Positions 1 through 64,000 of a DNA stretch of 64,000 nucleotides are shown here, piece after piece. Both the position numbers and the translations under genes were made by a program. Under the pieces are notes generated by a model, which saw only the letters and a program-made list of their open reading frames with translations, was not told the origin of the DNA and searched no databases. How positions within the stretch are numbered: position 1 is the stretch's first letter; every line of letters starts with the position of its first letter. This DNA comes from Cyanobacteria bacterium FACHB-63. Lineage in GTDB: Bacteria; Cyanobacteriota; Cyanobacteriia; Leptolyngbyales; Leptolyngbyaceae. The DNA lies in assembly GCA_014695255.1 (NCBI GenBank), contig JACJNX010000073.1, positions 1-64,000 of the forward strand. Direction: 5' to 3'.

Positions 1-768
1 GAATCACAAGGCTTTGATGGCTATCAAGGCATCTGTGATTGGCTCGAAACTGAGTTGGGGATTGAGGCAGCCTACAAAACAGTGCATCAATTGGTGCATT
101 ATCGCTTGCAGTCGTTCACCTAAGGTGCCACGCCCAGTGAGCGTGGAACAGTCAACTGAGGCGATGGACGCATCTAAAAAAACTTAGCTGAGAATCTGGC
201 GATGCTCGTGTGGGTCGCCATCAGCATGATGGGTTGGAGGGGCGGTGTGCGGTTCTTTTGTGGCGATGAAACTCGGCTCGGACTCAAGACTCTCGGTGGA
301 CGCAGGATCACAGCCAAAGGGGTCAAACCAGTGGGACAAGTGCAATGGCAGTTTAAGGCAACGTATCTGTAGGGCATTGTGGAACCCAAGACCGGGGAAC
401 ATTTCTTCTTTGAGTTCTCGCACTTGAACACCGATTGTTTTCAAGTGTTTCTCAACTTGGTCTCCCAACAGTTCAAGCATGATCTATTGATTCTTCAGCT
501 TGATAACGGTGGGTTTCACAAAGCGAAGCGCTTGCGGGTTCCCGACAACATCATTTTGCTGTTTCAACCGCCGCATTGTCCTGAGCTAAATCCCATCGAA
601 CAAGTCTGGCAATATCTCAAGCGTGGGCTGCGTTGGAGCTTGCCTGCAACCTTAGATCAGTTACGGCAACAGCTCAAACAACGACTGACAGTCCTAACAA
701 CCGAAGTGGTTGCTTCGATTACAGGGCGATCATCTATGCTGTATGCCCTATCTGTAGCCGGAATTTAA
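1..768 (+). pseudogene. IS630-family transposase, decayed and 5'-truncated
   Basis: Three reading frames must be joined to recover one transposase. The first 123 bases encode the end of the helix-turn-helix part (ending HYRLQSFT, then a stop). The next frame carries FFCGDETRLGLKTL, with the first acidic catalytic residue. From 379 onward comes the rest of the DDE domain: LDNGGFHKA with the second acidic residue, and NPIEQVWQYLKRG with the third. This order is typical of IS630/Tc1 transposases. At least two frameshifts or stops separate the pieces, so the copy is inactive. The 5' end lies outside the window and no terminal repeat could be fixed. The copy sits tail-to-tail with ndhD. Confidence 0.85.
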
Positions 769-823
769 TGAATTGGTATAAACCCACAGATGTAGGAAGG
801 ACTCTGGCAGAATGGTGAACACA

Positions 824-865
824 AAAAATCCGACCTCCCTAGTTCTAGAAGGAAGTCGGATTTTT
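824..865. terminator. Bidirectional hairpin terminator
   Basis: AAAAATCCGAC (824-834) pairs perfectly with GTCGGATTTTT (855-865) around a 20-base centre that can extend the stem. The A-run on one side and T-run on the other let it act on both strands. It lies between the transposase remnant and the end of the minus-strand ndhF-ndhD unit, so it most likely ends the ndh transcript. Confidence 0.85.
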
Positions 866-882
866 GTATAAATTAAGGGGAG

Positions 883-2457
883 TTATCGAAGCGCAGGAGC
901 AGTTGTGGCTTGAGCGGCGACCGTCTCTGCCTTACGATTTGCCAGCGTCGGCACTTCATCGCGTAAACGCGCTGTTAATTGCAGCGTTTTTGAGTCGTAG
1001 ATCTGCGTCAGCATCTTCGGATAGAACCCGATGCCAATGATCGGAACCAGCAACGAAGCAATAATGAAGACTTCACGAGGTTCTGCGTCAATCAGGACTT
1101 CGTGCGAGGTCAGTTCTTTGTTCTCAGGACCGTAGAAGATCTCACGCAGCATTGAGAGCAGATAGATCGGAGTCAGAATGACACCAATTGCCGCTAAACC
1201 AACCACAATCACCCGGAAGGGCAAGCTATAAGCGTCACTGGTCGCAAATCCAACGAAGACCATCAGTTCTGCGACAAATCCGCTCATTCCAGGGAGTGCC
1301 AGCGATGCCAACGAGCAAGCGGTAAACATCGAGAAGATTTTCGGCATCTGCTTACCGACACCGCCCATTTCATCGAGCATTAGGGTGTGGGTTCGATCGT
1401 AAGTCGCACCCACTAGGAAGAACAGGCTCGCTCCGATCAAACCATGCGACACCATTTGCAGCACCGCACCGCTCAGACCGAGATCGGTAAACGATGCAAT
1501 CCCAATCAGCACAAAGCCCATGTGCGAGATCGAAGAGTAAGCGATCTTGCGCTTGAGGTTGCGTTGAGCAAATGAGGTTAATGCAGCATAAATAATGTTG
1601 ACGACACCGAGAATGACCAGAGCTGGGGCAACGATCGCATGAGCCGCAGGCAGCATTTCGGCGTTCATCCGAATCAGCGCATATCCGCCCATCTTCAGAA
1701 GAATTCCTGCCAGCAACATATGTACCGGAGCTGTCGCTTCACCGTGAGCATCAGGTAGCCAAGTGTGTAACGGAATGATCGGCAGCTTCACCGCATACGC
1801 AATCAAGAACGCCGCATAAATCCACAACTGAAACGTCAGCGGAAACTGCCTGTGCGCCAAGGTTTGCATATCAAAGGTGGGGCTATCCCCATAGAATGCC
1901 ATGGCCAAAGCAGCAACGAGGATGAATAGCGAACCGCCTGCCGTGTAGAGAATGAACTTCGTTGCGGCATACAGGCGTTTTTTTCCGCCCCAAATCGAAA
2001 GCAGAAAGTAGATTGGAACGAGTTCAAGTTCCCAGGATAGGAAGAATAACAGCATATCCTGGACGGCAAAGACGGCGATCTGTCCGCCATACATCACCAG
2101 CATCAGGAAGTAGAACAGACGAGGTTTGAAGGTAACGGGCCAAGCCGCCAGAATTGCCAGCGTCGTAATAAACCCAGTCAGAATAATCAACGGCATCGAC
2201 AGCCCATCGGCTCCGACTGACCAGTTTAGGTCGATTTGAGGCACCCAAGCATAGCGTTCCACCAACTGCATCTCTGGGTTGGAGAAGTCGTACTGGGTGT
2301 AGAAGGTGTAAACGATGAGCAGAAAATCAATCAGACCGACAATGAGGGAGTACCAGCGAACGGTTTTTCCGTCTTTGTCGGGCAGGAAGGGGATTGCAAG
2401 GGAAGCCACGATCGGAAACAAAATGATCGTGGTTAACCAGGGAAAGTTCTCAATCAT
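883..2457 (-). CDS. ndhD: NAD(P)H-quinone oxidoreductase subunit 4 (NdhD, NDH-1)
   Basis: Proton-pumping antiporter-like membrane subunit of the NDH-1 complex in thylakoid membranes, serving respiration and cyclic electron flow around photosystem I. The protein is about 524 residues with some 14 hydrophobic segments. It has the NuoM/NdhD core: a conserved [13 protein letters not shown] helix with its key Glu, the [12 protein letters not shown] loop and the [14 protein letters not shown] region. I start it at the ATG at 2457 ([11 protein letters not shown]), the usual NdhD N-terminus; the frame is open 13 codons further upstream. It follows ndhF by about 150 bases on the same strand, the usual ndhF1-ndhD1 pairing of the NDH-1L form. 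Assignment to the D1 rather than D2 paralogue rests on this pairing. Confidence 0.95.
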
Positions 2458-2606
2458 TACTGTTAAGTTTTGTTTATACTGCGGTGAAGATAACACGCGG
2501 GGAGTAGTAGGACGATCCTAGACGGTTCTTATTGAAAATAAGAAATCCTAACAGAGTCTTCAGATGAAAGGGTGAGGTTGCCCCCACCCTTAGAAGGATT
2601 ACTGAA

Positions 2607-4685
2607 TCAGGTCACACCGGAGAAGACTACTAATCCTAGAACCGCTACGAAAATGATCAGCGCGTAGAATTGAGCGCGACCGTTTTCAAAGTATTTCAGT
2701 CCTTCGCCTGTCAGTAGCGTGACTAAACCTGCAAGGTTCACCACACCATCGACAACTTTGGAATCGACCTCGAGCACTTGCCGCGCTAGACGACGACTGC
2801 CTTTTACAAAGGCTTCATTGTAGATTTCATCGAAGTACCACTTGTTCTTCGAGAGGCGATAGAGAGCGGGGATTTTTTCGGCGATCGCACTCGGATCGAT
2901 CTTGTGTCGGAGATACATCAGCGATGCCAATGTAATCCCGATTAGCGCGATCCCGACTGAGTTTCCACCCATAATCAGGAACTCGTTCAAGCTTTCCTCG
3001 CCCGCTTCTGCCGCCACTTGAACCGCTTCACTCGGAGCATGGATAAAGTGTTCAAAATAGTTAGCAAACGGCGTTCCGACTAAGCCAATCAGCATCGACG
3101 GAACCGCAAGAATCATCAACGGTAACGTCATCGTGATCGGCGATTCGTGCGGTTCGTGGCTGTGATGTTCGTCGTTTCCAGGATCGACTTCTTCGCCTGG
3201 AGCTTCCATCGTCAGTTCACGCGGGTCCATTGCACCCGGACCAAATGCCAATCCAGCCATTTGAAGCTGTTCGTTTTTCAGCGTTTGCTTCATTGCGGCA
3301 TTCGTGCCCCGGAACTCGCCTTCAAAGGTGCTGAAATACATCCGGAACATATAAAAGGCAGTGATTCCGGCAGTTCCCCAAGCGATCGCCCACATGATCG
3401 GATTTACGGCAAACGTCGAGCCGAGAATTTCATCTTTCGACCAAAAACCAGCAAATGGCGGAATTCCACAAATCGCCAGCGTTCCAATCAGGAAGGTAGT
3501 CGCGGTGACGGGCATATATTTCCGCAAACCGCCCATCATTCTCATGTCTTGGGCGTACACCGGATCATGTCCGACGACGGCTTCCATGCCATGAATTACC
3601 GATCCCGATCCCAAGAACAGCATCGCCTTAAAGTAAGCGTGGGTCATCAGGTGGAATAATCCCGCGCTATAGGCTCCAACGCCCATTGCCATCACCATGT
3701 AGCCCAACTGCGACATTGTGGAATACGCCAAGCCCTTCTTGATGTCGTTCTGGGTAATCGCGATCGATGCTCCCAGAAATGCCGTAAAACAGCCTGTCCA
3801 AGCGATCGTATCCATCACGACCGGAATGCCCTCGAATACCGGGAACATCCGCGCAATCAGGAATACTCCTGCTGCCACCATCGTCGCCGCGTGAATCAGG
3901 GCTGAAATCGGAGTCGGACCTTCCATCGCATCCGGTAGCCAGACGTGCAGCGGAAACTGCGCCGACTTCGCCACAGGACCTAAGAAGATCAAAATCGCAA
4001 ACAAGGCGGCAACGAAACCGCTTAGCGATCCGGTTGCGACCATATCCTGGAGTCGTGCCCCAGCTTCATTAAACTCGAAGCTGCGGGTAGACCAATACAG
4101 ACCCAAAATCCCAAGCAGCAAGCCGAAGTCGCCGACTCGGTTGGTGACAAACGCTTTCTGACAGGCATCTGCCGCCGCCTTGCGGTAAAACCAAAAGCCG
4201 ATCAGCAAATACGAACACATCCCCACCAGTTCCCAGAAGATGTAGACCTGTACCAGATTTGGACTGATAACCAAGCCCAACATCGAGGAACTGAATAGGC
4301 TCAAATAAGCATAAAAACGTACATAGCCTGGATCATGCGCCATGTAGCCATCGGTGTAGATCATCACCAGAAAGGCTACAGTGGTCACGATCACAAGCAT
4401 CAGCGAGGACAGGGGATCGATAACGAATCCCATCGACAGCCGGAAATCTCCCGCTGCTGCCCACTCGAACGATTGTGTATAAGGTTCGTGCCCTTGATAC
4501 TGGCTCCAGAATAAAGCAAACGCATAGGTCATCGCCGCGCCAATCAATGACACGATGAAGATAGAGTTCGCTTTTCTGAGCTTGTTGACATCCTTATTGA
4601 AGGTGATCAGCCCTAAACCCACAAGCATCGCCCCTGCCAACGGCAGAACGGGAATGAGCCAGGCGTACTGATATAACGGTTCCAT
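2607..4685 (-). CDS. ndhF: NAD(P)H-quinone oxidoreductase subunit 5 (NdhF, NDH-1)
   Basis: Largest proton-pumping subunit of NDH-1, a NuoL homologue of about 692 residues. Visible family marks are the FWELVGMCSYLLIGFW helix with its key Glu, the HVWLPDAMEGPTPISALIHAATM loop region and KKGLAYSTMSQLGYM. A long charged, histidine-rich loop (about residues 490-515) precedes the C-terminal part that forms the lateral helix and last membrane segments. The ATG at 4685 is preferred over the in-frame GTG one codon earlier. It is the upstream gene of a two-gene minus-strand unit with ndhD. Pairing with ndhD1 suggests the NDH-1L (respiratory and cyclic) form rather than the CO2-uptake NdhF3/F4 forms. 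Confidence 0.95.
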   Translation of the reverse strand: MEPLYQYAWLIPVLPLAGAMLVGLGLITFNKDVNKLRKANSIFIVSLIGAAMTYAFALFWSQYQGHEPYTQSFEWAAAGDFRLSMGFVIDPLSSLMLVIVTTVAFLVMIYTDGYMAHDPGYVRFYAYLSLFSSSMLGLVISPNLVQVYIFWELVGMCSYLLIGFWFYRKAAADACQKAFVTNRVGDFGLLLGILGLYWSTRSFEFNEAGARLQDMVATGSLSGFVAALFAILIFLGPVAKSAQFPLHVWLPDAMEGPTPISALIHAATMVAAGVFLIARMFPVFEGIPVVMDTIAWTGCFTAFLGASIAITQNDIKKGLAYSTMSQLGYMVMAMGVGAYSAGLFHLMTHAYFKAMLFLGSGSVIHGMEAVVGHDPVYAQDMRMMGGLRKYMPVTATTFLIGTLAICGIPPFAGFWSKDEILGSTFAVNPIMWAIAWGTAGITAFYMFRMYFSTFEGEFRGTNAAMKQTLKNEQLQMAGLAFGPGAMDPRELTMEAPGEEVDPGNDEHHSHEPHESPITMTLPLMILAVPSMLIGLVGTPFANYFEHFIHAPSEAVQVAAEAGEESLNEFLIMGGNSVGIALIGITLASLMYLRHKIDPSAIAEKIPALYRLSKNKWYFDEIYNEAFVKGSRRLARQVLEVDSKVVDGVVNLAGLVTLLTGEGLKYFENGRAQFYALIIFVAVLGLVVFSGVT

Positions 4686-4689
4686 CACT

Positions 4690-5191
4690 CGCGCCTAAAG
4701 TTAAGAGTTCTTTACATTACCAGAGTAGTCAATTTCGGCATCTCTGAGTCATTTTGAATTCAAAGTCTTTGACTTTAAATGACGTTCTGAGTCTCTATGA
4801 TCCAGGATTTCCAATTTGTTTATAGACAACATCTGCATTAAGTGGGGAAAAAGAGGCAGGTTCTCTTAACAATTTGGCACAAAATCGAGCGAATCAGTCT
4901 AGAGAGCGAATTGTGATCCAGAGAATGCAGCGATCGCTATCGCTCGGTTACGCCATTCAATTGGCTACTCTATAATCGAACCTCCGTTGAAGATTGCTTC
5001 GGTCTCATCGAGGTGAGGGTGCTGGACGATTTGCATCAGGTACAGCAGGTTTAAGCTGACCTGGAGCGGGACGAGTCGGATCAATCTGCGATTTTTGAGC
5101 GGGCTTCGGTGGATCGATTTGCGGTTTTTGCTGCGTGGGTTGCGCGGGTTCGATCGTCCGATTTCTCTGCGCTGGCAGCACGTTCTGGTAT
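4690..5191. other. Intergenic region upstream of ndhF, no clear gene
   Basis: About 500 bases that must hold the ndhF promoter (reading leftward). I could not fix a convincing -35/-10 pair. A minus-strand open frame at 5005-5205 encodes a proline/glutamine-rich peptide (PQIDPPKPAQK-type repeats). It has no recognisable domain, overlaps the plus-strand antiporter-like remnant, and may be low-complexity debris of a lost gene. Confidence 0.4.
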
Positions 5192-5437
5192 TGGGAATTG
5201 CACATTCAGTTAATCGCGGCGAAAGCAGCCCAAGAAGAGCTAGAGAACCTGTTGAAAATAGGCGTGATCCCGAAAGCCGTTTGCGAAGAACTCCGAGCAT
5301 CGTATCAAGTCCGAATGGCGAAGGCTGAACGAGTTCTACGGGATTGCACCATGGCAAAGAACTTGCGTCGATTAGCCCGATCTGCTATTTCAGGGCGGGA
5401 TGCGGCAACGAACGACAACTTTTCAAACACCCTCTAA
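5192..5437 (+). pseudogene. Remnant resembling the cytoplasmic tail of a cation/proton antiporter
   Basis: The frame reads LIAAKAAQEELENLLKIGVI, continuing with PKAVCEELRASYQVR and KAERVLRD. This helical pattern resembles the segment after the membrane domain of NhaP-type sodium/proton antiporters, where a sensor helix and an antiparallel helix carry YEEL and ERELRD motifs. No membrane domain lies upstream, the frame has no convincing start or ribosome site, and the last 25 residues lose the pattern. I infer a 3' fragment of a lost transporter gene. Similarity is judged by eye only. Confidence 0.35.
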
Positions 5438-5712
5438 AAGACGAAAGTTAACAAGATCTATTTCATTTCGTCTAGTGTGAGTTAAGACGTTCTTCAGATG
5501 ATTCTTTTCAGTTGCATCTCTAGGATAGAAACAGTTCAGCGCTATGTTGAACTTTATTTAGGAAGAACGACAAGAAGCTTTTGACTAGGGCTAATTTACC
5601 TCAAATAGAGATAGCAGGCTAAACAACGCAGATAGCTTATGTCTAGCTAATTTTGCCATCCCCAACCAGTTGAACTGTCGTTCCCAGCATTGATACTAAA
5701 AAGGAGATTGTT

Positions 5713-6018
5713 ATGCCCGTCGCTACTGTTTTGTCTATTCTCGCAAACTCTCACCAAACGATCGACGCCATTAACAACGCTTGTGCCGCGACAGGTCTAC
5801 CACCAGCACTCAAGATCGGAGCAAACCCTACTGACATTGAAGGAAATCAGGATTATCGATTTGAAGGGTTTGGGCTGATCGCAGGGGTGCCGCCGAAGTG
5901 TGCATTCTGGGTTCATTACAAACCGGAGAGCGCTCAGCATATTCCACTCGGCAGGTTCACAATGCCTGTTAGCATTGGCAAGCTTTCTGCAATTCAATCC
6001 CTAATTGGGCAAGTGTAA
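5713..6018 (+). CDS. Small conserved-looking protein of unknown function (101 aa)
   Basis: No family was recognised. The ATG at 5713 follows a strong ribosome site (AAAAAGGAG, about 7 bases upstream), and a hairpin follows the stop, so this looks like a real single-gene transcript. The protein is soluble, with no signal peptide or membrane span. It begins with a helical region (VATVLSILANSHQTIDAINNA, residues 3-23) and continues into a mixed region with aromatic pairs (FWVHYKPE). It ends in LGRFTMPVSIGKLSAIQSL. There is no operon partner: the nearest upstream sequence is a decayed gene and the next gene is on the other strand. Confidence 0.6.
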   Translation: MPVATVLSILANSHQTIDAINNACAATGLPPALKIGANPTDIEGNQDYRFEGFGLIAGVPPKCAFWVHYKPESAQHIPLGRFTMPVSIGKLSAIQSLIGQV

Positions 6019-6047
6019 GCACTCCCTCCGATTCTGTTTCATTTAGG

Positions 6048-6086
6048 TTGTCTGATCAGGTTTTTATTGGAACCTGATTCAGACAA
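6048..6086 (+). terminator. Hairpin after the 101-residue gene
   Basis: TTGTCTGATCAGGTT (6048-6062) faces AACCTGATTCAGACAA (6071-6086), giving a long stem with one bulged base and an 8-base loop. No clean T-run follows, so it may be a weak terminator or an mRNA-stabilising structure. Confidence 0.55.
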
Positions 6087-6261
6087 TGTGTTGGAAATTG
6101 TGTTGGGAATTTTCGTCTCAGCTATAACCGTTGGCACAAATCAAGCAACCCAGTCTTTGTTGTACAATTTGTCGAATCGATAATGCGATCGCAGGGTAAT
6201 TCTCAGGACAGGAACAATAAAGTTATCTTGAAGAAGTAACGGGTTGTTCAGTGCTTCACGC

Positions 6262-6366
6262 TGCAACCCGTCTGATCGTTCCTGCAACACGTTCGATCGT
6301 TGCTGCAACACATTTGATCGTTCCTACAACCCGTCTGATCGTTACTGCACGATATGCGATCGCTGC
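6262..6366. repeat. Five-unit 21-bp degenerate tandem repeat
   Basis: Units begin at 6262, 6283, 6304, 6325 and 6346, each like TGCAACNCGTNTGATCGTTCC with one to five changes; the fifth unit is the most diverged. Each unit holds a GATCG core (HIP1-like). The overlapping open frame 6251-6445 only mirrors the 7-codon periodicity and has no ribosome site, so I treat the block as non-coding repeat DNA. Confidence 0.75.
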
Positions 6367-6434
6367 CTCCACTTGTGCGATTGTGACCACTAGCAAACGA
6401 TCGTCTTTCCAAAACACTTTGGTGCCAGAGTCAT

Positions 6435-7133
6435 TTAGAGAATGACCGAGGTTGCATAGATAGCGAGCTGCGATCGATTACGAAGCAACAGGCGGCTCAA
6501 TAATCGAGTCACGTAGGTTTTGACAGTGCCTTCTGCAAGATGTAGCTCAGACGCAATTTCGCGGTTTGTACAGCCTTGACCAATCAGGCGCAAAATGTCC
6601 CGTTCTCTGGGCGTGAGCATGACTTCCTCTAGCTCTGGTTGCTCCTTAATACCAATTGAGAGATTTGTAATCAGCTTTTCCATTAATCCCGGAGCCATCT
6701 GGCTATAGCCACAATGAACGAGACGAATAGCCCTTGCAAGTTCCGGAGCAGGCATATCTTTCAGTAAATAGCCTTTTGCGCCTGCTTGCATTGCTTGAAG
6801 AATGTCAGCGTCTTGCTCGTATGTGCTAAGAGCTAGAACTTTAGTCGATGGCAACTGATTAAGAATCGATTCGATCGCGCTCCAGCCATCTAAGCTATCC
6901 ATTAACACTACATCGGGGTGCAAAACTTGAAGTTGTGCGATCGCGCTTTCTGCATTATCCACACTGCCAACAATTTGCAAGTCAGACTCCATCTCTAACA
7001 TTACTTTCAGTCCGGTACGCATGAGGCTTTGCGGATCAATTAATAAAACTCGAATGGTCGAATCTTTAATCTTGGTACTAGGAGGTAATTCTGAGGTGAT
7101 CATGGCGTTGATTAGAAAGAGCGTTTTAACCAC
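6435..7133 (-). CDS. NarL/FixJ-family response regulator (REC-LuxR HTH), orphan
   Basis: Two-component DNA-binding regulator. The receiver domain (about residues 28-140) starts with IRVLLIDPQSLMR and has the switch residues in VLALSTYEQD and the Lys in KGYLLKD. The C-terminal LuxR helix-turn-helix reads LTPRERDILRLIGQG and NREIASELHLAEGTVKTYV. After the expected phospho-acceptor Asp (VVLMD) the usual loop with a conserved Pro is about four residues short (MDSLDGWSA), which could impair or alter phosphorylation. No histidine kinase lies nearby. The GTG at 7133 has AAGG 8-11 bases upstream; an internal ATG at 7103 is an alternative start. It is divergent from the CHAT protease gene, so the two may share a control region. 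Confidence 0.85.
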   Translation of the reverse strand: MVKTLFLINAMITSELPPSTKIKDSTIRVLLIDPQSLMRTGLKVMLEMESDLQIVGSVDNAESAIAQLQVLHPDVVLMDSLDGWSAIESILNQLPSTKVLALSTYEQDADILQAMQAGAKGYLLKDMPAPELARAIRLVHCGYSQMAPGLMEKLITNLSIGIKEQPELEEVMLTPRERDILRLIGQGCTNREIASELHLAEGTVKTYVTRLLSRLLLRNRSQLAIYATSVIL

Positions 7134-7450
7134 CTCTTTACCTTGGACGTTCGGCTTAGTTTTTCAAATCCATAAAACTCATGCCAACCTCATCTAAAAT
7201 CTCATATACTTCTCGTGACCAAAACTCATTCTGGTATCGTTTATAGCACTAGATACTGATGTTGAAAAAACAGAACCCTGGTTAAACACAATCAGAGTCT
7301 AGATTAGCTTGTTGTAATATTTAGAACCCGCATTGAAAAAATAAGCTATTCCTGATTGAATAAACAAAAACAATTCAAATCCCGTGTTGTCCTAGTTTCT
7401 GTACTGGTGTATTGAGCGCTGAAGTCTAGCAACTATACAGGGGGTGCGCG
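7134..7450. promoter_or_regulatory. Divergent intergenic region between regulator and CHAT genes
   Basis: This AT-rich region of 317 bases must contain both promoters of the divergent pair. No unambiguous -35/-10 pair, operator or gene was identified. Confidence 0.4.
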
Positions 7451-9907
7451 GTGGGACAACGAAAGCGGTTGCGTGTGGCAAAAGCACAGCTAGCGAGAAT
7501 TTGGTATCTAACAGCCCTTGCCTTGTTGCAATTTTTTTGCGTAATCGCTTGGGGCGTTTTCTCAGAAGCTCAGGGAATCGCTCAGACTGCGGCAAATCGT
7601 TCTGTTCCCACGCTGATCTCTCAAACCTTAAGGAGTGGGAACGCTTCGACAGCGCTTGTTCGTGCCCAAACGTTGAACACCCAAGGCGCAAATCAACTTG
7701 CAGCCGGACAAGCAGAAGCAGCGATCGGAACCTGGAAGCAAGCCGAAGCCGCCTACAAAGCAGCAGGCGACAAACTGGGGACGCTAGGCAGCCAGCTAAA
7801 CCAGGTGCAAGCCCTGCAATCTTTGGGTCAATATCGACGTGCTAGAACGACTCTAGAGCAAATCAACACCCAACTGCAAAGCTTACCTGATTCTGCTCTA
7901 AAAGCCGATGGACTCAGAAGCCTGGGGATCACACGATTTCGAGTGGGTGACTTTAAAGAAGCTCAAGCAGTTTTGCAGTCCAGTCTGACAATTTCTCAGC
8001 GCCTGAATGCGAATGCGGGGCAGAGCTATACGCTACTCGCATTGGGAAATCTAACGAGGGCACTCCAGGAACGACAGAAAAAAGATGGTGTAAAAAACGC
8101 GACTACTGAAGCGGGAGCTTCGCTGTTGCCGAAGGCAATCGCTTTCTATCAACGAGCCGCTTCTCTAACCCCTGATGATCTCACACGATCTCAAGCCAAG
8201 CTGAACCAGTTGAGCCTTTTAGCCGCAACAAACCCAACCCTCGATCAAACTCCCCTATTATCAGAAATCCGATCATTGCTCAAGCGTCTGCCCTTGAACC
8301 GTGCATCAATCTATGCCCAAGTGAATCTGGCAGAAAGCCTGATGAAAATGAGCAATCAGGATCAACGAGAAATCTCACAACTGCTCGTTAACGCCACCCA
8401 ACAAGCGCGAGAACTCCGAGATCCGAGGGCAGAAGCCTATGCACTGGGTCAACTGGGTCATCTCTACGAAATACTGCGTCAATGGTCGGATGCTCAGAAA
8501 GTCACGGAACAGGCGCTGCAAATTGCTCAAGCGATTCAAGCGAATGATATTGCAGGCTCTTGGCAGTGGCAGTTAGGACGAGTTCTGAAGCAGCAGGGAC
8601 AAACGACTGATGCAATTGCTGCCTACAATCAAGCCGTTGAAATGCTCTCAGTGCTGCGGGGAGATTTAGTCGCAATGAATCCGGAAGTGCAGTTTTCATT
8701 TCAGGAGCAGGTCGAACCGATTTACCGTCAATTAGTGCAATTGCTATTACAAAACAATCCGAACCAAGCAACGCTACAACGAGCCAGAGAAGTCATTGAA
8801 GCACTCCAGTTAGCAGAACTAAACAATTTCTTTCGAGAAGCCTGCTTAGACGTTAAACCCCAACAAATTGATCAAGTCGATCGCAACGCAGCCGTTGTTT
8901 ACTCGATTCTGCTGCCCGATCGCTTAGCAGTGATTCTGTCGCTACCGGGACAACCGCTGCGGTACTACACTCCCCCTGCACCCTCAGATGCAAGTACGAT
9001 CGAGAAAGCCTTTGATGATCTCTTCGCAACCCTCAACCCATTCATTGCCACCTCAGAGCCGCTGCGCCCAAATCAGCAGCTATACGACTTGCTGGTTCGC
9101 CCTGTTGCAAAAGATCTAGCCCAGAGCCAGGTCAAAACCCTAGTGTTTGTTCTAGATGGTGTCCTACGAGGGGTTCCGATCGCAGCCTTGCATGATGGGC
9201 AACAATACCTCATTGAACAATACAGCATTGCCCTATCTCCTGGTTTGCAACTGCTACCTCCCCGTTGGGAACGTCGCTCTCCAACCGCAACAGTGCCTTC
9301 AAACCAGTTGCAAACCCTAGCAGGAGGGGTATCCGAAGCTCGTCAAGGATTTTCGCCTCTTCCGGGTGTGGTGAAAGAAATGGAGCAAATTTCCACCTTG
9401 GTTCCGACAAATGTTTTGCTGAACAAAGCCTTTACGCGCGCCCAGTTTGAAGGCAGGGTCGAGTCGGTTCCGTTTCCGATCGTGCATCTTGCCACGCATG
9501 GTCAGTTCTCCTCTGAGGCAGAGAAGACGTTCCTATTGACTTGGGATGGACGAATTAATGTAAAAGAGTTCGACCAACTGCTAGAGGGTCGCAATCGCCA
9601 GGATCGTAAACCGATCGAACTGTTGATCTTAAGTGCTTGTCAGACTGCGACGGGCGATAAACGAGCGGCTTTGGGACTTGCAGGAGTCGCAGTACGATCT
9701 GGGGCACGCAGTACGATCGCAACGCTTTGGTCAGTTCAAGATAACTCAACGGCGATTCTGATGACGCGACTCTATGAGGAACTGCGTCAGCCTGAAATCA
9801 CAATAGCCGAGGCATTGCGTCAGGCACAATTGAAGTTGCTACGATCTCCCGACTATCAACAACCTTTCTACTGGGCACCGTTCGTATTGGTGGGCAACTG
9901 GCAGTGA
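7451..9907 (+). CDS. Membrane-anchored TPR-CHAT domain protease
   Basis: CHAT domains are caspase-like cysteine peptidases. The 818-residue protein has a basic N-terminus and one hydrophobic anchor or signal (about residues 17-37). A TPR-rich array follows (about 65-470; for example the WSDAQKVTEQALQIAQ and TTDAIAAYNQAVEML repeats), then a C-terminal CHAT domain (about 500-818). The catalytic pair is visible: His683 in HLATHGQF and Cys730 in LILSACQTATGD. The closing block with FYWAPFVLVGNW is typical. The start is a GTG preceded by AGGGGG. Such TPR-CHAT proteins are common in cyanobacteria; some relatives act in immunity or programmed death, but nothing here shows the substrate. It is monocistronic, divergent from a NarL-type regulator. 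Confidence 0.9.
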   Translation: MGQRKRLRVAKAQLARIWYLTALALLQFFCVIAWGVFSEAQGIAQTAANRSVPTLISQTLRSGNASTALVRAQTLNTQGANQLAAGQAEAAIGTWKQAEAAYKAAGDKLGTLGSQLNQVQALQSLGQYRRARTTLEQINTQLQSLPDSALKADGLRSLGITRFRVGDFKEAQAVLQSSLTISQRLNANAGQSYTLLALGNLTRALQERQKKDGVKNATTEAGASLLPKAIAFYQRAASLTPDDLTRSQAKLNQLSLLAATNPTLDQTPLLSEIRSLLKRLPLNRASIYAQVNLAESLMKMSNQDQREISQLLVNATQQARELRDPRAEAYALGQLGHLYEILRQWSDAQKVTEQALQIAQAIQANDIAGSWQWQLGRVLKQQGQTTDAIAAYNQAVEMLSVLRGDLVAMNPEVQFSFQEQVEPIYRQLVQLLLQNNPNQATLQRAREVIEALQLAELNNFFREACLDVKPQQIDQVDRNAAVVYSILLPDRLAVILSLPGQPLRYYTPPAPSDASTIEKAFDDLFATLNPFIATSEPLRPNQQLYDLLVRPVAKDLAQSQVKTLVFVLDGVLRGVPIAALHDGQQYLIEQYSIALSPGLQLLPPRWERRSPTATVPSNQLQTLAGGVSEARQGFSPLPGVVKEMEQISTLVPTNVLLNKAFTRAQFEGRVESVPFPIVHLATHGQFSSEAEKTFLLTWDGRINVKEFDQLLEGRNRQDRKPIELLILSACQTATGDKRAALGLAGVAVRSGARSTIATLWSVQDNSTAILMTRLYEELRQPEITIAEALRQAQLKLLRSPDYQQPFYWAPFVLVGNWQ

Positions 9908-9952
9908 GCAACTACAGAAAGGTTGTCGTGATTCAAGAAAGTAATGTTACTA

Positions 9953-10117
9953 AGAAGAGATTGCGCTTCACATTCCTGATGAAATTCCAATTGAAATAGA
10001 CTTGGGCTTTTAAGGCTTACAGTCGGACTACACCAATGTTCGCATCCCACACAAGAAGCTGCACGGGGTGAGCTACCCGAATTACAGAAGCAGGACAATC
10101 ATCATTGACGCAATAGG
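9953..10117 (+). pseudogene. Remnant of an IS5-type (DDE_Tnp_4) transposase
   Basis: The plus frame beginning near 9953 reads DEIPIEIDLGF, a stop, then GLQSDYTNVRIPHKKLHG. This resembles the conserved core of DDE_Tnp_4 transposases (IDLGFQGLQ..Y.N..IPHKK), with TAA replacing the Gln codon and decay after HKK. Both ends of the element are gone. It fills most of the gap upstream of the small cysteine-rich peptide gene and suggests past insertion or transfer at this locus. Confidence 0.65.
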
Positions 10118-10253
10118 ATACTCCATCACAAAGTGCCCGTTCGGGTAATAACACTGTGAATCAAATTCTTATATCAATAAAGAGAAGCATTCGAGTGCCC
10201 TCTTCGAGACAGCGCAGAATGCCTCAAATCCTTTATTACTCGGAGTTAAATCC

Positions 10254-10373
10254 ATGAAAACCTTAGATCAACCCGCAATGCCCACGATGAAGAAGTTCGT
10301 TATTCGTGAAGCAGAAACGCTCAAGACAACTCGTGCATCTTATTACGGCTCGTGTTGTTGTAAGTACTGCTAA
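10254..10373 (+). CDS. 39-residue Cys-rich peptide, candidate RiPP precursor
   Basis: The ATG follows CGGAG (about 8 bases upstream). The product is 39 residues. An N-terminal part (MKTLDQPAMPTMKKFVIREA) is followed by ETLKTTRA and a strikingly different tail, SYYGSCCCKYC, which ends the protein. A charged leader-like half plus a short C-terminal core crowded with Cys, Tyr, Gly and Ser is the usual layout of ribosomally made, modified peptide precursors. A perfect terminator hairpin follows the stop by 14 bases. The next gene fuses a PqqD-like peptide-binding domain to an M50 membrane protease, which fits leader recognition and cleavage. No lanthipeptide, YcaO or radical-SAM enzyme is adjacent. 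The precursor role is inferred; I do not recognise the family. Confidence 0.7.
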   Translation: MKTLDQPAMPTMKKFVIREAETLKTTRASYYGSCCCKYC

Positions 10374-10387
10374 TTCACCGTTTATTT

Positions 10388-10418
10388 AAAGCCGCCATCT
10401 CAAGATGGCGGCTTTTAC
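10388..10418 (+). terminator. Perfect hairpin terminator/attenuator between peptide and protease genes
   Basis: AAAGCCGCCATC (10388-10399) pairs without mismatch to GATGGCGGCTTT (10404-10415) across a TCAA loop, followed by a short T-run (TTTTA). It lies between the peptide stop and the ATG of the protease gene 15 bases later. Partial read-through here would give abundant peptide message and little protease message, as in many peptide loci. Confidence 0.9.
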
Positions 10419-10429
10419 CAGAAAAAACA

Positions 10430-11692
10430 ATGGGCACATATACAACAAATACACGGGTTGCAGTTTCTGCGTTTACTCGGCAAGCAGACGAAGAAGAAGT
10501 TGTGATTGGACATCCAGAAACGGCAGTGTTTTTAGTACTTCCTCCCGATGCTGTTGAACTCTTGGATGGTTTAGCAACGGGTAAAACAGTTGGGGAAGTT
10601 CAAGCTGCCTATCAAGCGAAGTATGGCGAAGTTCCTGATTTGGAAGACTTACTTACTTTTCTAGAAAGTAAAGGCTTTGTACATCCTCAGATGCACTCTA
10701 GAGAACTCAGTGGTTTCGATCAAGCAAAGAGTCGCACAGGGACTGTTAATTCTAGCAAACCTCCTCTGGTACGTTATCACTTCGCCAACTTTCCGAGATC
10801 GCTGGCTCAAGCGCTATTTAGCCGAATGGCGATGATTAGTTATGGGGGATTGATTGCTTTAGCATTGATCGCGATCGCGGCAGATCCGACGATCGTTCCT
10901 GGTTGGGATGCTTACTTCTTTAAGCAGAATGCAACAATGATGATCCTAATTATGGTGATTTTAGATTGCATCACGCTATTTTTGCATGAGATGGCTCATC
11001 TGGTTGCAGCGCGGGCACTAGGTGTCTCTTGCCGAATGGGAATTAGTCACCGCTTGTGGATGCTAGTTGCCGAAACAGATATGACAGGCATTTGGAGTGT
11101 ACCCCGACATCAACGCTACCTCCCGTTTCTTGCTGGTCCTTTGTTAGACACTGTATCCGCCTCGGTTCTGGTGTTGATTCTGTCTCTGCAACAGCGCGGA
11201 TTGATTAGCCTGCCTCCGGTAATATTTCAGATTGCTCGCGCATTGCTGCTCAACTATCTCTTGGGACTGCTGTGGCAATGTTACTTTTTCGTCCGGACTG
11301 ATTTCTATTATGTGATCGCCAACTTCTTTCGCTGTAAAAACTTAATGAAAGACACAGAGGTCTTTGTGCGAAATCAGGTTGCTCGCCTGCGCCGGATGCA
11401 TCACATTGATCAATCTCACATTCCAATCAAAGAACGGCGAGTGATTCGGATCTATGCCATTTTGTGGTGCCTCGGTCGAGTCGCTGCTCTTTATGCGCTT
11501 GGTTTTATTACACTGCCATTGATATGGCACTACAGTTTGTCGCTTTTGCCGATCCTTAGGGCTGGCTATCAGGCGAATCCTTACGCCTTTGTTGATGCTT
11601 TGTTGATGCTCTCGATGGTTTGTATTCCTCAAGGTATTGGCTTATGGCTTTGGTTGCGAAGTTTTCAGCTTAAACCCGCTAAATTATCATGA
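10430..11692 (+). CDS. PqqD-like domain fused to M50-type membrane zinc metalloprotease
   Basis: 420 residues. Residues about 10-85 form a PqqD-like fold (PETAVFLVLPPDAVELLDGLATGKTVGEV is the typical centre; split here at 29-57), the domain that binds leader peptides in RiPP systems. From about 130 on there are six or so membrane spans. HEMAH at 186-190 is the zinc-binding HExxH inside a helix, FLAGPLLD (233-240) matches the M50 GP motif, and RTDFYYVIANFF (289-300) supplies the likely third ligand, as in YydH-like peptide metalloproteases. The start lies just after the hairpin and has no good ribosome site. Its stop overlaps the next gene by four bases (ATGA). I infer that it recognises and cleaves the upstream peptide at the membrane. 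Confidence 0.85.
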   Translation: MGTYTTNTRVAVSAFTRQADEEEVVIGHPETAVFLVLPPDAVELLDGLATGKTVGEVQAAYQAKYGEVPDLEDLLTFLESKGFVHPQMHSRELSGFDQAKSRTGTVNSSKPPLVRYHFANFPRSLAQALFSRMAMISYGGLIALALIAIAADPTIVPGWDAYFFKQNATMMILIMVILDCITLFLHEMAHLVAARALGVSCRMGISHRLWMLVAETDMTGIWSVPRHQRYLPFLAGPLLDTVSASVLVLILSLQQRGLISLPPVIFQIARALLLNYLLGLLWQCYFFVRTDFYYVIANFFRCKNLMKDTEVFVRNQVARLRRMHHIDQSHIPIKERRVIRIYAILWCLGRVAALYALGFITLPLIWHYSLSLLPILRAGYQANPYAFVDALLMLSMVCIPQGIGLWLWLRSFQLKPAKLS

Positions 11693-13632
11693 ACATGCCA
11701 CTCACTGCTATGCTGCAATTAGAAATGGGTAAAGTTACGGTTCTAGAAGCAGAATCAGGACAAGCCCGTCAGGATTATTTGCAACGATCGCTAGCTCAAG
11801 TAACAAACGCAGAAACCTGGTTGCTTCGGTGCGATCGCACCGAAGCAGGACCCTGGGCGGGTCTAGCCGATTTGCTAACTCAGATACTGCCTCAAGTTCA
11901 ACACCACGCTCCAGAGTTAATTACACAGCACGACTACGAATTAACCCGCGTTCTGCCTGCTTTACAACGATCGCTACCCGTTCGCTATCCCTCTTTGACA
12001 GATATTGCTCCCCAACAAGAGCAAATCCGCAACTATCCAGCCGATCGCGCCTTTCGGATTATTCACGGTATCATCGATTTTTTAGCTGCTTGGTTTGAGC
12101 AGTCTCAGAGCAACCGCTTGATTATTGCTTGCGATCGCTACGACGACTCTGGTGGATTAGTTCGCATTTTCTTCACCGAATTACTGCGTCGTTGCGGAAA
12201 GCAGTTAAACCTGAGCCTGATTATTGCGATCGCTCCCGAGGCTGATCCGGATGTTGTAGGTAAATTTGATCCAAGTTTGATTGCACAAAGAATTTCGCTT
12301 GATCTACCGCATAGCGCAACTTCGATTGATTTACAAGCAATCAAGGCACAAGTTTGCGAGCTGCAACAGCGCGTTGACAATGATGCGATCGAGCAAGAAA
12401 TTCACTTACCAAGGCTGATTCATTATTTAAAGCTTTGCAATCAGCCTGAACAAGTTTTGACTTACCAAATTAAGGCTGCTGCACTTTACACGCGGCGAGG
12501 ATTTTACGAAGATGGTTTAGACTATGCACAGGCTGCTTTGGCACAACTAAAGCAGTGTCACCCAGACGGTGAGAAGCATTGGCAAATTGATTCCTTGCTG
12601 TATACCTGTTATGTCGCTTTAGACAAACCAAACGCTGCTTTTGCAGTACTCGAAGCAGCGATGCAAAGAACCAACACTGCGGACGATCGCTTCCGAGGTT
12701 GTTTCATGATGGCGATGTTGTACATTCGTGAACTTGAAGAGCGTGACATTGCCAAAGCAGAAGCATATTTGGAGCAAGGACTCATAGAATTAGCCCGAAC
12801 TACTTTTTCAGAGGAAGAAAAACTGTTTCACACCACCTTCAATCGAAACGGTTTAGCTTTAATTCGCTACCGTCAGGGAAGACACCAAGAAGCCGTAGAG
12901 CTTTGTCAATGGTGCTATCAACAAGTCAATGCTGTGATTCAGCCTGATCAACATCGTCTCTATCGATCGGTTCTGCTGTTCAACATTGCTCAGGTGTATG
13001 ACTTTATCGGCAACTATGCGGAAGCGATTCAATACTTCACAGCAGCAATGGAACTTGATCCAAATTACTCTGAATACTACAACTCGCGAGGAAACTTATA
13101 CTTCAAGCTAAATCAGCCTGATGATGCTCTCGATGACTACAAACGGGCAGTTGAATTGAGTGCGCCTTATCCAGAAGTTTGGGCAAATATTGGTCAAAGC
13201 TATCGACGCTTAGGCAATTGGACAGCGGCAGTTGATGCCTATTCTAGAGCGTTAGACTTGCAGCCGCAGCAGTTTTCTGTTTTGGTGGCGCGTGCCCAAG
13301 TGCTAGAGATGCTAGAACAACCGGAATCTGCTTTGGCTGACTACAGTGCCGCGATCGCAATTGATCCAACGCAGCCCTTGGTGCTAGCAAATCGCGCAAT
13401 CTTACACTACGGTATCGGGCAAGTTTCAGCCGCTTTAAACGATTTAAATCAAGCGATCGCTCTTGCTCCAGAAATAGCGGATTTATACCAGAATCGAGCG
13501 ATTGCTTTAACGAGTTTGGGTCGCTCTGAAGCTGCAATTCAAGATCTGCGAACTTATTTACAACTTTGTCCTGACGCTGAAGACTACACGGAGGTAGAAA
13601 GCCAAATGCTAGCTCTGCGATCACTGAACTAA
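11689..13632 (+). CDS. TPR protein with degenerate STAND/AAA-like N-terminal region
   Basis: 647 residues, translationally coupled to the M50 protease gene by ATGA overlap. The N-terminal third has the layout of the ATPase domain of MalT/AfsR-like regulators: KVTVLEAESGQARQDYLQRS sits where a Walker A loop is expected but lacks GxGK[ST], and NRLIIACDRYDDSGG sits where Walker B is expected. From about 240 the protein is helical repeats, with clear TPRs from about 430 to 630 (EAIQYFTAAMELDPN, DALDDYKRAVELS, AAVDAYSRALDLQP, ALADYSAAIAIDP, AALNDLNQAIALAP, AAIQDLRTYLQLCP). It is probably a scaffold or regulator for the peptide system, possibly no longer an ATPase. Its function is inferred from context only. 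Confidence 0.75.
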   Translation: MNMPLTAMLQLEMGKVTVLEAESGQARQDYLQRSLAQVTNAETWLLRCDRTEAGPWAGLADLLTQILPQVQHHAPELITQHDYELTRVLPALQRSLPVRYPSLTDIAPQQEQIRNYPADRAFRIIHGIIDFLAAWFEQSQSNRLIIACDRYDDSGGLVRIFFTELLRRCGKQLNLSLIIAIAPEADPDVVGKFDPSLIAQRISLDLPHSATSIDLQAIKAQVCELQQRVDNDAIEQEIHLPRLIHYLKLCNQPEQVLTYQIKAAALYTRRGFYEDGLDYAQAALAQLKQCHPDGEKHWQIDSLLYTCYVALDKPNAAFAVLEAAMQRTNTADDRFRGCFMMAMLYIRELEERDIAKAEAYLEQGLIELARTTFSEEEKLFHTTFNRNGLALIRYRQGRHQEAVELCQWCYQQVNAVIQPDQHRLYRSVLLFNIAQVYDFIGNYAEAIQYFTAAMELDPNYSEYYNSRGNLYFKLNQPDDALDDYKRAVELSAPYPEVWANIGQSYRRLGNWTAAVDAYSRALDLQPQQFSVLVARAQVLEMLEQPESALADYSAAIAIDPTQPLVLANRAILHYGIGQVSAALNDLNQAIALAPEIADLYQNRAIALTSLGRSEAAIQDLRTYLQLCPDAEDYTEVESQMLALRSLN

Positions 13633-13732
13633 GGCAACAATGCCCCTGACGCTATATCTCTTTGCTTTGAAATAGAGTACAGCCTCCCCACCAAACCACC
13701 GGAAAAACTGCATCAACTTTTATCGAGCGCAA

Positions 13733-13966
13733 TCAAGCTTTCAGCACAGTTGCCGCTACCAACCGCAGCAAGTTTTTTCCGAAAACTAAAGCTTCTTCTG
13801 CCGTCGGTAATCTCAGCAGGCGTATCTTTTGCAGTTCAAGTGCTGGATGCAGCCAAGGTCCATCGGTTCCAAATAGAACTTTATGAGCACCGCCTCTTTG
13901 CACAGTTTGCACGAGATAATCAAACCGACGCACACCGGATGTATCGGTATAGTATTACAGCAACGA
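13733..13966 (-). pseudogene. C-terminal remnant of an amidohydrolase-family enzyme
   Basis: The minus frame reads YTDTSGVRRFDYLVQTVQRG followed by HKVLFGTDGPWLHPALELQ and ends normally with EEALVFGKNLLRLVA. This matches the end of TIM-barrel amidohydrolases (amidohydrolase-2 type), including the metal-site Asp in FG[ST]DGPW. Immediately upstream on this strand the frame meets a stop and no barrel sequence is found. About three quarters of the gene is therefore missing and the piece cannot fold as an enzyme. Confidence 0.7.
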
Positions 13967-14129
13967 ATGTGCCAACCGTAGCAATCCCAGAAATCAGAAG
14001 CGTATGAATCATTAGGATTCAATATTTAAAGAAATATGATGAAAGTTGCAAAAAATCCCATCCAGCCATTCTATTAAATAAGAACCTTCAGGTTAGACGA
14101 GATCTCTAGGTGAGGGAGGAAGCGCGATC

Positions 14130-17100
14130 GTGCCACCCATGTTGCAGATTCAACTTCTTGGCGGGTTTGACTTGTCCTACGGCGACCAGAGTTTGACGGG
14201 GGCGGCTTCAGAACGGCTTCAGTCTTTACTGGCCTATTTAGCCTTGAATCGGCAAAAGGCACACCCTCGCCAACACTTAGCCGCTCTATTTTGGACAGAC
14301 TCGAATGATACACAAGCTCGAACCAACTTACGTAAAGAGCTATACCATCTGCGGCAAAACTTACCGGATGTAGAACAGATTTTACGTATCGAACCAAAAA
14401 CACTCTCATGGTCGCCAACGGTTCCGTTTACGCTGGATGTGATCGACTTTGAGAATGCCGCAGAACAGGATCAACTCGAACCCGCGATCGCGCTCTATCG
14501 CGGTGAATTGCTGCCCCAGTGCGATGACGATTGGATTACTCCGGAGCGCGATCGACTTCAGCAATTGTATGTTCGAGTCTTGGAGCAATTAATTGAACGA
14601 TTCAAAGGGCAACAAGACTATCGTTTAGCCCTGAACTACGCACAGCAACTCTTACGGGTTGATCCGCTGAATGAATCGACCTACTGTACCTTAATGCGAC
14701 TGCATGATTTGAGTGGCGATCGCGCCAATGCGCTTCAGGTTTATCACCGTTGTATGACCATGCTGCGCGAGGAGTTGGGCATTGATCCCAGTCCCACCAC
14801 TCGCAAGCTCTATGAACAACTGTTGCGAGAAGAGGAGTTACCCCCAGACAAGCCCCGGATTCAGCAAGTACGCTATCTCCAGCCATCATCACCGCCGCAA
14901 TCCTCTCTACCTCTAGTTGGACGTAGCCCAGAGTGGAGCCGAATTCAAGACTGGGCAAGTTCAGCTACTCAAGTTCTCTTGTTAAGCGGTGAACCGGGAA
15001 TTGGCAAAACTCGATTGTTAGAGGAACTCCGAACAACGGTGCCAGTTGCGCTTTGGGGACGGGGATTTGCTGCCGAAATGGTGCGTCCCTACGGGATTTG
15101 GATTGATGCTTTACGATCAGTGCCGCTCCCACAGACTGTTCCAGCAGAATTGGGTTTCCTGCTGCCAGAGTTCGGGCAACCCGTCAAAGCCCCACCCGAT
15201 CGTAGCCATTTGTTTGATGCGGTGGTGCAACTGCTGGCAGACTGGACAACGCAAACTCCCTTGCTGGTGATACTCGATGATATTCAGTGGATGGATGAAG
15301 CATCATCAGCACTGCTGCACTATGCGAGTCGATTGCTGAGTCATCTTCCGGTTAAATTTGCTTGTACGGCTCGTTCTGGAGAATTATCCAAAAATGTCGC
15401 GATTTCGCAAGTTCTGCAATCGCTGCGACGCGAACAACGATTAAACACGATCGAACTCCAACCCTTCGATCGTGGCAACACGGCGGAATTGATTTGCAAG
15501 GTCAATACCGATCACTCGTTTGATCTGTCCCTAGAGCTGATCGATCAAGTCTTTCAGGACAGCGGCGGGAATCCTTTATTTGTTCTAGAAATTGCGCGGG
15601 CGTTGTCACAAAAACAGTCCCATTATGCGGATAATTTGGAAGCCTTGATTCACGCTCGACTGCAACAATTGGATGACCAGACACGCGACCTTTTACCCTG
15701 GGCAGCCGCACTCGGACGCAGTTTTAAGCCTGCAAGGATCGCTCAGGTTGTAGACTATCCGTTGCCGCAGCTATTAACCGCGATCGCACACCTAGAGCAA
15801 CAAAGCATGATTCGTCCTAGTACAGCGATCGGAAACGAACTGGGCTATGACTTTGCTCATGATGTGGTGCGCCAAGTTGTGTATGAACAGATGTCGGAGC
15901 CGTGCCGTCAATTGGTGCATTTGCAAATTGCTCATAAGCTCAACCAACTCACGACTCCTGACAATGCGTTAGCGGGTGAGATTGCTCATCATGCACGGCT
16001 AGGAGGCGATCACGTACTAGCTGCTTCTAGTGCCTTGCTTGCCGCAGAACGCTGTCTTAAATTATTTGCCTATGCGGAAGCGGCAGTGCTGGCTCAACGA
16101 GGTGTGCAGTCGTGTCAATGGCTCGATCGACAAACTCGCGTTCACTTGCAGTTGAGATTGCTTCGAGTTTGGGCAACTGCAGGCGTAACAGGCGATCGTG
16201 TCACTCAGATCGAAGCCGAAGTGCGTCAACTGATGGCAGAAGCGAGTCGATTAGGGTCAAACGATGATGAAGCGATCGCTCATGAAACCTTAAGTGTTCT
16301 GTATTATGAGCAAGGCAACTATGCTGAACTACATCAACATTCCCTGCGATCGACCGAAGTGAGCCGTGCCGCCAGTCCCGCAACAGCAGCCAGAGTTTTA
16401 GGGTTAAGCGGCTCCTGCTTGACAGAATTGGGACAGGATATGATTCGGGGAGAAGCAATCCTCCTGGAAGCACAATCGCTGGCGAGTCGAGTTGGGTTAG
16501 AGCAGAGCGATATCTATGGTGGATTGGGAGCTATTGAACTGCATAAGGCACACTATGATGCAGCACGGGCTTTCCTACAACGGGCATTACAACTCGCGCA
16601 GAGAGACCAAGACCGTTGGCGAGAGTGCAATTGCTTAACGAATCTGATCATGACCGAGCTAGAGGCGGGGGATGCCAATGCTGCCTTATCCTATTGTGAA
16701 GCTATGACGACTCTGGTTGCTCAGATTGAAGGAAAGGAGAGTGAAAGCGCAGTGGCAGCCGCATTGATGGCACTTGCCCATTACCAGCTTCAGCGTCTCA
16801 ATTCAGAACTCAATCTAGAAGCCGCGATCGTCAGACTGAAACAATTGGACATCAAGCGAATGCAGGCTTATATTCTGATTGGCGCGGCGGAAGTGAATTT
16901 TGTACAGGAACAATTTGAGTTAGCCGCTGTTCGAGCGGAGGAAGCTCTACAAATGGCTCAGATCATGAAGCATCCAAGCGAGATTGCGATCGCGTGGGCA
17001 TTGTTGATTCAAGCTGTTTTAGCATTAGGAGAAACAGATCGAGCCACTGCGCTATTTGAAACGCTACAGAATCACATCGATCTCCGTTTGCTCAGTGTCC

Positions 17101-17159
17101 GTGCCCGAAGTCAAGTCGATCACATGATGCAACAACTAAAACTGTTCACGTCTAATTGA
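14130..17159 (+). CDS. SARP-type transcriptional activator (wHTH-BTAD-AAA-TPR)
   Basis: 1009 residues in the AfsR/large-SARP arrangement. Residues 4-100 are an OmpR-like winged helix (LQIQLLGGFDLSYGD, ARTNLRKELYHLRQ). Residues about 105-235 are the bacterial transcriptional activation domain (DFENA, YRGELLP, EELGIDPSPTTRKLYEQLL). A STAND/AAA ATPase follows, with Walker A GEPGIGKT at 287-294 and Walker B LLVILDDIQW at 378-387. A long TPR-like region (about 600-1000) completes it. The GTG start has GAGGGAGGA about 9 bases upstream. SARPs bind direct repeats spaced by about 11 bases next to the -10 box; two such promoters lie downstream (17711-17767 and 22273-22317), so it probably controls this accessory region. 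It is followed within 5 bases by the DUF4242 gene. Confidence 0.9.
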   Translation: MPPMLQIQLLGGFDLSYGDQSLTGAASERLQSLLAYLALNRQKAHPRQHLAALFWTDSNDTQARTNLRKELYHLRQNLPDVEQILRIEPKTLSWSPTVPFTLDVIDFENAAEQDQLEPAIALYRGELLPQCDDDWITPERDRLQQLYVRVLEQLIERFKGQQDYRLALNYAQQLLRVDPLNESTYCTLMRLHDLSGDRANALQVYHRCMTMLREELGIDPSPTTRKLYEQLLREEELPPDKPRIQQVRYLQPSSPPQSSLPLVGRSPEWSRIQDWASSATQVLLLSGEPGIGKTRLLEELRTTVPVALWGRGFAAEMVRPYGIWIDALRSVPLPQTVPAELGFLLPEFGQPVKAPPDRSHLFDAVVQLLADWTTQTPLLVILDDIQWMDEASSALLHYASRLLSHLPVKFACTARSGELSKNVAISQVLQSLRREQRLNTIELQPFDRGNTAELICKVNTDHSFDLSLELIDQVFQDSGGNPLFVLEIARALSQKQSHYADNLEALIHARLQQLDDQTRDLLPWAAALGRSFKPARIAQVVDYPLPQLLTAIAHLEQQSMIRPSTAIGNELGYDFAHDVVRQVVYEQMSEPCRQLVHLQIAHKLNQLTTPDNALAGEIAHHARLGGDHVLAASSALLAAERCLKLFAYAEAAVLAQRGVQSCQWLDRQTRVHLQLRLLRVWATAGVTGDRVTQIEAEVRQLMAEASRLGSNDDEAIAHETLSVLYYEQGNYAELHQHSLRSTEVSRAASPATAARVLGLSGSCLTELGQDMIRGEAILLEAQSLASRVGLEQSDIYGGLGAIELHKAHYDAARAFLQRALQLAQRDQDRWRECNCLTNLIMTELEAGDANAALSYCEAMTTLVAQIEGKESESAVAAALMALAHYQLQRLNSELNLEAAIVRLKQLDIKRMQAYILIGAAEVNFVQEQFELAAVRAEEALQMAQIMKHPSEIAIAWALLIQAVLALGETDRATALFETLQNHIDLRLLSVRARSQVDHMMQQLKLFTSN

Positions 17160-17163
17160 GGTC

Positions 17164-17691
17164 ATGATGTCACTCGTTATTGTTGAAACCGTTACCGAAC
17201 AGCCGATGACTGATGCTTACCTGGAGGAAGCTGATCAGCTTGCTTTGCCCTGTCTAGAAGCTCATAATGTGACTTGGCTGCATTCTTTGTTATCGAGCGA
17301 TCGTCACCAGATGATTTGTATCTTTGATGCGCCAGATGCGATGTCTGTGCGAAATTCCTACGCCAAACTTGGACTTCAAAAGTATGCAATCTGGGCAGGG
17401 GAGATCATTCAGTCAGAAGACATTCAACCGCTACCAGAGTTAGCAGAACATTCTGTCATCAAAGTCCATGATCCTACTTCGAGCGAAACAAACTGGAACG
17501 AAGCCCAGCAAAAATTCTCGCAATGCTGTGTGGCGCATGGAATCAACTGGCTCCGCGCTTATGTGTCGCTCGATCGCACTCGAACCATCTATGAATTTAT
17601 GACACCGGATGTAGAGTCTCTACGAAACATTCAGCATCAAGTGAACCTCTCTTGCGATGGCATCTGGTCGGGTCAACTTTTAATCCCTTGA
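17164..17691 (+). CDS. Tandem DUF4242 (ferredoxin-like, SCO4226-type) protein
   Basis: 175 residues built from two copies of one domain. Copy 1 (about 3-85) contains HNVTWLHSLLSSDRHQMICIFDAPDA. Copy 2 (about 95-175) contains HGINWLRAYVSLDRTRTIYEFMTPD at the same place. This pattern (H-x-V/I-x-W-L..., then acidic-Pro-Asp) is that of DUF4242 proteins, small alpha/beta barrels of which SCO4226 is reported to bind nickel. The function here is unknown. The ATG follows the SARP stop by 4 bases, and the ribosome site GAGG overlaps that stop, so the two are likely cotranscribed and coupled. Confidence 0.75.
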   Translation: MMSLVIVETVTEQPMTDAYLEEADQLALPCLEAHNVTWLHSLLSSDRHQMICIFDAPDAMSVRNSYAKLGLQKYAIWAGEIIQSEDIQPLPELAEHSVIKVHDPTSSETNWNEAQQKFSQCCVAHGINWLRAYVSLDRTRTIYEFMTPDVESLRNIQHQVNLSCDGIWSGQLLIP

Positions 17692-17710
17692 TGAGTGGGG
17701 GTTTCAGGTT

Positions 17711-17767
17711 TGGAACGTTTTGGAACACTTTAGAAACGGTTTTGGAACGACACGATCGCTACCTTAA
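17711..17767 (+). promoter_or_regulatory. SARP-type promoter: phased direct repeats plus -10 box
   Basis: Four TTTGGAACG-like repeats have their conserved C at 17716, 17726, 17737 and 17748 (spacing 10, 11, 11). A -10-like TACCTT lies at 17760-17765. Known SARP operators are heptameric direct repeats at about one helical turn, close upstream of the -10 and replacing a -35. From the last repeat onward the sequence aligns gap-free with the element at 22273 (GAACG, three bases, CGATCGCTA, CT or TT, AA). It drives the methyltransferase gene at 17796. Confidence 0.65.
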
Positions 17768-17795
17768 GTTCAGATGAATCTTCAAGGAGCAACCC

Positions 17796-18869
17796 ATGAC
17801 GACCCAAACTCTCGATTCCACCAAAGCAGAAGCTTTTGCTGGAAGAATGATTGATATTCTTAACAGTGCTGCTTTGACATTGATGATCTCAATCGGTCAT
17901 CGCACTGAACTGTTTGACACCATGGCAGAACTTCCACCCTCGACCAGTCAGCAAATTGCCAATGCTGCTGGATTGAATGAGCGCTATGTGCGTGAATGGC
18001 TCGGTGCAATGGTAACAGGTTCCCTTGTGAACTATGACACAGCTCAGCAAACTTATGTGCTACCTGCCGAACACGCTGCATTTTTGACAAGAGTTGCCGA
18101 ACCGAATAATCTTGCGCTGTTTGCTCAATTTCCTCCCATGCTGGCTTTAGTCGAAGACCAAATTATCGACTGCTTTTACAAAGGAGGCGGGGTTCCCTAC
18201 TCTGAGTTCAATCGCTTCCATACGGTCATGGCAGAAGCAACCAATCAAGGAACCGTTACTCCATTATTCGATGGGGTGCTGCCGTTAGTTCCGGGACTGA
18301 CTGAAGCATTGCAGCAAGGCATTGATGTTTTAGATGTAGGCTGTGGCTGTGGAAAAGTTCTCAACCTCTTGGCTGAAGCTTTCCCGAGTAGTCGATTTAC
18401 GGGCTACGATTTCTCAAGTGAAACGATCAAGGTCGCAAAAGCTGAAGCTCAACGACATCAGTTATGCAACATTGAATTTCAAGTCAAAGATGCGGCTACG
18501 ATCGAGGAATGCGATCGCTACGATCTGATCATGACATTCGATGCGATTCATGATCAAGCAAAACCGGATCAGGTGTTACGAAACATCTATCGAGCCTTAC
18601 GTGCTGATGGAACTTACCTGATGCAAGAAATTCGGGCTGCAACCAATGTCGAGGAAAACTTAGTTCATCCACTCGCCCCTTACTTCTACACCGTTTCCTG
18701 TATGCACTGTATGACCGTTTCTCTCGCTTATGGTGGAATGGGTTTAGGTGCAATGTGGGGACAGGAAACAGCACAGCGAATGCTAAGTGAAGCTGGTTTT
18801 AAGCGCATTGAAATCAAGCAGCTACCACAAGACCTCGTAGAAGACTATTACATCGTTCACAAGCAATAA
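17796..18869 (+). CDS. SAM-dependent methyltransferase with N-terminal winged helix
   Basis: 357 residues, strong ribosome site AAGGAG 8 bases upstream. Residues about 15-100 form the winged-helix dimerisation domain seen in Rv2258c-like methyltransferases (ISIGHRTELFDTMAELPPST, GLNERYVREWLGAM). The Rossmann domain carries the SAM-binding motif VLDVGCGCGKVL (178-189), then FTGYDFSSE and DLIMTFDAIHDQ. The C-terminal part (HCMTVSLAYGGMGLGAMWG) is the substrate-side region of this family. Substrate unknown. It stands behind the phased-repeat promoter, so it is the best candidate for direct activation by the SARP protein. Confidence 0.85.
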   Translation: MTTQTLDSTKAEAFAGRMIDILNSAALTLMISIGHRTELFDTMAELPPSTSQQIANAAGLNERYVREWLGAMVTGSLVNYDTAQQTYVLPAEHAAFLTRVAEPNNLALFAQFPPMLALVEDQIIDCFYKGGGVPYSEFNRFHTVMAEATNQGTVTPLFDGVLPLVPGLTEALQQGIDVLDVGCGCGKVLNLLAEAFPSSRFTGYDFSSETIKVAKAEAQRHQLCNIEFQVKDAATIEECDRYDLIMTFDAIHDQAKPDQVLRNIYRALRADGTYLMQEIRAATNVEENLVHPLAPYFYTVSCMHCMTVSLAYGGMGLGAMWGQETAQRMLSEAGFKRIEIKQLPQDLVEDYYIVHKQ

Positions 18870-18873
18870 CCCT

Positions 18874-19023
18874 ATGTGTCAACTCTGCGGACTTGCAGCA
18901 CGGTATGGCCGTGTTCGCCAGGACTCTCTTGTCCAAAATCTCAGTCAATTTGCGACTGCAATTCAAGCCAAAGCAACGATTGAGAAAAAACCGAATCAAA
19001 CAATCACTAAACCAGCTAAATAG
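18874..19023 (+). CDS. 49-residue protein starting MCQLCG, possible small gene or debris
   Basis: The ATG lies 4 bases after the methyltransferase stop. The frame encodes MCQLCGLAARYGRVRQDSL, then a helical, Lys-rich tail (ATIEKKPNQTITKPAK). A CxxC at the very N-terminus could bind metal, but only two Cys are present. There is no clear ribosome site, though termination-coupled translation is possible. The stop falls inside a 16-bp repeat and decayed genes follow, so it may also be a fragment. No family recognised. Confidence 0.35.
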   Translation: MCQLCGLAARYGRVRQDSLVQNLSQFATAIQAKATIEKKPNQTITKPAK

Positions 19024-19051
19024 TACGCTAACAAGAGCTAAATAGTACGCT
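19014..19051. repeat. 16-bp direct repeat, 22-bp period
   Basis: AGCTAAATAGTACGCT occurs identically at 19014-19029 and 19036-19051, separated by ACAAGA. The 22-bp period equals two helical turns. It may be a duplication scar from the decay of this region or a paired protein site. Confidence 0.7.
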
Positions 19052-19496
19052 TCGTCCTCAAACGATCGGGAAAGTCACCCCTGCACCTGTGAGAGTTTCT
19101 GGACAGATTACAGGCAGTCGTGACGAAGATGTACTTCGATTTGAAATTGCGCCAGGACAGGATGTAAAAGCTGTTCTCACAGTTAATGGAGATGTAGATT
19201 TAGAAGTCCATGAAGACCAGAACCCAGATGGTCAGTTAGGCGCAGGCGATCGCAAGAAGATCTCAATCAGCGAAGGTAAACAAACCGTGGAAGTCAATTT
19301 CAAAAATATGAAGTCGCGGTTTGGCTTCATTCGCATCATGGATTCCGGCGGCTCTGGCTCGTCTGGAACCGTGAACTACAACCTGACTCTTACCGCAGTT
19401 CCCACAGACGGACTGCCTAGAATCGAAAGCCGCGATAAGCATCTACAAGCGGTAAGTAATTCAACAACATTCATTGACCGATTGAATTGCTACTAA
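19032..19496 (+). pseudogene. Pre-peptidase C-terminal-like beta domain, probably gene fragment
   Basis: The frame opens at 19032 and contains one beta-rich domain: VSGQITGSRDEDVLRFEIAP, then GQDVKAVLTVNGDVDLEVHED and GTVNYNLTLTAVP. This resembles pre-peptidase C-terminal (PPC) domains, which normally follow a secreted enzyme. No enzyme, signal peptide or good start codon precedes it (a GTG at 19089 is the first candidate), and the 3' end after TAVPTDGLPRI looks random. I infer a fragment of a secreted multidomain protein gene. Confidence 0.5.
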
Positions 19497-19548
19497 CAGA
19501 ATCTTGTAATGTAGAAACAAGAATCCAGATGGAGGCAAGCTGCGATCG

Positions 19549-19836
19549 ATGTTAAAGTTCTACTATGCTCCGCTTTCCGTGAATTCCCGACGAGTTTGAA
19601 TTGCGTTACTGGAGAAGCAGATTCCCTTTGAACCAATTCTTCTCAATCTAGATGGCGATCAATTCTCCACAGAATTCACCCAGATTAATCCCCTGCAAGG
19701 AGTCCCAGTCGTGATTGATGATGGACTGACGCTTGTGGAATCGTTAGCGATTTTGGAGTACCTAGAAGCAAAGTATCCCATGGTCTCACTCATGCCTCAT
19801 GACGTGAATACGATCGTATTCCAGCCGTTTTGCTAG
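19549..19836 (+). pseudogene. Glutathione S-transferase N-terminal domain with internal stop
   Basis: From the ATG the frame gives MLKFYYAPLSVNSRRV, TGA, IALLEKQIPFEPILLNLDG, and then NPLQGVPVVIDDGLTLVESLAILEYLEAKYP. This is the thioredoxin-fold GST domain, including the cis-Pro (VPVV) and the glutathione-binding ES. TGA stands where a Trp codon (TGG) would fit. After AKYP the frame degenerates and the helical C-terminal domain is missing. Two lesions make this a clear pseudogene. Confidence 0.8.
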
Positions 19837-19924
19837 AGAAATACCATTGGTGCAATCAAACCTACGGACAAAAAACACTCATGCTAGTTCTAGAAAAATT
19901 ATCTAGCCTTTGAGGATCAACCTT

Positions 19925-20194
19925 ATGGAACGTCAATGTTTACGAATTCCAATTAGAACTGGATCAACGGAGCGAGTGGTGCAATGGATTCGCTCCTTGC
20001 AGGATCGCACTGATGAAATTGCGACTGCGATTGCAAGTGAAGGTATCACCGCTGAATCAGTTTTTCTTGAGCGGAGCAACAACGGGGATACGCTTCTGAT
20101 CTACACTGTGGCTACCGATCTGGTTGCAGCTAATCAAGCGTTTCAAGCTTCTACGATCGCGATTGATGTCGAGTTCCGCGCATTGATGGCATAA
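19925..20194 (+). CDS. DUF6176-like small protein (89 aa)
   Basis: ATG at 19925 with GAGGA about 9 bases upstream. The sequence begins RQCLRIPIRTGSTERVVQWI and continues with EGITAESVFLERSNNGDTLLIY. It matches the pattern of DUF6176 proteins (a ferredoxin-like fold, compared by eye). It is soluble, has no catalytic residues I can name, and its function is unknown. It is the first intact gene after the decayed stretch and runs in the same direction as the methyltransferase genes. Confidence 0.6.
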   Translation: MERQCLRIPIRTGSTERVVQWIRSLQDRTDEIATAIASEGITAESVFLERSNNGDTLLIYTVATDLVAANQAFQASTIAIDVEFRALMA

Positions 20195-20261
20195 ACGTTA
20201 GATTCGAGCGCTGCAACAGCCTTGGAGGTTCTGTTTGTTGTTCCGTAAATGAGGTCGAACC

Positions 20262-20747
20262 ATGCAGAAAATTTTGTACGTTTTAATTGGACCAAAAGGA
20301 GCAGGAAAAACCCATATTGGAAGTAAAGTTCATGAAAGAACAAGTATCCACTTTCTTAGAGTAGAACCGATCTGGCTGAAGTTAGCACCTGGGGAAGATG
20401 GTTGGGAAATCGTTGAGAGAACGATTGATCAATTGTTTCAGCAACAGAATGAAGTCATGATTGAAAGCTTAGGAGCGGGTGCTGGATTCGATCGCTTACA
20501 TTCATCTTTGAGACAGAAATACATCGTAAAGCTGATCAAAGTTGCAACGGATTTAGAAACTTGTTTGAATCGAGTTAGGAACCGTGACAACGCCAATCAT
20601 ATTCCAGTATCTGATGAAAAAGTACAGGAGTACAACCAGATTGCTGCTAGGGTTGAACATCGTTGGGATGCGATCGTAGATAATAATGCTCCAGCCACGG
20701 ACGAAGAGATTCTCAAGGTCATCGAATCACTGAGGATAGTGCAATGA
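20262..20747 (+). CDS. P-loop NTPase, small-molecule/nucleoside kinase-like
   Basis: 161 residues with a Walker A motif GPKGAGKT at residues 9-16 right after the first beta strand (KILYVLIG), the layout of shikimate- and adenylate-type kinases. Short helices follow, with a likely lid region (RVRNRDNANHIP, Arg-rich) near residue 105-118. The substrate cannot be told. Its stop overlaps the next methyltransferase start by four bases (ATGA), so the two are translationally coupled. Confidence 0.7.
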   Translation: MQKILYVLIGPKGAGKTHIGSKVHERTSIHFLRVEPIWLKLAPGEDGWEIVERTIDQLFQQQNEVMIESLGAGAGFDRLHSSLRQKYIVKLIKVATDLETCLNRVRNRDNANHIPVSDEKVQEYNQIAARVEHRWDAIVDNNAPATDEEILKVIESLRIVQ

Positions 20748-21526
20748 CTGATTTTTATGACCAACTTGCGCCGTTCTATCACATTATCTATGGTGATTGG
20801 GAGGCGGCGATTGCACGTCAAGCGACCCAACTTTCCAGCATTATCCAAGCGCATTGGGGCGAGCATGCGCACACCTTTTTGGATGTCTCCTGTGGGATTG
20901 GAACGCAATCCCTTGGGTTAGCGGCTCAAGGCTATCAAGTCACCGCATCTGACCTTTCTGTGCAGGCAATCGAGCTTGCCCAGAAAGAAGCTCAATCGCG
21001 CAACTTAGATATTCGTTTCTCGGTTTGTGATATGCGGACTGTGTACAACCATCATCAAGCTCAATTCGATGTGGTCTTGTCGTGCGATAACTCGATTCCC
21101 CACTTGCTGAATGATGCGGACATTCTCACCGCGCTCCAGCAAATGTATGCCTGCACTCGTCTGGGTGGCGGTTGCTTGCTGACGATTCGGGATTACGACC
21201 AAGAACCGCGAGGCACGGGAATTGTGAAGCCCTACGGAATTCGCCAAGCTGCCGGCAAACGTTATTTGGTTTTTCAAGTGTGGGATTTTGTCGGTGACAT
21301 TTATGATGTGGCGATGTATTTTGTTGAAGATGAACAACTCAATCATGCTACCACCACAGTTATGCGTTCTCGTTACTATGCGGTGAGTCCAAACCGCTTG
21401 ATAAAGTTAATGGAACAAGCGGGCTATCACTCCGTGACTCGACTGGACGAGCAATTTTTTCAGCCTGTACTCATCGGAACAAAATCAACTCGATCAGAGC
21501 GTTTCTCCGCAGAGTTTGAATCTTAG
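20744..21526 (+). CDS. Class I SAM-dependent methyltransferase
   Basis: 260 residues. It starts MTDFYDQLAPFYHIIY, the usual cap of this group, then motif I FLDVSCGIGTQSLGLA, motif II TASDLSVQAIELAQ and FDVVLSCDNSIPHLL. The substrate is unknown; glycine or small-molecule N-methyltransferases have a similar opening, but I see nothing decisive. Overlaps the P-loop gene by ATGA and is followed by another methyltransferase 10 bases later, forming a three-gene unit. Confidence 0.8.
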   Translation: MTDFYDQLAPFYHIIYGDWEAAIARQATQLSSIIQAHWGEHAHTFLDVSCGIGTQSLGLAAQGYQVTASDLSVQAIELAQKEAQSRNLDIRFSVCDMRTVYNHHQAQFDVVLSCDNSIPHLLNDADILTALQQMYACTRLGGGCLLTIRDYDQEPRGTGIVKPYGIRQAAGKRYLVFQVWDFVGDIYDVAMYFVEDEQLNHATTTVMRSRYYAVSPNRLIKLMEQAGYHSVTRLDEQFFQPVLIGTKSTRSERFSAEFES

Positions 21527-21536
21527 GAGCTACTCT

Positions 21537-22283
21537 ATGTCAACCTGGTACAACGAGGATCTTGCCTATGTTCATGATGTTGGCTTTCGAGATTACGCTC
21601 TGAAGTCAGCACCCGCGATCCTGGAACTGCTCAACGATCGCCAAATTCGCTCAGGATTAGTGATGGAGTTGGGGTGTGGAAGTGGGCTAACAGCCGAGGT
21701 ACTGCATCAGGCAGGCTATCAAGTGTTAGGAATTGACATTTCCGCAGCGATGATTGCGATTGCTCGATCGAGAGTCCCCACTGCTGAATTTCGCATCGCA
21801 TCTTTGTTTACGGTTGAAATTCCTCCCTGTGCAGCGGTGATTGCTGTTGGGGAATGTCTGAACTATGAATTTGAGACAAATTCGGATGCAACATTAGAGG
21901 CACTACTTCAGCGCATCTATCATGCCCTTTCCCCAGGTGGAGTCTTGATCTTTGATGTTGTTGTTCCTGGACAGGTCGCACCCGGAGAAATCGCGAAAAG
22001 CTTCACTGAAGGACAAGATTGGATTGTTCTAGTTGAAAAGCAGGAAGACCCCATTCAACAAATGCTAATTCGCCGGATTATTACGCTTCGGCAGGTTGAT
22101 GATTTGTATCGAAGGACAGACGAAGTGCATTGTCAGCGATTATTCGATGTGAAAACCTTGACTGAAGCGTTAGAGCAAATTGGGTTTCAGGTTGAAACAA
22201 GGTTGGATTACGGACAATTTAAGTTACCTCCTGCTCGTGTTGCTTTTATTGCCGATAAACTGATGGAGCTTCGGACGGTTTAG
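21537..22283 (+). CDS. Class I SAM-dependent methyltransferase
   Basis: 248 residues from the ATG at 21537, which has TTAGGAG about 8 bases upstream; the frame is open seven codons earlier. Motif I reads VMELGCGSGLTAEVLHQAGY, followed by VLGIDISAAMIAIARS and AVIAVGECLNYEFE. It is related in layout to the preceding methyltransferase but differs in motif sequences, so it is not a recent duplicate. The substrate is unknown. Its stop codon lies inside the second phased-repeat promoter. Confidence 0.8.
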   Translation: MSTWYNEDLAYVHDVGFRDYALKSAPAILELLNDRQIRSGLVMELGCGSGLTAEVLHQAGYQVLGIDISAAMIAIARSRVPTAEFRIASLFTVEIPPCAAVIAVGECLNYEFETNSDATLEALLQRIYHALSPGGVLIFDVVVPGQVAPGEIAKSFTEGQDWIVLVEKQEDPIQQMLIRRIITLRQVDDLYRRTDEVHCQRLFDVKTLTEALEQIGFQVETRLDYGQFKLPPARVAFIADKLMELRTV

Positions 22284-22317
22284 GAACGCTTTGAGAACGC
22301 TGCGATCGCTAATCTAA
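22273..22317 (+). promoter_or_regulatory. Second SARP-type promoter with 11-bp phased repeats
   Basis: CGGACG, GGAACG and AGAACG have their C at 22276, 22287 and 22298, exactly 11 bases apart. TAATCT at 22310-22315 is a -10-like box. The C of the last repeat is 12 bases before the -10 T, the same as at 17748 to 17760. Both elements share CGATCGCTA between repeat and -10. It overlaps the end of the upstream methyltransferase gene and leads into the gene at 22345. Confidence 0.6.
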
Positions 22318-22344
22318 AGCCAAGTAGTGCAGGAGAACAAGGCG

Positions 22345-22839
22345 ATGCGAATTCAATTTACTAAACAATCTGGCAAGTACGATCGGATGAAGTGTATCCG
22401 CATCGATGGAACAGCAACATCCTGCACAATGCCCAAACAAGGAATTCTGCCCCATGATTTTGTGCATTATGTGGTGGAAGATACGCTGGATTTATGTCAA
22501 GGGTTCTGGGGCATTCTTGCGATCGGGGTTGGTTTTCCCGATGCAGAACCGCCTTGGGATGCTGCGGAATTTAACTTGCCTGATTTAACCCAAGCCCTTC
22601 AAACAGAATCGTTAGTGGAATACTTTCAGGCTGAGATGTGGAACAGCTTTCACGTCAGCGAGAACTTCGCAGAAATTCTTCAGGTTACTTGTCAGGCTCG
22701 CAATGTTCCAGCGCCTGAAAACATTTCGCTAGACCAGTTAGAGCAGGTGCAATCGCGCCTTCAATATTTCACCCAGCAATGGCAACAATTAGCTATTGGA
22801 GAAACTTTAGAAGTTGAATTCACTGATCCGATTGCATAA
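22345..22839 (+). CDS. Unknown protein behind SARP-type promoter (164 aa)
   Basis: ATG at 22345 is chosen because AGGAG lies about 9 bases upstream; a GTG at 22327 would add six residues but would include the ribosome site. No family recognised. It begins with a basic beta-type segment (MRIQFTKQSGKYDRMKCIR), has a Met/Cys-containing middle (CTMPKQGILPHDFVHYVVED), and ends in a helical part with QLEQVQSRLQYFTQQW. The LPHDFVHYVVE stretch is His-rich and could hold a site, but this is speculation. Its position right behind phased repeats suggests co-control with the methyltransferase at 17796. Confidence 0.65.
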   Translation: MRIQFTKQSGKYDRMKCIRIDGTATSCTMPKQGILPHDFVHYVVEDTLDLCQGFWGILAIGVGFPDAEPPWDAAEFNLPDLTQALQTESLVEYFQAEMWNSFHVSENFAEILQVTCQARNVPAPENISLDQLEQVQSRLQYFTQQWQQLAIGETLEVEFTDPIA

Positions 22840-22921
22840 ATGGATAGAACAGAACGTGTAATTCATTCCCACTTCAGACATGAGTTGAAATTCAAGAACA
22901 CTCAACCCTTAATGCGATCGC

Positions 22922-23059
22922 ACTCAAACTCCCGCCTATCTCGAATCCTCCAACCCGCGCAATGTCCCCTTCTATTAACGACATGGCTTTGAAGTGATTG
23001 GCACGATTCAAGCGGGCGCATCACCCATGATGTTTCCAATGATTCGTGACCCACGATAA
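22922..23059 (+). pseudogene. 3' remnant of a GNAT acetyltransferase gene
   Basis: The frame reads YLESSNPRNVPFY, TAA, RHGFEVIGTIQAGASPMMFP, and ends MIRDPR plus stop. This is the usual C-terminus of a GNAT N-acetyltransferase (LESSNPRNVPFYERHGFEV...). One internal stop replaces the codon after Tyr, and no acetyl-CoA-binding region is found upstream. Confidence 0.75.
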
Positions 23060-23077
23060 AATTTTAGGAGAACTAAC

Positions 23078-24064
23078 ATGACACAGTATCGCGCAAACTT
23101 ACCCCAACTCTCGAACGATTTGTTTCTCACCGATGGCGGATTAGAAACGACGCTCATCTTTCGGGAAGGCATTGATCTACCAGACTTTGCAGCCTTTGAT
23201 TTATTAAAGCATTCAGCCGGATATCAAGCCTTAGCCCATTACTTCCGTACCTATGCAACAATGGCTCGCAACTATCAAGTTGGGCTAGTTCTAGAAAGTG
23301 CAACCTGGCGGGCAAATCCAGACTGGGGAACTAGGCTCGGTTACTCTAGTGTTGAACTCACAGAGATGAACCGCAGAGCGATCGCACTTCTCCACAACAT
23401 TCGCCAAGAATACGAAACCGAAAACTGTCCGATGGTAATTAGCGGCTGTGTGGGTCCTCGTGGCGATGGCTATATTCCGACGGATGCAATGACCGCAACA
23501 GAAGCCGCAGACTATCACCGTGCCCAAATTGAAACATTCCACGATGCCGATGCAGACTTAGTGACGGCAATTACGATGAACTATGTTGAAGAAGCGATCG
23601 GCATTACTCAAGCGGCTCGATCTGCTGGAATGCCCGTCGCGATTTCTTTCACAGTTGAAACCGATGGAAATTTGCCGACCGGACAAAGTTTGAAAGATGC
23701 GATCGCACAAGTTGATTCGACAACGAACAATGCGCCTGCTTACTACATGATTAACTGTGCTCATCCGACTCATTTCACGCACATACTAACCGCAGGCGAG
23801 GCATGGATCGATCGCATTCGAGGATTACGGGCGAACGCCTCTACTAAGAGTCATGCTGAACTGAATGAATCAGAAACACTGGACGATGGGAACCCAACCG
23901 AATTAGGGAATCAATACCGCGAATTGCGATCTCAATTTCCCCAGATCACGATTCTAGGTGGCTGTTGTGGCACAGACGATCGGCATGTTGAAGCCATTTG
24001 CAAGGCATGTTTACCTGTGCTTTGGACTCATCTTTCTTCTCCAACCCTGACATCAAGTATTTAG
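23078..24064 (+). CDS. Homocysteine S-methyltransferase family protein
   Basis: 328 residues, good ribosome site (TTAGGAG). TIM-barrel enzyme of the MmuM/BHMT type, which moves a methyl group from a donor such as S-methylmethionine to homocysteine or a related thiol. The N-terminal DGGLETTL motif, VLESATWRANPDWG, and the three zinc-ligand cysteines (Cys227 in INCAHP; Cys296 and Cys297 in GGCCGTD) are all present. Sequences of this subgroup are often found with methyltransferase genes, and here four methyltransfer-related genes stand close together. The exact acceptor is not shown. The alpha/beta hydrolase gene follows after 9 bases. Confidence 0.85.
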   Translation: MTQYRANLPQLSNDLFLTDGGLETTLIFREGIDLPDFAAFDLLKHSAGYQALAHYFRTYATMARNYQVGLVLESATWRANPDWGTRLGYSSVELTEMNRRAIALLHNIRQEYETENCPMVISGCVGPRGDGYIPTDAMTATEAADYHRAQIETFHDADADLVTAITMNYVEEAIGITQAARSAGMPVAISFTVETDGNLPTGQSLKDAIAQVDSTTNNAPAYYMINCAHPTHFTHILTAGEAWIDRIRGLRANASTKSHAELNESETLDDGNPTELGNQYRELRSQFPQITILGGCCGTDDRHVEAICKACLPVLWTHLSSPTLTSSI

Positions 24065-24073
24065 ATATCAATC

Positions 24074-24850
24074 ATGCTGTACATTACCTCACATCATCAC
24101 ACCACAATTTCCTATGACAAGTATGGTGATGGTCCACCTCTTGTTCTCGTTCATGGTGGCTTTAGCGATCACATCACTAACTGGGAGTTCGTGAAGCCCT
24201 TGCTCGAGAAGCAGTTTACTGTTTATGCGATCGCTCGTCGCGGTCGTGGTGATACGGATGCCACAATCGATCACAGCCTGAATGATGAGAGCGACGACAT
24301 CGTGGCGTTGATTCAGTCGATCGGCGAGCCTGTCTTTCTCCTAGGTCACTCCTACGGCGCTCAGGTAGCACTTGCGGCGGCAGTCCAAGTTCCCAACCTG
24401 CTCCGCAAGCTGGTGCTTTACGAGGCTCCCCATCCCCATAGTATTAGTCAAGACCTCTTTGCACAGCTAGAAGCACAGGCGCAGGCAGCGCAATGGGACG
24501 AGTTTGCCGTCATCTTCTTCCGTGATGCCCTACTTGTTCCCATCGAGGAACTAGACGAACTGCGAGTTACACCGCTTTGGTTGCCCATCCTTGCTGATGC
24601 AAAAGCAACGCTCGGTGATCTGCGGGCACTGAGCAGGTACAATTTTGATATTGATCGCTTTCGTGATCTGCGCGTTCCGGTGCTACTCCAGATCGGCACC
24701 GAAAGTCCTCGCCATCTCTACATCACAGATACGATCGCGGCTGTACTGCCTGATGTTTGCATCGAAGAACTACCCGATCAAGCACACGAAGGCATGACAA
24801 CAGCACCCAATCTATATGCTGAAGCGGTGTCGCGCTTCCTGTTGAGCTAG
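24074..24850 (+). CDS. Alpha/beta hydrolase
   Basis: 258 residues. LVLVHGGFSDHITNW gives the oxyanion-hole HGG. The nucleophile elbow is GHSYGA (Ser near 94), the acid probably lies in the VPVLLQIGTES region, and the catalytic His is in DQAHEGM near the C-terminus. It belongs to the broad esterase/lyase-type hydrolase family; substrate unknown. It starts 9 bases after the homocysteine methyltransferase gene and is probably cotranscribed with it. Confidence 0.85.
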   Translation: MLYITSHHHTTISYDKYGDGPPLVLVHGGFSDHITNWEFVKPLLEKQFTVYAIARRGRGDTDATIDHSLNDESDDIVALIQSIGEPVFLLGHSYGAQVALAAAVQVPNLLRKLVLYEAPHPHSISQDLFAQLEAQAQAAQWDEFAVIFFRDALLVPIEELDELRVTPLWLPILADAKATLGDLRALSRYNFDIDRFRDLRVPVLLQIGTESPRHLYITDTIAAVLPDVCIEELPDQAHEGMTTAPNLYAEAVSRFLLS

Positions 24851-24892
24851 TTTCAATCAACCATTTTCGTTCAGTGCAAACAATAGGAGGTT

Positions 24893-26701
24893 ATGATGCA
24901 ACGTCTCTTGATTGCAATGAGATTGTTGACTTTTCTCAAGCGGCACTTTAAGAAATACAAAGTGATTGCTTTGGGAATGCTGAGTGCGATCGCATTGATT
25001 ATCTATAGTCAAATCGCGAATCACAATCCGCTGCATATCATTCTGCCGCAGCGTGCGATCGCGAAAGATGCTCAATCAAACCAAGCACCTTGTCACCATG
25101 CTCCGCCAGTGACCGCTGCCTTGGCAGCGACTAAGACCGAAACCGTGCCATTGTATAAAGGGTTAGATCAATACCCCTATCCCATTTCAACGCGCAATGC
25201 TCAGGCACAACGCTATTTCAACCAAGGGTTACTCCTTTCCTATGGGTTCAACCATGCTGAAGCCGCCCGCTCCTTCCGAGAGGCAGCTCGGCTCGATCCT
25301 AACTGCGCCATGTGCTATTGGGGAACAGCACTCGTTCTTGGTCCCAATATCAATGCAGGGATGGACAAGGATGCGGTTCCTCAAGCTTGGGAAGCCTTAC
25401 AAACTGCAATTCGATTAAGTCAAAGCCCCTCCACCAGTGCGCGTGACAAGGCACTGATTCAAGCCCTAGCCAAACGCTATACGTCACAACCCGTCGAGGA
25501 TCGCAAACCGCTCGATCTCGCTTATGTCAAGGCGATGCGACAAGTGATGAAGCGTTATCCAGCAGATTTGGACGTAGCGACGCTGTTTGCAGAAGCTCTG
25601 ATGGATACAATGCCTTGGGACTATTGGCAACCAAATGGTCAACCCAAACCGGATGCTATGGAAATATTTCAGACTTTGGAAAACGTCTTAAAGCGCAACC
25701 CCAACCATCCTGGGGCAAACCATCTCTATATTCACGCGGTTGAGAAAGTGAAGCCTGAGTTGGGTTTAGCGGCTGCCGATCGCTTGATGAAGTTGTTTCC
25801 AAACGCAGGGCATCTCGTTCATATGCCATCCCATATCTACATCCGTACAGGTCGCTATCACGATGCAGTTTTATCTAATCAACAAGGCATCAAAGCAGAC
25901 GATGCTTATCTGGCTCAAACGCAAGCTCAGGGTATGTATCCCCTCGCCTACAAACCTCATAATCACCACTTTCTATGGTTTGCAGCACTAATGACGGGTC
26001 AAAGTCAGGTTGCTCTAGACGCAGCCAATCAAACTGCCAAAGTCGATCCTAAACTGCTCGGAGAAGGAGAGTTAGCGGGAGCCTTGCAGCATTACTCGAT
26101 CATTCCCCTCATGACTCAGGTGCGGTTTAGTCGATGGGATGACATTTTGGCAGTACCTACACCCACACAGCCCTACCAAAAAGGCATCTGGCACTATGGG
26201 CGAGGCAAGGCATTTTTGGGCAAGGGACAAGCGACCCAAGCGGCTCAGGAGTTGAAGCAGTTACAAGCGATCGCAACCAACCCCACCCTCAAAGATCTGA
26301 AAATTTGGGGCTTTAACAGCACCGCTAGCATCCTGGAGATTGCAAACCATGTGTTAGCGGGAGAACTTGCGACTCAAGCACAGCAGTATAGTCAGGCGAT
26401 CGATCATCTCAAAACTGCTGTGAAGCTAGAAGATGCGCTGGTTTACACAGAACCCGCAGACTGGTATCAACCGACGCGACAAGCGTTAGCAACGGTCTTG
26501 CTCAAGGCTGGAAAAGCCAGAGAAGCCGAGCAAGCCTACCGAGCCGATCTCAAAATCTATCCCAACAATGGATGGTCTTTGTATGGTTTAGCCCAAAGTC
26601 TACAGGCTCAAGGCAAAATCAAGGAAGCGCGATCGATTCAATCTCAATTCCAATCTGCTTGGAGATATGCGGATGTATCGCTCACTCTCAAGCAACTGTA
26701 A
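24893..26701 (+). CDS. Secreted or membrane-anchored TPR protein
   Basis: 602 residues with AGGAGG just before the start. A basic N-terminus and one hydrophobic segment (about 25-45, VIALGMLSAIALIIYSQI) act as anchor or signal. TPR-type helices follow: AQRYFNQGLLLSYGFNHAEA, AARLDPNCAMCYWG, NPNHPGANHLYIHAVE and near the end REAEQAYRADLKIYPNNGW. The CxxC in NCAMCYWG and HLYIHAVEK are conserved-looking. Proteins of this type are often annotated only as TPR proteins. It lies downstream of the hydrolase gene in the same direction, with its own ribosome site. Confidence 0.75.
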   Translation: MMQRLLIAMRLLTFLKRHFKKYKVIALGMLSAIALIIYSQIANHNPLHIILPQRAIAKDAQSNQAPCHHAPPVTAALAATKTETVPLYKGLDQYPYPISTRNAQAQRYFNQGLLLSYGFNHAEAARSFREAARLDPNCAMCYWGTALVLGPNINAGMDKDAVPQAWEALQTAIRLSQSPSTSARDKALIQALAKRYTSQPVEDRKPLDLAYVKAMRQVMKRYPADLDVATLFAEALMDTMPWDYWQPNGQPKPDAMEIFQTLENVLKRNPNHPGANHLYIHAVEKVKPELGLAAADRLMKLFPNAGHLVHMPSHIYIRTGRYHDAVLSNQQGIKADDAYLAQTQAQGMYPLAYKPHNHHFLWFAALMTGQSQVALDAANQTAKVDPKLLGEGELAGALQHYSIIPLMTQVRFSRWDDILAVPTPTQPYQKGIWHYGRGKAFLGKGQATQAAQELKQLQAIATNPTLKDLKIWGFNSTASILEIANHVLAGELATQAQQYSQAIDHLKTAVKLEDALVYTEPADWYQPTRQALATVLLKAGKAREAEQAYRADLKIYPNNGWSLYGLAQSLQAQGKIKEARSIQSQFQSAWRYADVSLTLKQL

Positions 26702-26711
26702 ATCAGACAGG

Positions 26712-27224
26712 ATGACTGTAATGCAAATTAAACCCTATGCTCCCTGCCATTTGGATGCGGTGATTCGTCTTTCACTGCGGGCATGGGAGCCTGTTTTCGA
26801 CTCACTGAAACAGGCACTCAATCCCAATCTATATCAGGTCTTCTACCCTGAACATTGGCGGGTGAGCCAACAAAAAGCGGTCGAAGCAATCTGTGGGGAT
26901 GAGCATACAAACGTCTGGGTTGCGATCGTTACAGACGCAGCAGAGCACAATGATGCAGGAACGATCGTCGGCTTTACCGCTGTGAAACTGCATCCAGAAG
27001 ACCACATGGGCGAAATCTACATGATTGCGGTCGATCCAGATTTTCAAGGGCGTGGCATTGGTAGCGCTCTAATCGAGTTTGTCCTGGATCGGATGCAAGA
27101 GGCGGGTATGCTGGTCGCAATGGTTGAGACCGCTGGAGATCCAGGTCATGCTCCGGCTCGTCATACCTATGAAAAGGCTGGTTTTGAGCTTTTTCCAGTT
27201 GCTCGATATTTTAAGGCTCTTTAA
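26712..27224 (+). CDS. GNAT-family N-acetyltransferase
   Basis: 170 residues from ATG 26712; a second ATG lies at 26721, and the frame is open upstream, overlapping the TPR gene. The acetyl-CoA pocket motif is DFQGRGIGSALIEF, preceded by the typical beta4 strand GEIYMIAVDP, and the C-terminal YEKAGFEL is conserved in the family. Substrate unknown. Last gene of the rightward accessory run. Confidence 0.85.
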   Translation: MTVMQIKPYAPCHLDAVIRLSLRAWEPVFDSLKQALNPNLYQVFYPEHWRVSQQKAVEAICGDEHTNVWVAIVTDAAEHNDAGTIVGFTAVKLHPEDHMGEIYMIAVDPDFQGRGIGSALIEFVLDRMQEAGMLVAMVETAGDPGHAPARHTYEKAGFELFPVARYFKAL

Positions 27225-27445
27225 ACCAGCCACAATTTACTAGAGGGAACCTCGAAAAATTGACAGTTTCTGTTTCGCTTGAAGATAATCTGGCGTTGCT
27301 GAATGAGAGTATGAATCAGGTTGGAATAGGGACATCCCAAAACTTCAAGTAGTGAAGTAGCAATCGTACAGAGTGCTTGAGCATTTCCACGGACTTGGAA
27401 TAGCACAGTGTTTTGTGAACTGACAATCAGGGCATTGCATGGCAA
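27221..27445 (-). CDS. Possible small unknown protein (74 aa)
   Basis: A minus-strand open frame that meets the end of the GNAT gene tail-to-tail with a 4-base overlap. The product (FQVRGNAQALCTIATSLLEV, then GCPYSNLIHTLIQQRQIIFK) has a plausible soluble helical composition and fits none of the other frames here. No clear ribosome site precedes the ATG and no family was recognised. Confidence 0.35.
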   Translation of the reverse strand: MPCNALIVSSQNTVLFQVRGNAQALCTIATSLLEVLGCPYSNLIHTLIQQRQIIFKRNRNCQFFEVPSSKLWLV

Positions 27446-27605
27446 ATCACCTTAACTCATACTCCTATTATGCAAAGCCCCCTACTTCTCCTAGTGTTTA
27501 TAAATTAAACAAGATTACTGTAGTTAAAAAACATATCAACAAAAAATATTGTTCAATCTCTATTTTTATTGGATCGTTGTAGAAAATCTGAATCTCTATC
27601 AATAG

Positions 27606-27639
27606 TTGTTTTGAGTGCATTGTTGTTTTGAGTACATTG
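27606..27639. repeat. 17-bp tandem repeat, two copies
   Basis: TTGTTTTGAGTGCATTG (27606-27622) is followed directly by TTGTTTTGAGTACATTG (27623-27639), differing at one base. It lies about 460 bases upstream of the PA14-hydrolase start. Confidence 0.75.
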
Positions 27640-27761
27640 ATTGGGCATTCTGGGCTGACCGCTCATCGTCAAACTCTAGAATTGCAGTGTCTGCTATGAT
27701 AAACAACTTCATGAGCAACTCAAACTTTTCCTGTTCGTTTTACCAAATCAAGCTAGAATGT

Positions 27762-27806
27762 CACAGGTCAGTCTACTGAGCTTTTAGTTTAGTAGATTAA
27801 CCTGTG
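27762..27806. repeat. Imperfect 16-bp inverted repeat
   Basis: CACAGGTCAGTCTACT (27762-27777) faces AGTAGATTAACCTGTG (27791-27806) with one mismatch and one G-T pair around a 13-base loop. No T-run follows, so an operator or leader structure is more likely than a terminator. Confidence 0.65.
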
Positions 27807-28097
27807 CTGCTATTATGTTTCGGGGTCTACCACAATCGTTTAAGTTCGCTCTCATTCGCATGAACTAATTCATGTTGAATAACGAAAAAACAAATCAATC
27901 AAGGGGCAAGTAGAACGTTTTGTAGACTCTGAACTATTCCTGCTCATGCTAGTGTTCTTGCGCTAGTGCAGTGTGCAATGTGAGTTTTACCAAAGTCTAT
28001 TCTTTAAATCACTTTATGCTGCACGCATATCAGCAGTGTAGGTAAGCGAGTTTGACTTGTTCAATTTAGCGTCTCAATTACGACCCGGAACGAAACA

Positions 28098-30158
28098 ATG
28101 GCAACTTTAAATCCCGGTTTTTCAGCAGAAAGCCGTAGCTTTAGCGCGATCGAATCTGTCCCCCAGCTGGGAGCGATCGCCTCTGCAAACAATCTAGCGA
28201 TCGCTTCACCAGAAAAAAGTCTCGCTCGAAGTAGTGCTGGCACTGGTCTACAGGGACAGTATTATCAGGGGAAAAGTTTCAGCAATCTCAAGCAAACACG
28301 CGCAGATGCAAACGTAAATTTTGACTGGAAAAGAGATGCGCCCGATGCTTCGCTACAATCTGATGACTTTTCAGTGCGCTGGACGGGTCGAATTTGGTCA
28401 AAGCATTCTGAAACCTATACGTTTTATACTCACTCTGACGATGGTGTGAGATTGTGGGTAGACGGAAAGATTGTGATTGATCATTGGACAGATCACTCGG
28501 TTACTGAAGATCAAGGAAGCATTGCCCTTGCTGCTGGGCAACCCCATGACATCAAGCTAGAATACTATGAAAACGGCGGAGATGCTGTTATTCAACTATT
28601 GTGGTCAAGCCCAAGTCAAACCAAAGAAGTGATTCCGCAGAGCCAGCTTGACGCGATCGCTGCTCCCGCTCCGATATCCTCTCCACCCGATCAAACTAGC
28701 CCAATGATCCCGGTCACTCCTGATACTATTGTCGCTCCGATCATTCAACCTCAAGCTGTCTCAGACAATCAACCTGTTGTCTTAGATCCCACAGCATTCA
28801 TCAACGCCATGAGCAAGGACAGCATCACGACCACCGTCGATTGGAATAGCGGCAAGGGAGGAAATACAGCCTTCGGTTATGGCGTGAATGCTTATCAAGG
28901 CTTCCGACCGGAAGCTTTTAACAGTGCGGCTTACAAAAGCAACATGGCAGCTATGAATCCAGGGATGATTCGGTTTCACAATGCCAGTACCATGCAAGAT
29001 TCCAGCACTCCAGATGGTCTGATTGATACGGCTCGTCAAACTTGGGATGCCAACAAAGCAAAATCAGCGCTAGCTGCCTCGTTTGCGTCGTTTGGGCAGA
29101 ATCAACCGGAGCGCATGATCAACATTCCAACTTGGCCCGATTGGATGGATGCCGATCGTGATGGCTTCCTTGATCGCAATCAGTTTGATAATTTTGCTCG
29201 GCTCTGTGCCGATTTAGTCAAGATCGTTAACCAAGATGCTCGGCTCAACGTGAAGTATTGGGAAGTGACGAACGAAAAAGACAATGACTATTTTGTGCAG
29301 TTCCGGGACAATAGCGGCTGGGGTGGATTGAAAGATTCGAGCAAACCCGATCGCTTAGATGAACTGATCACGATTTATAACAAAGCGGCGGTTGCCATGA
29401 AGCAAGCTGATCCAACAATCAAAATTGGCGGGCCTGCGATCGCTCGTCCGGATCTTCAGCCGTTCTATGTTCCATTCATCAAGGGAACGAGCGACCATCT
29501 AGACTTCTTTACCTATCACTATTACGCCAGTGGTAGTGCTTCTACCGCAGACCAGGACGTTTTTAATGCAACTCGGTTTATCGGTGGCTACACTAAAACC
29601 ATTGTTGAAGCGTTAAAAGCTGCAAGTCCAAACCGAACGATTCCGGCGATGTTGGGTGAGTATAACATTAGCTGGACGTGGGAAACTCGCGATCCACGCA
29701 TGGCTAACTACAAAGGGGTGGTATTTGATGCGTTGAGTATTGCTCAAGCGCTCACAAATGGTGCGGCTGCAACGCTTGCCTGGAATGAAAAAGATGGTAT
29801 CTATGGCAAGATGGACGATCAGGGGAATCTGCGCCCCGGTGGAGAGTTTTTGCAGTTGTTAAATCGCTACATGATTGGCGATCGGATTTCGACCACGACG
29901 AGTAACGAGAATGCAATTACATCTTTTGCTGTCAGTAACACTGCTCAAGGTTACAAATCCTTCCTGATCATCAATCAATCTAATGACTCACAACAGGTGC
30001 AATCGAATTTCACTGGATGGAGTCCTCGTCAATCCTCAGTTGATACTCACACAATGTCAGCTTCTGGATACAGCAAGAAGACTGTCAACTGGTCAAACCT
30101 CAAAAATGGTATTGTTGTGCCCAGTAATTCAGTGATTTTGCTCACCTTTGCTGATTAG
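28098..30158 (+). CDS. PA14 domain plus clan-A glycoside hydrolase-like protein
   Basis: 686 residues. After a Ser/Ala-rich N-terminus there is a PA14 domain (about 50-190: GLQGQYYQGKSFSNLK, RWTGRIWS, FYTHSDDGVRLWVDGKIVID), a carbohydrate-binding module. A Pro/Thr-rich linker leads to a TIM-barrel hydrolase (about 235-600). The likely acid/base is Glu393 in WEVTNEKD and the likely nucleophile Glu521 in MLGEYNISW, as in GH39/GH5-like clan-A enzymes, followed by a small beta domain. No classical signal peptide is visible, though export by another route is possible. Probably acts on a polysaccharide; family number and substrate are not assignable by eye. Confidence 0.8.
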   Translation: MATLNPGFSAESRSFSAIESVPQLGAIASANNLAIASPEKSLARSSAGTGLQGQYYQGKSFSNLKQTRADANVNFDWKRDAPDASLQSDDFSVRWTGRIWSKHSETYTFYTHSDDGVRLWVDGKIVIDHWTDHSVTEDQGSIALAAGQPHDIKLEYYENGGDAVIQLLWSSPSQTKEVIPQSQLDAIAAPAPISSPPDQTSPMIPVTPDTIVAPIIQPQAVSDNQPVVLDPTAFINAMSKDSITTTVDWNSGKGGNTAFGYGVNAYQGFRPEAFNSAAYKSNMAAMNPGMIRFHNASTMQDSSTPDGLIDTARQTWDANKAKSALAASFASFGQNQPERMINIPTWPDWMDADRDGFLDRNQFDNFARLCADLVKIVNQDARLNVKYWEVTNEKDNDYFVQFRDNSGWGGLKDSSKPDRLDELITIYNKAAVAMKQADPTIKIGGPAIARPDLQPFYVPFIKGTSDHLDFFTYHYYASGSASTADQDVFNATRFIGGYTKTIVEALKAASPNRTIPAMLGEYNISWTWETRDPRMANYKGVVFDALSIAQALTNGAAATLAWNEKDGIYGKMDDQGNLRPGGEFLQLLNRYMIGDRISTTTSNENAITSFAVSNTAQGYKSFLIINQSNDSQQVQSNFTGWSPRQSSVDTHTMSASGYSKKTVNWSNLKNGIVVPSNSVILLTFAD

Positions 30159-30186
30159 CGTCGGGGTGATTAGCGCTATTCTTTAG

Positions 30187-30252
30187 CTAAAGCTTACCCA
30201 GGATAAACGCAACTAACAATCCCCATAATCCTGCTTGCAACCAGACAGGCAT
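30187..30252 (-). CDS. 21-residue membrane-type ORF, possible remnant of a ZIP-family N-terminus
   Basis: GAGGAG lies 9 bases before the ATG. The peptide (MPVWLQAGLWGLLVAFILGK plus Leu) is one hydrophobic helix. It resembles the first helix of cyanobacterial ZIP-type metal transporters, but a stop follows at once. It may be the relic of such a gene or a true tiny membrane protein. Confidence 0.3.
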   Translation of the reverse strand: MPVWLQAGLWGLLVAFILGKL

Positions 30253-30313
30253 GGCTTCAAACTCCTCAATCCGTCCCTCAACACTAGAGAGGGATTAAGA
30301 CGCGAAATGCAGT

Positions 30314-31534
30314 CTATCTTGAGGAGGTTTGATTGAGAATAGTGGGGATGATTTTTAGTGCTGCTGCTTGGGTTTCTCTCAGCAAACGAGGATCAACAAT
30401 CTTGTCACCGGGTGAATGATAGTTTGGGTCTTTACCCCGAAAGAAAAACAAAGTCGGCACATTCTTTGCTTTAAAAGACAGATGATCACTCCCACCAAGC
30501 TGATTGGAGCTGACAGTTCCATGGATTGAGGACGCGATCGCGCTCACTGCGCCCGAACCATCGAGCAACAATCGATCGTTAATCCCGACCATATCAAAAT
30601 TCAACATTGCTTTGAGTCCAGTTAGAAATTGAGAAGTCGCTCGATCGACAAACGCCTCAGACCCTTTTAGACCATCTTCCTCCCCGTCAAACGACACAAA
30701 CCAAACCTGGCGAGCTTGCGGCGATTTCGAGAGCGATCGCGCTAACCCTAAAACGACTGCGGTTCCCGATGCGTTATCATTCGCGCCCGGAGAGTGCTCG
30801 ACCGAATCGTAATGTCCGCCGATGATTAACTGGGGTTGTTTGACATCCGATAAATGAGCAATCACATTCCGCCCGATCGCGTTGGGCTGTGCTCTAACCC
30901 TCAAGGCTGCAAGAATGCTCGTGCTTTGGGCTTGTTGCAGCAAAGAGGTTCCTACTTCCTGAGAAAGCGATGCTGCGGGAATTGTAGAAGCCTTAAGTAA
31001 CATTCCGCGAACGTTTCCAGGCTGATTGTTCACCATCAGAATCCCGATTGCCCCTGCCGCTGCTGCATTCTCGATCTTCTCAGCAAACTGAAGACCACCG
31101 CCGCGCTGAACGATCGCAATTTGATCTCGTACATTCACCGCTTTAAAGTCTTCAGTCCGCCCAAAATTCGGCACAGCGACTAACTGACCGGTCACATTCC
31201 CTGCAACAGAGCGAACCAGCGCCCAAGCTTCGATCGTTTTACCGTCGGTGATCAAACTCGACCCCGCATCTGCAAACTTCGGATAGGTAAAGGTCTGGAT
31301 TTCAACCTGATATCCCGCCTTACGATATTCGCTGATCAAATACTCGCTTGCCCGCTCTGCCCTAGAAGAGCCTGCCGCCCGCGCTCCTAACTTCACCAGC
31401 GCTTGCACATCTGCATAAAGCAAATCTGCTGCAACCAGCGCATGAGCCGCGATCAAACAGAGCGCTATCGCTCCTCCAAGCCAGACCTGCCATGTTTGCA
31501 CTACACGCCGCGTTCGATGTAACCAATAGAACAT
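30314..31534 (-). CDS. M28-family zinc aminopeptidase with PA domain
   Basis: 406 residues. A basic N-terminus and hydrophobic segment (about 17-37) indicate export or anchoring. A PA insert is visible in the middle (AIVQRGGGLQFAEKIENAAAA). The M28 metal ligands can be read: IIGGHYDS (His, Asp), GANDNASG (Asp), SFDGEEDGLKGS (Glu-Glu catalytic/ligand), LNFDMVG (Asp) and YHSPGD (His). It probably removes N-terminal residues from peptides in the periplasm. A single gene, convergent with the PA14-hydrolase gene. Confidence 0.9.
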   Translation of the reverse strand: MFYWLHRTRRVVQTWQVWLGGAIALCLIAAHALVAADLLYADVQALVKLGARAAGSSRAERASEYLISEYRKAGYQVEIQTFTYPKFADAGSSLITDGKTIEAWALVRSVAGNVTGQLVAVPNFGRTEDFKAVNVRDQIAIVQRGGGLQFAEKIENAAAAGAIGILMVNNQPGNVRGMLLKASTIPAASLSQEVGTSLLQQAQSTSILAALRVRAQPNAIGRNVIAHLSDVKQPQLIIGGHYDSVEHSPGANDNASGTAVVLGLARSLSKSPQARQVWFVSFDGEEDGLKGSEAFVDRATSQFLTGLKAMLNFDMVGINDRLLLDGSGAVSAIASSIHGTVSSNQLGGSDHLSFKAKNVPTLFFFRGKDPNYHSPGDKIVDPRLLRETQAAALKIIPTILNQTSSR

Positions 31535-31974
31535 GAAGATCTCAAAGAGTAGTGTTTGTTTTAGCTGAATCGGTAATTTCCGCAGCGATTTGAGCCGTGA
31601 TTATCAACAGAGTAGTAGATGTACTGTGCCACAGAATTTTAGTAAACAGCGTTCATGGAAGCGTTATACTCTGATGGCTAGATTACTTAGACTTGATAAA
31701 AATTTAAACAACGTTCTCCGTAATAGCCTCCGTATGAAGCTTGTAAGAAAAATTGCCACAAGTGCTTGCACCCTATCAAAGGGTAGGATTTATTCTACCT
31801 ATGCTACCTTTCGCAAGCAGGCGATTTATTATTTTTATAACCCTTGTTTTATAGAGGTTCATATCGATATTTAAGAAATCTTGCAGGTTCGTGGATTGCC
31901 GCTAGATTCAAAATCGGGTCGTCGCCTAACAGAATGTTTTGTCTTATTCAACGCTTAACGCTCGGACACCAGTT
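31535..31974. other. Divergent intergenic region, no supported gene
   Basis: 440 bases between the divergent M28 and FHA genes. The open frame at 31590-31874 has an unusual, Arg/Lys- and Tyr-rich composition, no ribosome site and no similarity I recognise, so it is not called. The promoters of both flanking genes must lie here. Confidence 0.4.
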
Positions 31975-32529
31975 ATGTTAAATTTGCCGCACTCAGACAA
32001 TAGTGGCGACCGTGCGCTCCAATTTTTGCAGACTTATCCGGCGATTTCACGATCGCTGCTACTTGACTGCGGACATGACATCGACAAAATTTCGACCCTG
32101 GTTGAACCGATTCTTGATGCTCCAAAGCGTTGCGCTACGTCTTATTACATTCAGGCAGTCACGACCGGACGAACCGCTTTTCTCACCACAAATCTATCGA
32201 ATCTGAATCACTCTCAACCCAGTGCGATTGCTTCTACTTGGATGCTGGGTCGGAGCCGCAAGTGCGCGATCGTGGTTCCAAATCCCTCGGTTTCACGCTG
32301 TCATGCCATCATCGGTCACAGCGCTGATGAGGGATTCTATCTGATGGATGTAGGGAGCAGCAATGGAACCTTTCTCAACCATCAACGCTTGCCTATATTA
32401 GAGCGGCGATCGCTCCTAGATGGCGATGCGATCTCGCTGAGTCATTTGCTGGTCGAGTTTTTTGCAGTCAGTATGAAAGAGGCGTTTGACGAGTGGAATG
32501 AACCCACTCGCGCTTCGGAGAGGTCTTAA
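31975..32529 (+). CDS. FHA-domain protein
   Basis: 184 residues from ATG 31975; the frame is open to a TTG at 31939. The C-terminal half is a forkhead-associated domain, which binds phosphothreonine peptides: WMLGRSRKCAIVVPNPSVSR, then CHAII and VGSSNGTFLNHQRL carry the conserved GR, SR..H and NG residues. The N-terminal half (about 1-85) is helical and unassigned. No Ser/Thr kinase lies nearby. Convergent with the TPR lipoprotein gene, overlapping by four bases. Confidence 0.85.
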   Translation: MLNLPHSDNSGDRALQFLQTYPAISRSLLLDCGHDIDKISTLVEPILDAPKRCATSYYIQAVTTGRTAFLTTNLSNLNHSQPSAIASTWMLGRSRKCAIVVPNPSVSRCHAIIGHSADEGFYLMDVGSSNGTFLNHQRLPILERRSLLDGDAISLSHLLVEFFAVSMKEAFDEWNEPTRASERS

Positions 32530-33494
32530 ATCGGACTTTTCACCGTCAGCGACGGGAGTTGAGCGGATAGCTGCTTTGCTCGTTGCAGATTGGCATGTGC
32601 TGCCTCGTAATTCAAATCTGTTTCTACGGCTTTCTCAAACTGAGCGATCGCGTCCTTCACTTTCCCCTGCCGTTGCAGCACTGCGCCTAGCCCATTACGT
32701 GCGATCGCGTGATTGCTGCCGAGGTTGCCTTTGCGCTCGTTGGGCTGTTTCAAGACTGCTTGGTAAGCGGCGATCGCCTGATCAAACTGACTTTGATTCG
32801 CCAGCGCATGACCCAGAAAAATGTGTGCCCAAGTGTACTCTGGCGCAACTTCTGTCGCTTTACGGAACAGGTTGAGAGCTTCGTCAATTCTTCCTTGCGT
32901 TTGCAGTGCCCGACCCAAGCCGACGAATGCGATCGCTTGCGCTGTTTCCGTTTTCTCTGGAGCGTTTAATGCTTGTTGATACGAGGCGATCGCTTCCGGA
33001 ATTCTCTTTTGCTGCGCGAAGACATTACCAAGTCCCGTATAAGCATTCATTTGCTGCGGGTTTGCGTCAATCGAGCGACGGTAGGCAGCGATCGCTTCTT
33101 CGAGCCGTTTGCGATCAGCAAGGGCATTTCCCAGCCCGCTATAAGCGACGGCATTTTTAGGATTGATGTCGATCGCGCAACGGTAAGCAGCGATCGCTTC
33201 TTCGGTACGACGCTGGCTTGTCAACACTTCAGCCATGCCATTATAGGCATCGGCATTTTCCATATCAAGAATGATGGCTTTGCGATAAACCGCGAGCGCT
33301 TCGTCGTACTTGCGGCTTTGCTGAAGTTCGCGACCCAAATTGATGTAGTATGCCGGATCGGTGAGGGCTAAATCAGTCTTCAGTTGCGGGGTAGAAGCGC
33401 GAACCGCATCGGAAGCATCGTCGCATCCGCTGGTGAATGCCGCAGCCGTTAAGGTCAGAAGCAAAGGGAAAACTGAGCGTTTGGAAACTTGCAT
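32526..33494 (-). CDS. TPR-repeat lipoprotein
   Basis: 322 residues with GAGG about 8 bases before the ATG. The N-terminus is a lipoprotein signal (LLLTLTAAAFTSGC, lipobox Cys at about residue 24). About seven 34-residue TPRs follow, very regular (YDEALAVYRKAIILDMENAD, EEAIAAYRCAIDINPKNA, EEAIAAYRRSIDANPQQ). It probably acts as a membrane-attached scaffold on the periplasmic side. No partner is evident from the neighbours. Confidence 0.9.
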   Translation of the reverse strand: MQVSKRSVFPLLLTLTAAAFTSGCDDASDAVRASTPQLKTDLALTDPAYYINLGRELQQSRKYDEALAVYRKAIILDMENADAYNGMAEVLTSQRRTEEAIAAYRCAIDINPKNAVAYSGLGNALADRKRLEEAIAAYRRSIDANPQQMNAYTGLGNVFAQQKRIPEAIASYQQALNAPEKTETAQAIAFVGLGRALQTQGRIDEALNLFRKATEVAPEYTWAHIFLGHALANQSQFDQAIAAYQAVLKQPNERKGNLGSNHAIARNGLGAVLQRQGKVKDAIAQFEKAVETDLNYEAAHANLQRAKQLSAQLPSLTVKSPI

Positions 33495-33671
33495 TGCTGG
33501 TGCCTCGATAGGTTGGTAACAAGCCGTGATCCTGTATCTACCGCACCCTGATCCGCTTTATTCTGCATTAAGAGAGATGAAATGCAAAGTAGAACCTGAT
33601 AATGCTGTACGCAGCCTTTACGTTTTATCATAGTTTTGTGAAAAATTCATTTACATTGGTGGATTTTACGG

Positions 33672-34115
33672 ATGCTGTGGATTGGAATTGGCTGTCGGCG
33701 CGGAACTTCAAAAGCAACGATCGCCGACGCGATCTCCCTAGTTTTGAAGCAGTATCAGTTATCCGAATGTGAAATTATTGGAATTGCCACGGTCGATCGC
33801 AAATTCGATGAAGTCGGACTTTTGGAATATTGCCGAGACTATCATTTCTCGTTGTCTTTTTTCTCAGCCGAGCAGCTTCAGGCAATTCCAGTGCCAAATC
33901 CCTCGATCGACCGGATTGGAACGCGGAGTGTCGCAGAAGCGGCAGCGCTCTGTGCTGCTGGATCGGGATTTTTGCGAGTGCCGAAGCAAGCGATCGCTCA
34001 AACTGTGACCCTTGCGATCGCGGAAATTCCAGGTAAGCTGAAAAGTATTGATTTGGCAGTAGGACATGAAGATGCAGCGATTTGCGATCGGTCTACTCAC
34101 GATGTTGATCTGTAG
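33672..34115 (+). CDS. CobE/CbiG C-terminal domain protein (cobalamin biosynthesis)
   Basis: 147 residues. It opens LWIGIGCRRGTSKATIADAI, the signature of the CobE/GbiG C-terminal domain, and continues with IIGIATVDRKFDEVGLLEYC and the GTRSVAEAAALCAAG motif. In CbiG this domain helps open the delta-lactone of precorrin-5A-type intermediates; the stand-alone form is CobE, whose exact role is less clear. No other cob gene lies in the window. Its last 50 bases overlap the pentapeptide gene in another frame. Confidence 0.8.
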   Translation: MLWIGIGCRRGTSKATIADAISLVLKQYQLSECEIIGIATVDRKFDEVGLLEYCRDYHFSLSFFSAEQLQAIPVPNPSIDRIGTRSVAEAAALCAAGSGFLRVPKQAIAQTVTLAIAEIPGKLKSIDLAVGHEDAAICDRSTHDVDL

Positions 34116-34590
34116 CGTTTGGACGATGAGCGCGATCGCTGATCCCATTCAGGGGAAACGCTACGATCAGCAGTATCGCCCGCCGTTGTCCTACAGTAAT
34201 GCGGATGTCAGAGGGCAAGATTTTTCCGGTCAGGCGCTGCGATTTGCAGAATTTACCAATGCGAACTTGACCGATACGAATTTTTCCGATGCAGATTTGG
34301 CTGGTGCAGCAATGAGTGCCTCGAATATGACGGAAACGAATTTACACGGCGCAAATTTGCAGCAAGCGATGGTGGATCAAGTGCCGATGGTGCGCGTGGA
34401 TTTGAGCGATGCGAATCTGACCGATGCGATGCTGCTGCGGAGTGCGTTTCTCGATGTTAATATCACGGGGGCAGATTTTACCGGAGCGATTCTCGATCGC
34501 GCTCAGATTCGCGACCTGTGCAAAGTGGCACAGGGAACCAATTCCAAAACGGGAGCAGACACGCGGGAATCGCTCGGCTGTCCATCTTAG
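34066..34590 (+). CDS. Exported pentapeptide-repeat protein
   Basis: 174 residues. A signal peptide is clear (MKMQRFAIGLLTMLICSVWT, cleavage near ADP at about residue 26), so the protein is lumenal or periplasmic. From about 45 to 150 runs an A(D/N)LXX array (ANLTDTNFSDADLAGA, ANLQQAMV, ADFTGAILD) forming a right-handed beta helix. It ends with a short Cys-containing tail. The start lies 50 bases inside the CobE-like gene; a second ATG six bases on does not remove the overlap. Function unknown, as for most lumenal pentapeptide proteins. Confidence 0.85.
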   Translation: MKMQRFAIGLLTMLICSVWTMSAIADPIQGKRYDQQYRPPLSYSNADVRGQDFSGQALRFAEFTNANLTDTNFSDADLAGAAMSASNMTETNLHGANLQQAMVDQVPMVRVDLSDANLTDAMLLRSAFLDVNITGADFTGAILDRAQIRDLCKVAQGTNSKTGADTRESLGCPS

Positions 34591-34599
34591 GAGGCGAGT

Positions 34600-35724
34600 A
34601 TGCGAATTGGAGTGATTGGCGGCGGACAGCTAGCCTGGATGATGGCAGATGCCGCTAAAAAATTGAACCTAGAGTTGGTGATTCAAACCCCAAGTTCAGA
34701 TGATCCGGCTGTGTTGATCGCCGAAGAAACCCTCTTTGCGCCCGTCAATGATGCAGCCGCGACAGCAAAGCTGAGCGATCGAGTGGATGTGATCACGTTT
34801 GAAAACGAATTCGTAGATCTCGCTGCTCTGTCTCAGATTCGATCGGCTTGCTTTCGTCCTAGCCTGTCTGCTTTAAAGTCGCTTTTAGATAAGTATGATC
34901 AGCGCTGTTTTCTCAAAGCGAATGGTCTACCGACTCCAAAGTTCTGGCAACCTGGAGAGCAGCCTGTTTCATTTCCCATCGTTGTGAAGACTCGCCGCTT
35001 GGGATACGACGGTCAGGGAACCTGGATCATTCGAGATCAAGTGGCTTGGGATTTGGCAATGACAGAACTCGATGCGGTGCCGATCGTGCTAGAAGAGTTT
35101 GTTCCGTTTGATCGTGAACTGGCAGTGATGGCAGCACGATCGATCACAGGTGAAATTGTTGTTTACCCGATTGTCGAGACTCAGCAAGAGAACCAAGTCT
35201 GCCGTCGAGTGATTGCTCCAGCTGAAATTTCGGAATCTGTTGCGCAAAAGATTTCGACGATCGCTCACACGCTGCTACATCAATTAGAAGTGGTCGGAAT
35301 CTACGGAATTGAACTCTTTTTAACCAAAGACGATCGCGTGTTGGTGAATGAAATTGCACCCCGAACTCACAATTCGGGACACTACACGATCGAGGCTTGT
35401 GAAACCTCACAGTTTGAACAGCAGCTTCGTGCTGTCAGTGGTTTACCTTTGGGAAGTGCAGTCCTGACTTGTCCTGGAGCCGTGATGGTGAATTTGCTGG
35501 GATTTGAGCAGGCAGAAAGCGATTATTTAGAGAAAAGAGCCGCGATCGCACAACTGCCCAACTCGTTTATTCATTGGTATGGCAAGTCATCTTCCCGCCC
35601 CGGTCGTAAGCTAGGGCACGTTACGGTTTTACTCGATTCGGCTGTGAATCTGCGAAAATCTGCTTTAGAGGTGGCAGACGCGATCGAATCAATCTGGTAT
35701 CCCTCTTCTAAGTTGAAGCAGTAG
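34600..35724 (+). CDS. purK: 5-(carboxyamino)imidazole ribonucleotide synthase (PurK)
   Basis: ATP-grasp enzyme of purine synthesis that carboxylates AIR to N5-CAIR. 374 residues with AGGAGG before the start. The N-terminal domain begins RIGVIGGGQLAWMMADAAK. The ATP-grasp core has VVKTRRLGYDGQGTW, LEEFVPFDRELAVMAAR and the metal/substrate motif VNEIAPRTHNSGHYTIEAC. The length is normal. It starts 9 bases after the pentapeptide gene, probably by chance of compact packing. purC lies 3 kb downstream, but not in the same operon. Confidence 0.95.
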   Translation: MRIGVIGGGQLAWMMADAAKKLNLELVIQTPSSDDPAVLIAEETLFAPVNDAAATAKLSDRVDVITFENEFVDLAALSQIRSACFRPSLSALKSLLDKYDQRCFLKANGLPTPKFWQPGEQPVSFPIVVKTRRLGYDGQGTWIIRDQVAWDLAMTELDAVPIVLEEFVPFDRELAVMAARSITGEIVVYPIVETQQENQVCRRVIAPAEISESVAQKISTIAHTLLHQLEVVGIYGIELFLTKDDRVLVNEIAPRTHNSGHYTIEACETSQFEQQLRAVSGLPLGSAVLTCPGAVMVNLLGFEQAESDYLEKRAAIAQLPNSFIHWYGKSSSRPGRKLGHVTVLLDSAVNLRKSALEVADAIESIWYPSSKLKQ

Positions 35725-35739
35725 GAGAACCAACGCTTC

Positions 35740-36711
35740 CTAAAGCCCTTTAACAAGCGAATCATCGTACAGCGACTGAACATCAAGTGGCTGTGACACA
35801 ACTTTGAAATCGTAGGCGGCTTTCGCCACAAGTTCAAAGCTCTTAATCGCATTGTTCGCATGATTTGAGTTAAACGCGATCGTCTTGTTGTCCTCAATAT
35901 CAAATAGTGTGATTCCCTTTAGTTGTTCGCGTAGTTCTTCAGGTCGAATGCCCAAGCGGTTAGAAGCGACAAGGACTGCTTCTTCATTTCTCGTTTTCAG
36001 CAGCCTGATCCCTTTGTCGGCTGCTTTGAGAAATTTGAGCAAATCTTCTCTACGGTTTGCAATTAAATCTTTGTGTGTTACCAGGACATCAGCAATTAAA
36101 TTAGTACCCTTGGAGCTAAAGATAATCTCTCCGCCTCCTTCTTTGAGTGCTTTTGACAGAAAGGGTTCATAAGTTACAGCGGCATCGACTCGCTGAGTGC
36201 TAAATGCAGTTGCAGCAGCCGGAGCAGGCATATCTTTGATCTTAATATCCTTCTCGGTAAGTCCGCTTTTCTCAAGAAATGCTCGCAGAAACACTTTCTC
36301 AAACAGCACATCTTCACGCGCTAACGTTTTGCCTTTTAGATCGGCTGCCGTTTTGATGCCCCGTCCCAAGATGCCATCTGCGCCGTTTGAGTAGTCGCAA
36401 AGAAAGATAATTCTCAAATCCGGCGATTTTTCAATCATCTGGATCACATCGCCTGCGGTCATCCAAGCTAAATCAGTTTTACCTGCCAAAAACGCATCAA
36501 TTTGCTCGGTATTCGACTGAAACAGCAAGTCTTGAATTTGCAGTCCTGCTTCTTGGTAAAACTGCTGTTTAAGTGCAACATGATGCCCAGAATAGCCAGA
36601 CCAAGGATTGGTGGAAACAGCTAAAGGTTGAGATTCTTGGGTGGAGCAGGCAACTGTCCAAAACAGAGCGATCGCAAATACGAGCAGGCTAACAAACCGA
36701 CGTTTGAACAT
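35740..36711 (-). CDS. ABC transporter substrate-binding lipoprotein, NMT1/SsuA-like
   Basis: 323 residues from the ATG at 36711, chosen because it gives a clean lipoprotein signal (MFKRRFVSLLVFAIALFWTV, then lipobox ACS); the frame is open 46 codons further upstream. The mature part begins LAVSTNPWSGYSGHHVALKQ and contains GKTDLAWMTAGDV and VDAAVTYEPFLSKAL. This is the pattern of periplasmic binding proteins for nitrate, sulfonates or thiamine-precursor type ligands. No permease or ATPase gene is adjacent, so it is an orphan component. Ligand unknown. Confidence 0.85.
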   Translation of the reverse strand: MFKRRFVSLLVFAIALFWTVACSTQESQPLAVSTNPWSGYSGHHVALKQQFYQEAGLQIQDLLFQSNTEQIDAFLAGKTDLAWMTAGDVIQMIEKSPDLRIIFLCDYSNGADGILGRGIKTAADLKGKTLAREDVLFEKVFLRAFLEKSGLTEKDIKIKDMPAPAAATAFSTQRVDAAVTYEPFLSKALKEGGGEIIFSSKGTNLIADVLVTHKDLIANRREDLLKFLKAADKGIRLLKTRNEEAVLVASNRLGIRPEELREQLKGITLFDIEDNKTIAFNSNHANNAIKSFELVAKAAYDFKVVSQPLDVQSLYDDSLVKGL

Positions 36712-36929
36712 TTTCCAGAAATCCTTGGGAAATACGCAACAACCCCAACTCGACGAAAGCAACTCAAAATTAGGTAAAGTGCTTTCACTCATCAAACTGA
36801 CGTTGAGAATTGTTTTAAAACAGAGGATATTACTAACTTCAACGATCAAAAGCCAAATCAGGTCGGTTCGCTTCTGATGGAGACGAAGCTAGCAATATTG
36901 TTCATATTTCCCAAAATGAATCAGCGCTG

Positions 36930-37184
36930 CTAATCTTCCGTTAAACTGCAAAACTCATCGGTTGTAAGCAGCAATTCCCCGTATTCTGGAATCCATGCTA
37001 GCCATTGATCCTCTGCACATTGGCACAGCAACCAAGCTTGATCAAAACTATAAGCGGCCGGGGGTTTAAGCAGTTGCACCCACATAGATGCTGTGAATCG
37101 AGGAGCGCAGGGAATCGATCGACGAAGGCTCTTCCATGCAGCGGTAGACGTGCTAATTGCAAAAAATTCTGATTCAAGTGACAT
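36930..37184 (-). CDS. Unknown small protein (84 aa)
   Basis: Start placed at the ATG at 37184 (MSLESEFFAISTSTAAW); the frame extends 26 codons upstream with less protein-like sequence. The product is Trp-rich (TASMWVQLL, FDQAWLLCQCAEDQWLAWIP) and ends LLTTDEFCSL. Composition and length look like a small conserved cyanobacterial protein, but I do not recognise the family. It lies divergently beside the Uma2 gene. Confidence 0.5.
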   Translation of the reverse strand: MSLESEFFAISTSTAAWKSLRRSIPCAPRFTASMWVQLLKPPAAYSFDQAWLLCQCAEDQWLAWIPEYGELLLTTDEFCSLTED

Positions 37185-37369
37185 AATCCAGCTCTCTGAA
37201 GCGAAAAGTGCGCCGAATCCTAGACGCAAAATAATTCTGTAGCTTATGATACTGTTTCTCATCCTTCGCTGGAGAGGTTGTATGAGAAATTTACATTGCA
37301 GCTCCCAGATGGAGATTGAAGTGTTCTCATAAACATAAAATAGAGGTGACTCACTGGGAGAGTAGAGCC

Positions 37370-38113
37370 ATGTTGCCGTCTAACCTACCATCAGCATTGC
37401 CAAGCCCCGATGAATTAGTGGATTCGGATGATTTTCCTGTGGATAACGAAGACCAGAATTTTATTCCCAATGTTTTGTTGTTTTTACTGGAATACATCTG
37501 GAAGGAGCGAAACGATTGGTTTTTTGCGGTAGACATGGGCGTTTATCACGCGACCAGCGCACACCCTAAAGTTCCGGTGGTGCCAGATGGATTTTTGAGT
37601 GTGGGGGTCGATCGGCGCAAAGGCGGCAAGTCCCGCAAAAGCTACATTGTGTGGACAGAAGACAACATTCCGCCCATTTTGACGCTGGAAGTGGTGTCTC
37701 AAACTCCGGGCGGCGAATACGATGAAAAACTGGCAATCTATGCGAAGTTAGGCGTTTTATACTATGTGATTTACAATCCTGAGTTTTGGCGACGCGATGG
37801 ACACTTACCGATCGAGATTTACAAGCTAATCAGTGGCTCTTATGTGCTGCAAGTTGGAGAGCCGTTCTGGATGCCAGAGGTTGGCTTGGGCATTGGGCGG
37901 TGTCAGTTAGCAGATGATCCGTTTGGGCGAGAAGTTTTGAGTTGGTATGATGCGCGGGGCGATCGATATCTCAGCGAAGCCGAAGTGGAACGGCAACGAG
38001 CAGAAACGGAACGGCAACGAGCAGAAACGGAACGGCAACGAGCAGAAACGGAACGGCAACGAGCAGAACGATTAGCGGAACGATTGCGGCAGTTAGGAGA
38101 AGACATCCTCTAA
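37370..38113 (+). CDS. Uma2-family (DUF820) PD-(D/E)XK nuclease-like protein
   Basis: 247 residues from the ATG at 37370; an upstream in-frame start at 37316 is possible. The core shows the DUF820 pattern: VVPDGFLSVGV (motif Asp), PILTLEVVSQ (Glu-x-Val) and YDEKLAIYAKLGVLYYVIY (Lys). Such proteins are very abundant in cyanobacteria; they have a nuclease fold but no agreed function. The C-terminus is a coiled coil made of four near-identical ERQRAET heptads encoded by a tandem DNA repeat. Confidence 0.85.
   Translation: MLPSNLPSALPSPDELVDSDDFPVDNEDQNFIPNVLLFLLEYIWKERNDWFFAVDMGVYHATSAHPKVPVVPDGFLSVGVDRRKGGKSRKSYIVWTEDNIPPILTLEVVSQTPGGEYDEKLAIYAKLGVLYYVIYNPEFWRRDGHLPIEIYKLISGSYVLQVGEPFWMPEVGLGIGRCQLADDPFGREVLSWYDARGDRYLSEAEVERQRAETERQRAETERQRAETERQRAERLAERLRQLGEDIL
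37988..38070 (+). repeat. 21-bp in-frame tandem repeat encoding ERQRAET
   Basis: GAACGGCAACGAGCAGAAACG repeats without change at 37988, 38009 and 38030, with a fourth copy from 38051 diverging in its last bases. The unit is seven codons, one coiled-coil heptad, so copy-number change by slippage would lengthen the coil without a frameshift. Confidence 0.9.
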
Positions 38114-38607
38114 AATTTCTCAAGCCCACCGAAGACGAGAAGCCACACTATGACGATTGCCCAGTGAATCACAACCGCAGTCCACAAAGATTGGCTTCTC
38201 AGGTAGGAAACCGTGCAGACGATTCCTAGTAGTCCTGCCCCAATTAAGAAAGCGGTAGATCGGAAAAAGGGTGGAACAAAAGGATGCAAGTGATACAGCA
38301 CAAATAGACCCCAACTTAGGGCGATCGCGAAGCTCCGAGAAAACTGCGTTGATTCGGTCGAACGTGGAATCAGCATCCCTCGAAAGACGATTTCTTCTGA
38401 CAATCCTGGCATCAGAAACGCTCGTAGCATTACCCCTAGAACAGTCTGCCAAGCTAGATGCGGTTCAAACTTCAGGAAGTCAAGGTAGACACCGATCGGT
38501 AAATAGAACACTGCAAATAGTAAGAGTAAGCAGATCGTCTCGTTCCAGTCTCTTGCTGTAGGAACACAATGCAGGGCAACACGGAGGCGGTGTAATACAA
38601 CTTTCAT
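38110..38607 (-). CDS. CPBP-family intramembrane protease (Abi/Rce1-like)
   Basis: 165 residues from ATG 38607; the frame also has a TTG three codons upstream. Four or so membrane helices. The family motifs are present: EEIVFRG (EExxxR) near residue 70, FVLYHLHP (FxxxH) and VVIHWAIV near the end. CPBP proteins cut within membranes or serve as putative protease-like factors in bacteriocin self-immunity; substrates in cyanobacteria are largely unknown. It overlaps the Uma2 gene tail-to-tail by four bases. Confidence 0.85.
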   Translation of the reverse strand: MKVVLHRLRVALHCVPTARDWNETICLLLLFAVFYLPIGVYLDFLKFEPHLAWQTVLGVMLRAFLMPGLSEEIVFRGMLIPRSTESTQFSRSFAIALSWGLFVLYHLHPFVPPFFRSTAFLIGAGLLGIVCTVSYLRSQSLWTAVVIHWAIVIVWLLVFGGLEKF

Positions 38608-38733
38608 GGGTACCAAGCTTGAAATGTTTTGATGCCGAAAGATCTAATCAAATCGTGTCTCTGACTGCTCAGAGAACTCGATCGCACGAGGACGGGGGTA
38701 GAATGATGAAGCTTAAAATTCAGCCCCTCTATC

Positions 38734-39462
38734 ATGACTGTTGGTCAAAAACTCTACGAAGGTAAAGCCAAAATTCTCTACAGCACCGACGATCCAAACG
38801 TGCTGCTGACCTATTTTAAGGACGATGCAACGGCATTCAACGCTCAAAAGCGCGGCAGCATTCAGGATAAAGGCGAAATCAACTGCGCGATCGCATCGCA
38901 TCTCTTCAAGCTGATGGAGAAAAACGGCATCCCGACGCATTTTATCGATCGCCCCGCCGGGAACGAAATGCTCGTTCGCGCCGTCACCATCATTCCATTA
39001 GAAGTCGTGGTCAGGAACATTGCTGCCGGGAGTCTCTGTCAACAAACTGGACTGAAACTTGGCACCCCACTCAATCCGCCGCTTGTCGAGTTTTATCTCA
39101 AAGACGATGCGCTGGGTGATCCGTTGATTACGCTCGATCGTTTACAAGTGGTTGATCCAGCATCAGCCGCCCAAGTCGATCAGCTTAAGCACATGGCAAC
39201 GCAAATCAACACGTTGCTACAAGCCTTTTTTGAGCAATGCGGCATTACGCTCGTTGACTTCAAATTAGAGTTTGGCACCGATGCTCAAGGTCAACTTCTA
39301 CTGGCTGATGAAATCAGCCCGGATACTTGTCGGCTCTGGAATCAGGCAGAAACTGACCCCGATCGACGAGTCCTGGACAAAGATCGATTCCGCCGTGATC
39401 TTGGCAACGTTGAAGATGCGTATCGGCAAGTGATGCAACGGGTACTCAACCAAACTGTATGA
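38734..39462 (+). CDS. purC: SAICAR synthase (PurC)
   Basis: Phosphoribosylaminoimidazole-succinocarboxamide synthase, joining CAIR and aspartate with ATP in purine synthesis. 242 residues, normal length. The opening KLYEGKAKILYSTDD is the nucleotide-binding strand. GSIQDKGEINCAIA, EVVVRNIAAGSLC and LADEISPDTCRLWN are the conserved substrate and metal regions. Starts with a plain ATG and is probably transcribed alone; the Omp85 gene follows after 134 bases. Confidence 0.97.
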   Translation: MTVGQKLYEGKAKILYSTDDPNVLLTYFKDDATAFNAQKRGSIQDKGEINCAIASHLFKLMEKNGIPTHFIDRPAGNEMLVRAVTIIPLEVVVRNIAAGSLCQQTGLKLGTPLNPPLVEFYLKDDALGDPLITLDRLQVVDPASAAQVDQLKHMATQINTLLQAFFEQCGITLVDFKLEFGTDAQGQLLLADEISPDTCRLWNQAETDPDRRVLDKDRFRRDLGNVEDAYRQVMQRVLNQTV

Positions 39463-39596
39463 TGCTTCTGCACCAACCAGTTTAAAATCAGTCCTACCCC
39501 AAATGAGTAACGATACTCAGGGTGCGGTACAATTTTGCCGTTTAATCGGAATCTATTTTATGTTGTGTCTGCATTGAGCAGAAAAAGTGTGAGGAC

Positions 39597-42026
39597 GTGC
39601 GAAAACCTGTGAATACTATGCGCTTATCTCCTGTTGTGATGGCTGCGTTTGCGTTAACGGCGACGCTTGGCTTATCTCGTTCTGCCCTAGCAAAATCGCC
39701 CAATCAGCCAGCCCAACCGCAGGCAAAATCGACGACGCGAGAAACCGTAAAGAGCGTCCCCGCAACCGTGAAACCTGTGGGAACCGATGTCGTGGTCGAA
39801 GCGATTCCGGTGATGCAAAATTCGGCGGGGACTCGATCGCTGACTCCGCTCAAGAAAGTAGCTCAAGCGGGTAGCTCGATCGAGCAAGAAACGCCCGATC
39901 GCTTTCAAATTAATACCTCGCCTGCTGCGCCCGCTCCCTCGGCTCCAAATATTCCAACCATTCCTAACCAGCCGAGTTCGCCGAGTGTGCCACCAGGTTC
40001 AACGACGACCCCTCCGATTGAAGGACAGCAAACTCCGCCTGGTACAACAACCCCTCCGGCCGAAGGACAGCAAACTCCCCCCGTTGAGGCGCAACCGCAG
40101 CAACCCGGTCAACCGACTCAGCCACAGCAGCCTGCCCAGCCCGCCCAACCGCAACAGCCTGCTCAACCCGCTCCAGATGAACCTAGAGTGTTAGTCTCTG
40201 AAGTCGTCGTTACGGGTGTGAGTCCTGAACTCCAGCAGGAAGTTTACCGAGTGATTCAAACTCAGGCAGGACGGACAACTACGCGCACTCAGCTCCAGAA
40301 CGACATCAACGCGGTATTTGCAACTGGATTCTTTTCGACTGTGAGAGCGACTCCAGCAGATACCCCGCTTGGCGTGCGGGTGACGTTTGAAGTGGCGGCG
40401 AATCCGGTCTTACGATCGGTGCAGCTCGAAGGCAGCAAAGTCGTACCGCCAGAAGAGGTGAACCGAATTTTCAGCCCACAGTACGGCAAAATCACGAATT
40501 TCCGGGAGTTGCAAACTGGAATTCAACAACTTACGAAGTTTTATCAAGACCGTGGTTTTGTGCTGGCACAGGTGATTAATGCCCAACAGCCCCAGGTCAA
40601 TCCGGATGGAACCGTTATTTTGCAGGTTGCAGAAGGAGAAATCGAGCGGATTCAGGTACGATTTATCAACAAAGAAGGCAACGCTCAGGATGCAAAAGGC
40701 AATCCGATTCGAGGCAGAACCCGCGAATATATCATCACTCGTGAACTTGAACTGAAGCCAGGATCAGTCTTCAACCGTACTGTCTTAGAGCGGGACTTCC
40801 AGCGATTATTTGGATTGGGGCTATTTGAAGATTTACGTCCCTCTCTTGATGTCGGTGAAGATCGGCGCAAAGTGGTTCTGGTTGTGAATGCGGTTGAACG
40901 AAATACCGGAAATATTGGACTTGCGGGCGGTTTTAGTTCTGCGAGTGGTCTATTCGGCAGCGTCAGCTACGGACAGCAAAACGTGGGCGGCAATAACCAG
41001 AAGCTCAGTGCTGAAGTGCAGATCGGTCAGCGGGATCAGCAGTACGAATTGAGCTTTACCGACCCGTGGATTGGTGGCGATCCGTTCCGAACTTCCTACA
41101 CCCTGAGTGTGTTTCGCCGCAGAACGATTTCGCTGATTTTTGACGGGGGCGACCCAGAAGTGCGACTGCCGAACGTCGATCGCGACCTTCCCCGAATTAA
41201 TCGCACCGGGGGCGGCATTAGCTTCGGTCGCCCATTATCGAGAAATGTGTTTGAGCGGGCAGAATGGACAGCCTCGCTGGGCTTGCAGTATCAGCGCGTC
41301 ACCGCGAGCGACGCGGAAGGGATTCGTCGAACCGTGGACGAACGAGGAAAACCATTGACGTTTGACCCATCGGGTAAGGATGATCTGTTTACCGGACAGC
41401 TTTCCGTCCGCCGCGATCGCCGCGATGATTTCCTGCGTCCGACTCGTGGATCAGTGCTGCAACTGAGTACCGAGCAATCGGTGCCGATCGGTTCGGGTAG
41501 CATTCTGTTCAATCGGCTGCGGGGAAGCTACAGCTTCTACATCCCGACTCGTCTGGTCAAATTCGCGCCAGAATGCCGCGATCGCGACCCGCGTCGATTA
41601 GATCAGCAGCAAACCCCGCAGGGACGATGCGCCCAAGCCTTCGCGTTTAATGTCCAAGCCGGAACGGTTGTGGGAGATTTGCCACCGTATGAAGCGTTTC
41701 CGCTCGGAGGAACGAACTCGGTACGCGGCTATGATGAAGGCGATTTGGGAAGCGGTCGCAGCTTCTTGCAAGCTACCGCAGAATATCGATTCCCGGTCTT
41801 CTCGATTATTTCAGGAGCGCTGTTTGTGGATGCGGCAACGGATTTAGGATCAGGTCGATCGGTTCCGGGCGATCCAGCCGGAACGCGGGGTAAGCCCGGA
41901 AGCGGATTCGGCTACGGGGTCGGAGTCCGAGTGCAGGCGGGTCCTTTAGGTCCCATTCGGATCGACTTTGGCTTTAACGATCGCGGCGGAAGCAACATTC
42001 GCTTTGGCTTCGGAGAGCGCTTCTAA
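39597..42026 (+). CDS. bamA: Omp85/BamA-family outer-membrane assembly protein
   Basis: 809 residues. An N-terminal signal peptide (about 1-35, AALAK-type end in RSALAKSP) is followed by a long Pro/Gln-rich linker (about 110-200). Then come POTRA domains (VSEVVVTGVSPE, LRSVQLEGSKVVP, and a third with ERIQVRFINKEG) and a C-terminal 16-strand barrel. The barrel has the Omp85 signatures FPLGGTNSVRGYDEGDLGSG and a closing RIDFGFNDRG...FGFGERF. It inserts outer-membrane proteins and is the relative of chloroplast Toc75. The GTG at 39597 is the first start; GTG 39609 or ATG 39618 are alternatives nearer to the signal core. lpxC begins directly after its stop, so this is the first gene of the envelope operon. 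Confidence 0.93.
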   Translation: MRKPVNTMRLSPVVMAAFALTATLGLSRSALAKSPNQPAQPQAKSTTRETVKSVPATVKPVGTDVVVEAIPVMQNSAGTRSLTPLKKVAQAGSSIEQETPDRFQINTSPAAPAPSAPNIPTIPNQPSSPSVPPGSTTTPPIEGQQTPPGTTTPPAEGQQTPPVEAQPQQPGQPTQPQQPAQPAQPQQPAQPAPDEPRVLVSEVVVTGVSPELQQEVYRVIQTQAGRTTTRTQLQNDINAVFATGFFSTVRATPADTPLGVRVTFEVAANPVLRSVQLEGSKVVPPEEVNRIFSPQYGKITNFRELQTGIQQLTKFYQDRGFVLAQVINAQQPQVNPDGTVILQVAEGEIERIQVRFINKEGNAQDAKGNPIRGRTREYIITRELELKPGSVFNRTVLERDFQRLFGLGLFEDLRPSLDVGEDRRKVVLVVNAVERNTGNIGLAGGFSSASGLFGSVSYGQQNVGGNNQKLSAEVQIGQRDQQYELSFTDPWIGGDPFRTSYTLSVFRRRTISLIFDGGDPEVRLPNVDRDLPRINRTGGGISFGRPLSRNVFERAEWTASLGLQYQRVTASDAEGIRRTVDERGKPLTFDPSGKDDLFTGQLSVRRDRRDDFLRPTRGSVLQLSTEQSVPIGSGSILFNRLRGSYSFYIPTRLVKFAPECRDRDPRRLDQQQTPQGRCAQAFAFNVQAGTVVGDLPPYEAFPLGGTNSVRGYDEGDLGSGRSFLQATAEYRFPVFSIISGALFVDAATDLGSGRSVPGDPAGTRGKPGSGFGYGVGVRVQAGPLGPIRIDFGFNDRGGSNIRFGFGERF

Positions 42027-42875
42027 ATGGTCAACACACAGGGCTGCATCACACAGGCGCGATCGCTCTCTCAACCCTTCTCTTGCTCCGGAATTGGACT
42101 GCATACCGGCGACCTGACAACGGCGCGAGTCTTGCCCGCAGAACCCGGACGAGGGCGGTATTTCGTTAGAACCGATTTATCCGATGCGCCGGAGATTCCG
42201 GCTCGGATCGAATCAGTTCGAGAAACGATGCTTTCAACAGAGCTTGTGAATGGAGCAGCGAAAATTCGCACCGTTGAGCATTTACTAGCCGCGCTTGCGG
42301 GGCTGGGGATCAATGACGTGCGAATTGAAGTCGATGGGGCAGAAGTGCCCCTGCTTGATGGATCAGCTCGATCGTGGGCGGAAGCGATTATCCAAGCGGG
42401 AACGATCCCGCAGATGGCGCAGCCTTCACCGATCCCCCTTACTGAGCCTGTCTTTGTGCGGCAAGGGGATGCGTTTGTGGCAGCGCTTCCCGCCCTAGAA
42501 CTGCGGTTTTCTTATGGAATTGATTTTGAGCTGAGCGCGATCGGCAATCAGTGGCACAGTTGGCGATTTGATCCAGACACCTTTGCTGAGGAAATTGCGC
42601 CAGCGCGGACGTTTGGATTGGCTCATCAGATCGAACAGTTACGAGCAAATGGTTTAATAAAAGGCGGTTCGCTTGAAAATGCCTTAGTGTGTAGCGCTGA
42701 GGGATGGATTAATCCGCCATTGCGGTTTTCAAATGAACCAGCACGCCATAAACTTCTAGACTTAATAGGAGATCTCAGTTTACTGGGGACGTTTCCAACT
42801 GCTCACTTTTTAGCATACAAAGCGAGTCATGGGTTACATACTCAACTGGTGCGTCAACTGTCGAATCTCATTTAA
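42027..42875 (+). CDS. lpxC: UDP-3-O-acyl-N-acetylglucosamine deacetylase (LpxC)
   Basis: Zinc deacetylase, the committed step of lipid A synthesis. 282 residues. The zinc and catalytic motifs are visible: [14 protein letters not shown] (His) and [14 protein letters not shown] (His, Asp), with GSIGLHTG-like opening [11 protein letters not shown] and [13 protein letters not shown] immediately follows the Omp85 stop with no gap, so translation is probably coupled. The order Omp85-lpxC-fabZ-lpxA-lpxB is common in cyanobacteria. Confidence 0.95.
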
Positions 42876-42909
42876 GTCTGCCACTGTTTAGCTCTTTAAC
42901 CGGAACGCC

Positions 42910-43407
42910 ATGTCAACCTTGATTGAAACCCATACCGTCCCAACCGAGAATCCAAACGCTCAGCCCGCCATCAAGACTACCTTCTCTGTTGAAGAAATCC
43001 ATCAACTGCTGCCGCATCGCTATCCGTTTGCGCTCGTCGATCGCATCATCGATTACGTTCCAGCAAAAATGGCGATCGGGATTAAAAACGTCTCGTTTAA
43101 TGAGCCGCAGTTTCAGGGACATTTTCCGGGTCGTCCGATTATGCCGGGAGTGCTGATCGTCGAAGCAATGGCACAGGTGGGTGGAGTTGTTCTCACTCAA
43201 ATGGCGGATGTGCAAGGGGGACTATTCATGTTCGCTGGAATCGATGGAGTCAGATTCCGTCGTCCGGTTGTGCCAGGGGATCAACTGGTCATGACGGTGG
43301 AACTGCTCTCGGTGAAAGCACGTCGTTTTGGAAAGATGCGCGGTCGTGCTGAAGTTGACGGACAGCTTGCCTGTGAAGGTGATTTAATGTTTGCGCTCGT
43401 CGATTAA
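42910..43407 (+). CDS. fabZ: 3-hydroxyacyl-ACP dehydratase (FabZ)
   Basis: Hot-dog fold dehydratase of fatty-acid elongation that also sets the pool of 3-hydroxyacyl-ACP used by LpxA. 165 residues. [14 protein letters not shown] holds the catalytic His, and [19 protein letters not shown] holds the catalytic Glu in the central helix. It has an N-terminal extension of about 25 residues. It lies 34 bases after lpxC and 54 before lpxA in one operon. Confidence 0.96.
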
Positions 43408-43461
43408 GGACAGCCTCATTGCGCTGATTCCCCCTTCTTTTTGTCCCTCTACCCTCTATCT

Positions 43462-44271
43462 ATGACCACTACCTTGATTCACCCGACTGCTGTGATTCAC
43501 CCGAATGCTCAACTTCATCCAACCGTCCAAGTTGGTGCATATGCGGTGATTGGAGAGCATGTCAAAATCGGAGCGGGATCAGTTGTCGGGCATCATGTGG
43601 TGATCGAGGGTTGGACGGAAATTGGAGAGCGCAATCAGATTTTTCCGGGAGCGGCGATCGGGCTGGAGCCACAGGATCTGAAATACGATGGCTCACTCGG
43701 TTTGCTGCGGATTGGCAATGGCAATCAGATTCGCGAGTTTGTCACGATTCATCGCCCGACCTTTGCCGATCGCATCACGCTGATTGGTAACGGCAATTTG
43801 CTAATGGCGTATGTGCATGTCGGGCATGAGTGCGTGATCGAAGATCAGGTGATTATCGCCAATTCGGTACAGATGGCGGGTCATGTACATATTGAATCAA
43901 AAGCGCGATTGAGCGGCGTTTTAGGAATTCATCAGTTTGTCTGGATCGGGCGACACGCCATGATCGGGGGAATGAGTCGGATCGATCGTGATGTGCCGCC
44001 GTTTGTGATTGTCGAGGGCAATCCTTCGCGGATTCGGGCGTTTCATCAGATTGGATTGCAGCGATCGGGCTTTTCGACAGAAGAGATTAATTTGCTGAAA
44101 AAAGCCTATCGAACCGTGTTTCGGTCTGGTTTGCCGATGAATCAGGGGTTAGAGCAATTAGACCTGCTGCCTGAAAACGAGCATATTCAACATTTGCAGC
44201 AGTTTATTCAGCTCTCTTTATCCCCCGGACGTAGAGGACTGACACCGAGCGCAGCGGTAAGAAGCTCATGA
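43462..44271 (+). CDS. lpxA: Acyl-ACP-UDP-N-acetylglucosamine O-acyltransferase (LpxA)
   Basis: First enzyme of lipid A synthesis. 269 residues from ATG 43462; an upstream TTG at 43441 is less likely. A left-handed beta helix of hexapeptide repeats runs from IHPTAVIHPNAQLHPTVQVG through IGAGSVVGHHVVIEGW. The catalytic His lies in the LMAYVHVGHECVIED segment, and the helical C-terminal part contains IGLQRSGFS. Overlaps lpxB by four bases (ATGA). Confidence 0.96.
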   Translation: MTTTLIHPTAVIHPNAQLHPTVQVGAYAVIGEHVKIGAGSVVGHHVVIEGWTEIGERNQIFPGAAIGLEPQDLKYDGSLGLLRIGNGNQIREFVTIHRPTFADRITLIGNGNLLMAYVHVGHECVIEDQVIIANSVQMAGHVHIESKARLSGVLGIHQFVWIGRHAMIGGMSRIDRDVPPFVIVEGNPSRIRAFHQIGLQRSGFSTEEINLLKKAYRTVFRSGLPMNQGLEQLDLLPENEHIQHLQQFIQLSLSPGRRGLTPSAAVRSS

Positions 44272-45461
44272 AGAAGCGGATTTTTATCAGTACTGGTGAA
44301 GTGTCCGGCGATCTGCAAGGGGCGCTGCTGGTGAGAGCGCTGTATGCTCAAGCGGAACAACTGGGTGCAGAAATTGAGGTGTTGGCGCTGGGCGGGGTTC
44401 GGATGGAAGCCGCAGGCGCGAAATTGCTCGGCAATACCACTGAAATCGGTTCGGTTGGAATTATCGAAGGATTACCGTATTTGTTGCCGACCTTGAGCGT
44501 TCAACGTCGCGCTAAGCAGTATCTCTGCGAGAATCCGCCTGATTTTGCGTTGATGATTGATTACAGCGATCCGAATATCAGCATTGGGTTACACATTCGC
44601 AAATATTTGCCCGATGTGCCAACCGCTTACTTTATCGCACCGCAAGAATGGGTTTTGCGAATTAACGAGAAAAAAACGCAGTGGATTGTGCAGATTAGTG
44701 ATTGCATCTATTCGATCTTTCCCGCTGAGGCAACTTATTACAGATCAAAGGGCGCGAATGCTACCTTCGTCGGACATCCCTTAATTGATCGCATGAGCAA
44801 CGCACCCGATCGCTCCACTACTCGATCGCAATTAGGAATTGCCCCAGATCAAACTGCGATCGTGCTGCTTCCGGCATCGCGCCAGCAGGAAATCAAATAC
44901 ATGATGCCTGTGATTTTTAAAGCAGCGCAGCAGATTCAAGCCAAAATTCCTGATGTGCGGTTTTTGGTTCCACTATCGTTAGAAAAATATCGATCGCAGA
45001 TTATTCAAGGCATTAAAGACTATCAATTGCAAGCTGAAATTGTCGAAGGTTCACCGTTAAATGCGATCGCTGCCGCAGATCTCGCAATTGCAAAATCTGG
45101 AACGGTCAATCTTGAAATCGCCTTGCTCAACGTGCCGCAGGTCGTGATGTATCGCTTATCTCCGTTTACGTATTGGGTGGCAAAGCACATTCTTAAACTC
45201 AAGTTACCGTTTGCTTCGCCGCCAAACTTAGTCAACATGAAAGCGATCGTGCCCGAATTTATTCAAGATGCTGCCACGTCTGAGAATTTAACGCAGTCGG
45301 CACTAGCGTTGCTCAATTCTGAACATCGAGCGAAAACGATTGCAGACTATCAAGAGATGCGAGAGGCTTTAGGAGGAGAAGGAGCGTGTGAGCGAGTCGC
45401 GCGATCGATTTTGGCGCGGTTAGGATTTTGTGAAGCTCCGGAATTTCAAACTTTCGTATGA
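44268..45461 (+). CDS. lpxB: Lipid-A-disaccharide synthase (LpxB)
   Basis: GT19 glycosyltransferase that joins UDP-diacylglucosamine and lipid X. 397 residues. The start RIFISTGEVSGDLQGA is the LpxB signature. FVGHPLID, LLPASRQQEIKYMMP and AKSGTVNLEIALLNVPQVVMYR are the later conserved blocks. Last lipid A gene of the operon; the cluster stops at the disaccharide step, as expected where Kdo-lipid A genes lie elsewhere or are absent. Confidence 0.96.
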   Translation: MKKRIFISTGEVSGDLQGALLVRALYAQAEQLGAEIEVLALGGVRMEAAGAKLLGNTTEIGSVGIIEGLPYLLPTLSVQRRAKQYLCENPPDFALMIDYSDPNISIGLHIRKYLPDVPTAYFIAPQEWVLRINEKKTQWIVQISDCIYSIFPAEATYYRSKGANATFVGHPLIDRMSNAPDRSTTRSQLGIAPDQTAIVLLPASRQQEIKYMMPVIFKAAQQIQAKIPDVRFLVPLSLEKYRSQIIQGIKDYQLQAEIVEGSPLNAIAAADLAIAKSGTVNLEIALLNVPQVVMYRLSPFTYWVAKHILKLKLPFASPPNLVNMKAIVPEFIQDAATSENLTQSALALLNSEHRAKTIADYQEMREALGGEGACERVARSILARLGFCEAPEFQTFV

Positions 45462-45519
45462 AGTTCACCAGGAAAACCCGTGCGATCGCATAGACTCAGA
45501 ATGGAGCATCGTTCGAGCC

Positions 45520-46197
45520 ATGTATACCTACGCTTTCTTCAAAACGCCATCTACGCCGTTACAACTGAGTGCAGGAATTGACGGAGATTTAGAAGTCATT
45601 GAAACGAGTGTTTTAGCAGCCTTGGTGGAACCAGAGTTAGAGTTTGAAGCAGTGCAGAACGATGATAATCAATTGGTGCAAGCCGTTCTCGCGCACGATC
45701 GCGTGATTTGCGATTTGTTTTGGCAAATCACGATTTTACCGCTTCGGTTTGGAACACAGTTTCTATCTCGCGATCATCTGATTGCTCATCTGAACGAAAA
45801 CCGCAACAAGTATTTAGACAAGCTGAATCAGCTAGAAGGAAAGGCAGAATATCGGCTGAAACTCACCCCGATCGAGCTTGAGTTGCCGAGCAACCCAGAG
45901 ATGAATGGCAGCCTGAAAGGGCGGGATTACTTTCAAGCAAAAAAGCAGCAGTATCAAGCGCATCTTGATCAAAAAGACCAGCAACAGCAGGAATTTCAGC
46001 AGATTTTGGCAGAAATCGAACAGGTCTATCCGGATGCCAAACTCAAGGCAGGTTCAGATGGGGTTGAGAAGCTGTATTTATTAATTAATAAGCAGGATGA
46101 GATGTCGCTTTATCAATATCTGAGTAAATGGCAAAATCAATATCCACAATGGGAATTAGGACTAGGAGAAGCATTACCGCCGTATCATTTTGTGTAA
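45520..46197 (+). CDS. GvpL/GvpF-family gas vesicle protein, solitary
   Basis: 225 residues from ATG 45520 (MYTYAFFKTP, the usual opening); the frame is open upstream into lpxB. It has the two-domain GvpF/L layout: an N-terminal ferredoxin-like part ending VICDLFWQITILPLRFGTQF, with the conserved LPLRFG, a helical Gln-rich middle (YQAHLDQKDQQQQEFQQILA), and a C-terminal YLLINKQDEMSLYQYLSKWQ. In gas vesicle clusters GvpF/L is a minor structural or nucleating protein. No gvpA, gvpN or other gvp gene is in the window, so another role is possible. It begins 59 bases after lpxB. Confidence 0.8.
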   Translation: MYTYAFFKTPSTPLQLSAGIDGDLEVIETSVLAALVEPELEFEAVQNDDNQLVQAVLAHDRVICDLFWQITILPLRFGTQFLSRDHLIAHLNENRNKYLDKLNQLEGKAEYRLKLTPIELELPSNPEMNGSLKGRDYFQAKKQQYQAHLDQKDQQQQEFQQILAEIEQVYPDAKLKAGSDGVEKLYLLINKQDEMSLYQYLSKWQNQYPQWELGLGEALPPYHFV

Positions 46198-46199
46198 TA

Positions 46200-46550
46200 C
46201 TATCGGCGCGATAAAGCCAATCCGAAACTCAATACAAGTAGAATCACTAAAGCAATCCATCCTGCATTTCGTCGTGCCCAAGCAGCCGGAGTCATCTCAT
46301 ACCGGGATGGAGTGCTAACGATCGGCACGGTGGCGTTGTGGTACATCGTGCATTCCCAAGCATCAGGACGCTGCGGATAGTTGCAGGTGTCATCCGCATC
46401 ATAAATACAGGTTTTGCAGAGGGGTTCAGTTCCGGTAGCGCGATGCAGTACGATGCCGGGATGACCATGTGCTTTGAGCGAGGTGCGACAGCGAGGACAA
46501 GCGATCGCATCGGATCGAACGGATTGACCGCAGCGAGGACAGTTAATCAT
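46200..46550 (-). CDS. Zinc-ribbon protein with C-terminal membrane anchor
   Basis: 116 residues. The N-terminus is a zinc ribbon (INCPRCGQSVRSDAIACPRC: two CxxC pairs). A second Cys group follows in the middle (LCKTCIYDADDTCNYPQRP). One C-terminal membrane span (GWIALVILLVLSFGLALS) anchors it. Function unknown; such proteins are common in cyanobacteria. It follows the TIGR03792-type gene on the same strand by 12 bases and is probably in one unit with it. Confidence 0.75.
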   Translation of the reverse strand: MINCPRCGQSVRSDAIACPRCRTSLKAHGHPGIVLHRATGTEPLCKTCIYDADDTCNYPQRPDAWECTMYHNATVPIVSTPSRYEMTPAAWARRNAGWIALVILLVLSFGLALSRR

Positions 46551-46562
46551 AGGTGCGTCGCT

Positions 46563-46880
46563 TTATTTCACGGAGGGTTCGCTAAATTTGCGGACTTGAT
46601 ATTCGCCTTCTTCAGCAAACGGGAAGGATTGTCCCATTGCTGCTGTGAATCGTCGGTCAGTCTCTTCGAGAACCGAGGCGGGAATGCCTTTCCAAGCGTC
46701 TTTGGTTTCCCAGTAAATTACCATAATCAAGTCGGTATCATCTTTGGGATTAAACCAAATTTCCTTACCGACATAGCCTGGATATTTTGATAAAGTTTCT
46801 GTCCAAATCTCAGCATCTTTTTGAATATAAGTTTCACGCAACTCTAGCGGAACTTTAACTTTCAGCCATTCGATAACCAT
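46563..46880 (-). CDS. TIGR03792-type small protein (ABM-like fold)
   Basis: 105 residues. Opening VIEWLKVKVPLELRETYIQK and the middle PGYVGKEIWFNPKDDTDLIM fit the cyanobacterial TIGR03792 family, which has the fold of antibiotic-biosynthesis monooxygenase domains (dimeric ferredoxin-like). No enzymatic activity is established. First gene of a two-gene minus-strand unit with the zinc-ribbon gene. Confidence 0.75.
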   Translation of the reverse strand: MVIEWLKVKVPLELRETYIQKDAEIWTETLSKYPGYVGKEIWFNPKDDTDLIMVIYWETKDAWKGIPASVLEETDRRFTAAMGQSFPFAEEGEYQVRKFSEPSVK

Positions 46881-46955
46881 ACTTTCTATCTGTAGAGGAA
46901 TGACACCACGATCGTAAACTCATTAATTTAGAGTCTAACGCTTCGGGCATTGCTT

Positions 46956-47804
46956 ATGTTGACTCATCTTAGCAAGCAGTGGAAAACTGAGCTAACAGAT
47001 TTAGTTCGGGGCGCATCGGGTGGTTTTTTGCTTGGAATTCCATTGCTCTACACAATGGAGGTCTGGTGGATTGGTTCCTATATCAGTCCATTCAGAATGC
47101 TATTTGCTTTAGTATTGACATTCTTAATTGTATTGCTATTAAATCAGACTTCGGGATTTCGCCACGGCAAGGATATCAGCGCGATCGATGCTGTGAAAGA
47201 TACGATCGAAGCCTTAGCGATCGGTTTAGTGTGTAGTGGTGCAACCTTAGTATTACTGCGAGAAATCAGATTCGATGCGCCGTTAATTGAGGTAGTGGGT
47301 AAATTGATTTACGAAAGCGTCCCCTTTACATTCGGTGTGGCGTTGGCGAATCAGTTTTTAGGGAAAGATCAATCGCGATCGGGCGATGATTCTCCTGCCC
47401 GTCAAGGTAATGCAACGTTGTCGGATATTTCAGCAACTTTAATCGGTGCGCTTGTGATTGCATTTAACATTGCTCCAACGGATGAAATTCCAATGTTGGC
47501 ATCGGCGGTGACAGGTGGATGGTTGCTTGCAATGATTGCAGCATCTTTGTTGGTGTCGTATTGTATTGTGTTTGCGGCAGGCTTTACGAATCAATCTCAG
47601 CGCTATCAGCATAAGGGTGTGTTTCAGCGTCCTTGGGGTGAAACGATCGCAGCCTATTTAGTCTCCTTGTTTGCTGCAATGCTGATGTTAGTATTCTTTC
47701 AAAAGCTGCAATTTGATGATCCGTGGCAGTTGTGGCTAAGATGCACGGTTTTACTCGGATTGCCTGCGGCGGTCGGGGGTGCAGCAGGACGATTAGCAGC
47801 TTAG
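46956..47804 (+). CDS. TIGR02587-type integral membrane protein
   Basis: 282 residues with about seven or eight membrane helices; ATG at 46956. It begins KTELTDLVRGASGGFLLGIP and contains LLYTMEVWWIGSYISP and the FNIAPTDEIPMLA loop, the features of the TIGR02587 family found next to TIGR02588 genes. Function unknown. The TIGR02588-type gene follows after 9 bases, confirming the usual pair. Confidence 0.8.
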   Translation: MLTHLSKQWKTELTDLVRGASGGFLLGIPLLYTMEVWWIGSYISPFRMLFALVLTFLIVLLLNQTSGFRHGKDISAIDAVKDTIEALAIGLVCSGATLVLLREIRFDAPLIEVVGKLIYESVPFTFGVALANQFLGKDQSRSGDDSPARQGNATLSDISATLIGALVIAFNIAPTDEIPMLASAVTGGWLLAMIAASLLVSYCIVFAAGFTNQSQRYQHKGVFQRPWGETIAAYLVSLFAAMLMLVFFQKLQFDDPWQLWLRCTVLLGLPAAVGGAAGRLAA

Positions 47805-47813
47805 GAGAAAAGA

Positions 47814-48206
47814 ATGACACAAGCAAAACGAGAAAGTCGATCGCCTGCTGAATGGATCACGTTCGGGATTGCGAGCAGCATTTTAGGCACGATCGTTGGA
47901 TTGGTAATTTATGTGTGGGTTAGCGATCGCTATGAACCTGCTGCCATTTCGGTTGAGCAGCGCGAGATTCGCAACACGGATGGAAAGTTCTATGTCCCGT
48001 TTGAAGTGACGAATACGGGCGGTGAAACTGTAGAATCAGTGCAAGTGATTGCAGAGTTAAAGACGGGCGATCGTGTTTTAGAATCTGGCGATCAGCAGAT
48101 TGATTTCTTATCGAGAGGTGAGAAGGAAGAAGGTGCATTTGTGTTTCAGCGCGATCCGCGTCAGGGTCAGTTAGTTGTCCGAGTCGCAAGCTATAAAATT
48201 CCGTGA
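47814..48206 (+). CDS. TIGR02588-type membrane-anchored protein
   Basis: 130 residues. An N-terminal membrane span (ITFGIASSILGTIVGLVIYV, about 15-34) is followed by a beta-sandwich-like exported part (FYVPFEVTNTGGETVESVQV). This is the usual partner of TIGR02587 proteins, and the pair probably forms a membrane complex of unknown role. Good ribosome site (GGAGAA). Its stop overlaps the mobA start (TGATG). Confidence 0.8.
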   Translation: MTQAKRESRSPAEWITFGIASSILGTIVGLVIYVWVSDRYEPAAISVEQREIRNTDGKFYVPFEVTNTGGETVESVQVIAELKTGDRVLESGDQQIDFLSRGEKEEGAFVFQRDPRQGQLVVRVASYKIP

Positions 48207-48766
48207 TGAATCATTCTCTCAGTGCGATCGTTCTTGCAGGCGGTAAAAGCTCCCGCATGGGACGCGATAAAGCGTTGATTGAGGTAGATGGCGTTCCATT
48301 GTTAAAACGAACTTGTGATGCAGCAAGGCACTGTACTGATTTGATTTATGTCGTGACTTCTTGGTGCTATCGTTATCAATCGATTGTTTCAGAGGTGCAG
48401 TGGATTCAAGAAACAAGCCCACGATCGCCTCTGATTGCCTTTTCTGAGGCTCTAACACAAGTTTCAACTGACTGGGTGTTACTGCTGGCTTGTGACCTAC
48501 CTCGATTAGAAGGTGAATTACTCAAGGAATGCACAACACAACTCGCTGATGTGCCGATTGTGGTCGCGAGAAGTCAGGAAGGATGGGAGCCTTTGTGTGG
48601 GTTTTATCACCGAGATCGACTCTCCAGCTTGCAGAGCTACATTGCGGGGGGAAAGCGATCATTTCAGGAGTGGCTCGATTCTGAAACGGTACAGGAATTG
48701 CAGATTCGCGATCGACAAATGCTTTTGAACTGCAATACTCCAGACGACCTCAAATCAATTGAGTAA
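48206..48766 (+). CDS. mobA: Molybdenum cofactor guanylyltransferase (MobA)
   Basis: Transfers GMP to molybdopterin to give the bis-MGD cofactor. 186 residues. The nucleotide-binding signature AIVLAGGKSSRMGRDKALIE is complete, followed by WVLLLACDLPRLEGELL (metal-binding Asp) and EPLCGFYHRD. ATG 48206 overlaps the previous stop by one base; a GTG one codon earlier is also in frame. It converges with the lipoate ligase-like gene, overlapping by 17 bases. No nitrate reductase or moa gene lies in view. Confidence 0.92.
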   Translation: MNHSLSAIVLAGGKSSRMGRDKALIEVDGVPLLKRTCDAARHCTDLIYVVTSWCYRYQSIVSEVQWIQETSPRSPLIAFSEALTQVSTDWVLLLACDLPRLEGELLKECTTQLADVPIVVARSQEGWEPLCGFYHRDRLSSLQSYIAGGKRSFQEWLDSETVQELQIRDRQMLLNCNTPDDLKSIE

Positions 48767-49457
48767 TTTCGTGCCATTCCAATTCTGTTAAAGGTTGAAT
48801 TGCAAAATCAATTTCAAAACAGTCTCTTGCGGCATTGACTAATGTATCTGCGATCGTCTCGATCGAGGCTGTTAACTCCAATAACGTTAACGGTTGACCG
48901 AACACTTGCTCGAACAATTCCATATCTGTTTGAATCTGCATTGATCCATGCTGCAAAATTGCATCATCCCGTCGCAACTGAGCACTTCCAATCAGTTTAA
49001 TCCCGTCAAGTGTGGTCAAATCTGCACTTGTCGCAGTTCCAAAACAATTGGGATTATGAATATATCCCCGTCCTGCATCCCCGTACTGTAGCTGAATTCC
49101 TAACCGCTTCCATCCCTCAATCAGAAACTCACAAATTGCTTGATATGCCTGCATTCGCTTTTGTCCCAAACCAGACGTAATCACAGCATAAGTCAGATCG
49201 CCCTGATGCAAAACGGCTCGACCTCCGCTTGGACGGCGCACCAGGTCGATCGCACCTCCATTCCAGGTCAAAGTCTTCCAGCCATCAGGATAATGGCGTT
49301 GATGATAGCCGAGTGAAATAGCAGCAGGCGACCAAGTATAAAAGCGCAAAGTGGGTGGATGTCGGTGCAATCGATGCTGTTCTAGCAACCAGGTATCGAT
49401 CGCCATTTGCAATTGTCCAGGAGCTTGAATTATGGGAATCAACCGCCACTCATTCAT
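48750..49457 (-). CDS. Lipoate-protein ligase A family protein
   Basis: 235 residues. Members of this family attach lipoyl or octanoyl groups to carrier lysines (pyruvate dehydrogenase E2, GcvH). The core motif RRPSGGRAVLHQGDLTYAVI contains the RRxSGGGxV-type lipoyl-AMP site with one Gly replaced by Arg, as in many LipM/LplA-like members. IGSAQLRRDDAILQHGSMQI holds the usual Lys/Gln-His region, here with Ala-Gln where Lys is common. It may act as an octanoyltransferase rather than a ligase. Transcribed alone. Confidence 0.85.
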   Translation of the reverse strand: MNEWRLIPIIQAPGQLQMAIDTWLLEQHRLHRHPPTLRFYTWSPAAISLGYHQRHYPDGWKTLTWNGGAIDLVRRPSGGRAVLHQGDLTYAVITSGLGQKRMQAYQAICEFLIEGWKRLGIQLQYGDAGRGYIHNPNCFGTATSADLTTLDGIKLIGSAQLRRDDAILQHGSMQIQTDMELFEQVFGQPLTLLELTASIETIADTLVNAARDCFEIDFAIQPLTELEWHEITQLI

Positions 49458-49664
49458 CTAATCAAAATCAGTTTCAAGCTTCTTCTTTTTCCATTGTAGC
49501 AGTGATAAAAGCCTGTAGAGAAAATAGGCTCGAATCGTCTAAGCGCAGCTTTAAGAACCAACATCTGTTAAAAGGCAACTGTATCGTATCTATCTTTTGC
49601 GAGGTTAAGCGATCGAATCCGACAACTACCGTGAATACATTCACACATATTTTGTAGGAGCTTT

Positions 49665-50138
49665 ATGTCTTACGCAATTGACTCTCAAAGCGAAAATACT
49701 AAGCGTGCGTTATCAATGTTCCAACGCTACGACATCGACACTCAGCTTGCATTACTGTGGTATGGCTATCTGGACATCAAAGATGAGCTAACACCTGCTC
49801 CGCCTGCAACTGCAGATAACCTTGCTCATATCCTTTATGGTGAAATCAAAGCTCTTCCCCAAGAACAGCAACTGCAAGCACAACGCGATATTCTCAGCGG
49901 CGCAGACAGCCAATTTGGAAAGACTTATAGCGCAATGAGCAACAGTGCGCGAATTGAAGTCTGGCTGCTTTTAGGACAGGGTATGGAAAGTGGCGAGATC
50001 ATTAACGTTCCTTCAGACTACAAACTGCCAGAACAAACCCACGAATTTAGCGATTTTATTTCTGGGCTGAGCTTTGAAGAACGAGTCGGATTCATGCAAG
50101 CCGCAGTACAACGCATGGGTACAACATCGAAAGCATAA
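49665..50138 (+). CDS. Helical carotenoid protein (OCP N-terminal domain homologue)
   Basis: 157 residues with AGGAG before the ATG. The protein consists only of the all-helical carotenoid-binding domain of orange carotenoid protein, without the NTF2-like regulatory domain. It starts with NTKRALSMFQRYDIDTQLAL, then LLWYGYLDIKDELTPAPP, ARIEVWLLLGQGMESG and FEERVGFMQAAVQRMG. Such helical carotenoid proteins hold one carotenoid and act as constitutive quenchers of singlet oxygen or phycobilisome energy, depending on clade. The clade cannot be told here. A strong terminator follows; a separate C-terminal homologue gene was not seen. Confidence 0.93.
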   Translation: MSYAIDSQSENTKRALSMFQRYDIDTQLALLWYGYLDIKDELTPAPPATADNLAHILYGEIKALPQEQQLQAQRDILSGADSQFGKTYSAMSNSARIEVWLLLGQGMESGEIINVPSDYKLPEQTHEFSDFISGLSFEERVGFMQAAVQRMGTTSKA

Positions 50139-50153
50139 TTTTTAGATGCTGTG

Positions 50154-50186
50154 AAACTCCAAGAGCTTAGAACTCTTGGAGTTTTT
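50154..50186 (+). terminator. Perfect 12-bp hairpin terminator
   Basis: AAACTCCAAGAG (50154-50165) pairs with CTCTTGGAGTTT (50173-50184) around a 7-base loop, followed by a T-run (TTTTTG). It ends the helical carotenoid protein transcript. Confidence 0.92.
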
Positions 50187-50223
50187 GTGTTTAAGTTTTT
50201 TGTTCCTGAAGTTTTTGTCAGAG

Positions 50224-50712
50224 TTAAGCGCTGCCAAACTCTGCTTGTAAAGCATCATCCTTTTCGTCTGCGATCGTCGCCACCAGCGTAATTAATCGAG
50301 AAATCTCGCCCGGCGATAAGTCTGCGACCGTGCGCGAAGAAACCACTGCGATTTCACCGTTAAAGATCGCAAAGTGCGCTTCTAGCGTCGTTAACCAATT
50401 CATCTCCAGTAATTTGCGCATTAATTGCGGCTCATTCTGCACAGGCAGCTTTAGAACGCTCGCCCACACGGTCAACGTATCTCCCTCAGTTGTACCAGTC
50501 AACTGCACAAAGGTTTCTACACTGCCATATTTGAACTTCCAAACATAGCCACCTTCACCTTTGGTGTGGCTAACCATTGCGCTATCGGTCTGATCTAAGC
50601 TGCTGATCACCGTTTCGATCACTTGAATCAGGTCAACGCTGGCGATCGCTTCGTGACCCAGCGCGGCTGTGTTGGCATCAGAAGTTTCTAAAGTTTGTTG
50701 ATAGTTCGTCAT
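50224..50712 (-). CDS. YbjN-domain protein
   Basis: 162 residues from ATG 50712 (MTNYQQTLETSDANTAAL); the frame extends 22 codons upstream without a better site. The body has the YbjN/CesT-like chaperone-type fold pattern: GYVWKFKYGSVETFVQLTG, then WASVLKLPVQNEPQLMRKLL and LTTLEAHFAIFNGEIAVVS. YbjN proteins affect stress survival and motility in Enterobacteria; their biochemical role is unclear. Convergent with the carotenoid protein gene. Confidence 0.75.
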   Translation of the reverse strand: MTNYQQTLETSDANTAALGHEAIASVDLIQVIETVISSLDQTDSAMVSHTKGEGGYVWKFKYGSVETFVQLTGTTEGDTLTVWASVLKLPVQNEPQLMRKLLEMNWLTTLEAHFAIFNGEIAVVSSRTVADLSPGEISRLITLVATIADEKDDALQAEFGSA

Positions 50713-50943
50713 ACAGTCGCTCGTAAAAATCGGCTGGTTGTGTCTACGGTAGCGCCATCTGCCCTTGTTTACCTCCACCTTGGGGATTTCTTCACTTTTA
50801 CTACAAAAATTCGGAACAGCGATCGATTTGTCTTCCTACTTTCGATAGACGCAGATCAAAGTTACGAATGTCTCACATGATGGATGAAGAATTCCACTCG
50901 ATCGCGGAATAGTTGGGGAGTCCCAATGTATAGGAGAAGAATT

Positions 50944-51819
50944 ATGACGATCACGATCCGCGACGACGTGGTGTATATCATGCTGAAAAAGATTGATGAG
51001 AGCGATCAAGGCCCTGGCCCTGATCCCGTAAAGTTCACTGAGACCGACTTTACTGGCATTCCAATGACTCCTGCTGAGTTTCTGGGTCACTTAGACTATC
51101 TCAACCAAAGACAGTACATTAACGCTGAATTTTCCGGCAACGCTTACGGCAACCAAGACGATGTGCCGAATGTTGTGAATGAAGAAGAATTTGGCTTTAG
51201 AGTTGCCAATACCTATGGTGCGCCCGATGGCCCATTGCCGCATTTGATCGAGTTCAAAAAGGCGGAACTGACTCAGCGGGGACGGGACATGCTCAAAGAC
51301 ATGGAAGCCAATCCGCCGAAAACCATGCAAAAGGGGCAAACAGTTCCGATCGCGAGCAAAGATACACCCTTTCTCGAAAAAGTCGCGCTCAAAGGCGGAA
51401 TTTCTGACCTGTACGATGCTCGAGACATTACTGAAGTGGTCTTCCGCACCATGCGCGACATGATGACCAATGAAGCCGTCGAACACGTCTCCGAAGAGCT
51501 GCATGTGCCGCTTGACGAAGGCAACCCCGATCGCACCCTCTACACTGCAACACCGCTTGCAACCCAAGTTTCCGACTTGTGGGAAGACACCAACCCGATC
51601 GTGCATTTTCTCAGCCACATTCGTCCGCCTCTGAAAATCAAAGCAGATACATTCTTGTTCCGAGTTAAACAGGAAGCTGGCTTACAACCGAACACCACGC
51701 CTGAACAAGTCGTTTCGGCAGTCTTTTCAGCCACCAAAGATGAGCTTTCACAAGAGCGCATCCAAGAAGTTGCACAGTTCTTGCCTGATAAAATTCGGGA
51801 ACTGTGGGAAAAAGCGTAG
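50944..51819 (+). CDS. DUF2267-domain protein
   Basis: 291 residues from ATG 50944, which has AGGAGAAG about 6 bases upstream; the frame is open 20 codons earlier. The first 140 residues are unassigned (TITIRDDVVYIMLKKIDESD, PAEFLGHLDYLNQRQYINAE). The latter half is DUF2267: DITEVVFRTMRDMMTNEAVE, NPIVHFLSHIRPPLKIKADT and VVSAVFSATKDELSQERIQE, ending LPDKIRELWEKA. The family is linked to stress and often found near redox or membrane genes; its function is unknown. Probably transcribed alone. Confidence 0.8.
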   Translation: MTITIRDDVVYIMLKKIDESDQGPGPDPVKFTETDFTGIPMTPAEFLGHLDYLNQRQYINAEFSGNAYGNQDDVPNVVNEEEFGFRVANTYGAPDGPLPHLIEFKKAELTQRGRDMLKDMEANPPKTMQKGQTVPIASKDTPFLEKVALKGGISDLYDARDITEVVFRTMRDMMTNEAVEHVSEELHVPLDEGNPDRTLYTATPLATQVSDLWEDTNPIVHFLSHIRPPLKIKADTFLFRVKQEAGLQPNTTPEQVVSAVFSATKDELSQERIQEVAQFLPDKIRELWEKA

Positions 51820-51840
51820 CGAATGGAAGCGATCGCGGAA

Positions 51841-52227
51841 TTAAGCCTGCCAAGTGCCTGAGAAAATGCTTTTTACCGCGATCGTAATTCTTCCTAAATC
51901 CTCATTTAGCAACGGCGGACACTCTAAGCTTTTTGCCAGTCCGCCGTTAAATAACTGTCTTGCTTCACTCGAAACGAGAAATAATGCAGTTGCTAAGTGT
52001 CGATCGAGCATCGTTTGATCTTGAAGCGCATCAAACACAACCTTCAACGCCAGCAAGATCGAAGTGACTTGTCCCGGCAAAGGAGGTTGACCCTGCTTTA
52101 ACCGTCCGAGGAAGGTATCAGCAGCGTTAACATTCGTGTGATCGATGAGTAAACGACGAGCAGTTTCGTAATCCACGATCGAGCGCTTCAAAGAGATTGA
52201 CTGTATCACTTTAGCGCGAATTGGCAA
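51841..52227 (-). CDS. Unknown helical protein (128 aa)
   Basis: Soluble, mainly helical protein: VDYETARRLLIDHTNVNAAD, FLGRLKQGQPPLPGQVTSIL and HLATALFLVSSEARQLFNGG. No catalytic motif seen and no family named with confidence. The first ATG at 52227 is taken; the next usable start is much further in. Flanked by convergent DUF2267 and divergent pentapeptide genes, so it is its own unit. Confidence 0.65.
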   Translation of the reverse strand: MPIRAKVIQSISLKRSIVDYETARRLLIDHTNVNAADTFLGRLKQGQPPLPGQVTSILLALKVVFDALQDQTMLDRHLATALFLVSSEARQLFNGGLAKSLECPPLLNEDLGRITIAVKSIFSGTWQA

Positions 52228-52322
52228 TTTTGCTTAAAAACTCATCTCTTGGATTAACGTCAGTTCGATGAGCTTTTCACAAAATGCAGTGATATTAACT
52301 CTTCAACATCAAAAAGACTGTT

Positions 52323-52880
52323 ATGACACAACCGATCGACATTCAAGAATTACAGCAACGATACGAGGCTGGAGAGCGAGACTTCAGTAACGTAGATCTT
52401 GCCGAAGCCAATTTAGAAGGCATGAATTTAAGCGCTGCGGTGTTCGCAGGCGCAAATTTAGAAGGAGCCATTCTACGAAACGCAAATCTGACTGGTGCGG
52501 ACTTGAGTAGCGCTGACTTGAGTGGCGCGGATCTTAGCCAAGCAACTCTCACTGGAGCAAACTTAAGCGATGCGATGTTAGAAGGTACAATTTTAGAAAG
52601 CGCACTGCTCGATCGAGCAGATTTAAGCAAAGCAGATCTCGAAGTCGCAAATTTAACTCAAGCGACTTTAACGCAAGCAGACCTCAGCCAAGCCACCCTA
52701 AGCGGTGCAAACTTAGAATCTGCTGATTTGAGTGAAGCTGATCTTGCTAATGCTGAACTCGATCACGCAAATCTCGCCGATGCAGATTTAGACGAAGCAA
52801 ATTTAAGCGGCGCAAATCTTAGGGATACAACGCTTACAGGCACAATTCTAGAGGGCGATGATCCAACCCTTGCGACCTGA
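52323..52880 (+). CDS. Cytoplasmic pentapeptide-repeat protein
   Basis: 185 residues, almost entirely A(D/N)LXX repeats (about 28 of them, residues 20-175), for example ANLTGADLSSADLSGADLSQ. They form a right-handed quadrilateral beta helix. No signal peptide, so cytoplasmic, unlike the exported one at 34066. A short N-terminal helix (IDIQELQQRYEAGERDFSNV) caps the coil, a common feature. Function unknown; some relatives protect gyrase by mimicking DNA, but nothing here supports that. Confidence 0.9.
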   Translation: MTQPIDIQELQQRYEAGERDFSNVDLAEANLEGMNLSAAVFAGANLEGAILRNANLTGADLSSADLSGADLSQATLTGANLSDAMLEGTILESALLDRADLSKADLEVANLTQATLTQADLSQATLSGANLESADLSEADLANAELDHANLADADLDEANLSGANLRDTTLTGTILEGDDPTLAT

Positions 52881-52990
52881 TTGCTACAGCAGACTTAAGA
52901 ATATCGATCGTACTACTCCAAGCTTGTACCTCGGCAAATCAATGCTTTAATAAGTGGGTTGAGCAAGTTAAATTCAGCAGGAACAACGAT

Positions 52991-53404
52991 ATGCCACGCA
53001 CGAACACGCAAAAAGCTGAGAAGCCGGAGCCGTCGATCGATTTAGAGGAGCAAGAGGTAGAAGAGCAAGAGGTAGAGGTGCCGATCGCGGCAACTGAAAC
53101 CTCATCTGATGCCACAGAAGCACCTCAAGATATTGATGAAATTCTCAACTCATTAAAAACCCTGCTCAGCACAGTGGAGAAGCTGCAAAAAGTACGGCAA
53201 GAGGTGGGTGATATCAAACCTCTGCTGCTGAGAATGCTTGATGGAGAACTGGTCAGCGGAGAAGAATTAGACCAGCTTAAAGCCGGAGTTGGAGGTCTTA
53301 TGCGCTTAGTGCGTGCTCATAGTGATCACCAAGCAGCACTAGCAAAAGCACAGGCAGCAAGAGAATTATTAGATGAGGTACTAAAGTTATCACCTGCGAG
53401 TTGA
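52991..53404 (+). CDS. Acidic, coiled-coil protein of unknown function (137 aa)
   Basis: An acidic, disordered N-terminal third (LEEQEVEEQEVEVPIAATE) is followed by helices: IDEILNSLKTLLSTVEKLQK, VRQEVGDIKPLLLRMLDGEL and ALAKAQAARELLDEVLKL. No Cys and no catalytic motif. Strong terminator directly downstream, so a real single-gene unit is likely. No family recognised. Confidence 0.65.
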   Translation: MPRTNTQKAEKPEPSIDLEEQEVEEQEVEVPIAATETSSDATEAPQDIDEILNSLKTLLSTVEKLQKVRQEVGDIKPLLLRMLDGELVSGEELDQLKAGVGGLMRLVRAHSDHQAALAKAQAARELLDEVLKLSPAS

Positions 53405-53435
53405 TCTACCTGAGTTGATCTACCTTTAGTGTTTG

Positions 53436-53471
53436 TAGGGTCGTTGAGATCGTCGTTGCGACCCTATTTTT
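53436..53471 (+). terminator. Hairpin terminator
   Basis: TAGGGTCG (53436-53443) pairs with CGACCCTA (53459-53466), followed by TTTTT. It ends the transcript of the 137-residue protein gene. Confidence 0.88.
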
Positions 53472-53597
53472 ATCCCAATCTGGACCCTACAGGAATAACA
53501 ACAGGTCGTAAGAATACACCAATTTCAGGGGTTTTCCACACCAGACTGCTGCTTCTAGATCTGTCAAGATGATCTTGTCGGTCGAAAGAGTCCTTCA

Positions 53598-53873
53598 ATG
53601 AAAAAAGTCATCGCCCAGCCCCTCTACAACTGGTACCGCACACTTCTCCGCAACTCTAAGTATCGTTGGATTGTGATTGCCGGAAGCTTACTTTATTTAG
53701 TTAGCCTGATTGATTTTGCAACTGATGTAATTCCAGTTCTTGGTTGGATTGATGATGGCATTGTGGTGAGTGTATTAGCAGCCGAAGTCTCTCAGATTCT
53801 GGTTGAGCAACTCAAAAATCGCAAAGCTAAAGCGAACAATCTCGATCCGATCGCAACCCACTCAATCAATTAG
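53598..53873 (+). CDS. DUF1232 (YkvA-like) small membrane protein
   Basis: 91 residues. The DUF1232 core is clear: KYRWIVIAGSLLYLVSLIDF, then ATDVIPVLGWIDDGIVVSVL, with the conserved D-x-x-P-D/V-x-G-x-x-DD pattern inside a membrane hairpin. Function unknown; members are common in cyanobacteria and plastids. First of four small membrane or helical protein genes in the same direction. Confidence 0.85.
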   Translation: MKKVIAQPLYNWYRTLLRNSKYRWIVIAGSLLYLVSLIDFATDVIPVLGWIDDGIVVSVLAAEVSQILVEQLKNRKAKANNLDPIATHSIN

Positions 53874-53899
53874 CAATCCTTTATTTAGGTGGAAGGTAA

Positions 53900-54457
53900 A
53901 TGATGACTGAACCGAACGATCGCCTTGATTCACAAGAAATCAAAGCAGAAGGCGAAACTCGCACCGCTAGAATTTTCAGGATCATTCAAAGTGCTACTGC
54001 TGCTGTGATGACAGAACTAAAAGCAGGCACAGATCAAAGCCCTACACTTTCGCAAACGACTTCAACTGCTAGCCAAAGCGCTCCATCAGAGACAGCTAAC
54101 GCACCTTTCTGGACAACGGGCACTCAAACCCAAATTGCTAAGCAGATCAAAAGCTTGCTGCTTAACTTAGATGCCAAGCTAACCGATCGATACGGTGATG
54201 CTTATCAAGCACGACTGCGGAATCAATATGCAAACGCTCAACAGCGTTTAGGGCAGTTCCGAACCTGGTACACCAAGTCTAGAGCCAACGCAGCAACAAT
54301 CCAAGTGGCTCCATTGCAGCAAAAACAAGCTGAAATCGAGCTTAAGGTTGCAGATCAAGGTACTTTGGTGGCTCGTAAAGAACAGCAGATTCGGCAGCAG
54401 ATCAAGCAACGTTTGAGTGCAGCTATTCGTACAGTGCAGCAGTCGGATAAAACCTAA
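53900..54457 (+). CDS. Unknown helical protein (185 aa)
   Basis: ATG 53900 or the next codon, with AGGTGGAAGG upstream. A Thr/Ser/Gln-rich, disordered segment (about 45-75) separates an N-terminal helix (TARIFRIIQSATAAVMTELK) from a helical C-terminal half with Gln-rich amphipathic pattern (YQARLRNQYANAQQRLGQFR, LVARKEQQIRQQIKQRLSAA). No Cys or motif. No family recognised. It stands 26 bases after the DUF1232 gene and 54 before the Pmp3-like gene, so cotranscription is likely. Confidence 0.65.
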   Translation: MMTEPNDRLDSQEIKAEGETRTARIFRIIQSATAAVMTELKAGTDQSPTLSQTTSTASQSAPSETANAPFWTTGTQTQIAKQIKSLLLNLDAKLTDRYGDAYQARLRNQYANAQQRLGQFRTWYTKSRANAATIQVAPLQQKQAEIELKVADQGTLVARKEQQIRQQIKQRLSAAIRTVQQSDKT

Positions 54458-54511
54458 GTCATTGGTTTTGAGTCTTACCCATTTTTGTAATTTACTTCGG
54501 AGATCAATTTT

Positions 54512-54703
54512 ATGCAACTGTTTCGACTACTTCTCGCCATTCTTCTGCCCCCTGTTGCAGTTTTTCTCACCTATGGCTTTAGCTTTACGCTACTGATCAG
54601 CATTGCACTCACATTATTGGGTTGGGTGCCCGGAATTATTCATGCACTGTGGGCAATTTCTAAGGCAGACGCAAAACTCAATCAGTCTACAGGCTCTGTC
54701 TAG
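54512..54703 (+). CDS. YqaE/Pmp3-family membrane protein
   Basis: 63 residues, two membrane helices: LLLAILLPPVAVFLTYGFSF and ALTLLGWVPGIIHALWAI. The LPP and GWVPGIIHALW signatures define Pmp3/YqaE proteolipids, stress-induced proteins in plants and fungi thought to affect membrane potential. Ribosome site CGGAG. Part of the small stress or membrane gene run. Confidence 0.9.
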   Translation: MQLFRLLLAILLPPVAVFLTYGFSFTLLISIALTLLGWVPGIIHALWAISKADAKLNQSTGSV

Positions 54704-54746
54704 CATTAATTCACTCTGTTCAAATATCTATCCAGGAGAACTTCCT

Positions 54747-55118
54747 ATGCTTACCTTTTTGCTCACGACATTGACCACTGCACTCGGCTTACTCGTTGTG
54801 GATCTGGTGATTCCGGGTGTGACGATCGCAAGCTTCCCTGCTGCGCTGGTTGCTGCCATCTCGGTTGGATTAGTCAATAGTTTCGTGAAGCCTGTGCTTT
54901 CTTTGTTGTCTTTGCCGATTAACATCCTGACGCTTGGATTGTTTTCGCTCGTTGTTAACGGGATGTCTTTCTGGCTGGCTTCACTGTTTGTTCCTGGCTT
55001 TGCGGTTCACGGGTTTCTCGCATTCATTCTGGCACCTGTGGTTCTATCTTTTGCCACTACCTTCCTTAATCGCTACTTTACGGAGAAAGGGATGGGTGCG
55101 CTGCCTGCTAAGCAGTAA
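54747..55118 (+). CDS. Holin-like (phage_holin_4_2) family membrane protein
   Basis: 123 residues from ATG 54747, with AGGAG 8 bases upstream. Four membrane helices: LTFLLTTLTTALGLLVVDLV, LVNSFVKPVLSLLSLPINIL, GLFSLVVNGMSFWLASLFVP and FLAFILAPVVLSFATTFLNR. The NSFVKPVL...LPINILTLGLF motif is that of the holin-4 superfamily (YvlD type), usually ordinary envelope proteins and not phage genes. A strong terminator follows and ends the small-gene run. Confidence 0.88.
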   Translation: MLTFLLTTLTTALGLLVVDLVIPGVTIASFPAALVAAISVGLVNSFVKPVLSLLSLPINILTLGLFSLVVNGMSFWLASLFVPGFAVHGFLAFILAPVVLSFATTFLNRYFTEKGMGALPAKQ

Positions 55119-55148
55119 CAGATTTCACGGTTCTATTTCTACAAGGGT

Positions 55149-55184
55149 GCAGTGTCTTCGGCTAGGCGTGGACACTGCTTTTTT
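55149..55184 (+). terminator. Hairpin terminator
   Basis: GCAGTGTC (55149-55156) pairs with GACACTGC (55171-55178) and is followed by TTTTTT. It closes the run DUF1232 to holin-like. Confidence 0.9.
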
Positions 55185-55358
55185 ATTACTATTCCTAAGC
55201 ATTCAAAACACAGGTTTACAGAAGCGTATATTTATTCACTTAAGTCAATTACACCAGCGCCCTAGTTCGTAGTCGATCGTACTGAAAACATCAGTTAAGT
55301 CTTAGCTAATAGAACAGAAGCAGAATTGCTTGACCCCTCACCTCTACAAGACTTAATC

Positions 55359-56111
55359 ATGAGTACGACCACCAGTAAGCCCCCGATTTCTAACGAAGTT
55401 GCCTTAAGAATTGCCCTTGCTGCCAGAGCATTACCGGAAATCCCGATCGCTGATCTGATCGAAGCCCTCCAGCGTTATGTAGGTGAAGACCTAGATGAAG
55501 CAGCATTAAGCCGAATCACTGTTACTAACTTAAAAACAGCCTTTGGGCAAACCTACGATATCGATGGTGAGGAAGACGGAGAAGATGCAAACGCCAGTGA
55601 TATTGCTGCTCTAAAAGAAGCCGTTCGTATTCTTTGGGGCGCGAAAGATGACATTGAAGCGCTGCCTACGATCGAACCCTATCAAGACGGCGATATGCCC
55701 AGTTCAGTCAGAATTGCGGTCGCCTCAAACAATCGTGCTCTACTGGATGGTCATTTTGGCTCGTGTTTACGCTATTTGATCTATCAACTCTCTGCAACAG
55801 ATTTGAAGCTGATTGATATCCGATCGGCCCTTGAAGCTGATTTATCTGACGATCGTAATGGTTTTCGCGTCAATCTGATTCGAGACTGTCATGTGGTGTA
55901 TATTGTTTCGGTCGGAGGTCCTGCTGCCGCAAAAGTGATCAAAGCAGGCATCTACCCGATGAAGCTTGTAGAAGGTGGAGAAGCGAGAGCCATTCTCACC
56001 GATTTACAGCAGGTGATTGCGACTGCACCGCCGCCTTGGATGGCTAAAATTCTTGGGGTAGCAGACGGCGATCGCATCAAAAACTACAAAGCTGCTGAAC
56101 GATCGCTCTAG
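55359..56111 (+). CDS. NifX/NafY-like dinitrogenase cofactor-binding family protein
   Basis: 250 residues from ATG 55359; the frame is open 11 codons earlier. An N-terminal helical domain (about 10-100, EVALRIALAARALPEIPIAD, GEDLDEAALSRITVTNLKTA) resembles the NafY/NifX-associated domain. The C-terminal half is the Mo-Fe cofactor-binding fold (RIAVASNNRALLDGHFGSCL, CHVVYIVSVGGPAAAKVIKA, GIYPMKLVEGGEA), with the HFGSC stretch expected near the ligand site. In nitrogen fixers such proteins carry FeMo-cofactor precursors. No nif gene lies nearby, so the role is open; similar orphan genes occur in cyanobacteria. Confidence 0.8.
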   Translation: MSTTTSKPPISNEVALRIALAARALPEIPIADLIEALQRYVGEDLDEAALSRITVTNLKTAFGQTYDIDGEEDGEDANASDIAALKEAVRILWGAKDDIEALPTIEPYQDGDMPSSVRIAVASNNRALLDGHFGSCLRYLIYQLSATDLKLIDIRSALEADLSDDRNGFRVNLIRDCHVVYIVSVGGPAAAKVIKAGIYPMKLVEGGEARAILTDLQQVIATAPPPWMAKILGVADGDRIKNYKAAERSL

Positions 56112-56149
56112 ATTCAGAGTTGATTCAAATACACAATGAGTCACAGCAA

Positions 56150-56202
56150 AGAGGGTGTTTGAACGCAGCGAAGAACCTTTCTATGCGCTTCAAACACCCT
56201 CT
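56150..56202. terminator. Perfect 14-bp inverted repeat between convergent genes
   Basis: AGAGGGTGTTTGAA (56150-56163) is repeated inverted and without error as TTCAAACACCCTCT (56189-56202), with an inner CGCA/TGCG pair. It reaches the stop codon of the convergent minus gene. There is no T-run, so it may work as a factor-dependent or processing structure for both transcripts. Confidence 0.7.
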
Positions 56203-56725
56203 AATTCAGCTTCGCACCACATTGAGCACAAAACCGATCGTGCTCTCCCACCTCTCTGCCACAGTTGCGACAGTAGCGAGCGATCGCGCTGCTAGAAGTC
56301 GCCATACTCATCTTCATCTCGCCCATGCTCATTTGCATCGGCTCCATCTGCATCGACATATTGCCCATCCGGAGCGGTTCTAAAGGCTTCATCTCTGGCA
56401 CTTTTCGGCTAGAAACTGCGATATTCCGCAGCGGGATCTCATGCGATCCTAACATCAAGGGCACTTCGCTTAATAAGCTAATACTGTTTGCTTGCAGACG
56501 GACGTAATAAGACCGTTGATTTGCCTCAACTTGCAGAATAAAACCAGAGGACACCTTAAACACGATCGGAGATGCTGACCAGCGACCCAGCGACAAACTC
56601 ATTTGCTGACTTTGCTGCTGTCCTGCGCTCTTGGTTTCCCAAGTAATCACAGTTTGAGTCTCTGCATTCTCAATCGCTAAGGTTTGTCCTTGTCCTAAAT
56701 CTGCTACGTAAGTCATTGCAGTCAT
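56201..56725 (-). CDS. Unknown protein with C-terminal zinc ribbon
   Basis: 174 residues from ATG 56725, which has GGAG about 12 bases upstream; two upstream ATG codons are possible. The N-terminal 110 residues are beta-rich (YVADLGQGQTLAIENAETQT, GFILQVEANQRSYYVRLQ). A Met-rich linker follows (PLRMGNMSMQMEPMQMSMGE and KMSM), then a zinc ribbon YCRNCGREVGEHDRFCAQCG. The Met-rich segment is striking and could bind soft metals such as copper, but this is only a guess. Convergent with the NifX-like gene. Confidence 0.7.
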   Translation of the reverse strand: MTAMTYVADLGQGQTLAIENAETQTVITWETKSAGQQQSQQMSLSLGRWSASPIVFKVSSGFILQVEANQRSYYVRLQANSISLLSEVPLMLGSHEIPLRNIAVSSRKVPEMKPLEPLRMGNMSMQMEPMQMSMGEMKMSMATSSSAIARYCRNCGREVGEHDRFCAQCGAKLN

Positions 56726-56876
56726 GGCAGAATTCCACTCCTTCACCTTGCACCGTTCGCCCTTCGATCGAGCAATTCTGTCATATTTCTTGATTTTGGC
56801 ACGACTATTTTCGTATTCAGCTTTACAGCTTAGAAAGTTCAGTCAATTCTATTAATCAGGTAGCTTGTTTGGGTGA

Positions 56877-58313
56877 TTGACTGTGAAGCTAGCAAATTAT
56901 GATCCGGGGCATTTTTACGATGAATTATTCCATGCACCGGGTTCGCCTCGCCCGGAAGCGATTCCACTCGTCGATCGCATTAATTCGCTGTCGCTTGAAG
57001 AAATTCAGCATCGGCAGCAGGCGGCTCAGATTGCGCTGTTCAAAATGGGGGTGACTTTCAATGTGTACAGCGACAATCAGGGGACAGAGAAGATCTTTCC
57101 GTTTGATATTTTGCCCCGGACGATCGCGGCTTCAGAGTGGCAAGTCCTGGAAAAAGGACTCAAGCAACGGATTTATGCGCTGAACCAGTTTCTTGCGGAT
57201 GTTTACGGCGATCAGAAGATTGTCCGTGATGGCGTGATTCCGGGTGATGTGGTGTATTCGTCGCAAGGATTTCTCAAGCAGTGCATGGATCTCAAGCCCC
57301 CCAAAGGCATCTGGTCACATATTAGCGGTGTGGATTTGGTGCGCGATCGGACTGGGGAGTGGTACATTCTCGAAGACAATTTGCGCTGCCCGTCTGGGGT
57401 GTCTTATGTCTTGGAAGGGCGGCGAATTATGAAAAGTACGCTGCCGCTCGTTTTTGATCGAATGCAAATTCAGCCTGTGGAAGAGTATCCCAGCCATTTG
57501 CTCGAAACTCTGCTGAATCTTGCACCCGATTACATTGATAATCCAACCGTGGTCTTACTCACGCCTGGAATTTATAACTCTGCTTATTTTGAGCATTCTT
57601 ATCTGGCTCAGCAGATGGGCGTGGAACTGGTGGAAGGGCGCGATCTGGTTGTGTCTGACGGTTATCTTCAGATGCGAACGACGAAAGGCTTGAAGCGCGT
57701 GGATGTGATTTATCGGCGGATTGATGATGAATTTATTGATCCGTTGGCGTTTCGTCCGGATTCGTTACTCGGTGTTCCGGGATTGATGGAGGTGTATCGA
57801 TCGGGGCGTTTGGGCTTGGCAAATGCGCTCGGAACCGGAGTGGCAGACGATAAGGTGATTTACGCTTATGTACCGCAGATGATTCGGTACTATCTGGGCG
57901 AAGATGCGATTCTCTCGAATGTGCCCACCTATCTATGCTGGGAGTCATCACAGCTAGATCATGTTCTAGCGAATCTCGATAAGTTAGTGGTCAAGTCTGC
58001 GAGTGAATCTGGCGGGTATGGAATGCTAATCGGAACGCAGTCAACCCAAGCAGAGCGAGAAGCGTTTGCGGCAAAAATTAAAGCGGCTCCACGCAACTAT
58101 ATTGCTCAGCCGACATTATCGCTGTCGCGAGTTCCCGCGTTGATGGGCGATGAGTTTGAGGGCTGCCATGTGGATTTGCGCCCGTACATTCTGTACGGTG
58201 AGGATATTTATGTGACTCCGGGCGGCTTGACTCGTGTGGCGCTGAAGAAAGGATCACTTGTGGTGAATTCCTCACAGGGTGGCGGCTATAAAGATACTTG
58301 GGTTGTGAGTTGA
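56877..58313 (+). CDS. Circularly permuted ATP-grasp protein (COG2308 type)
   Basis: 478 residues; start TTG 56877 or GTG 56883. Family marks: PRTIAASEWQVLEKGLKQRI, LNQFLADVYG, GVDLVRDRTGEWYILEDNLR, KSASESGGYGMLIG and IAQPTLSLSRVPAL. It is a permuted ATP-grasp ligase expected to form a peptide-like bond between unknown partners. The alpha-E gene follows after 12 bases, the constant partner. In many genomes the pair sits with a transglutaminase-like protease or Anbu proteasome gene, proposed as a peptide-tagging system. Neither is next to it here. Confidence 0.92.
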   Translation: MTVKLANYDPGHFYDELFHAPGSPRPEAIPLVDRINSLSLEEIQHRQQAAQIALFKMGVTFNVYSDNQGTEKIFPFDILPRTIAASEWQVLEKGLKQRIYALNQFLADVYGDQKIVRDGVIPGDVVYSSQGFLKQCMDLKPPKGIWSHISGVDLVRDRTGEWYILEDNLRCPSGVSYVLEGRRIMKSTLPLVFDRMQIQPVEEYPSHLLETLLNLAPDYIDNPTVVLLTPGIYNSAYFEHSYLAQQMGVELVEGRDLVVSDGYLQMRTTKGLKRVDVIYRRIDDEFIDPLAFRPDSLLGVPGLMEVYRSGRLGLANALGTGVADDKVIYAYVPQMIRYYLGEDAILSNVPTYLCWESSQLDHVLANLDKLVVKSASESGGYGMLIGTQSTQAEREAFAAKIKAAPRNYIAQPTLSLSRVPALMGDEFEGCHVDLRPYILYGEDIYVTPGGLTRVALKKGSLVVNSSQGGGYKDTWVVS

Positions 58314-58325
58314 GAGATTAAAAAG

Positions 58326-59276
58326 ATGTTAAGTCGGGTAGCAGATTCGATCTACTGGATGAATCGATATGTAGAACGTGCAGAAAACATTGCGCGATTC
58401 GTGGATGTGAATTTGACGTTATTACTAGATTCGCCGATCGGGACTTCACAACAGTGGAAGCCGTTGGTGATGACCACAGGCGATTTGCCTATCTTTGAAG
58501 AACGATACGGAGAAGCGAGCGCAGATAACGTGATTCGATTTCTGACGTTCGATCGAGCGTATCCGAATTCGATTATTTCCTGTCTGAATGCGGCGCGGGA
58601 AAATGCACGATCGGTGCGTGAAATTATCTCATCCGAAATGTGGCAGCAAATTAATGCCTTCTATCACTTTGTCAATGATGCTGCAAACGAAGAAACGATC
58701 AACTTTCAAACCTTTTTCAGCGAGGTTAAGTTAGCCAGCCATTTGTTTGCTGGAGTCGCCAGTGCCACGATGACCCATAACGACGGCTGGCACTTTGGTT
58801 TGATGGGTCGCTTGTTAGAGCGAGCAGATAAAACCAGTCGAATTGTCGATGTGAAGTATTTTATTCTTCTGCCCTCAGTGAAGGATGTCGGCACAACCTT
58901 AGATCAGTTGCAGTGGATTGCACTCTTACGATCGGCAAGTGCCTATGAAATGTACCGTAAACGCGGCTTACATCGAATTACGCCGACTTCCGTTGCAGAA
59001 TTTTTGGTGTTGGATCGAGAGTTTCCCCGATCGATTCGCTATTGTATTCGCCAAGCTGAACGATCGCTGCATCAAATCACTGGAACCCCTGAAGGAACCT
59101 GGAATACCGAAATTGAGCGGTACTTAGGAAAGCTGCGATCGGACTTAGATTACATTACGATTTCAGATGTGATGGAATCCGGGCTGCATGAATTTCTCGA
59201 CAATTTACAGCGCCGTATGAACGAAGTCGGCTTCAATCTTTCTGAAACCTTTTTCGCAATGCAGCCTGTAAATTAG
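58326..59276 (+). CDS. Alpha-E domain protein (COG2307 type)
   Basis: 316 residues, almost wholly helical. It opens MLSRVADSIYWMNRYVERAE, the family signature, then NIARFVDVNLTLLLD and NARSVREIISSEMWQQINAF. It includes LMGRLLERADKTSRIVDVKY and ends FLDNLQRRMNEVGFNLSETF. It is always paired with the permuted ATP-grasp protein and is probably its functional partner. Cotranscribed with it. Confidence 0.92.
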   Translation: MLSRVADSIYWMNRYVERAENIARFVDVNLTLLLDSPIGTSQQWKPLVMTTGDLPIFEERYGEASADNVIRFLTFDRAYPNSIISCLNAARENARSVREIISSEMWQQINAFYHFVNDAANEETINFQTFFSEVKLASHLFAGVASATMTHNDGWHFGLMGRLLERADKTSRIVDVKYFILLPSVKDVGTTLDQLQWIALLRSASAYEMYRKRGLHRITPTSVAEFLVLDREFPRSIRYCIRQAERSLHQITGTPEGTWNTEIERYLGKLRSDLDYITISDVMESGLHEFLDNLQRRMNEVGFNLSETFFAMQPVN

Positions 59277-59305
59277 AGAGTGAAGGGTTTAGGAGTCATG
59301 CGATC

Positions 59306-59878
59306 GTGATTGCTCAAACTGAGAAAAAAACGCCCGAAGAATATCTAGAGTTTGAACTGAACTCGCATGAGCGACACGAATATATCAATGGGGACATTGT
59401 TCTAATGACGGGCGGAACACCGGATCATAATGAACTCGCGATCGCGCTTGCTTCATCTCTAAGATCTGGGTTACGAGGACAACCCTACCGAGTCTTTGCC
59501 ACTGATCAACGCCTTTGGATTCCTGATCTGTCTTTGTACACTTATCCAGATGTGATGGTTGTGGATAAGCCGATCCAGCTTCAGCCAGGACGCACCGATA
59601 CCGTAGTAAATCCTTGTTTTATTGCGGAAGTTCTCTCAAAATCGACGCAAGATTACGACCGTGGTGAGAAGTTTGTGTCATATCGCACGATCGAATCTTT
59701 TCGCGAGTATCTCCTAATCGATCAGTACAAAATCCAGGTCGAGCACTACGTTAAAACTGCTGCTCATCAATGGTTATTAACGCTTTATAGCGATTTAGAT
59801 ACTGTTACATATTTTAATGTCTTTGATATTCAAATCAGAATCGCCGATCTGTATGAAAACATTGAATTTACTGTTTAA
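59306..59878 (+). CDS. Uma2-family (DUF820) PD-(D/E)XK nuclease-like protein
   Basis: 190 residues with a GTG start and AGGAG about 10 bases upstream. It has the usual opening KKTPEEYLEFELNSHERHEY (Glu), INGDIVLMTG, then YTYPDVMVVDKP (Asp), PCFIAEVLSKST (Glu) and YDRGEKFVSYRTIESFREYL (Lys). It differs from the other Uma2 gene at 37370 and lacks the coiled-coil tail. Function unknown. Its end overlaps the convergent esterase gene by 11 bases. Confidence 0.9.
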   Translation: MIAQTEKKTPEEYLEFELNSHERHEYINGDIVLMTGGTPDHNELAIALASSLRSGLRGQPYRVFATDQRLWIPDLSLYTYPDVMVVDKPIQLQPGRTDTVVNPCFIAEVLSKSTQDYDRGEKFVSYRTIESFREYLLIDQYKIQVEHYVKTAAHQWLLTLYSDLDTVTYFNVFDIQIRIADLYENIEFTV

Positions 59879-61007
59879 GCAGTGATGCTAAGAATCGTTC
59901 GGTGTAGTAAAGCGCTAATTGATTACTACTTCCGCTGAAGACTGCATCAAAAGCGTGATCTGACCAAGGAATTTCGATGAATATTGCAGTATTGCCGTTT
60001 TGCTTCAACTTTTCATACAAGTTACGACCAAATCTTGATCGCACCACATGATCACGTCCACCATAGATGAGTAATGTGGGGGGAAGGTTCGATCGTACCT
60101 GCTGATACGGTGAAGCTTGACGATAGAGATCTGAAAGCTCTACCGGAGTTCCACCCAGAAAGGCGCGTAACACTCCTCGACTGTCGATCGGATCGGGGAA
60201 AGGCGGATTGTTATAGCCTTCAGTGAGTTCAACGGGACTGTAGTAGTTAACCACGGCTCGAAAGGAAAACGCATCAATTGCATAAGCCGTTAACATTGCT
60301 AAATGTCCGCCTGCCGATCGTCCCATGATTGCCATGCGATCGAGATCGATTTCATATTCATCGGCGTGTTGCTGAATGAATTTCAATCCGGTTTTAATAT
60401 CTTCAATTTGCGTTGGGAATTTGTATTGAGGCGCGTGTCGATAATCGATCGCTAAAACTGTATATCCTTGTGCTGCCATGTATTGACTAAATTGTTCATT
60501 CGCATTGGGTGCTCCTGTTCTCCAAGCGCCACCGTAAATCATGACGATCGCTGGATTTTTCCCGGACTGCATCGGACGATAAACATTCATCCTGAGCGGC
60601 ACATTATCTGGATTTGCAATCGCAATATTCAGTGTCCGGCGGATCTCAGATTTGGGAATTCCACGAAACGCATCGAACACAACAAAAGGCGCGGGTCGAA
60701 AGTTGGGTAAAACGCGAATTTCACCTAAACTTGCGATCGCGGCTGTCGCTTTTTGTACTGCTGCAGGAAGCTGTACAACAGGCAGTAGACTCAAACTTAG
60801 AGCAACCAGCATTCCAAGAAAAAGCGGTAGAGACTTCAGGCGAAATAAGGCAAGCAAAGCGGCGATCGTATTCGTCAAAATCAGCCAATGACTAATCTCT
60901 GGTGCGCCCACACTCAACGGCAACAGCGAAAAAATCGGAGCCGGAATGACAATCCAAAGTGAAACAAACAAGCTAATGAAACAGAAAATCAGAATAAGAA
61001 CACTCAT
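59868..61007 (-). CDS. Alpha/beta hydrolase, esterase/lipase-like with membrane N-terminus
   Basis: 379 residues. The first 105 residues carry three hydrophobic segments (for example VLILIFCFISLFVSLWIVIP), anchoring the enzyme. The catalytic part (about 125-379) is of the BD-FAE/acetylesterase type: VMIYGGAWRTGAPNANEQF (HGG-like oxyanion hole as YGG), IMGRSAGGHLAML (nucleophile Ser), LLIYGGRDHVV (Asp) and WSDHAFDAVF (His). Probably an ester hydrolase facing the periplasm. The NlpC/P60 gene lies immediately upstream on the same strand, a one-base gap, so they are coupled. Confidence 0.88.
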   Translation of the reverse strand: MSVLILIFCFISLFVSLWIVIPAPIFSLLPLSVGAPEISHWLILTNTIAALLALFRLKSLPLFLGMLVALSLSLLPVVQLPAAVQKATAAIASLGEIRVLPNFRPAPFVVFDAFRGIPKSEIRRTLNIAIANPDNVPLRMNVYRPMQSGKNPAIVMIYGGAWRTGAPNANEQFSQYMAAQGYTVLAIDYRHAPQYKFPTQIEDIKTGLKFIQQHADEYEIDLDRMAIMGRSAGGHLAMLTAYAIDAFSFRAVVNYYSPVELTEGYNNPPFPDPIDSRGVLRAFLGGTPVELSDLYRQASPYQQVRSNLPPTLLIYGGRDHVVRSRFGRNLYEKLKQNGNTAIFIEIPWSDHAFDAVFSGSSNQLALYYTERFLASLLKQ

Positions 61008-61008
61008 T

Positions 61009-61653
61009 TTAATGCTGGGGAATATAGCTAGAGATTACTCTACCTGCTCCTCGATACACCGAATAGTAATAGCGGCTCACAGCATCGCCCTCTTCCGCAA
61101 GCTGATCAATTCCAATCCCATTACGCCCTTTATCTTTGCCAGAACTGTGAATGTAGCGATCGTTCCCCAAATACAGCCCCACATGAGTCGCTTTCTCAGG
61201 TGTACCAAAAAATACTAAATCCCCTGGAAACAGGGCCTCTACAGGCTGCAAAAATGCCTCTTGTTGATAAGCATCTCTCGGTAAGCGAACCCCAACTGAC
61301 GCAAACGCCGCCTGCATCAATCCAGAACAATCATAGTTCGGTGCAACCGTTCCACCCCAGAGATACTCATTCGGAACGGACATCGCAGCTTGAGTAAAGG
61401 CAATCACTTCAGGAATACGATCGCGAATCTCTCGATCCGTCCATACAGGTGCTTGATAGGGCGTTTCTGTTTTTTCTAAAAACTTTAAATCCTGCGGATC
61501 AAGCCATCCCGGATAGTCATCCTCACAAGTCATCACCTGAAGCGGCGAATCTGACAAAATTTTGAGATAGCGCCCGATCGCGGCTTGCGTTGCCAATCGG
61601 GTTAAATCAGGAGAATCGTAGAGATTGAGATTCGCGATCGTGCGATAGTGCAT
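61009..61653 (-). CDS. NlpC/P60 (C40) cell-wall peptidase with SH3-like domain
   Basis: 214 residues. An N-terminal SH3-like region (about 10-95: LYDSPDLTRLATQAAIGRYL, LQVMTCEDDYPGWL) is typical of cyanobacterial AvPCP-like enzymes. The catalytic domain has PNYDCSGLMQAAFASVGVRL with Cys, GDLVFFGTPEKATHVGLYLG with His, and DRYIHSSGKDKG with the third polar residue (His). It cuts gamma-D-Glu-diamino acid bonds in peptidoglycan peptides. No signal peptide is visible. It leads a two-gene unit with the esterase. Confidence 0.92.
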   Translation of the reverse strand: MHYRTIANLNLYDSPDLTRLATQAAIGRYLKILSDSPLQVMTCEDDYPGWLDPQDLKFLEKTETPYQAPVWTDREIRDRIPEVIAFTQAAMSVPNEYLWGGTVAPNYDCSGLMQAAFASVGVRLPRDAYQQEAFLQPVEALFPGDLVFFGTPEKATHVGLYLGNDRYIHSSGKDKGRNGIGIDQLAEEGDAVSRYYYSVYRGAGRVISSYIPQH

Positions 61654-61679
61654 AAGGCAGAAATTTCACTCAGACGGGT

Positions 61680-62615
61680 ATGACTTTTTTCCACAAAGAC
61701 GAACGGTTAGAAACCTTGGGCGATCGAGTTTTGCAAGCGACTTGGGCAGAGTTTCGTGAACTCGCTCCCAATCAAATTGCAATGACCTGGATTGTGTATG
61801 ACTCGCCCGTGTTCGTCAATACTGGCGGTGCAATTCGTCCGGAGGAGTTTTGGCAGCGATCGCCCAGGGGCTTTGCTTATCGGGGAGTTGAAAATATCTA
61901 TCCTGCTAGCGTCGTCAAGCTATTTTACTTAGTCGCCGCACATGAATGGTTAGAGCGCGGCATGATTCCACCCTCTGCTGAACTCGATCGAGCCATGCGC
62001 GATATGATTGTCGATTCCAGCAACGATGCGACTGGACTCGTTGTTGATGTCCTAAGCGGCACAACCGGAGGACCTGAACTGCCCCCCGCCCCGTTTGAAA
62101 CCTGGAAATATCAGCGCAATATTGTCAACCGCTATTTTCAATCACTCAACTGGTCGGAATTCACCACAATTAACGTAAATCAGAAAACTTGGTGTGATGG
62201 CCCTTATGGACGAGAGCGATCGTTTTACGGCGAGAATTTCGACAATCGCAATATGCTCACCACCAATGCAACCGCACGATTACTGCATAGTATTGTTGGC
62301 GGCGTTGCCGTGACACCGGAACGATCGCGCTCGATGATGGAACTGATGCAGCGATCGCTCAATCCATCCGACCTTGAAGCCGATCCCGAAAACCAAGTGG
62401 TCGGCTTTATCGGTGGCGGTGTTCCGCAAACGGCAAAAGTTTGGTCAAAAGCCGGATTAATGAGCCGAGTGCGCCACGATGCAGCTTATGTTGAGCTTCC
62501 CGACTTACAGCCTTTTTTGCTCGTCATCTTCACTGAGGGCAAATCCCACAGCAATAATGAAGCGATTTTGCCGTTCGTCACCCAGCAGATTAGCGAAGCG
62601 ATGAAAGAAATTTAG
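61680..62615 (+). CDS. Serine hydrolase, class A beta-lactamase-like
   Basis: 311 residues. The active-site SxxK is ASVVK (Ser77, Lys80) after the usual IYPAS turn, the SDN-like motif appears as SSND near residue 113, and the third motif region lies around VWSKAGLMSRVRHDAA. No signal peptide is visible, which argues against a secreted antibiotic-resistance enzyme. Such cyanobacterial proteins may act on peptidoglycan-derived peptides or other amides, which fits the NlpC/P60 gene next door in divergent orientation. Confidence 0.85.
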   Translation: MTFFHKDERLETLGDRVLQATWAEFRELAPNQIAMTWIVYDSPVFVNTGGAIRPEEFWQRSPRGFAYRGVENIYPASVVKLFYLVAAHEWLERGMIPPSAELDRAMRDMIVDSSNDATGLVVDVLSGTTGGPELPPAPFETWKYQRNIVNRYFQSLNWSEFTTINVNQKTWCDGPYGRERSFYGENFDNRNMLTTNATARLLHSIVGGVAVTPERSRSMMELMQRSLNPSDLEADPENQVVGFIGGGVPQTAKVWSKAGLMSRVRHDAAYVELPDLQPFLLVIFTEGKSHSNNEAILPFVTQQISEAMKEI

Positions 62616-62744
62616 GACGATCGCGCCCCGTTTGAGCAACGATCGATACAGATTTCCGCTCCGAATCCCGGCAGAATAACAACGTGTCCTAGAGTCAAAT
62701 CACCATAACTAGCTATCAAGTCGCGATAAACTATTATCAGCGAG

Positions 62745-63441
62745 TTGGTAGCTTTCTCTTTGCGAGCAATAGGTCATGTCCGATTAAGTCGTGTGGAACA
62801 GGACAACGGGGTGGCGCGCGAACGTCAAATTTACAACGCTAAGCAAGCAGCGAAGCGAATCGGCGCAGAGTTACCCGAGGAGCGAATTTACTGCGATCTT
62901 ATCAGTGGTCGCAAAAATGATCGACCGAATTTTCAAATTATTAACGATTATTTAGAGAGCTGCTCAACCGAAGTTGTGATCTTTAACCGAGTCGACCGGA
63001 TGGGACGTGACTTGGAAGCACTGGCGCGGCTGGGGAAACAGTTCGAGCGAACCGGAGTTGGGGCGTTCATTTGTAATAAGGGATTACAAGGCGACTTTAT
63101 TAATTAATTGGAAAGCCCCGGCGAATTGGAAGTTCTGGGCATCTAGTGCGGTTGCCGCCGAGAAAGAGTCCCGTGTGTTGTCGTATCGAACCAGCGCCGC
63201 GTGGGAATTCAATCGACACATGAGTCTAGCCGCGTACCGGGTTCCATTCGGTTACAGGCGGAATGCGGAGCGAAAATATGAACGTGATCCAGAGCAAATC
63301 GAGACGGCGATTCGGCTGAAAGAAATCTTCTTTGAAGAGAACGGGAACATAACTCGACTTCGAGACCGCGCCAAATCGGAGTTGAATTTAGTGCTGAGCC
63401 CGCAGACGTATCGAGATTTAATTAACGTCAGTTCCGGTTAA
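62745..63441 (+). pseudogene. Serine recombinase (resolvase family), frameshifted and truncated
   Basis: The first frame (62745-63107) encodes a resolvase N-terminal domain: IGHVRLSRVEQDNGVARERQ with the catalytic Ser, CDLISGRKNDRPNF, and VVIFNRVDRMGRDLEALARL with the conserved Arg residues. A stop follows KGLQGDFIN. Further on, the sequence can be followed as LESPGELEVLGI, another stop, and then in a shifted frame AVAAEKESRVLSYRTSAAW and YRVPFGYRRNAERKYERDPE. It ends where the IS982-type transposase begins. At least two stops and one frameshift, plus truncation, make it inactive. Confidence 0.75.
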
Positions 63442-64000
63442 GCAGCGAGGAGCAGATTGTAATCGATAGCAATGGAGGGCTTCTTCGGTTGGTGGCAGTA
63501 GGCAATCAAGCCGCAGACGAGGTTGACCAAGCAGTTAATTGGCGAACGATGGCGAGAATGTTCGACCTGAGAAATGTTCTTGAGTTGGTCGATGATGGTT
63601 TCGACAATAGCGCGTTTTCTCAACATCAAGCGGTCTTCGAGTGGAGTCAAGCGATTCTTCATGTTGCGGCGAAAGTGGGTAATGAGTTGGACTCCGACCG
63701 TTTCCAATAACTGCTGAGACAGCTTTTTCGACAGGTAGCCTTTATCGCCAAACACTTTACCAAAGAGTGCCTGGAGCAGTTGAGGGACGGGAGTGCGGTC
63801 GTCGGTGTTGCCCGGTGTGAGCGTAAAGTTGAGCAACTCGCCTCGGTCGTTGAGCAACAGATGCAACTTGAAGCCGAAAAACCAGTCCACTGAGGTCTTA
63901 CCTCGCGCCGCCAAATTCTCAAATACCTTGTGTTGCTTGATGCGACGGTTGTGACAAACTTTGATGCTAGTCGAGTCAATAAAGCTGATACCGCTACACC
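63438..64000 (-). mobile_element. IS982-family transposase, partial (runs off the window)
   Basis: The frame is open from the window end to a stop at 63438. It reads [20 protein letters not shown], then [55 protein letters not shown] and [20 protein letters not shown]. These are the DDE-domain blocks of IS982 transposases (Asp in FIDST, Asp in GDKGY, Glu in VETI). The visible part is intact; the N-terminal region lies outside. The stop is directly against the recombinase remnant, so the element probably inserted into that gene. Terminal repeats could not be fixed. Confidence 0.85.

Follow-up and report, generated by a model that had tools for sequence, protein, structure and literature searches.

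A three-gene unit occupies positions 10254–13632 of the window, by which we mean the whole 64,000-nucleotide stretch analysed (contig JACJNX010000073.1 of Cyanobacteria bacterium FACHB-63, assembly GCA_014695255.1, positions 1 to 64,000, forward strand). All three genes lie on the forward strand and encode a tiny Cys-rich peptide, a membrane protease of the M50 family fused to a PqqD-like RRE domain (RRE-M50), and a TPR protein with a dead ATPase domain. The peptide gene (10254–10373, 39 aa), supported by homologues, alignment, and pS/pN, encodes MKTLDQPAMPTMKKFVIREAETLKTTRASYYGSCCCKYC and has a GGAG ribosome-binding site (10242–10245) 8 nt before its ATG; the relatives' precursors are mostly preceded by sites of the GGAG or AGGA type. 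Between the peptide and protease genes lies a hairpin, AAAGCCGCCATC-TCAA-GATGGCGGCTTT (10388–10415), with a fully paired stem of 12 bp (z = -6.7 relative to shuffled sequences) and a T run of only four, for which reason a strict terminator scan missed it. Two relatives (L010 and L012) have a similar hairpin in the equivalent position, and we think it likely, as an inference from sequence alone, that the hairpin acts as a partial terminator. The protease gene (10430–11692, 420 aa) is supported by profiles, homologues, and a predicted structure, and its stop overlaps the start of the TPR gene (11689–13632, 647 aa) as ATGA. We considered a downstream methyltransferase (17796) and a BTAD regulator in the window as further parts of the unit and rejected both because relatives lack them. 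A preliminary description had read the region as a 39-residue ORF with a ribosome site and a Cys-rich tail, a perfect terminator, a PqqD-M50 fusion with HEMAH and TDFYY motifs, and an overlapping TPR protein with a degenerate ATPase; these readings held, except that the terminator held only in part, its stem being perfect but its T run short.

Leader and core of the precursor

Twenty-five homologous loci were collected through similarity to the protease and not to the peptide, and every one (25/25) has one to five leader-bearing short ORFs directly upstream of the protease gene. Across these loci, the ORFs share the leader MKKFVIRExETLKTT followed by a variable tail of 9–29 residues. In the window's peptide, alignment and pS/pN place the leader MKKFVIREAETLKTT at residues 12–26 (10287–10331), and alignment and the core table place the variable core RASYYGSCCCKYC at residues 27–39 (10332–10370); a cut at the KTT-R junction between them is inferred. 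The strict leader pattern matched 38 times at the upstream ORFs and not once elsewhere in the 723 kb of the same loci. Over all pairs, the leader gave pS 0.83 and pN 0.12, with synonymous sites close to saturation and hardly any amino-acid change. We conclude from pS/pN that the leader is under strong purifying selection, and these values, with the 38-to-0 distribution of matches, rule out a chance ORF. The arrangement is of the RiPP type, as alignment, pS/pN, and the core table show: a conserved leader and a variable core, linked to a putative maturation protein. The preliminary description had set an upstream short ORF at protease homologues as a test in advance, and this held for every homologue in the clade, as did codon-level conservation of the peptide frame between relatives.

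The cores are more diverse. At least one Cys is present in 23 of 24, the sole Cys-free core being that of L082, and aromatic residues occur in 22 of 24. The Cys often lies 4–9 residues before a hydrophobic C-terminus (for example CWPF, CWPL, CTGWPF, and CLPFAF), while the C-terminal residue itself varies widely (C, W, F, L, N, I, A, V, G, or S); the cores of two loci, TTAGCSVSA and ANADCVPAAA, are very short and polar. The Cys cluster, prominent in the preliminary description, failed as a defining trait because the CCC tail is confined to the window's own clade, with other cores having one to five Cys and one having none. Nostoc loci carry two to five near-identical precursors in tandem; for Nostoc with several precursors (e.g. 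L016 and L017), the predicted product would be a core-derived peptide of the AAYVCWICSSCW type. We found no NCBIfam models covering the peptides and no convincing further copy in the rest of the window's genome, where the next matches had E values of 0.6 and 4.

The RRE-M50 protease and its TPR neighbor

In the window's protease, the Pfam M50 (E 1.4e-5) and PqqD (E 0.005) matches both fall just below the curated cut-offs; the M50 match is below cut-off in most family members and above it in L074. In the predicted model, residues 8–89 (10451–10696), compared by Foldseek and VIA-align with TbiB1 and other RREs, adopt an RRE fold, the PqqD-like winged helix found repeatedly in RiPP enzymes (82 residues align to the TbiB1-leader complex with Z 10.8 and rmsd 2.6); the best structural matches of this domain are lasso-peptide RRE-leader complexes, and further RREs rank below them. 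Residues 115–362 (10772–11515) of the same model, supported also by the Pfam M50 match, adopt a site-2-protease fold (Z 7.0–7.7 over 154 residues by VIA-align against SpoIVFB and the M. jannaschii S2P). Across 22 homologues, H186, E187, and H190 of the zinc-site motif HEMAH (residues 186–190, 10985–10999) are invariant, as are T290, D291, and Y293 of the second zinc-ligand motif TDFYY (residues 290–294, 11297–11311). A sequence search of the PDB with the M50 family gave no matches. We conclude that the protease joins a genuine RRE fold to a site-2-protease fold, both as predicted by the model. Leader binding by the RRE is inferred, without binding data, from the RRE fold and the almost invariant leader; cleavage is likewise inferred, without cleavage data, from the intact and invariant active site.

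The TPR gene lies immediately 3' of the protease gene in most loci across three phyla. It is missing at three loci (L022, L077, and L081), and the irreducible unit is therefore the peptide plus RRE-M50; the trio of the preliminary description holds only in part. AAA_16 was matched in two TPR orthologues (E 1.4e-5 and 6.4e-4), invariant G24 and R27 occupy the position expected for the P-loop GKT, and the P-loop lysine is lost. The N-terminus of the TPR protein is a degenerate AAA_16 (STAND-type) domain, a conclusion that rests on sequence alone. The TPR part of the predicted model aligns with Rap receptors (Z 18–20), although many proteins match TPR repeats that well, and the protein contains no recognized DNA-binding domain. 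Profile comparison of the TPR family with the AAA_16/BTAD protein at 14130 aligned the TPR repeats alone. PADLOC assigned no defense family to the protease and matched the TPR protein only to TPR and, weakly, to one candidate family.

Distribution, proposed mechanism, and rival explanations

The unit occurs sporadically in Cyanobacteriota, Myxococcota, and Actinomycetota. Among 386 cyanobacterial genomes, a peptide match of high significance and a close protease orthologue occur in the same two, and searches of 16 complete sets of contigs found the peptide together with the protease locus, with one of these assemblies split over contigs. Two short contigs are of uncertain origin: L013 (4.2 kb), labeled Rubrobacter, groups with a cyanobacterium on the tree and is possibly mis-binned, and the assignment of L021 (5.4 kb) to Bacillota is doubtful, with no other among 149 genomes of that phylum carrying the unit. 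No relatives were found on viral contigs. In the flanks of loci from the three phyla, we found no conserved radical-SAM, YcaO, lanthipeptide, ThiF, daptide, or exporter gene, in agreement with the preliminary description's claim that no modifying enzyme lies in cis; no peptide importer is linked to the unit. A single radical-SAM-like ORF was seen, at L073 only, 5 kb away. Sequence and structure prediction together establish a conserved precursor, an RRE fold, intact protease motifs, gene linkage, and the lack of a conserved modifying enzyme. Because the unit recurs in distant bacteria without an adjacent known modifying enzyme, it has the look of a class of secreted or signaling peptides that has not been described.

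We consider it likely that the unit is a minimal leader-guided peptide maturation module, with binding, cleavage site, release, and the TPR role all inferred and none resting on experiment. The RRE at the front of the protease would bind the near-invariant leader, and the fused site-2 protease would cut at or near KTT-(A/R), freeing a C-terminal peptide of 9–29 residues that is aromatic-rich and usually contains Cys. By analogy with EpeP, the protease may also let the product out of the membrane, and exit through the protease itself fits the absence of a conserved exporter. The original suggestion that the fused protein binds the leader and cleaves or exports the core is supported to this extent, as inference. 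The TPR protein, with its degenerate ATPase domain, would be an accessory missing from some loci; its most probable role is to bind either the peptide or the protease, serving as regulator, receptor, or chaperone. The product could be a signal or a bacteriocin; either is possible. Three points weigh against the minimal module: site-2 proteases usually act on transmembrane helices, and none is obvious in the precursor; the two short polar cores poorly fit one common product function; and a modifying enzyme encoded elsewhere in the genome is not excluded.

A pheromone system like Rap-Phr or Rgg-SHP-Eep, in which the M50-freed peptide would bind the TPR protein and the latter relay the signal, remains possible, although binding is inferred. 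This reading is a special case of the minimal module, and its standing is therefore not exclusive. In its favor are the joint encoding of peptide, M50 protease, and TPR protein, the alignment with Rap receptors (weakened by how common such TPR matches are), and an AAA_16-like domain of a type used in regulators. Against it are the three loci without the TPR gene and the lack of both a recognized DNA-binding domain and a linked importer. A full RiPP pathway, in which an enzyme encoded elsewhere modifies the core (e.g. at Cys, Tyr, or Trp) and RRE-M50 only removes the leader last, is unlikely. RRE-M50 leader peptidases do act last in daptide biosynthesis (PMC10036551), and the frequency of Cys and aromatics in the cores would suit it; however, no modifying gene is common to the flanks across three phyla, the lone radical-SAM-like ORF being distant, and an enzyme acting in trans would need to accompany a sporadic unit while being passed on independently of it. 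Very unlikely is an AgrD-like thiolactone, in which the protease or another protein would join the Cys near the C-terminus to the C-terminal carboxylate. The position of the Cys in the cores, the ThiF-like enzymes adjoining distant RRE-M50 relatives, and the precedent of a ThiF-like RiPP enzyme that makes thiolactones (PMC12250964) speak for it, but the unit's loci lack a ThiF gene, the short ORFs beside ThiF-linked variants lack a core Cys, and the L082 core, of the same class, has no Cys. In a pearlin-like scheme, the M50 protease would cut a single modified C-terminal amino acid off a scaffold, as membrane-bound TglG and TmoG do (PMC10885120); this is all but excluded by the absence of a peptide aminoacyl-tRNA ligase-type gene from the flanks scanned and by the highly variable C-terminal residues of the cores.

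A bolder reading of the minimal module, which we regard as no more than possible, is a new class of bacterial peptide hormone in cyanobacteria, myxobacteria, and actinomycetes, in which leader-guided intramembrane proteolysis alone would mature short Cys/aromatic peptides acting via a pseudo-STAND TPR protein, with no modifying enzyme and no exporter. RRE systems are usually discovered through modifying enzymes, so a protease-only unit is easily overlooked, all the more with mostly sub-threshold Pfam domains and no NCBIfam peptide model. If the mechanism is true, the unit offers a two-protein model of RRE-guided intramembrane cleavage, a short and testable way of reaching new cell-cell signals or secreted peptides, and a search handle for more units (leader KK[FIL]xVRxxExxKTT plus RRE-M50).

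Comparison with known systems

The preliminary description knew of no class with exactly this trio, and we likewise found no description of a peptide/RRE-M50/TPR trio in the literature searched, subscription journals being mostly outside its scope. RRNPP systems (Rap-Phr; Rgg-SHP with Eep) also pair a short peptide with a TPR protein, and the Rgg/SHP case also involves an M50-type protease; RRNPP receptors are cytoplasmic and act with a peptide importer. Unlike the unit, these systems have neither an RRE nor a degenerate AAA_16 domain. In TMcin (TmcA/TmcP), a site-2-protease clan enzyme removes a bacterial peptide's leader in the membrane (PMC13252029), as we propose here, but that protease is of the DUF3267 type and is described without mention of an RRE, its precursor contains a transmembrane helix, and the clusters are Gram-positive. 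The pearlin enzymes TglG and TmoG, likewise membrane M50 proteases, work on small peptides within a pathway of the RiPP type. They release single modified amino acids, however, and the unit's scanned flanks have no lantibiotic-dehydratase-type (ligase) gene. Actinomycetes and distant cyanobacteria carry ThiF-RRE/M50 pairs (L029, L080, and L083–L085) of the same RRE-M50 superfamily, and two of these loci have, ahead of the ThiF gene, a short ORF whose leader pattern (KARKLEKVETT; KIRRMEKLETP) resembles that of the unit; in these pairs, however, a ThiF-like adenylyltransferase replaces the TPR protein, and the cores lack Cys.

Two systems come nearer. The epipeptide protease EpeP (YydH) is an M50 intramembrane protease serving a short precursor; it is described as sufficient for EpeX production and is thought to cleave and export EpeX (PMC10885120). 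EpeX carries modifications made by the radical-SAM enzyme EpeE, whereas the unit's flanks conserve no radical-SAM gene and its partner is the TPR protein. In daptides, MpaP is described as an RRE-dependent intramembrane peptidase that removes the leader (PMC10036551), and DapP/MpaP, like the window's protease, fuse an RRE to an M50 intramembrane protease beside short precursors, often several per cluster. The window's protease matches NCBIfam NF041824 (daptide_HExxH) weakly over both domains (E 1.2e-9), but at 37.8 bits against a cut-off of 300, and a very long branch separates the daptide proteases on the tree. The daptide oxidative decarboxylase, aminotransferase, methyltransferase, and DUF-RRE protein are not common to the unit's flanks, its leader lacks the ELExMEAP motif, and no core ends in the Thr that is invariant in daptides. 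Daptide membership is therefore rejected on score, leader, and missing enzymes, and we conclude that, among known systems, the RRE-peptidase DapP/MpaP of daptides and EpeP, an M50 leader peptidase, come closest.

A conserved precursor, protease and TPR unit

The unit of precursor peptide, RRE-M50 protease and TPR protein is real and conserved. In the window, the 39-residue precursor ORF (10254-10373), the hairpin (10388-10415), the PqqD-M50 fusion gene (10430-11692) and the TPR gene that overlaps it at an ATGA (11689-13632), all proposed in the preliminary description, held on re-inspection. The peptide itself matched no family in Pfam or NCBIfam. Protease loci were collected without using the peptide as query, and short ORFs with the same leader, one to five per locus, were found upstream of the protease in 25 of 25 loci examined. 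Allowing one substitution, the leader pattern matched 38 times within 1.6 kb upstream of proteases and not at all in the remaining 723 kb of strand sequence; because the pattern was derived from these very peptides, this contrast demonstrates specificity, not independent discovery. Across 386 cyanobacterial genomes, strong peptide-profile matches were confined to the 2 that also encode a close protease orthologue, and the only other match was weak (E 0.008). No second peptide cluster was found in the 16 positive genomes searched whole. Nostoc loci carry near-identical precursor copies in tandem, and the array at locus L019 is split across two contigs of its assembly.

The 15-codon leader is strongly constrained (pS ~0.8 and pN 0-0.03 for the window against L010, L011 and L012; pS 0.83 and pN 0.12 over all pairs). 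Two expectations of the preliminary description held: a short ORF upstream of the PqqD-M50 homologues of this clade and a peptide frame conserved at the codon level. The core, the tail after the inferred cut, is constrained within a clade (window against L011, pS 0.98, pN 0.13) and differs between clades (RASYYGSCCCKYC, AAAAYVCWICSSCW, AAAAYPWWLCTGWPF, AAVYHEWCIVTAATN, AILLYPIFACIGRVLPF and TTAGCSVSA), with Cys in 23 and an aromatic residue in 22 of 24 distinct cores. A constrained leader with a clade-varying core is the pattern of a RiPP-type precursor.

The protease and the TPR protein

Pfam matches of the protease to M50 (E 1.4e-5) and PqqD (E 0.005) fell slightly below cut-offs, and in NCBIfam the model for the daptide intramembrane protease matched only weakly (37.8 bits; cut-off 300). 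In the AlphaFold2 model (mean pLDDT 84.8), residues 8-89 are predicted to form an RRE, best matched among solved structures by the lasso-peptide RRE TbiB1 with bound leader (Z 10.8, rmsd 2.6 over 82 residues), and residues 115-362 a site-2-protease core resembling SpoIVFB (Z 7.7) and the M. jannaschii enzyme (Z 7.0). Although the latter scores alone are not decisive, being also reachable by unrelated helical proteins, we make this assignment because the zinc motifs are invariant across 22 homologues.

In the TPR protein model (mean pLDDT 91.3), the TPR repeats come after an N-terminal alpha/beta domain. Because two of the orthologues give AAA_16 matches (E 1.4e-5 and 6.4e-4) and the P-loop position reads GxxR in 15 orthologues (G24 and R27 invariant), the protein is probably a dead STAND-type ATPase. 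Its gene directly follows the protease in most loci; none adjoins the protease in L022, L077 and L081, and the TPR gene is therefore accessory.

Distribution and neighbourhoods

One protease scan of 84,980 species genomes gave 15 loci; whole-genome searches added others, plus one Streptomyces plasmid. The unit occurs in Cyanobacteriota, Myxococcota (5 of 195 genomes) and Actinomycetota. Only 1 of 42 genomes of the window's order is positive, the unit being absent from the seven other species of the window's genus and from the rest of the order. Such a patchy occurrence suggests horizontal transfer or frequent loss. Two short contigs, L013 (labelled Rubrobacter) and L021 (labelled Bacillota), each carry a full unit; L013 could be mis-binned, since it groups with a cyanobacterium on the protease tree. 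On that tree TPR-linked, solo and ThiF-linked proteins cluster without clean monophyly, and daptide proteases stand apart on a long branch.

No gene cluster beyond the protease and TPR genes is common across loci. Pfam scanning of flanks, limited to nearest neighbours and not covering all ORFs, returned mutually unrelated families (integrase, PIN, AraC, sensor kinase, GH43, MacB, hemerythrin and others). A large CHAT-domain protease with TPR repeats (7451-9907) lies immediately upstream of the window's peptide; a related gene lies past the unit in Nostoc linckia (L020:7325-10201), and CHAT/TPR genes are otherwise not common to the loci. Window positions 14130-18869 encode a BTAD-AAA_16-TPR regulator, whose ATPase class, broadly defined, also includes the degenerate domain of the TPR protein, then an SCO4226-like protein and an Rv2258c-type methyltransferase. 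The TPR-less Gloeobacterales locus is faced by a pair of ABC exporter genes, of which one includes a C39 peptidase domain, together with a gene for an HlyD-like protein (L022:7318-13208, minus strand); these converge on the locus from the opposite strand and might export the peptide. A myxobacterial radical-SAM-like ORF (CSLRCIHC; L073:16551-17612), ~5 kb beyond the TPR gene, is not conserved in other loci. In Dactylosporangium, a solo M50 locus has two convergent neighbours (L081:9189-10487): a haem-oxygenase-like DUF3050 gene and an ORF resembling cupins.

In L080 (9376-10926, minus strand) and L029 (2054-3550, minus strand), a ThiF-like adenylyltransferase gene immediately precedes the RRE-M50 gene; similar ThiF-M50 pairs occur on Streptomyces and Nocardia plasmids (L083-L085). 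Ahead of the ThiF-like gene in L080 and L029 lies a short ORF whose leader is related (KKIELKARKLEKVETTGWRVIGAGG; KKLEIKIRRMEKLETPAGSYNNRSYGYFVFTS), a hint of a broader RRE-M50 superfamily in which partners can be exchanged.

Proposed mechanism and known systems

We infer, without binding data, that the RRE would most likely hold the leader and the site-2 protease cut near an inferred KTT–(A/R) junction, freeing a short peptide. Export and the role of the TPR protein are without direct evidence, and a modifying enzyme in trans is not excluded. We found no description of the unit in the literature searched, which covered few subscription journals; it is apparently undescribed and is a variant of RRE-dependent precursor systems, and it could conceivably constitute a distinct class of peptide signals. 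By analogy, two enzymes may serve as precedents for the mechanism: MpaP of the daptides, described as an RRE-dependent intramembrane peptidase that removes the leader (PMC10036551), and EpeP, which is described as sufficient for EpeX production and is thought to cleave and export it (PMC10885120).

Follow-up and report, generated by a model that had tools for sequence, protein, structure and literature searches.

The window (the whole 64 kb stretch of DNA that was analysed) carries a gene for a large SARP-type regulator, followed by a DUF4242 gene, a methyltransferase gene and further genes, among which lie two putative promoter elements (Table 1). A DUF4242 gene sits beside the SARP gene at many loci of relatives too, as it does in a Mesorhizobium plasmid. 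The gene at 22345 encodes a protein with no match in Pfam at E 1. The co-oriented genes 3′ of element 2 are possibly transcribed from it as a presumed operon; in relatives, weaker arrays of their own are found at members of the TPR family (L160, L200) and at a member of the S-methyltransferase family (L199).

Table 1. Genes and predicted promoter features of the locus
Feature	Position	Strand	Description
Large SARP-type regulator, 1009 aa	14130..17159	+	Probable winged helix (OmpR-type), BTAD, AAA_16 ATPase, further C-terminal half
DUF4242 (SCO4226-like, PF14026) protein	17164..17691	+	Two domain copies; between regulator and element 1
Element 1	17712..17749	+	Predicted SARP operator over -35 region; four GGAACG-like units, 10-11 bp phasing: GGAACG 17712-17717, GGAACA 17722-17727, GAAACG 17733-17738, GGAACG 17744-17749
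Element 1 -10 box TACCTT	17760..17765	+	10 nt after last unit
Element 1 predicted transcription start	17772	+	A of CAG; predicted from C-A kept at this offset in aligned sites
Methyltransferase	17796..18869	+	Rv2258c-like winged helix; PF21320, PF13847; main predicted target
Element 2	22272..22299	+	Predicted SARP operator; three units at 11 bp: CGGACG 22272-22277, GGAACG 22283-22288, AGAACG 22294-22299
Element 2 -10 box TAATCT	22310..22315	+	10 nt after last unit
Element 2 predicted transcription start	22322	+	A after CC; predicted from element 1 and aligned sites
Unknown 164-aa protein	22345..22839	+	No Pfam family; predicted target of element 2
Homocysteine S-methyltransferase family, alpha/beta hydrolase, TPR protein, GNAT	23078..27224	+	Co-oriented, 3′ of element 2

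The earlier note on this DNA had described GAACG-like direct repeats at 10-11 bp in both elements and a gap-free alignment between them at an offset of 4550; both observations hold, with four and three units, respectively, ahead of a TAnnnT box. A C-A step lies at the expected start site in each element, and the methyltransferase gene ahead of element 2 ends within that element (stop 22283). When the window was scanned for three units scoring at least 13/18 with TAnnnT at +16, the two elements were the only arrays of this type; 15 other unit spacings (7-22 bp) gave no array at 15/18 with TAnnnT, and 300 first-order Markov control sequences gave none. Both elements show the anatomy of a SARP-type promoter, namely direct repeats phased by 11 bp or whole multiples thereof that cover the -35 region, at a constant distance from the -10 box. 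The shared CGATCGCTA, to which the earlier note also appealed, is weaker evidence than was claimed, GATCGC being abundant in the genome and missing from the corresponding promoters in distant relatives. With up to two mismatches GGAACGNNNNGATCGCTA matches the genome 167 times, against 57 for the backward-read pattern, and its perfect matches on contigs C138 and C153 were rejected as sites, being single units with no array. GATCGCTA, and with it GATCGC, was likewise rejected as part of the binding code, because distant relatives lack it yet retain the repeats and the spacing; judged by sequence comparison, it is a sub-clade trait and no part of the general code.

The regulator matches BTAD (PF03704) at E 1.8e-25, above the cut-off, and also AAA_16 (PF13191), while the OmpR-type winged helix N-terminal to BTAD (PF00486) reaches E 1.1e-4 and 22.6 bits, below the cut-off of 26.2 bits. 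The order of elements in the predicted winged helix fits this class at low confidence (pLDDT about 40-55), and the protein matches AfsR and EmbR both by profile and by fold; PDB matches to consensus-TPR and ubiquitin were set aside as repeat artefacts. Since the AfsR equivalog model NF053617 gives E 3e-14 and only 52 bits where its cut-off demands 1430, the regulator is a SARP and not AfsR itself. W74, Q81, R87 and R94, through which AfsR contacts DNA, align with W55, Q62, R68 and R75, which are invariant in eight homologues and occupy the positions of AfsR backbone contacts. Other AfsR contacts (Q48, P79, T88, K95) are only partly kept.

ActII-ORF4 and DnrI are small SARPs. PMC10972967 reports binding sites of three repeats for each of them, a likeness in number. 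Another close counterpart is AfsR of Streptomyces coelicolor, which like the regulator here is a large SARP with BTAD and, as is probable here, an OmpR-type domain; its site at the afsS promoter, the afs box, likewise has direct repeats of 11 bp that cover the -35 region. According to PMC10936776, the AfsR repeats span -40 to -30 and -29 to -19 and the first 8 bp of each are contacted (-40 to -33 and -29 to -22); the units here lie at -39 to -34 and -28 to -23, so that the register agrees within about 1 bp. The differences are that the repeat is CGTT(T/C)ATCGNN for AfsR (PMC10972967) and GGAACG here, that at least up to four units are present rather than two, that AAA_16 and a different C-terminal half take the place of the NOD plus TPR of AfsR, and that the base-reading T88 and R92 of AfsR are not conserved. 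The PimR-type SARP-LAL of Streptomyces natalensis likewise joins a SARP to a large ATPase part, and PMC5930380 gives it three repeats with a 4-nt spacer and 11-bp phasing, a 10-bp form also being bound; unlike here, the consensus of PimR is CGGCAAG and its main operator lies outside the -35 box.

Homologues of the methyltransferase occur in 43 of 291 cyanobacterial genomes. A search around them by repeats alone gave 41 arrays, 39 of which share one offset to a TAnnnT box, and arrays are retained across families whose flanks have otherwise diverged. By the three-unit pattern, an array is present in 25 of the 28 methyltransferase genomes with a SARP and in none of the 15 without a SARP match. 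The loss of repeats in relatives keeping both SARP and target, which the earlier note had named as evidence against its proposal, is by this pattern confined to three genomes, so that the SARP reading withstands this check; it is well supported by this split, by the conserved spacing, by the AfsR-like register, by the matches of the protein to AfsR and EmbR and by the tendency of the repeat to vary with the recognition helix. The three exceptions by this pattern are G006, G113 and G273, of which G273 has a GGAGCG-like array instead; G066, with no full SARP match, has a two-unit element and a SARP fragment nearby. Across all 291 genomes, 70 array sites fall in the 42 SARP-containing genomes against 8 for a backward control, and 25 against 27 in the 249 others. 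Among SARP-containing genomes without the methyltransferase, arrays occur in just 4 of 14 (p 0.05 in that subset, p-values here overstating independence because the genomes are related). At the thresholds used no array was found at the SARP loci L203, L206, L208, L209, L210 and L212, and L204 has a weak one; a search of the Mesorhizobium SARP locus found none. One Chloroflexi match in the contig scan (L132) was judged to be chance because it is located in an apparent coding stretch. The methyltransferase promoter array is mostly kept where relatives retain activator and target, so that a directly testable regulatory circuit is predicted.

The tie of both the methyltransferase and the gene at 22345 to one regulator, as the earlier note drew it, is supported for the methyltransferase, whose promoter keeps the array in relatives; the gene at 22345 is putatively linked to the regulator through the window's own element. 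Homologues of that gene occur in 5 of 291 genomes including the source genome, all five with a SARP, and the array scan found no array of its own directly upstream in the other four; in G118 the homologue lies directly 3′ of the methyltransferase gene and that gene's array. The proposed local regulon is drawn too tightly, since the genome has four sites: the genome-wide motif search that the note had suggested returned two more on contig C155, at 164320 and 176198, beside a second SARP-like gene, and either regulator could therefore act. The C155 protein has 1497 aa, WD40-like repeats and a recognition helix, ARTNLRRVIHELRQ, similar to that of the window SARP. One C155 copy stands before a methyltransferase remnant. 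Short stretches scanned around the two remaining BTAD genes of the genome (C160, C168) contained no array.

We propose, with a probability of about 0.87, that a large AfsR/PimR-like SARP activates both elements as promoters; this would most likely be the product of 14130-17159, its C155 paralogue, or the two together. Adjacent SARP protomers would occupy the GGAACG units, which follow one another every 11 bp along the same face of the helix across the -35 region, and would bring the housekeeping RNA polymerase to a weak TAnnnT box, with transcripts beginning at the predicted starts; the ATPase half may sense a signal.

That the arrays are real but are read by the C155 SARP rather than by the neighbouring gene, or form one shared regulon, is unlikely: the similar helix and the two GGAACG arrays on C155 speak for it, but where a relative has an array close to a SARP, this is mostly a homologue that shares the ARTNLRKEL helix with the window protein. 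PhoB-type proteins belong to the same class of winged helix and also recognise direct repeats of 11 bp, and this likeness counts for another OmpR/PhoB-type regulator, such as a phosphate response regulator, reading the repeats with the SARP as a bystander. The competition of Streptomyces PhoP and AfsR for the same region, described in PMC10972967, counts for it too; it is nevertheless improbable, given that array presence tracks the SARP gene, that arrays adjoin it and that the repeat tends to vary with the SARP helix. Chance repeats or remnants of a mobile repeat family with no regulatory role are disfavoured as very improbable: GATCGC-rich sequence is indeed common in the genome and one copy precedes the C155 methyltransferase remnant, but the window controls contained no array, the TAnnnT spacing is fixed in 39 of 41 arrays, and arrays are kept across families.

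SARPs are known mainly as activators of antibiotic clusters in Streptomyces, and our literature searches found no report of a cyanobacterial SARP operator. If activation by a SARP is true, a conserved operator would allow genome-wide regulon prediction and would draw attention to a SARP-controlled gene cluster whose product is unknown, the activator/promoter pair could serve as a tool for cyanobacterial engineering, and the natural variety of helix and repeat would make it easy to test how SARPs select DNA.

The majority fourth base is T (GGATCG) at 4 of the 5 loci whose SARP has Arg64-Ala65, compared with 1 of the 21 that have Thr65, and the AKANLRRR helix goes with CGGACG-like units at both of its loci that yielded an array and subsequently in Nostoc carneum as well. 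One of the four cyanobacterial loci with this helix (G122) has no array on its 4.6 kb contig, and G222 and G105 run counter to the match. A changed recognition helix tends to go with a changed repeat, though the match is imperfect. More tentatively, and at somewhat less than even odds, these loci may form a cyanobacterial SARP regulon family with a readable protein-DNA code, in which residue 65 (Thr/Ala), in the region of the recognition helix, and the helix type (RTNLRKEL or KANLRRRL) would specify GGAACG, GGATCG or CGGACG. In such a family the ATPase half, with DUF4242 proteins, would sense a signal and thereby regulate a cluster of the methyltransferase and secreted proteins, and a short, conserved start-site stem-loop in one sub-clade might add a second layer of control or protect the mRNA. 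At element 1 such a stem-loop of merely 3 bp was rejected as not significant, and the leader of element 2 (L117) has no significant one. Over 69 leaders the combined p is 3.6e-6, p 0.05 being reached in 11; because these leaders are non-independent and so few reach that level, the claim is confined to AGATGC leaders, of which 16 of 23, all in one sub-clade, carry a GATGC...GCATC stem-loop right at the start site, against 1.4 expected.

Comparison of sequences indicates that elements 1 and 2, the two predicted SARP operator arrays upstream of the genes at 17796 and 22345, are real and conserved SARP-type promoters. The coordinates, the 4550-base offset and the guessed start sites that the earlier note had given for both were borne out when the window sequence was read. 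On both strands of the window, these are the sole places where three units (GGAACG-like hexamers) at 11 bp are followed by a TAnnnT -10 box, and no array at 15 of 18 was found with other unit spacings in the window or in 300 Markov sequences. GGAACG also lies within the unit of a perfect 21-bp tandem repeat at 37987-38068 of the window (3.9 copies).

Predicted promoter elements of the window and SARP-like proteins of contig C155
Feature	Position	Strand	Detail	Basis
Element 1 units	17712, 17722, 17733, 17744		GGAACG, GGAACA, GAAACG, GGAACG	sequence reading
Element 1 -10 box	17760-17765		TACCTT, 10-nt gap after last unit	sequence reading
Element 2 units	22272, 22283, 22294		CGGACG, GGAACG, AGAACG	sequence reading
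Element 2 -10 box	22310-22315		TAATCT, 10-nt gap after last unit	sequence reading
SARP-like protein, 1497 aa	L047 14064-18557, contig C155	(-)	NB-ARC-like ATPase, WD40-like repeats	domains named by eye
SARP-like protein, 1222 aa	L047 9470-13138, contig C155	(+)	NB-ARC-like ATPase, WD40-like repeats	domains named by eye

BTAD and AAA_16 domains are present in the 1009-aa SARP encoded at 14130, along with a weak OmpR-type winged helix match; its similarity to the AfsR model is below threshold. A profile of eight SARP homologues found AfsR (8hvr, E 4.8e-16) and EmbR (2fez, E 1.5e-12) among solved structures; these two are also the best Foldseek matches (TM about 0.5) of a model of residues 1-250 (mean pLDDT 66), in which the winged helix is poor. 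Six other genomes have open frames of some 2120-2200 aa whose two ends both match the SARP. The SARP gene is followed by a DUF4242 protein gene, element 1 and a methyltransferase gene whose product has an Rv2258c-like winged helix. Element 2 shares bases with the end of a further methyltransferase gene; after it come a 164-aa gene of no assigned family and a co-oriented run of four genes. The window's SARP-DUF4242 gene order recurs on a Mesorhizobium sp. AR07 plasmid (L214 5953-9332), where a DUF4242 gene comes immediately after a SARP homologue (31% identity); the two genes may form a regulatory module of old origin.

Methyltransferase homologues are present in 43 of 291 cyanobacterial genomes. 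Where the SARP is ~56-79% identical, many of them are preceded by 2-4 GGAACG-like units at 11 bp, ahead of a GATCGCTA(A/C)CTT-like tail; where it is ~40% identical, GATCGC is absent but the units still stand 10 nt before TAnnnT. All methyltransferase-fetched loci together hold 41 arrays identified from the repeats alone (15 of 18 or more, last unit), of which 39 have TAnnnT at one and the same offset. In a larger set the figure is 45 of 53, a count biased upwards by loci fetched with a TAnnnT-containing pattern.

Across the 291 genomes, the pattern GGAACGNTTTNGGAACGNNNNGATCGCTA with at most three mismatches matched 22 genomes, while the backward control gave 2 sites. With at most two it matched 15, 14 of which have a SARP match at E 1e-60; in the exception, G066, a SARP fragment lies close to the methyltransferase. 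By a count summed by hand, the three-unit pattern with TAnnnT gave 95 sites in 52 genomes (control, 35 sites): 70 sites in 29 of the 42 genomes with a SARP match (control, 8) versus 25 sites in 23 of the 249 without one (control, 27), a difference with a Fisher p of 4e-16, although this and the other genome-count p-values are guides only because all the genomes are related. Loss of the repeats where SARP and methyltransferase are both kept had been named as the observation that would count against the assignment; the array is retained in 25 of 28 such genomes, versus 0 of 15 with the methyltransferase and no SARP match (p 5e-9). The link is weaker in genomes lacking the methyltransferase (4 of 14 with a SARP match versus 23 of 234 without one, p 0.05). 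An exact degenerate scan of an 84,980-species collection returned 17 stretches, 16 of them cyanobacterial; the remaining one, from Chloroflexi, was rejected as a chance match. Literature searches found no description of a SARP operator in cyanobacteria.

For AfsR, PMC10936776 describes a pair of 11-bp repeats spanning -40..-30 and -29..-19, with one protomer contacting the first 8 bp of each and sigma region 4 resting on the SARPs. With the -10 hexamer taken as -12..-7, the GGAACG units fall in the same register (-39..-34 and -28..-23), and the C-A conserved where transcription of the aligned sites is predicted to start agrees with this. The AfsR contact residues W74, Q81, R87 and R94 align with residues invariant in the eight homologues. 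Opposite the base-touching T88 and R92 stand Lys/Arg and His/Tyr/Asn, the kind of difference that recognition of another repeat would predict.

The repeat sequence appears to change along with the SARP helix, a suggestive association computed without tree correction: the fourth base is mostly T (GGATCG) in 4 of 5 Arg64-Ala65 loci versus 1 of 21 Thr65 loci (p 0.002; p 0.013 with all 8 Ala65 loci counted). A search around SARP genes that specified no sequence, asking just for three units resembling each other at 11 bp and followed by TAnnnT, recovered GGAACG-like arrays in most SARP loci, with a few false or reverse-strand matches. Among loci with an AKANLRRR helix, T/CGGACG-like units occur in G145 and G007, and no array was found in G122, which is on a short contig. 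Nostoc carneum, a further case not used in forming the idea, carries CGGACG-N5-AGGACG-N10-TAACCT before an OsmC gene on plasmid3; the site was first spotted by eye, and CGGACG alone among 60 hexamer permutations then occurred there in that two-unit form. The same test found nothing in G007.

The earlier note had proposed a local regulon. Its two window sites stand, but a purely local regulon does not, since C155 of the same genome carries two further sites flanking the 1497-aa SARP-like protein, and the regulon may have readers besides the window's SARP. At one (L004/L047 about 9200-9345), an intact repeat element stands ahead of a methyltransferase remnant whose codon 4 is a stop; the other precedes a gene that, judged by eye, probably encodes a membrane transporter. 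In relatives, arrays head methyltransferase genes, a homocysteine S-methyltransferase-family gene and members of the window's TPR family (24893), as well as, judged by eye, genes for GNAT-like proteins and for secreted repeat or calcium-binding-looking proteins (the latter from their first residues).

Of 23 leaders selected because they have AGATGC at the start site, 16 carry 5 nt or more of its complement TGCATCT in the 37 nt that follow; the expectation is 1.4, the maximum in 2000 shuffles is 7, and a direct-copy control gives 3. The distance to the 3' arm varies. No such stem-loop was found in the window's own two leaders. The short GATGC-loop-GCATC stem-loop lies at the predicted mRNA 5' end in the leaders of loci L013, L015, L018, L020, L023 and others.
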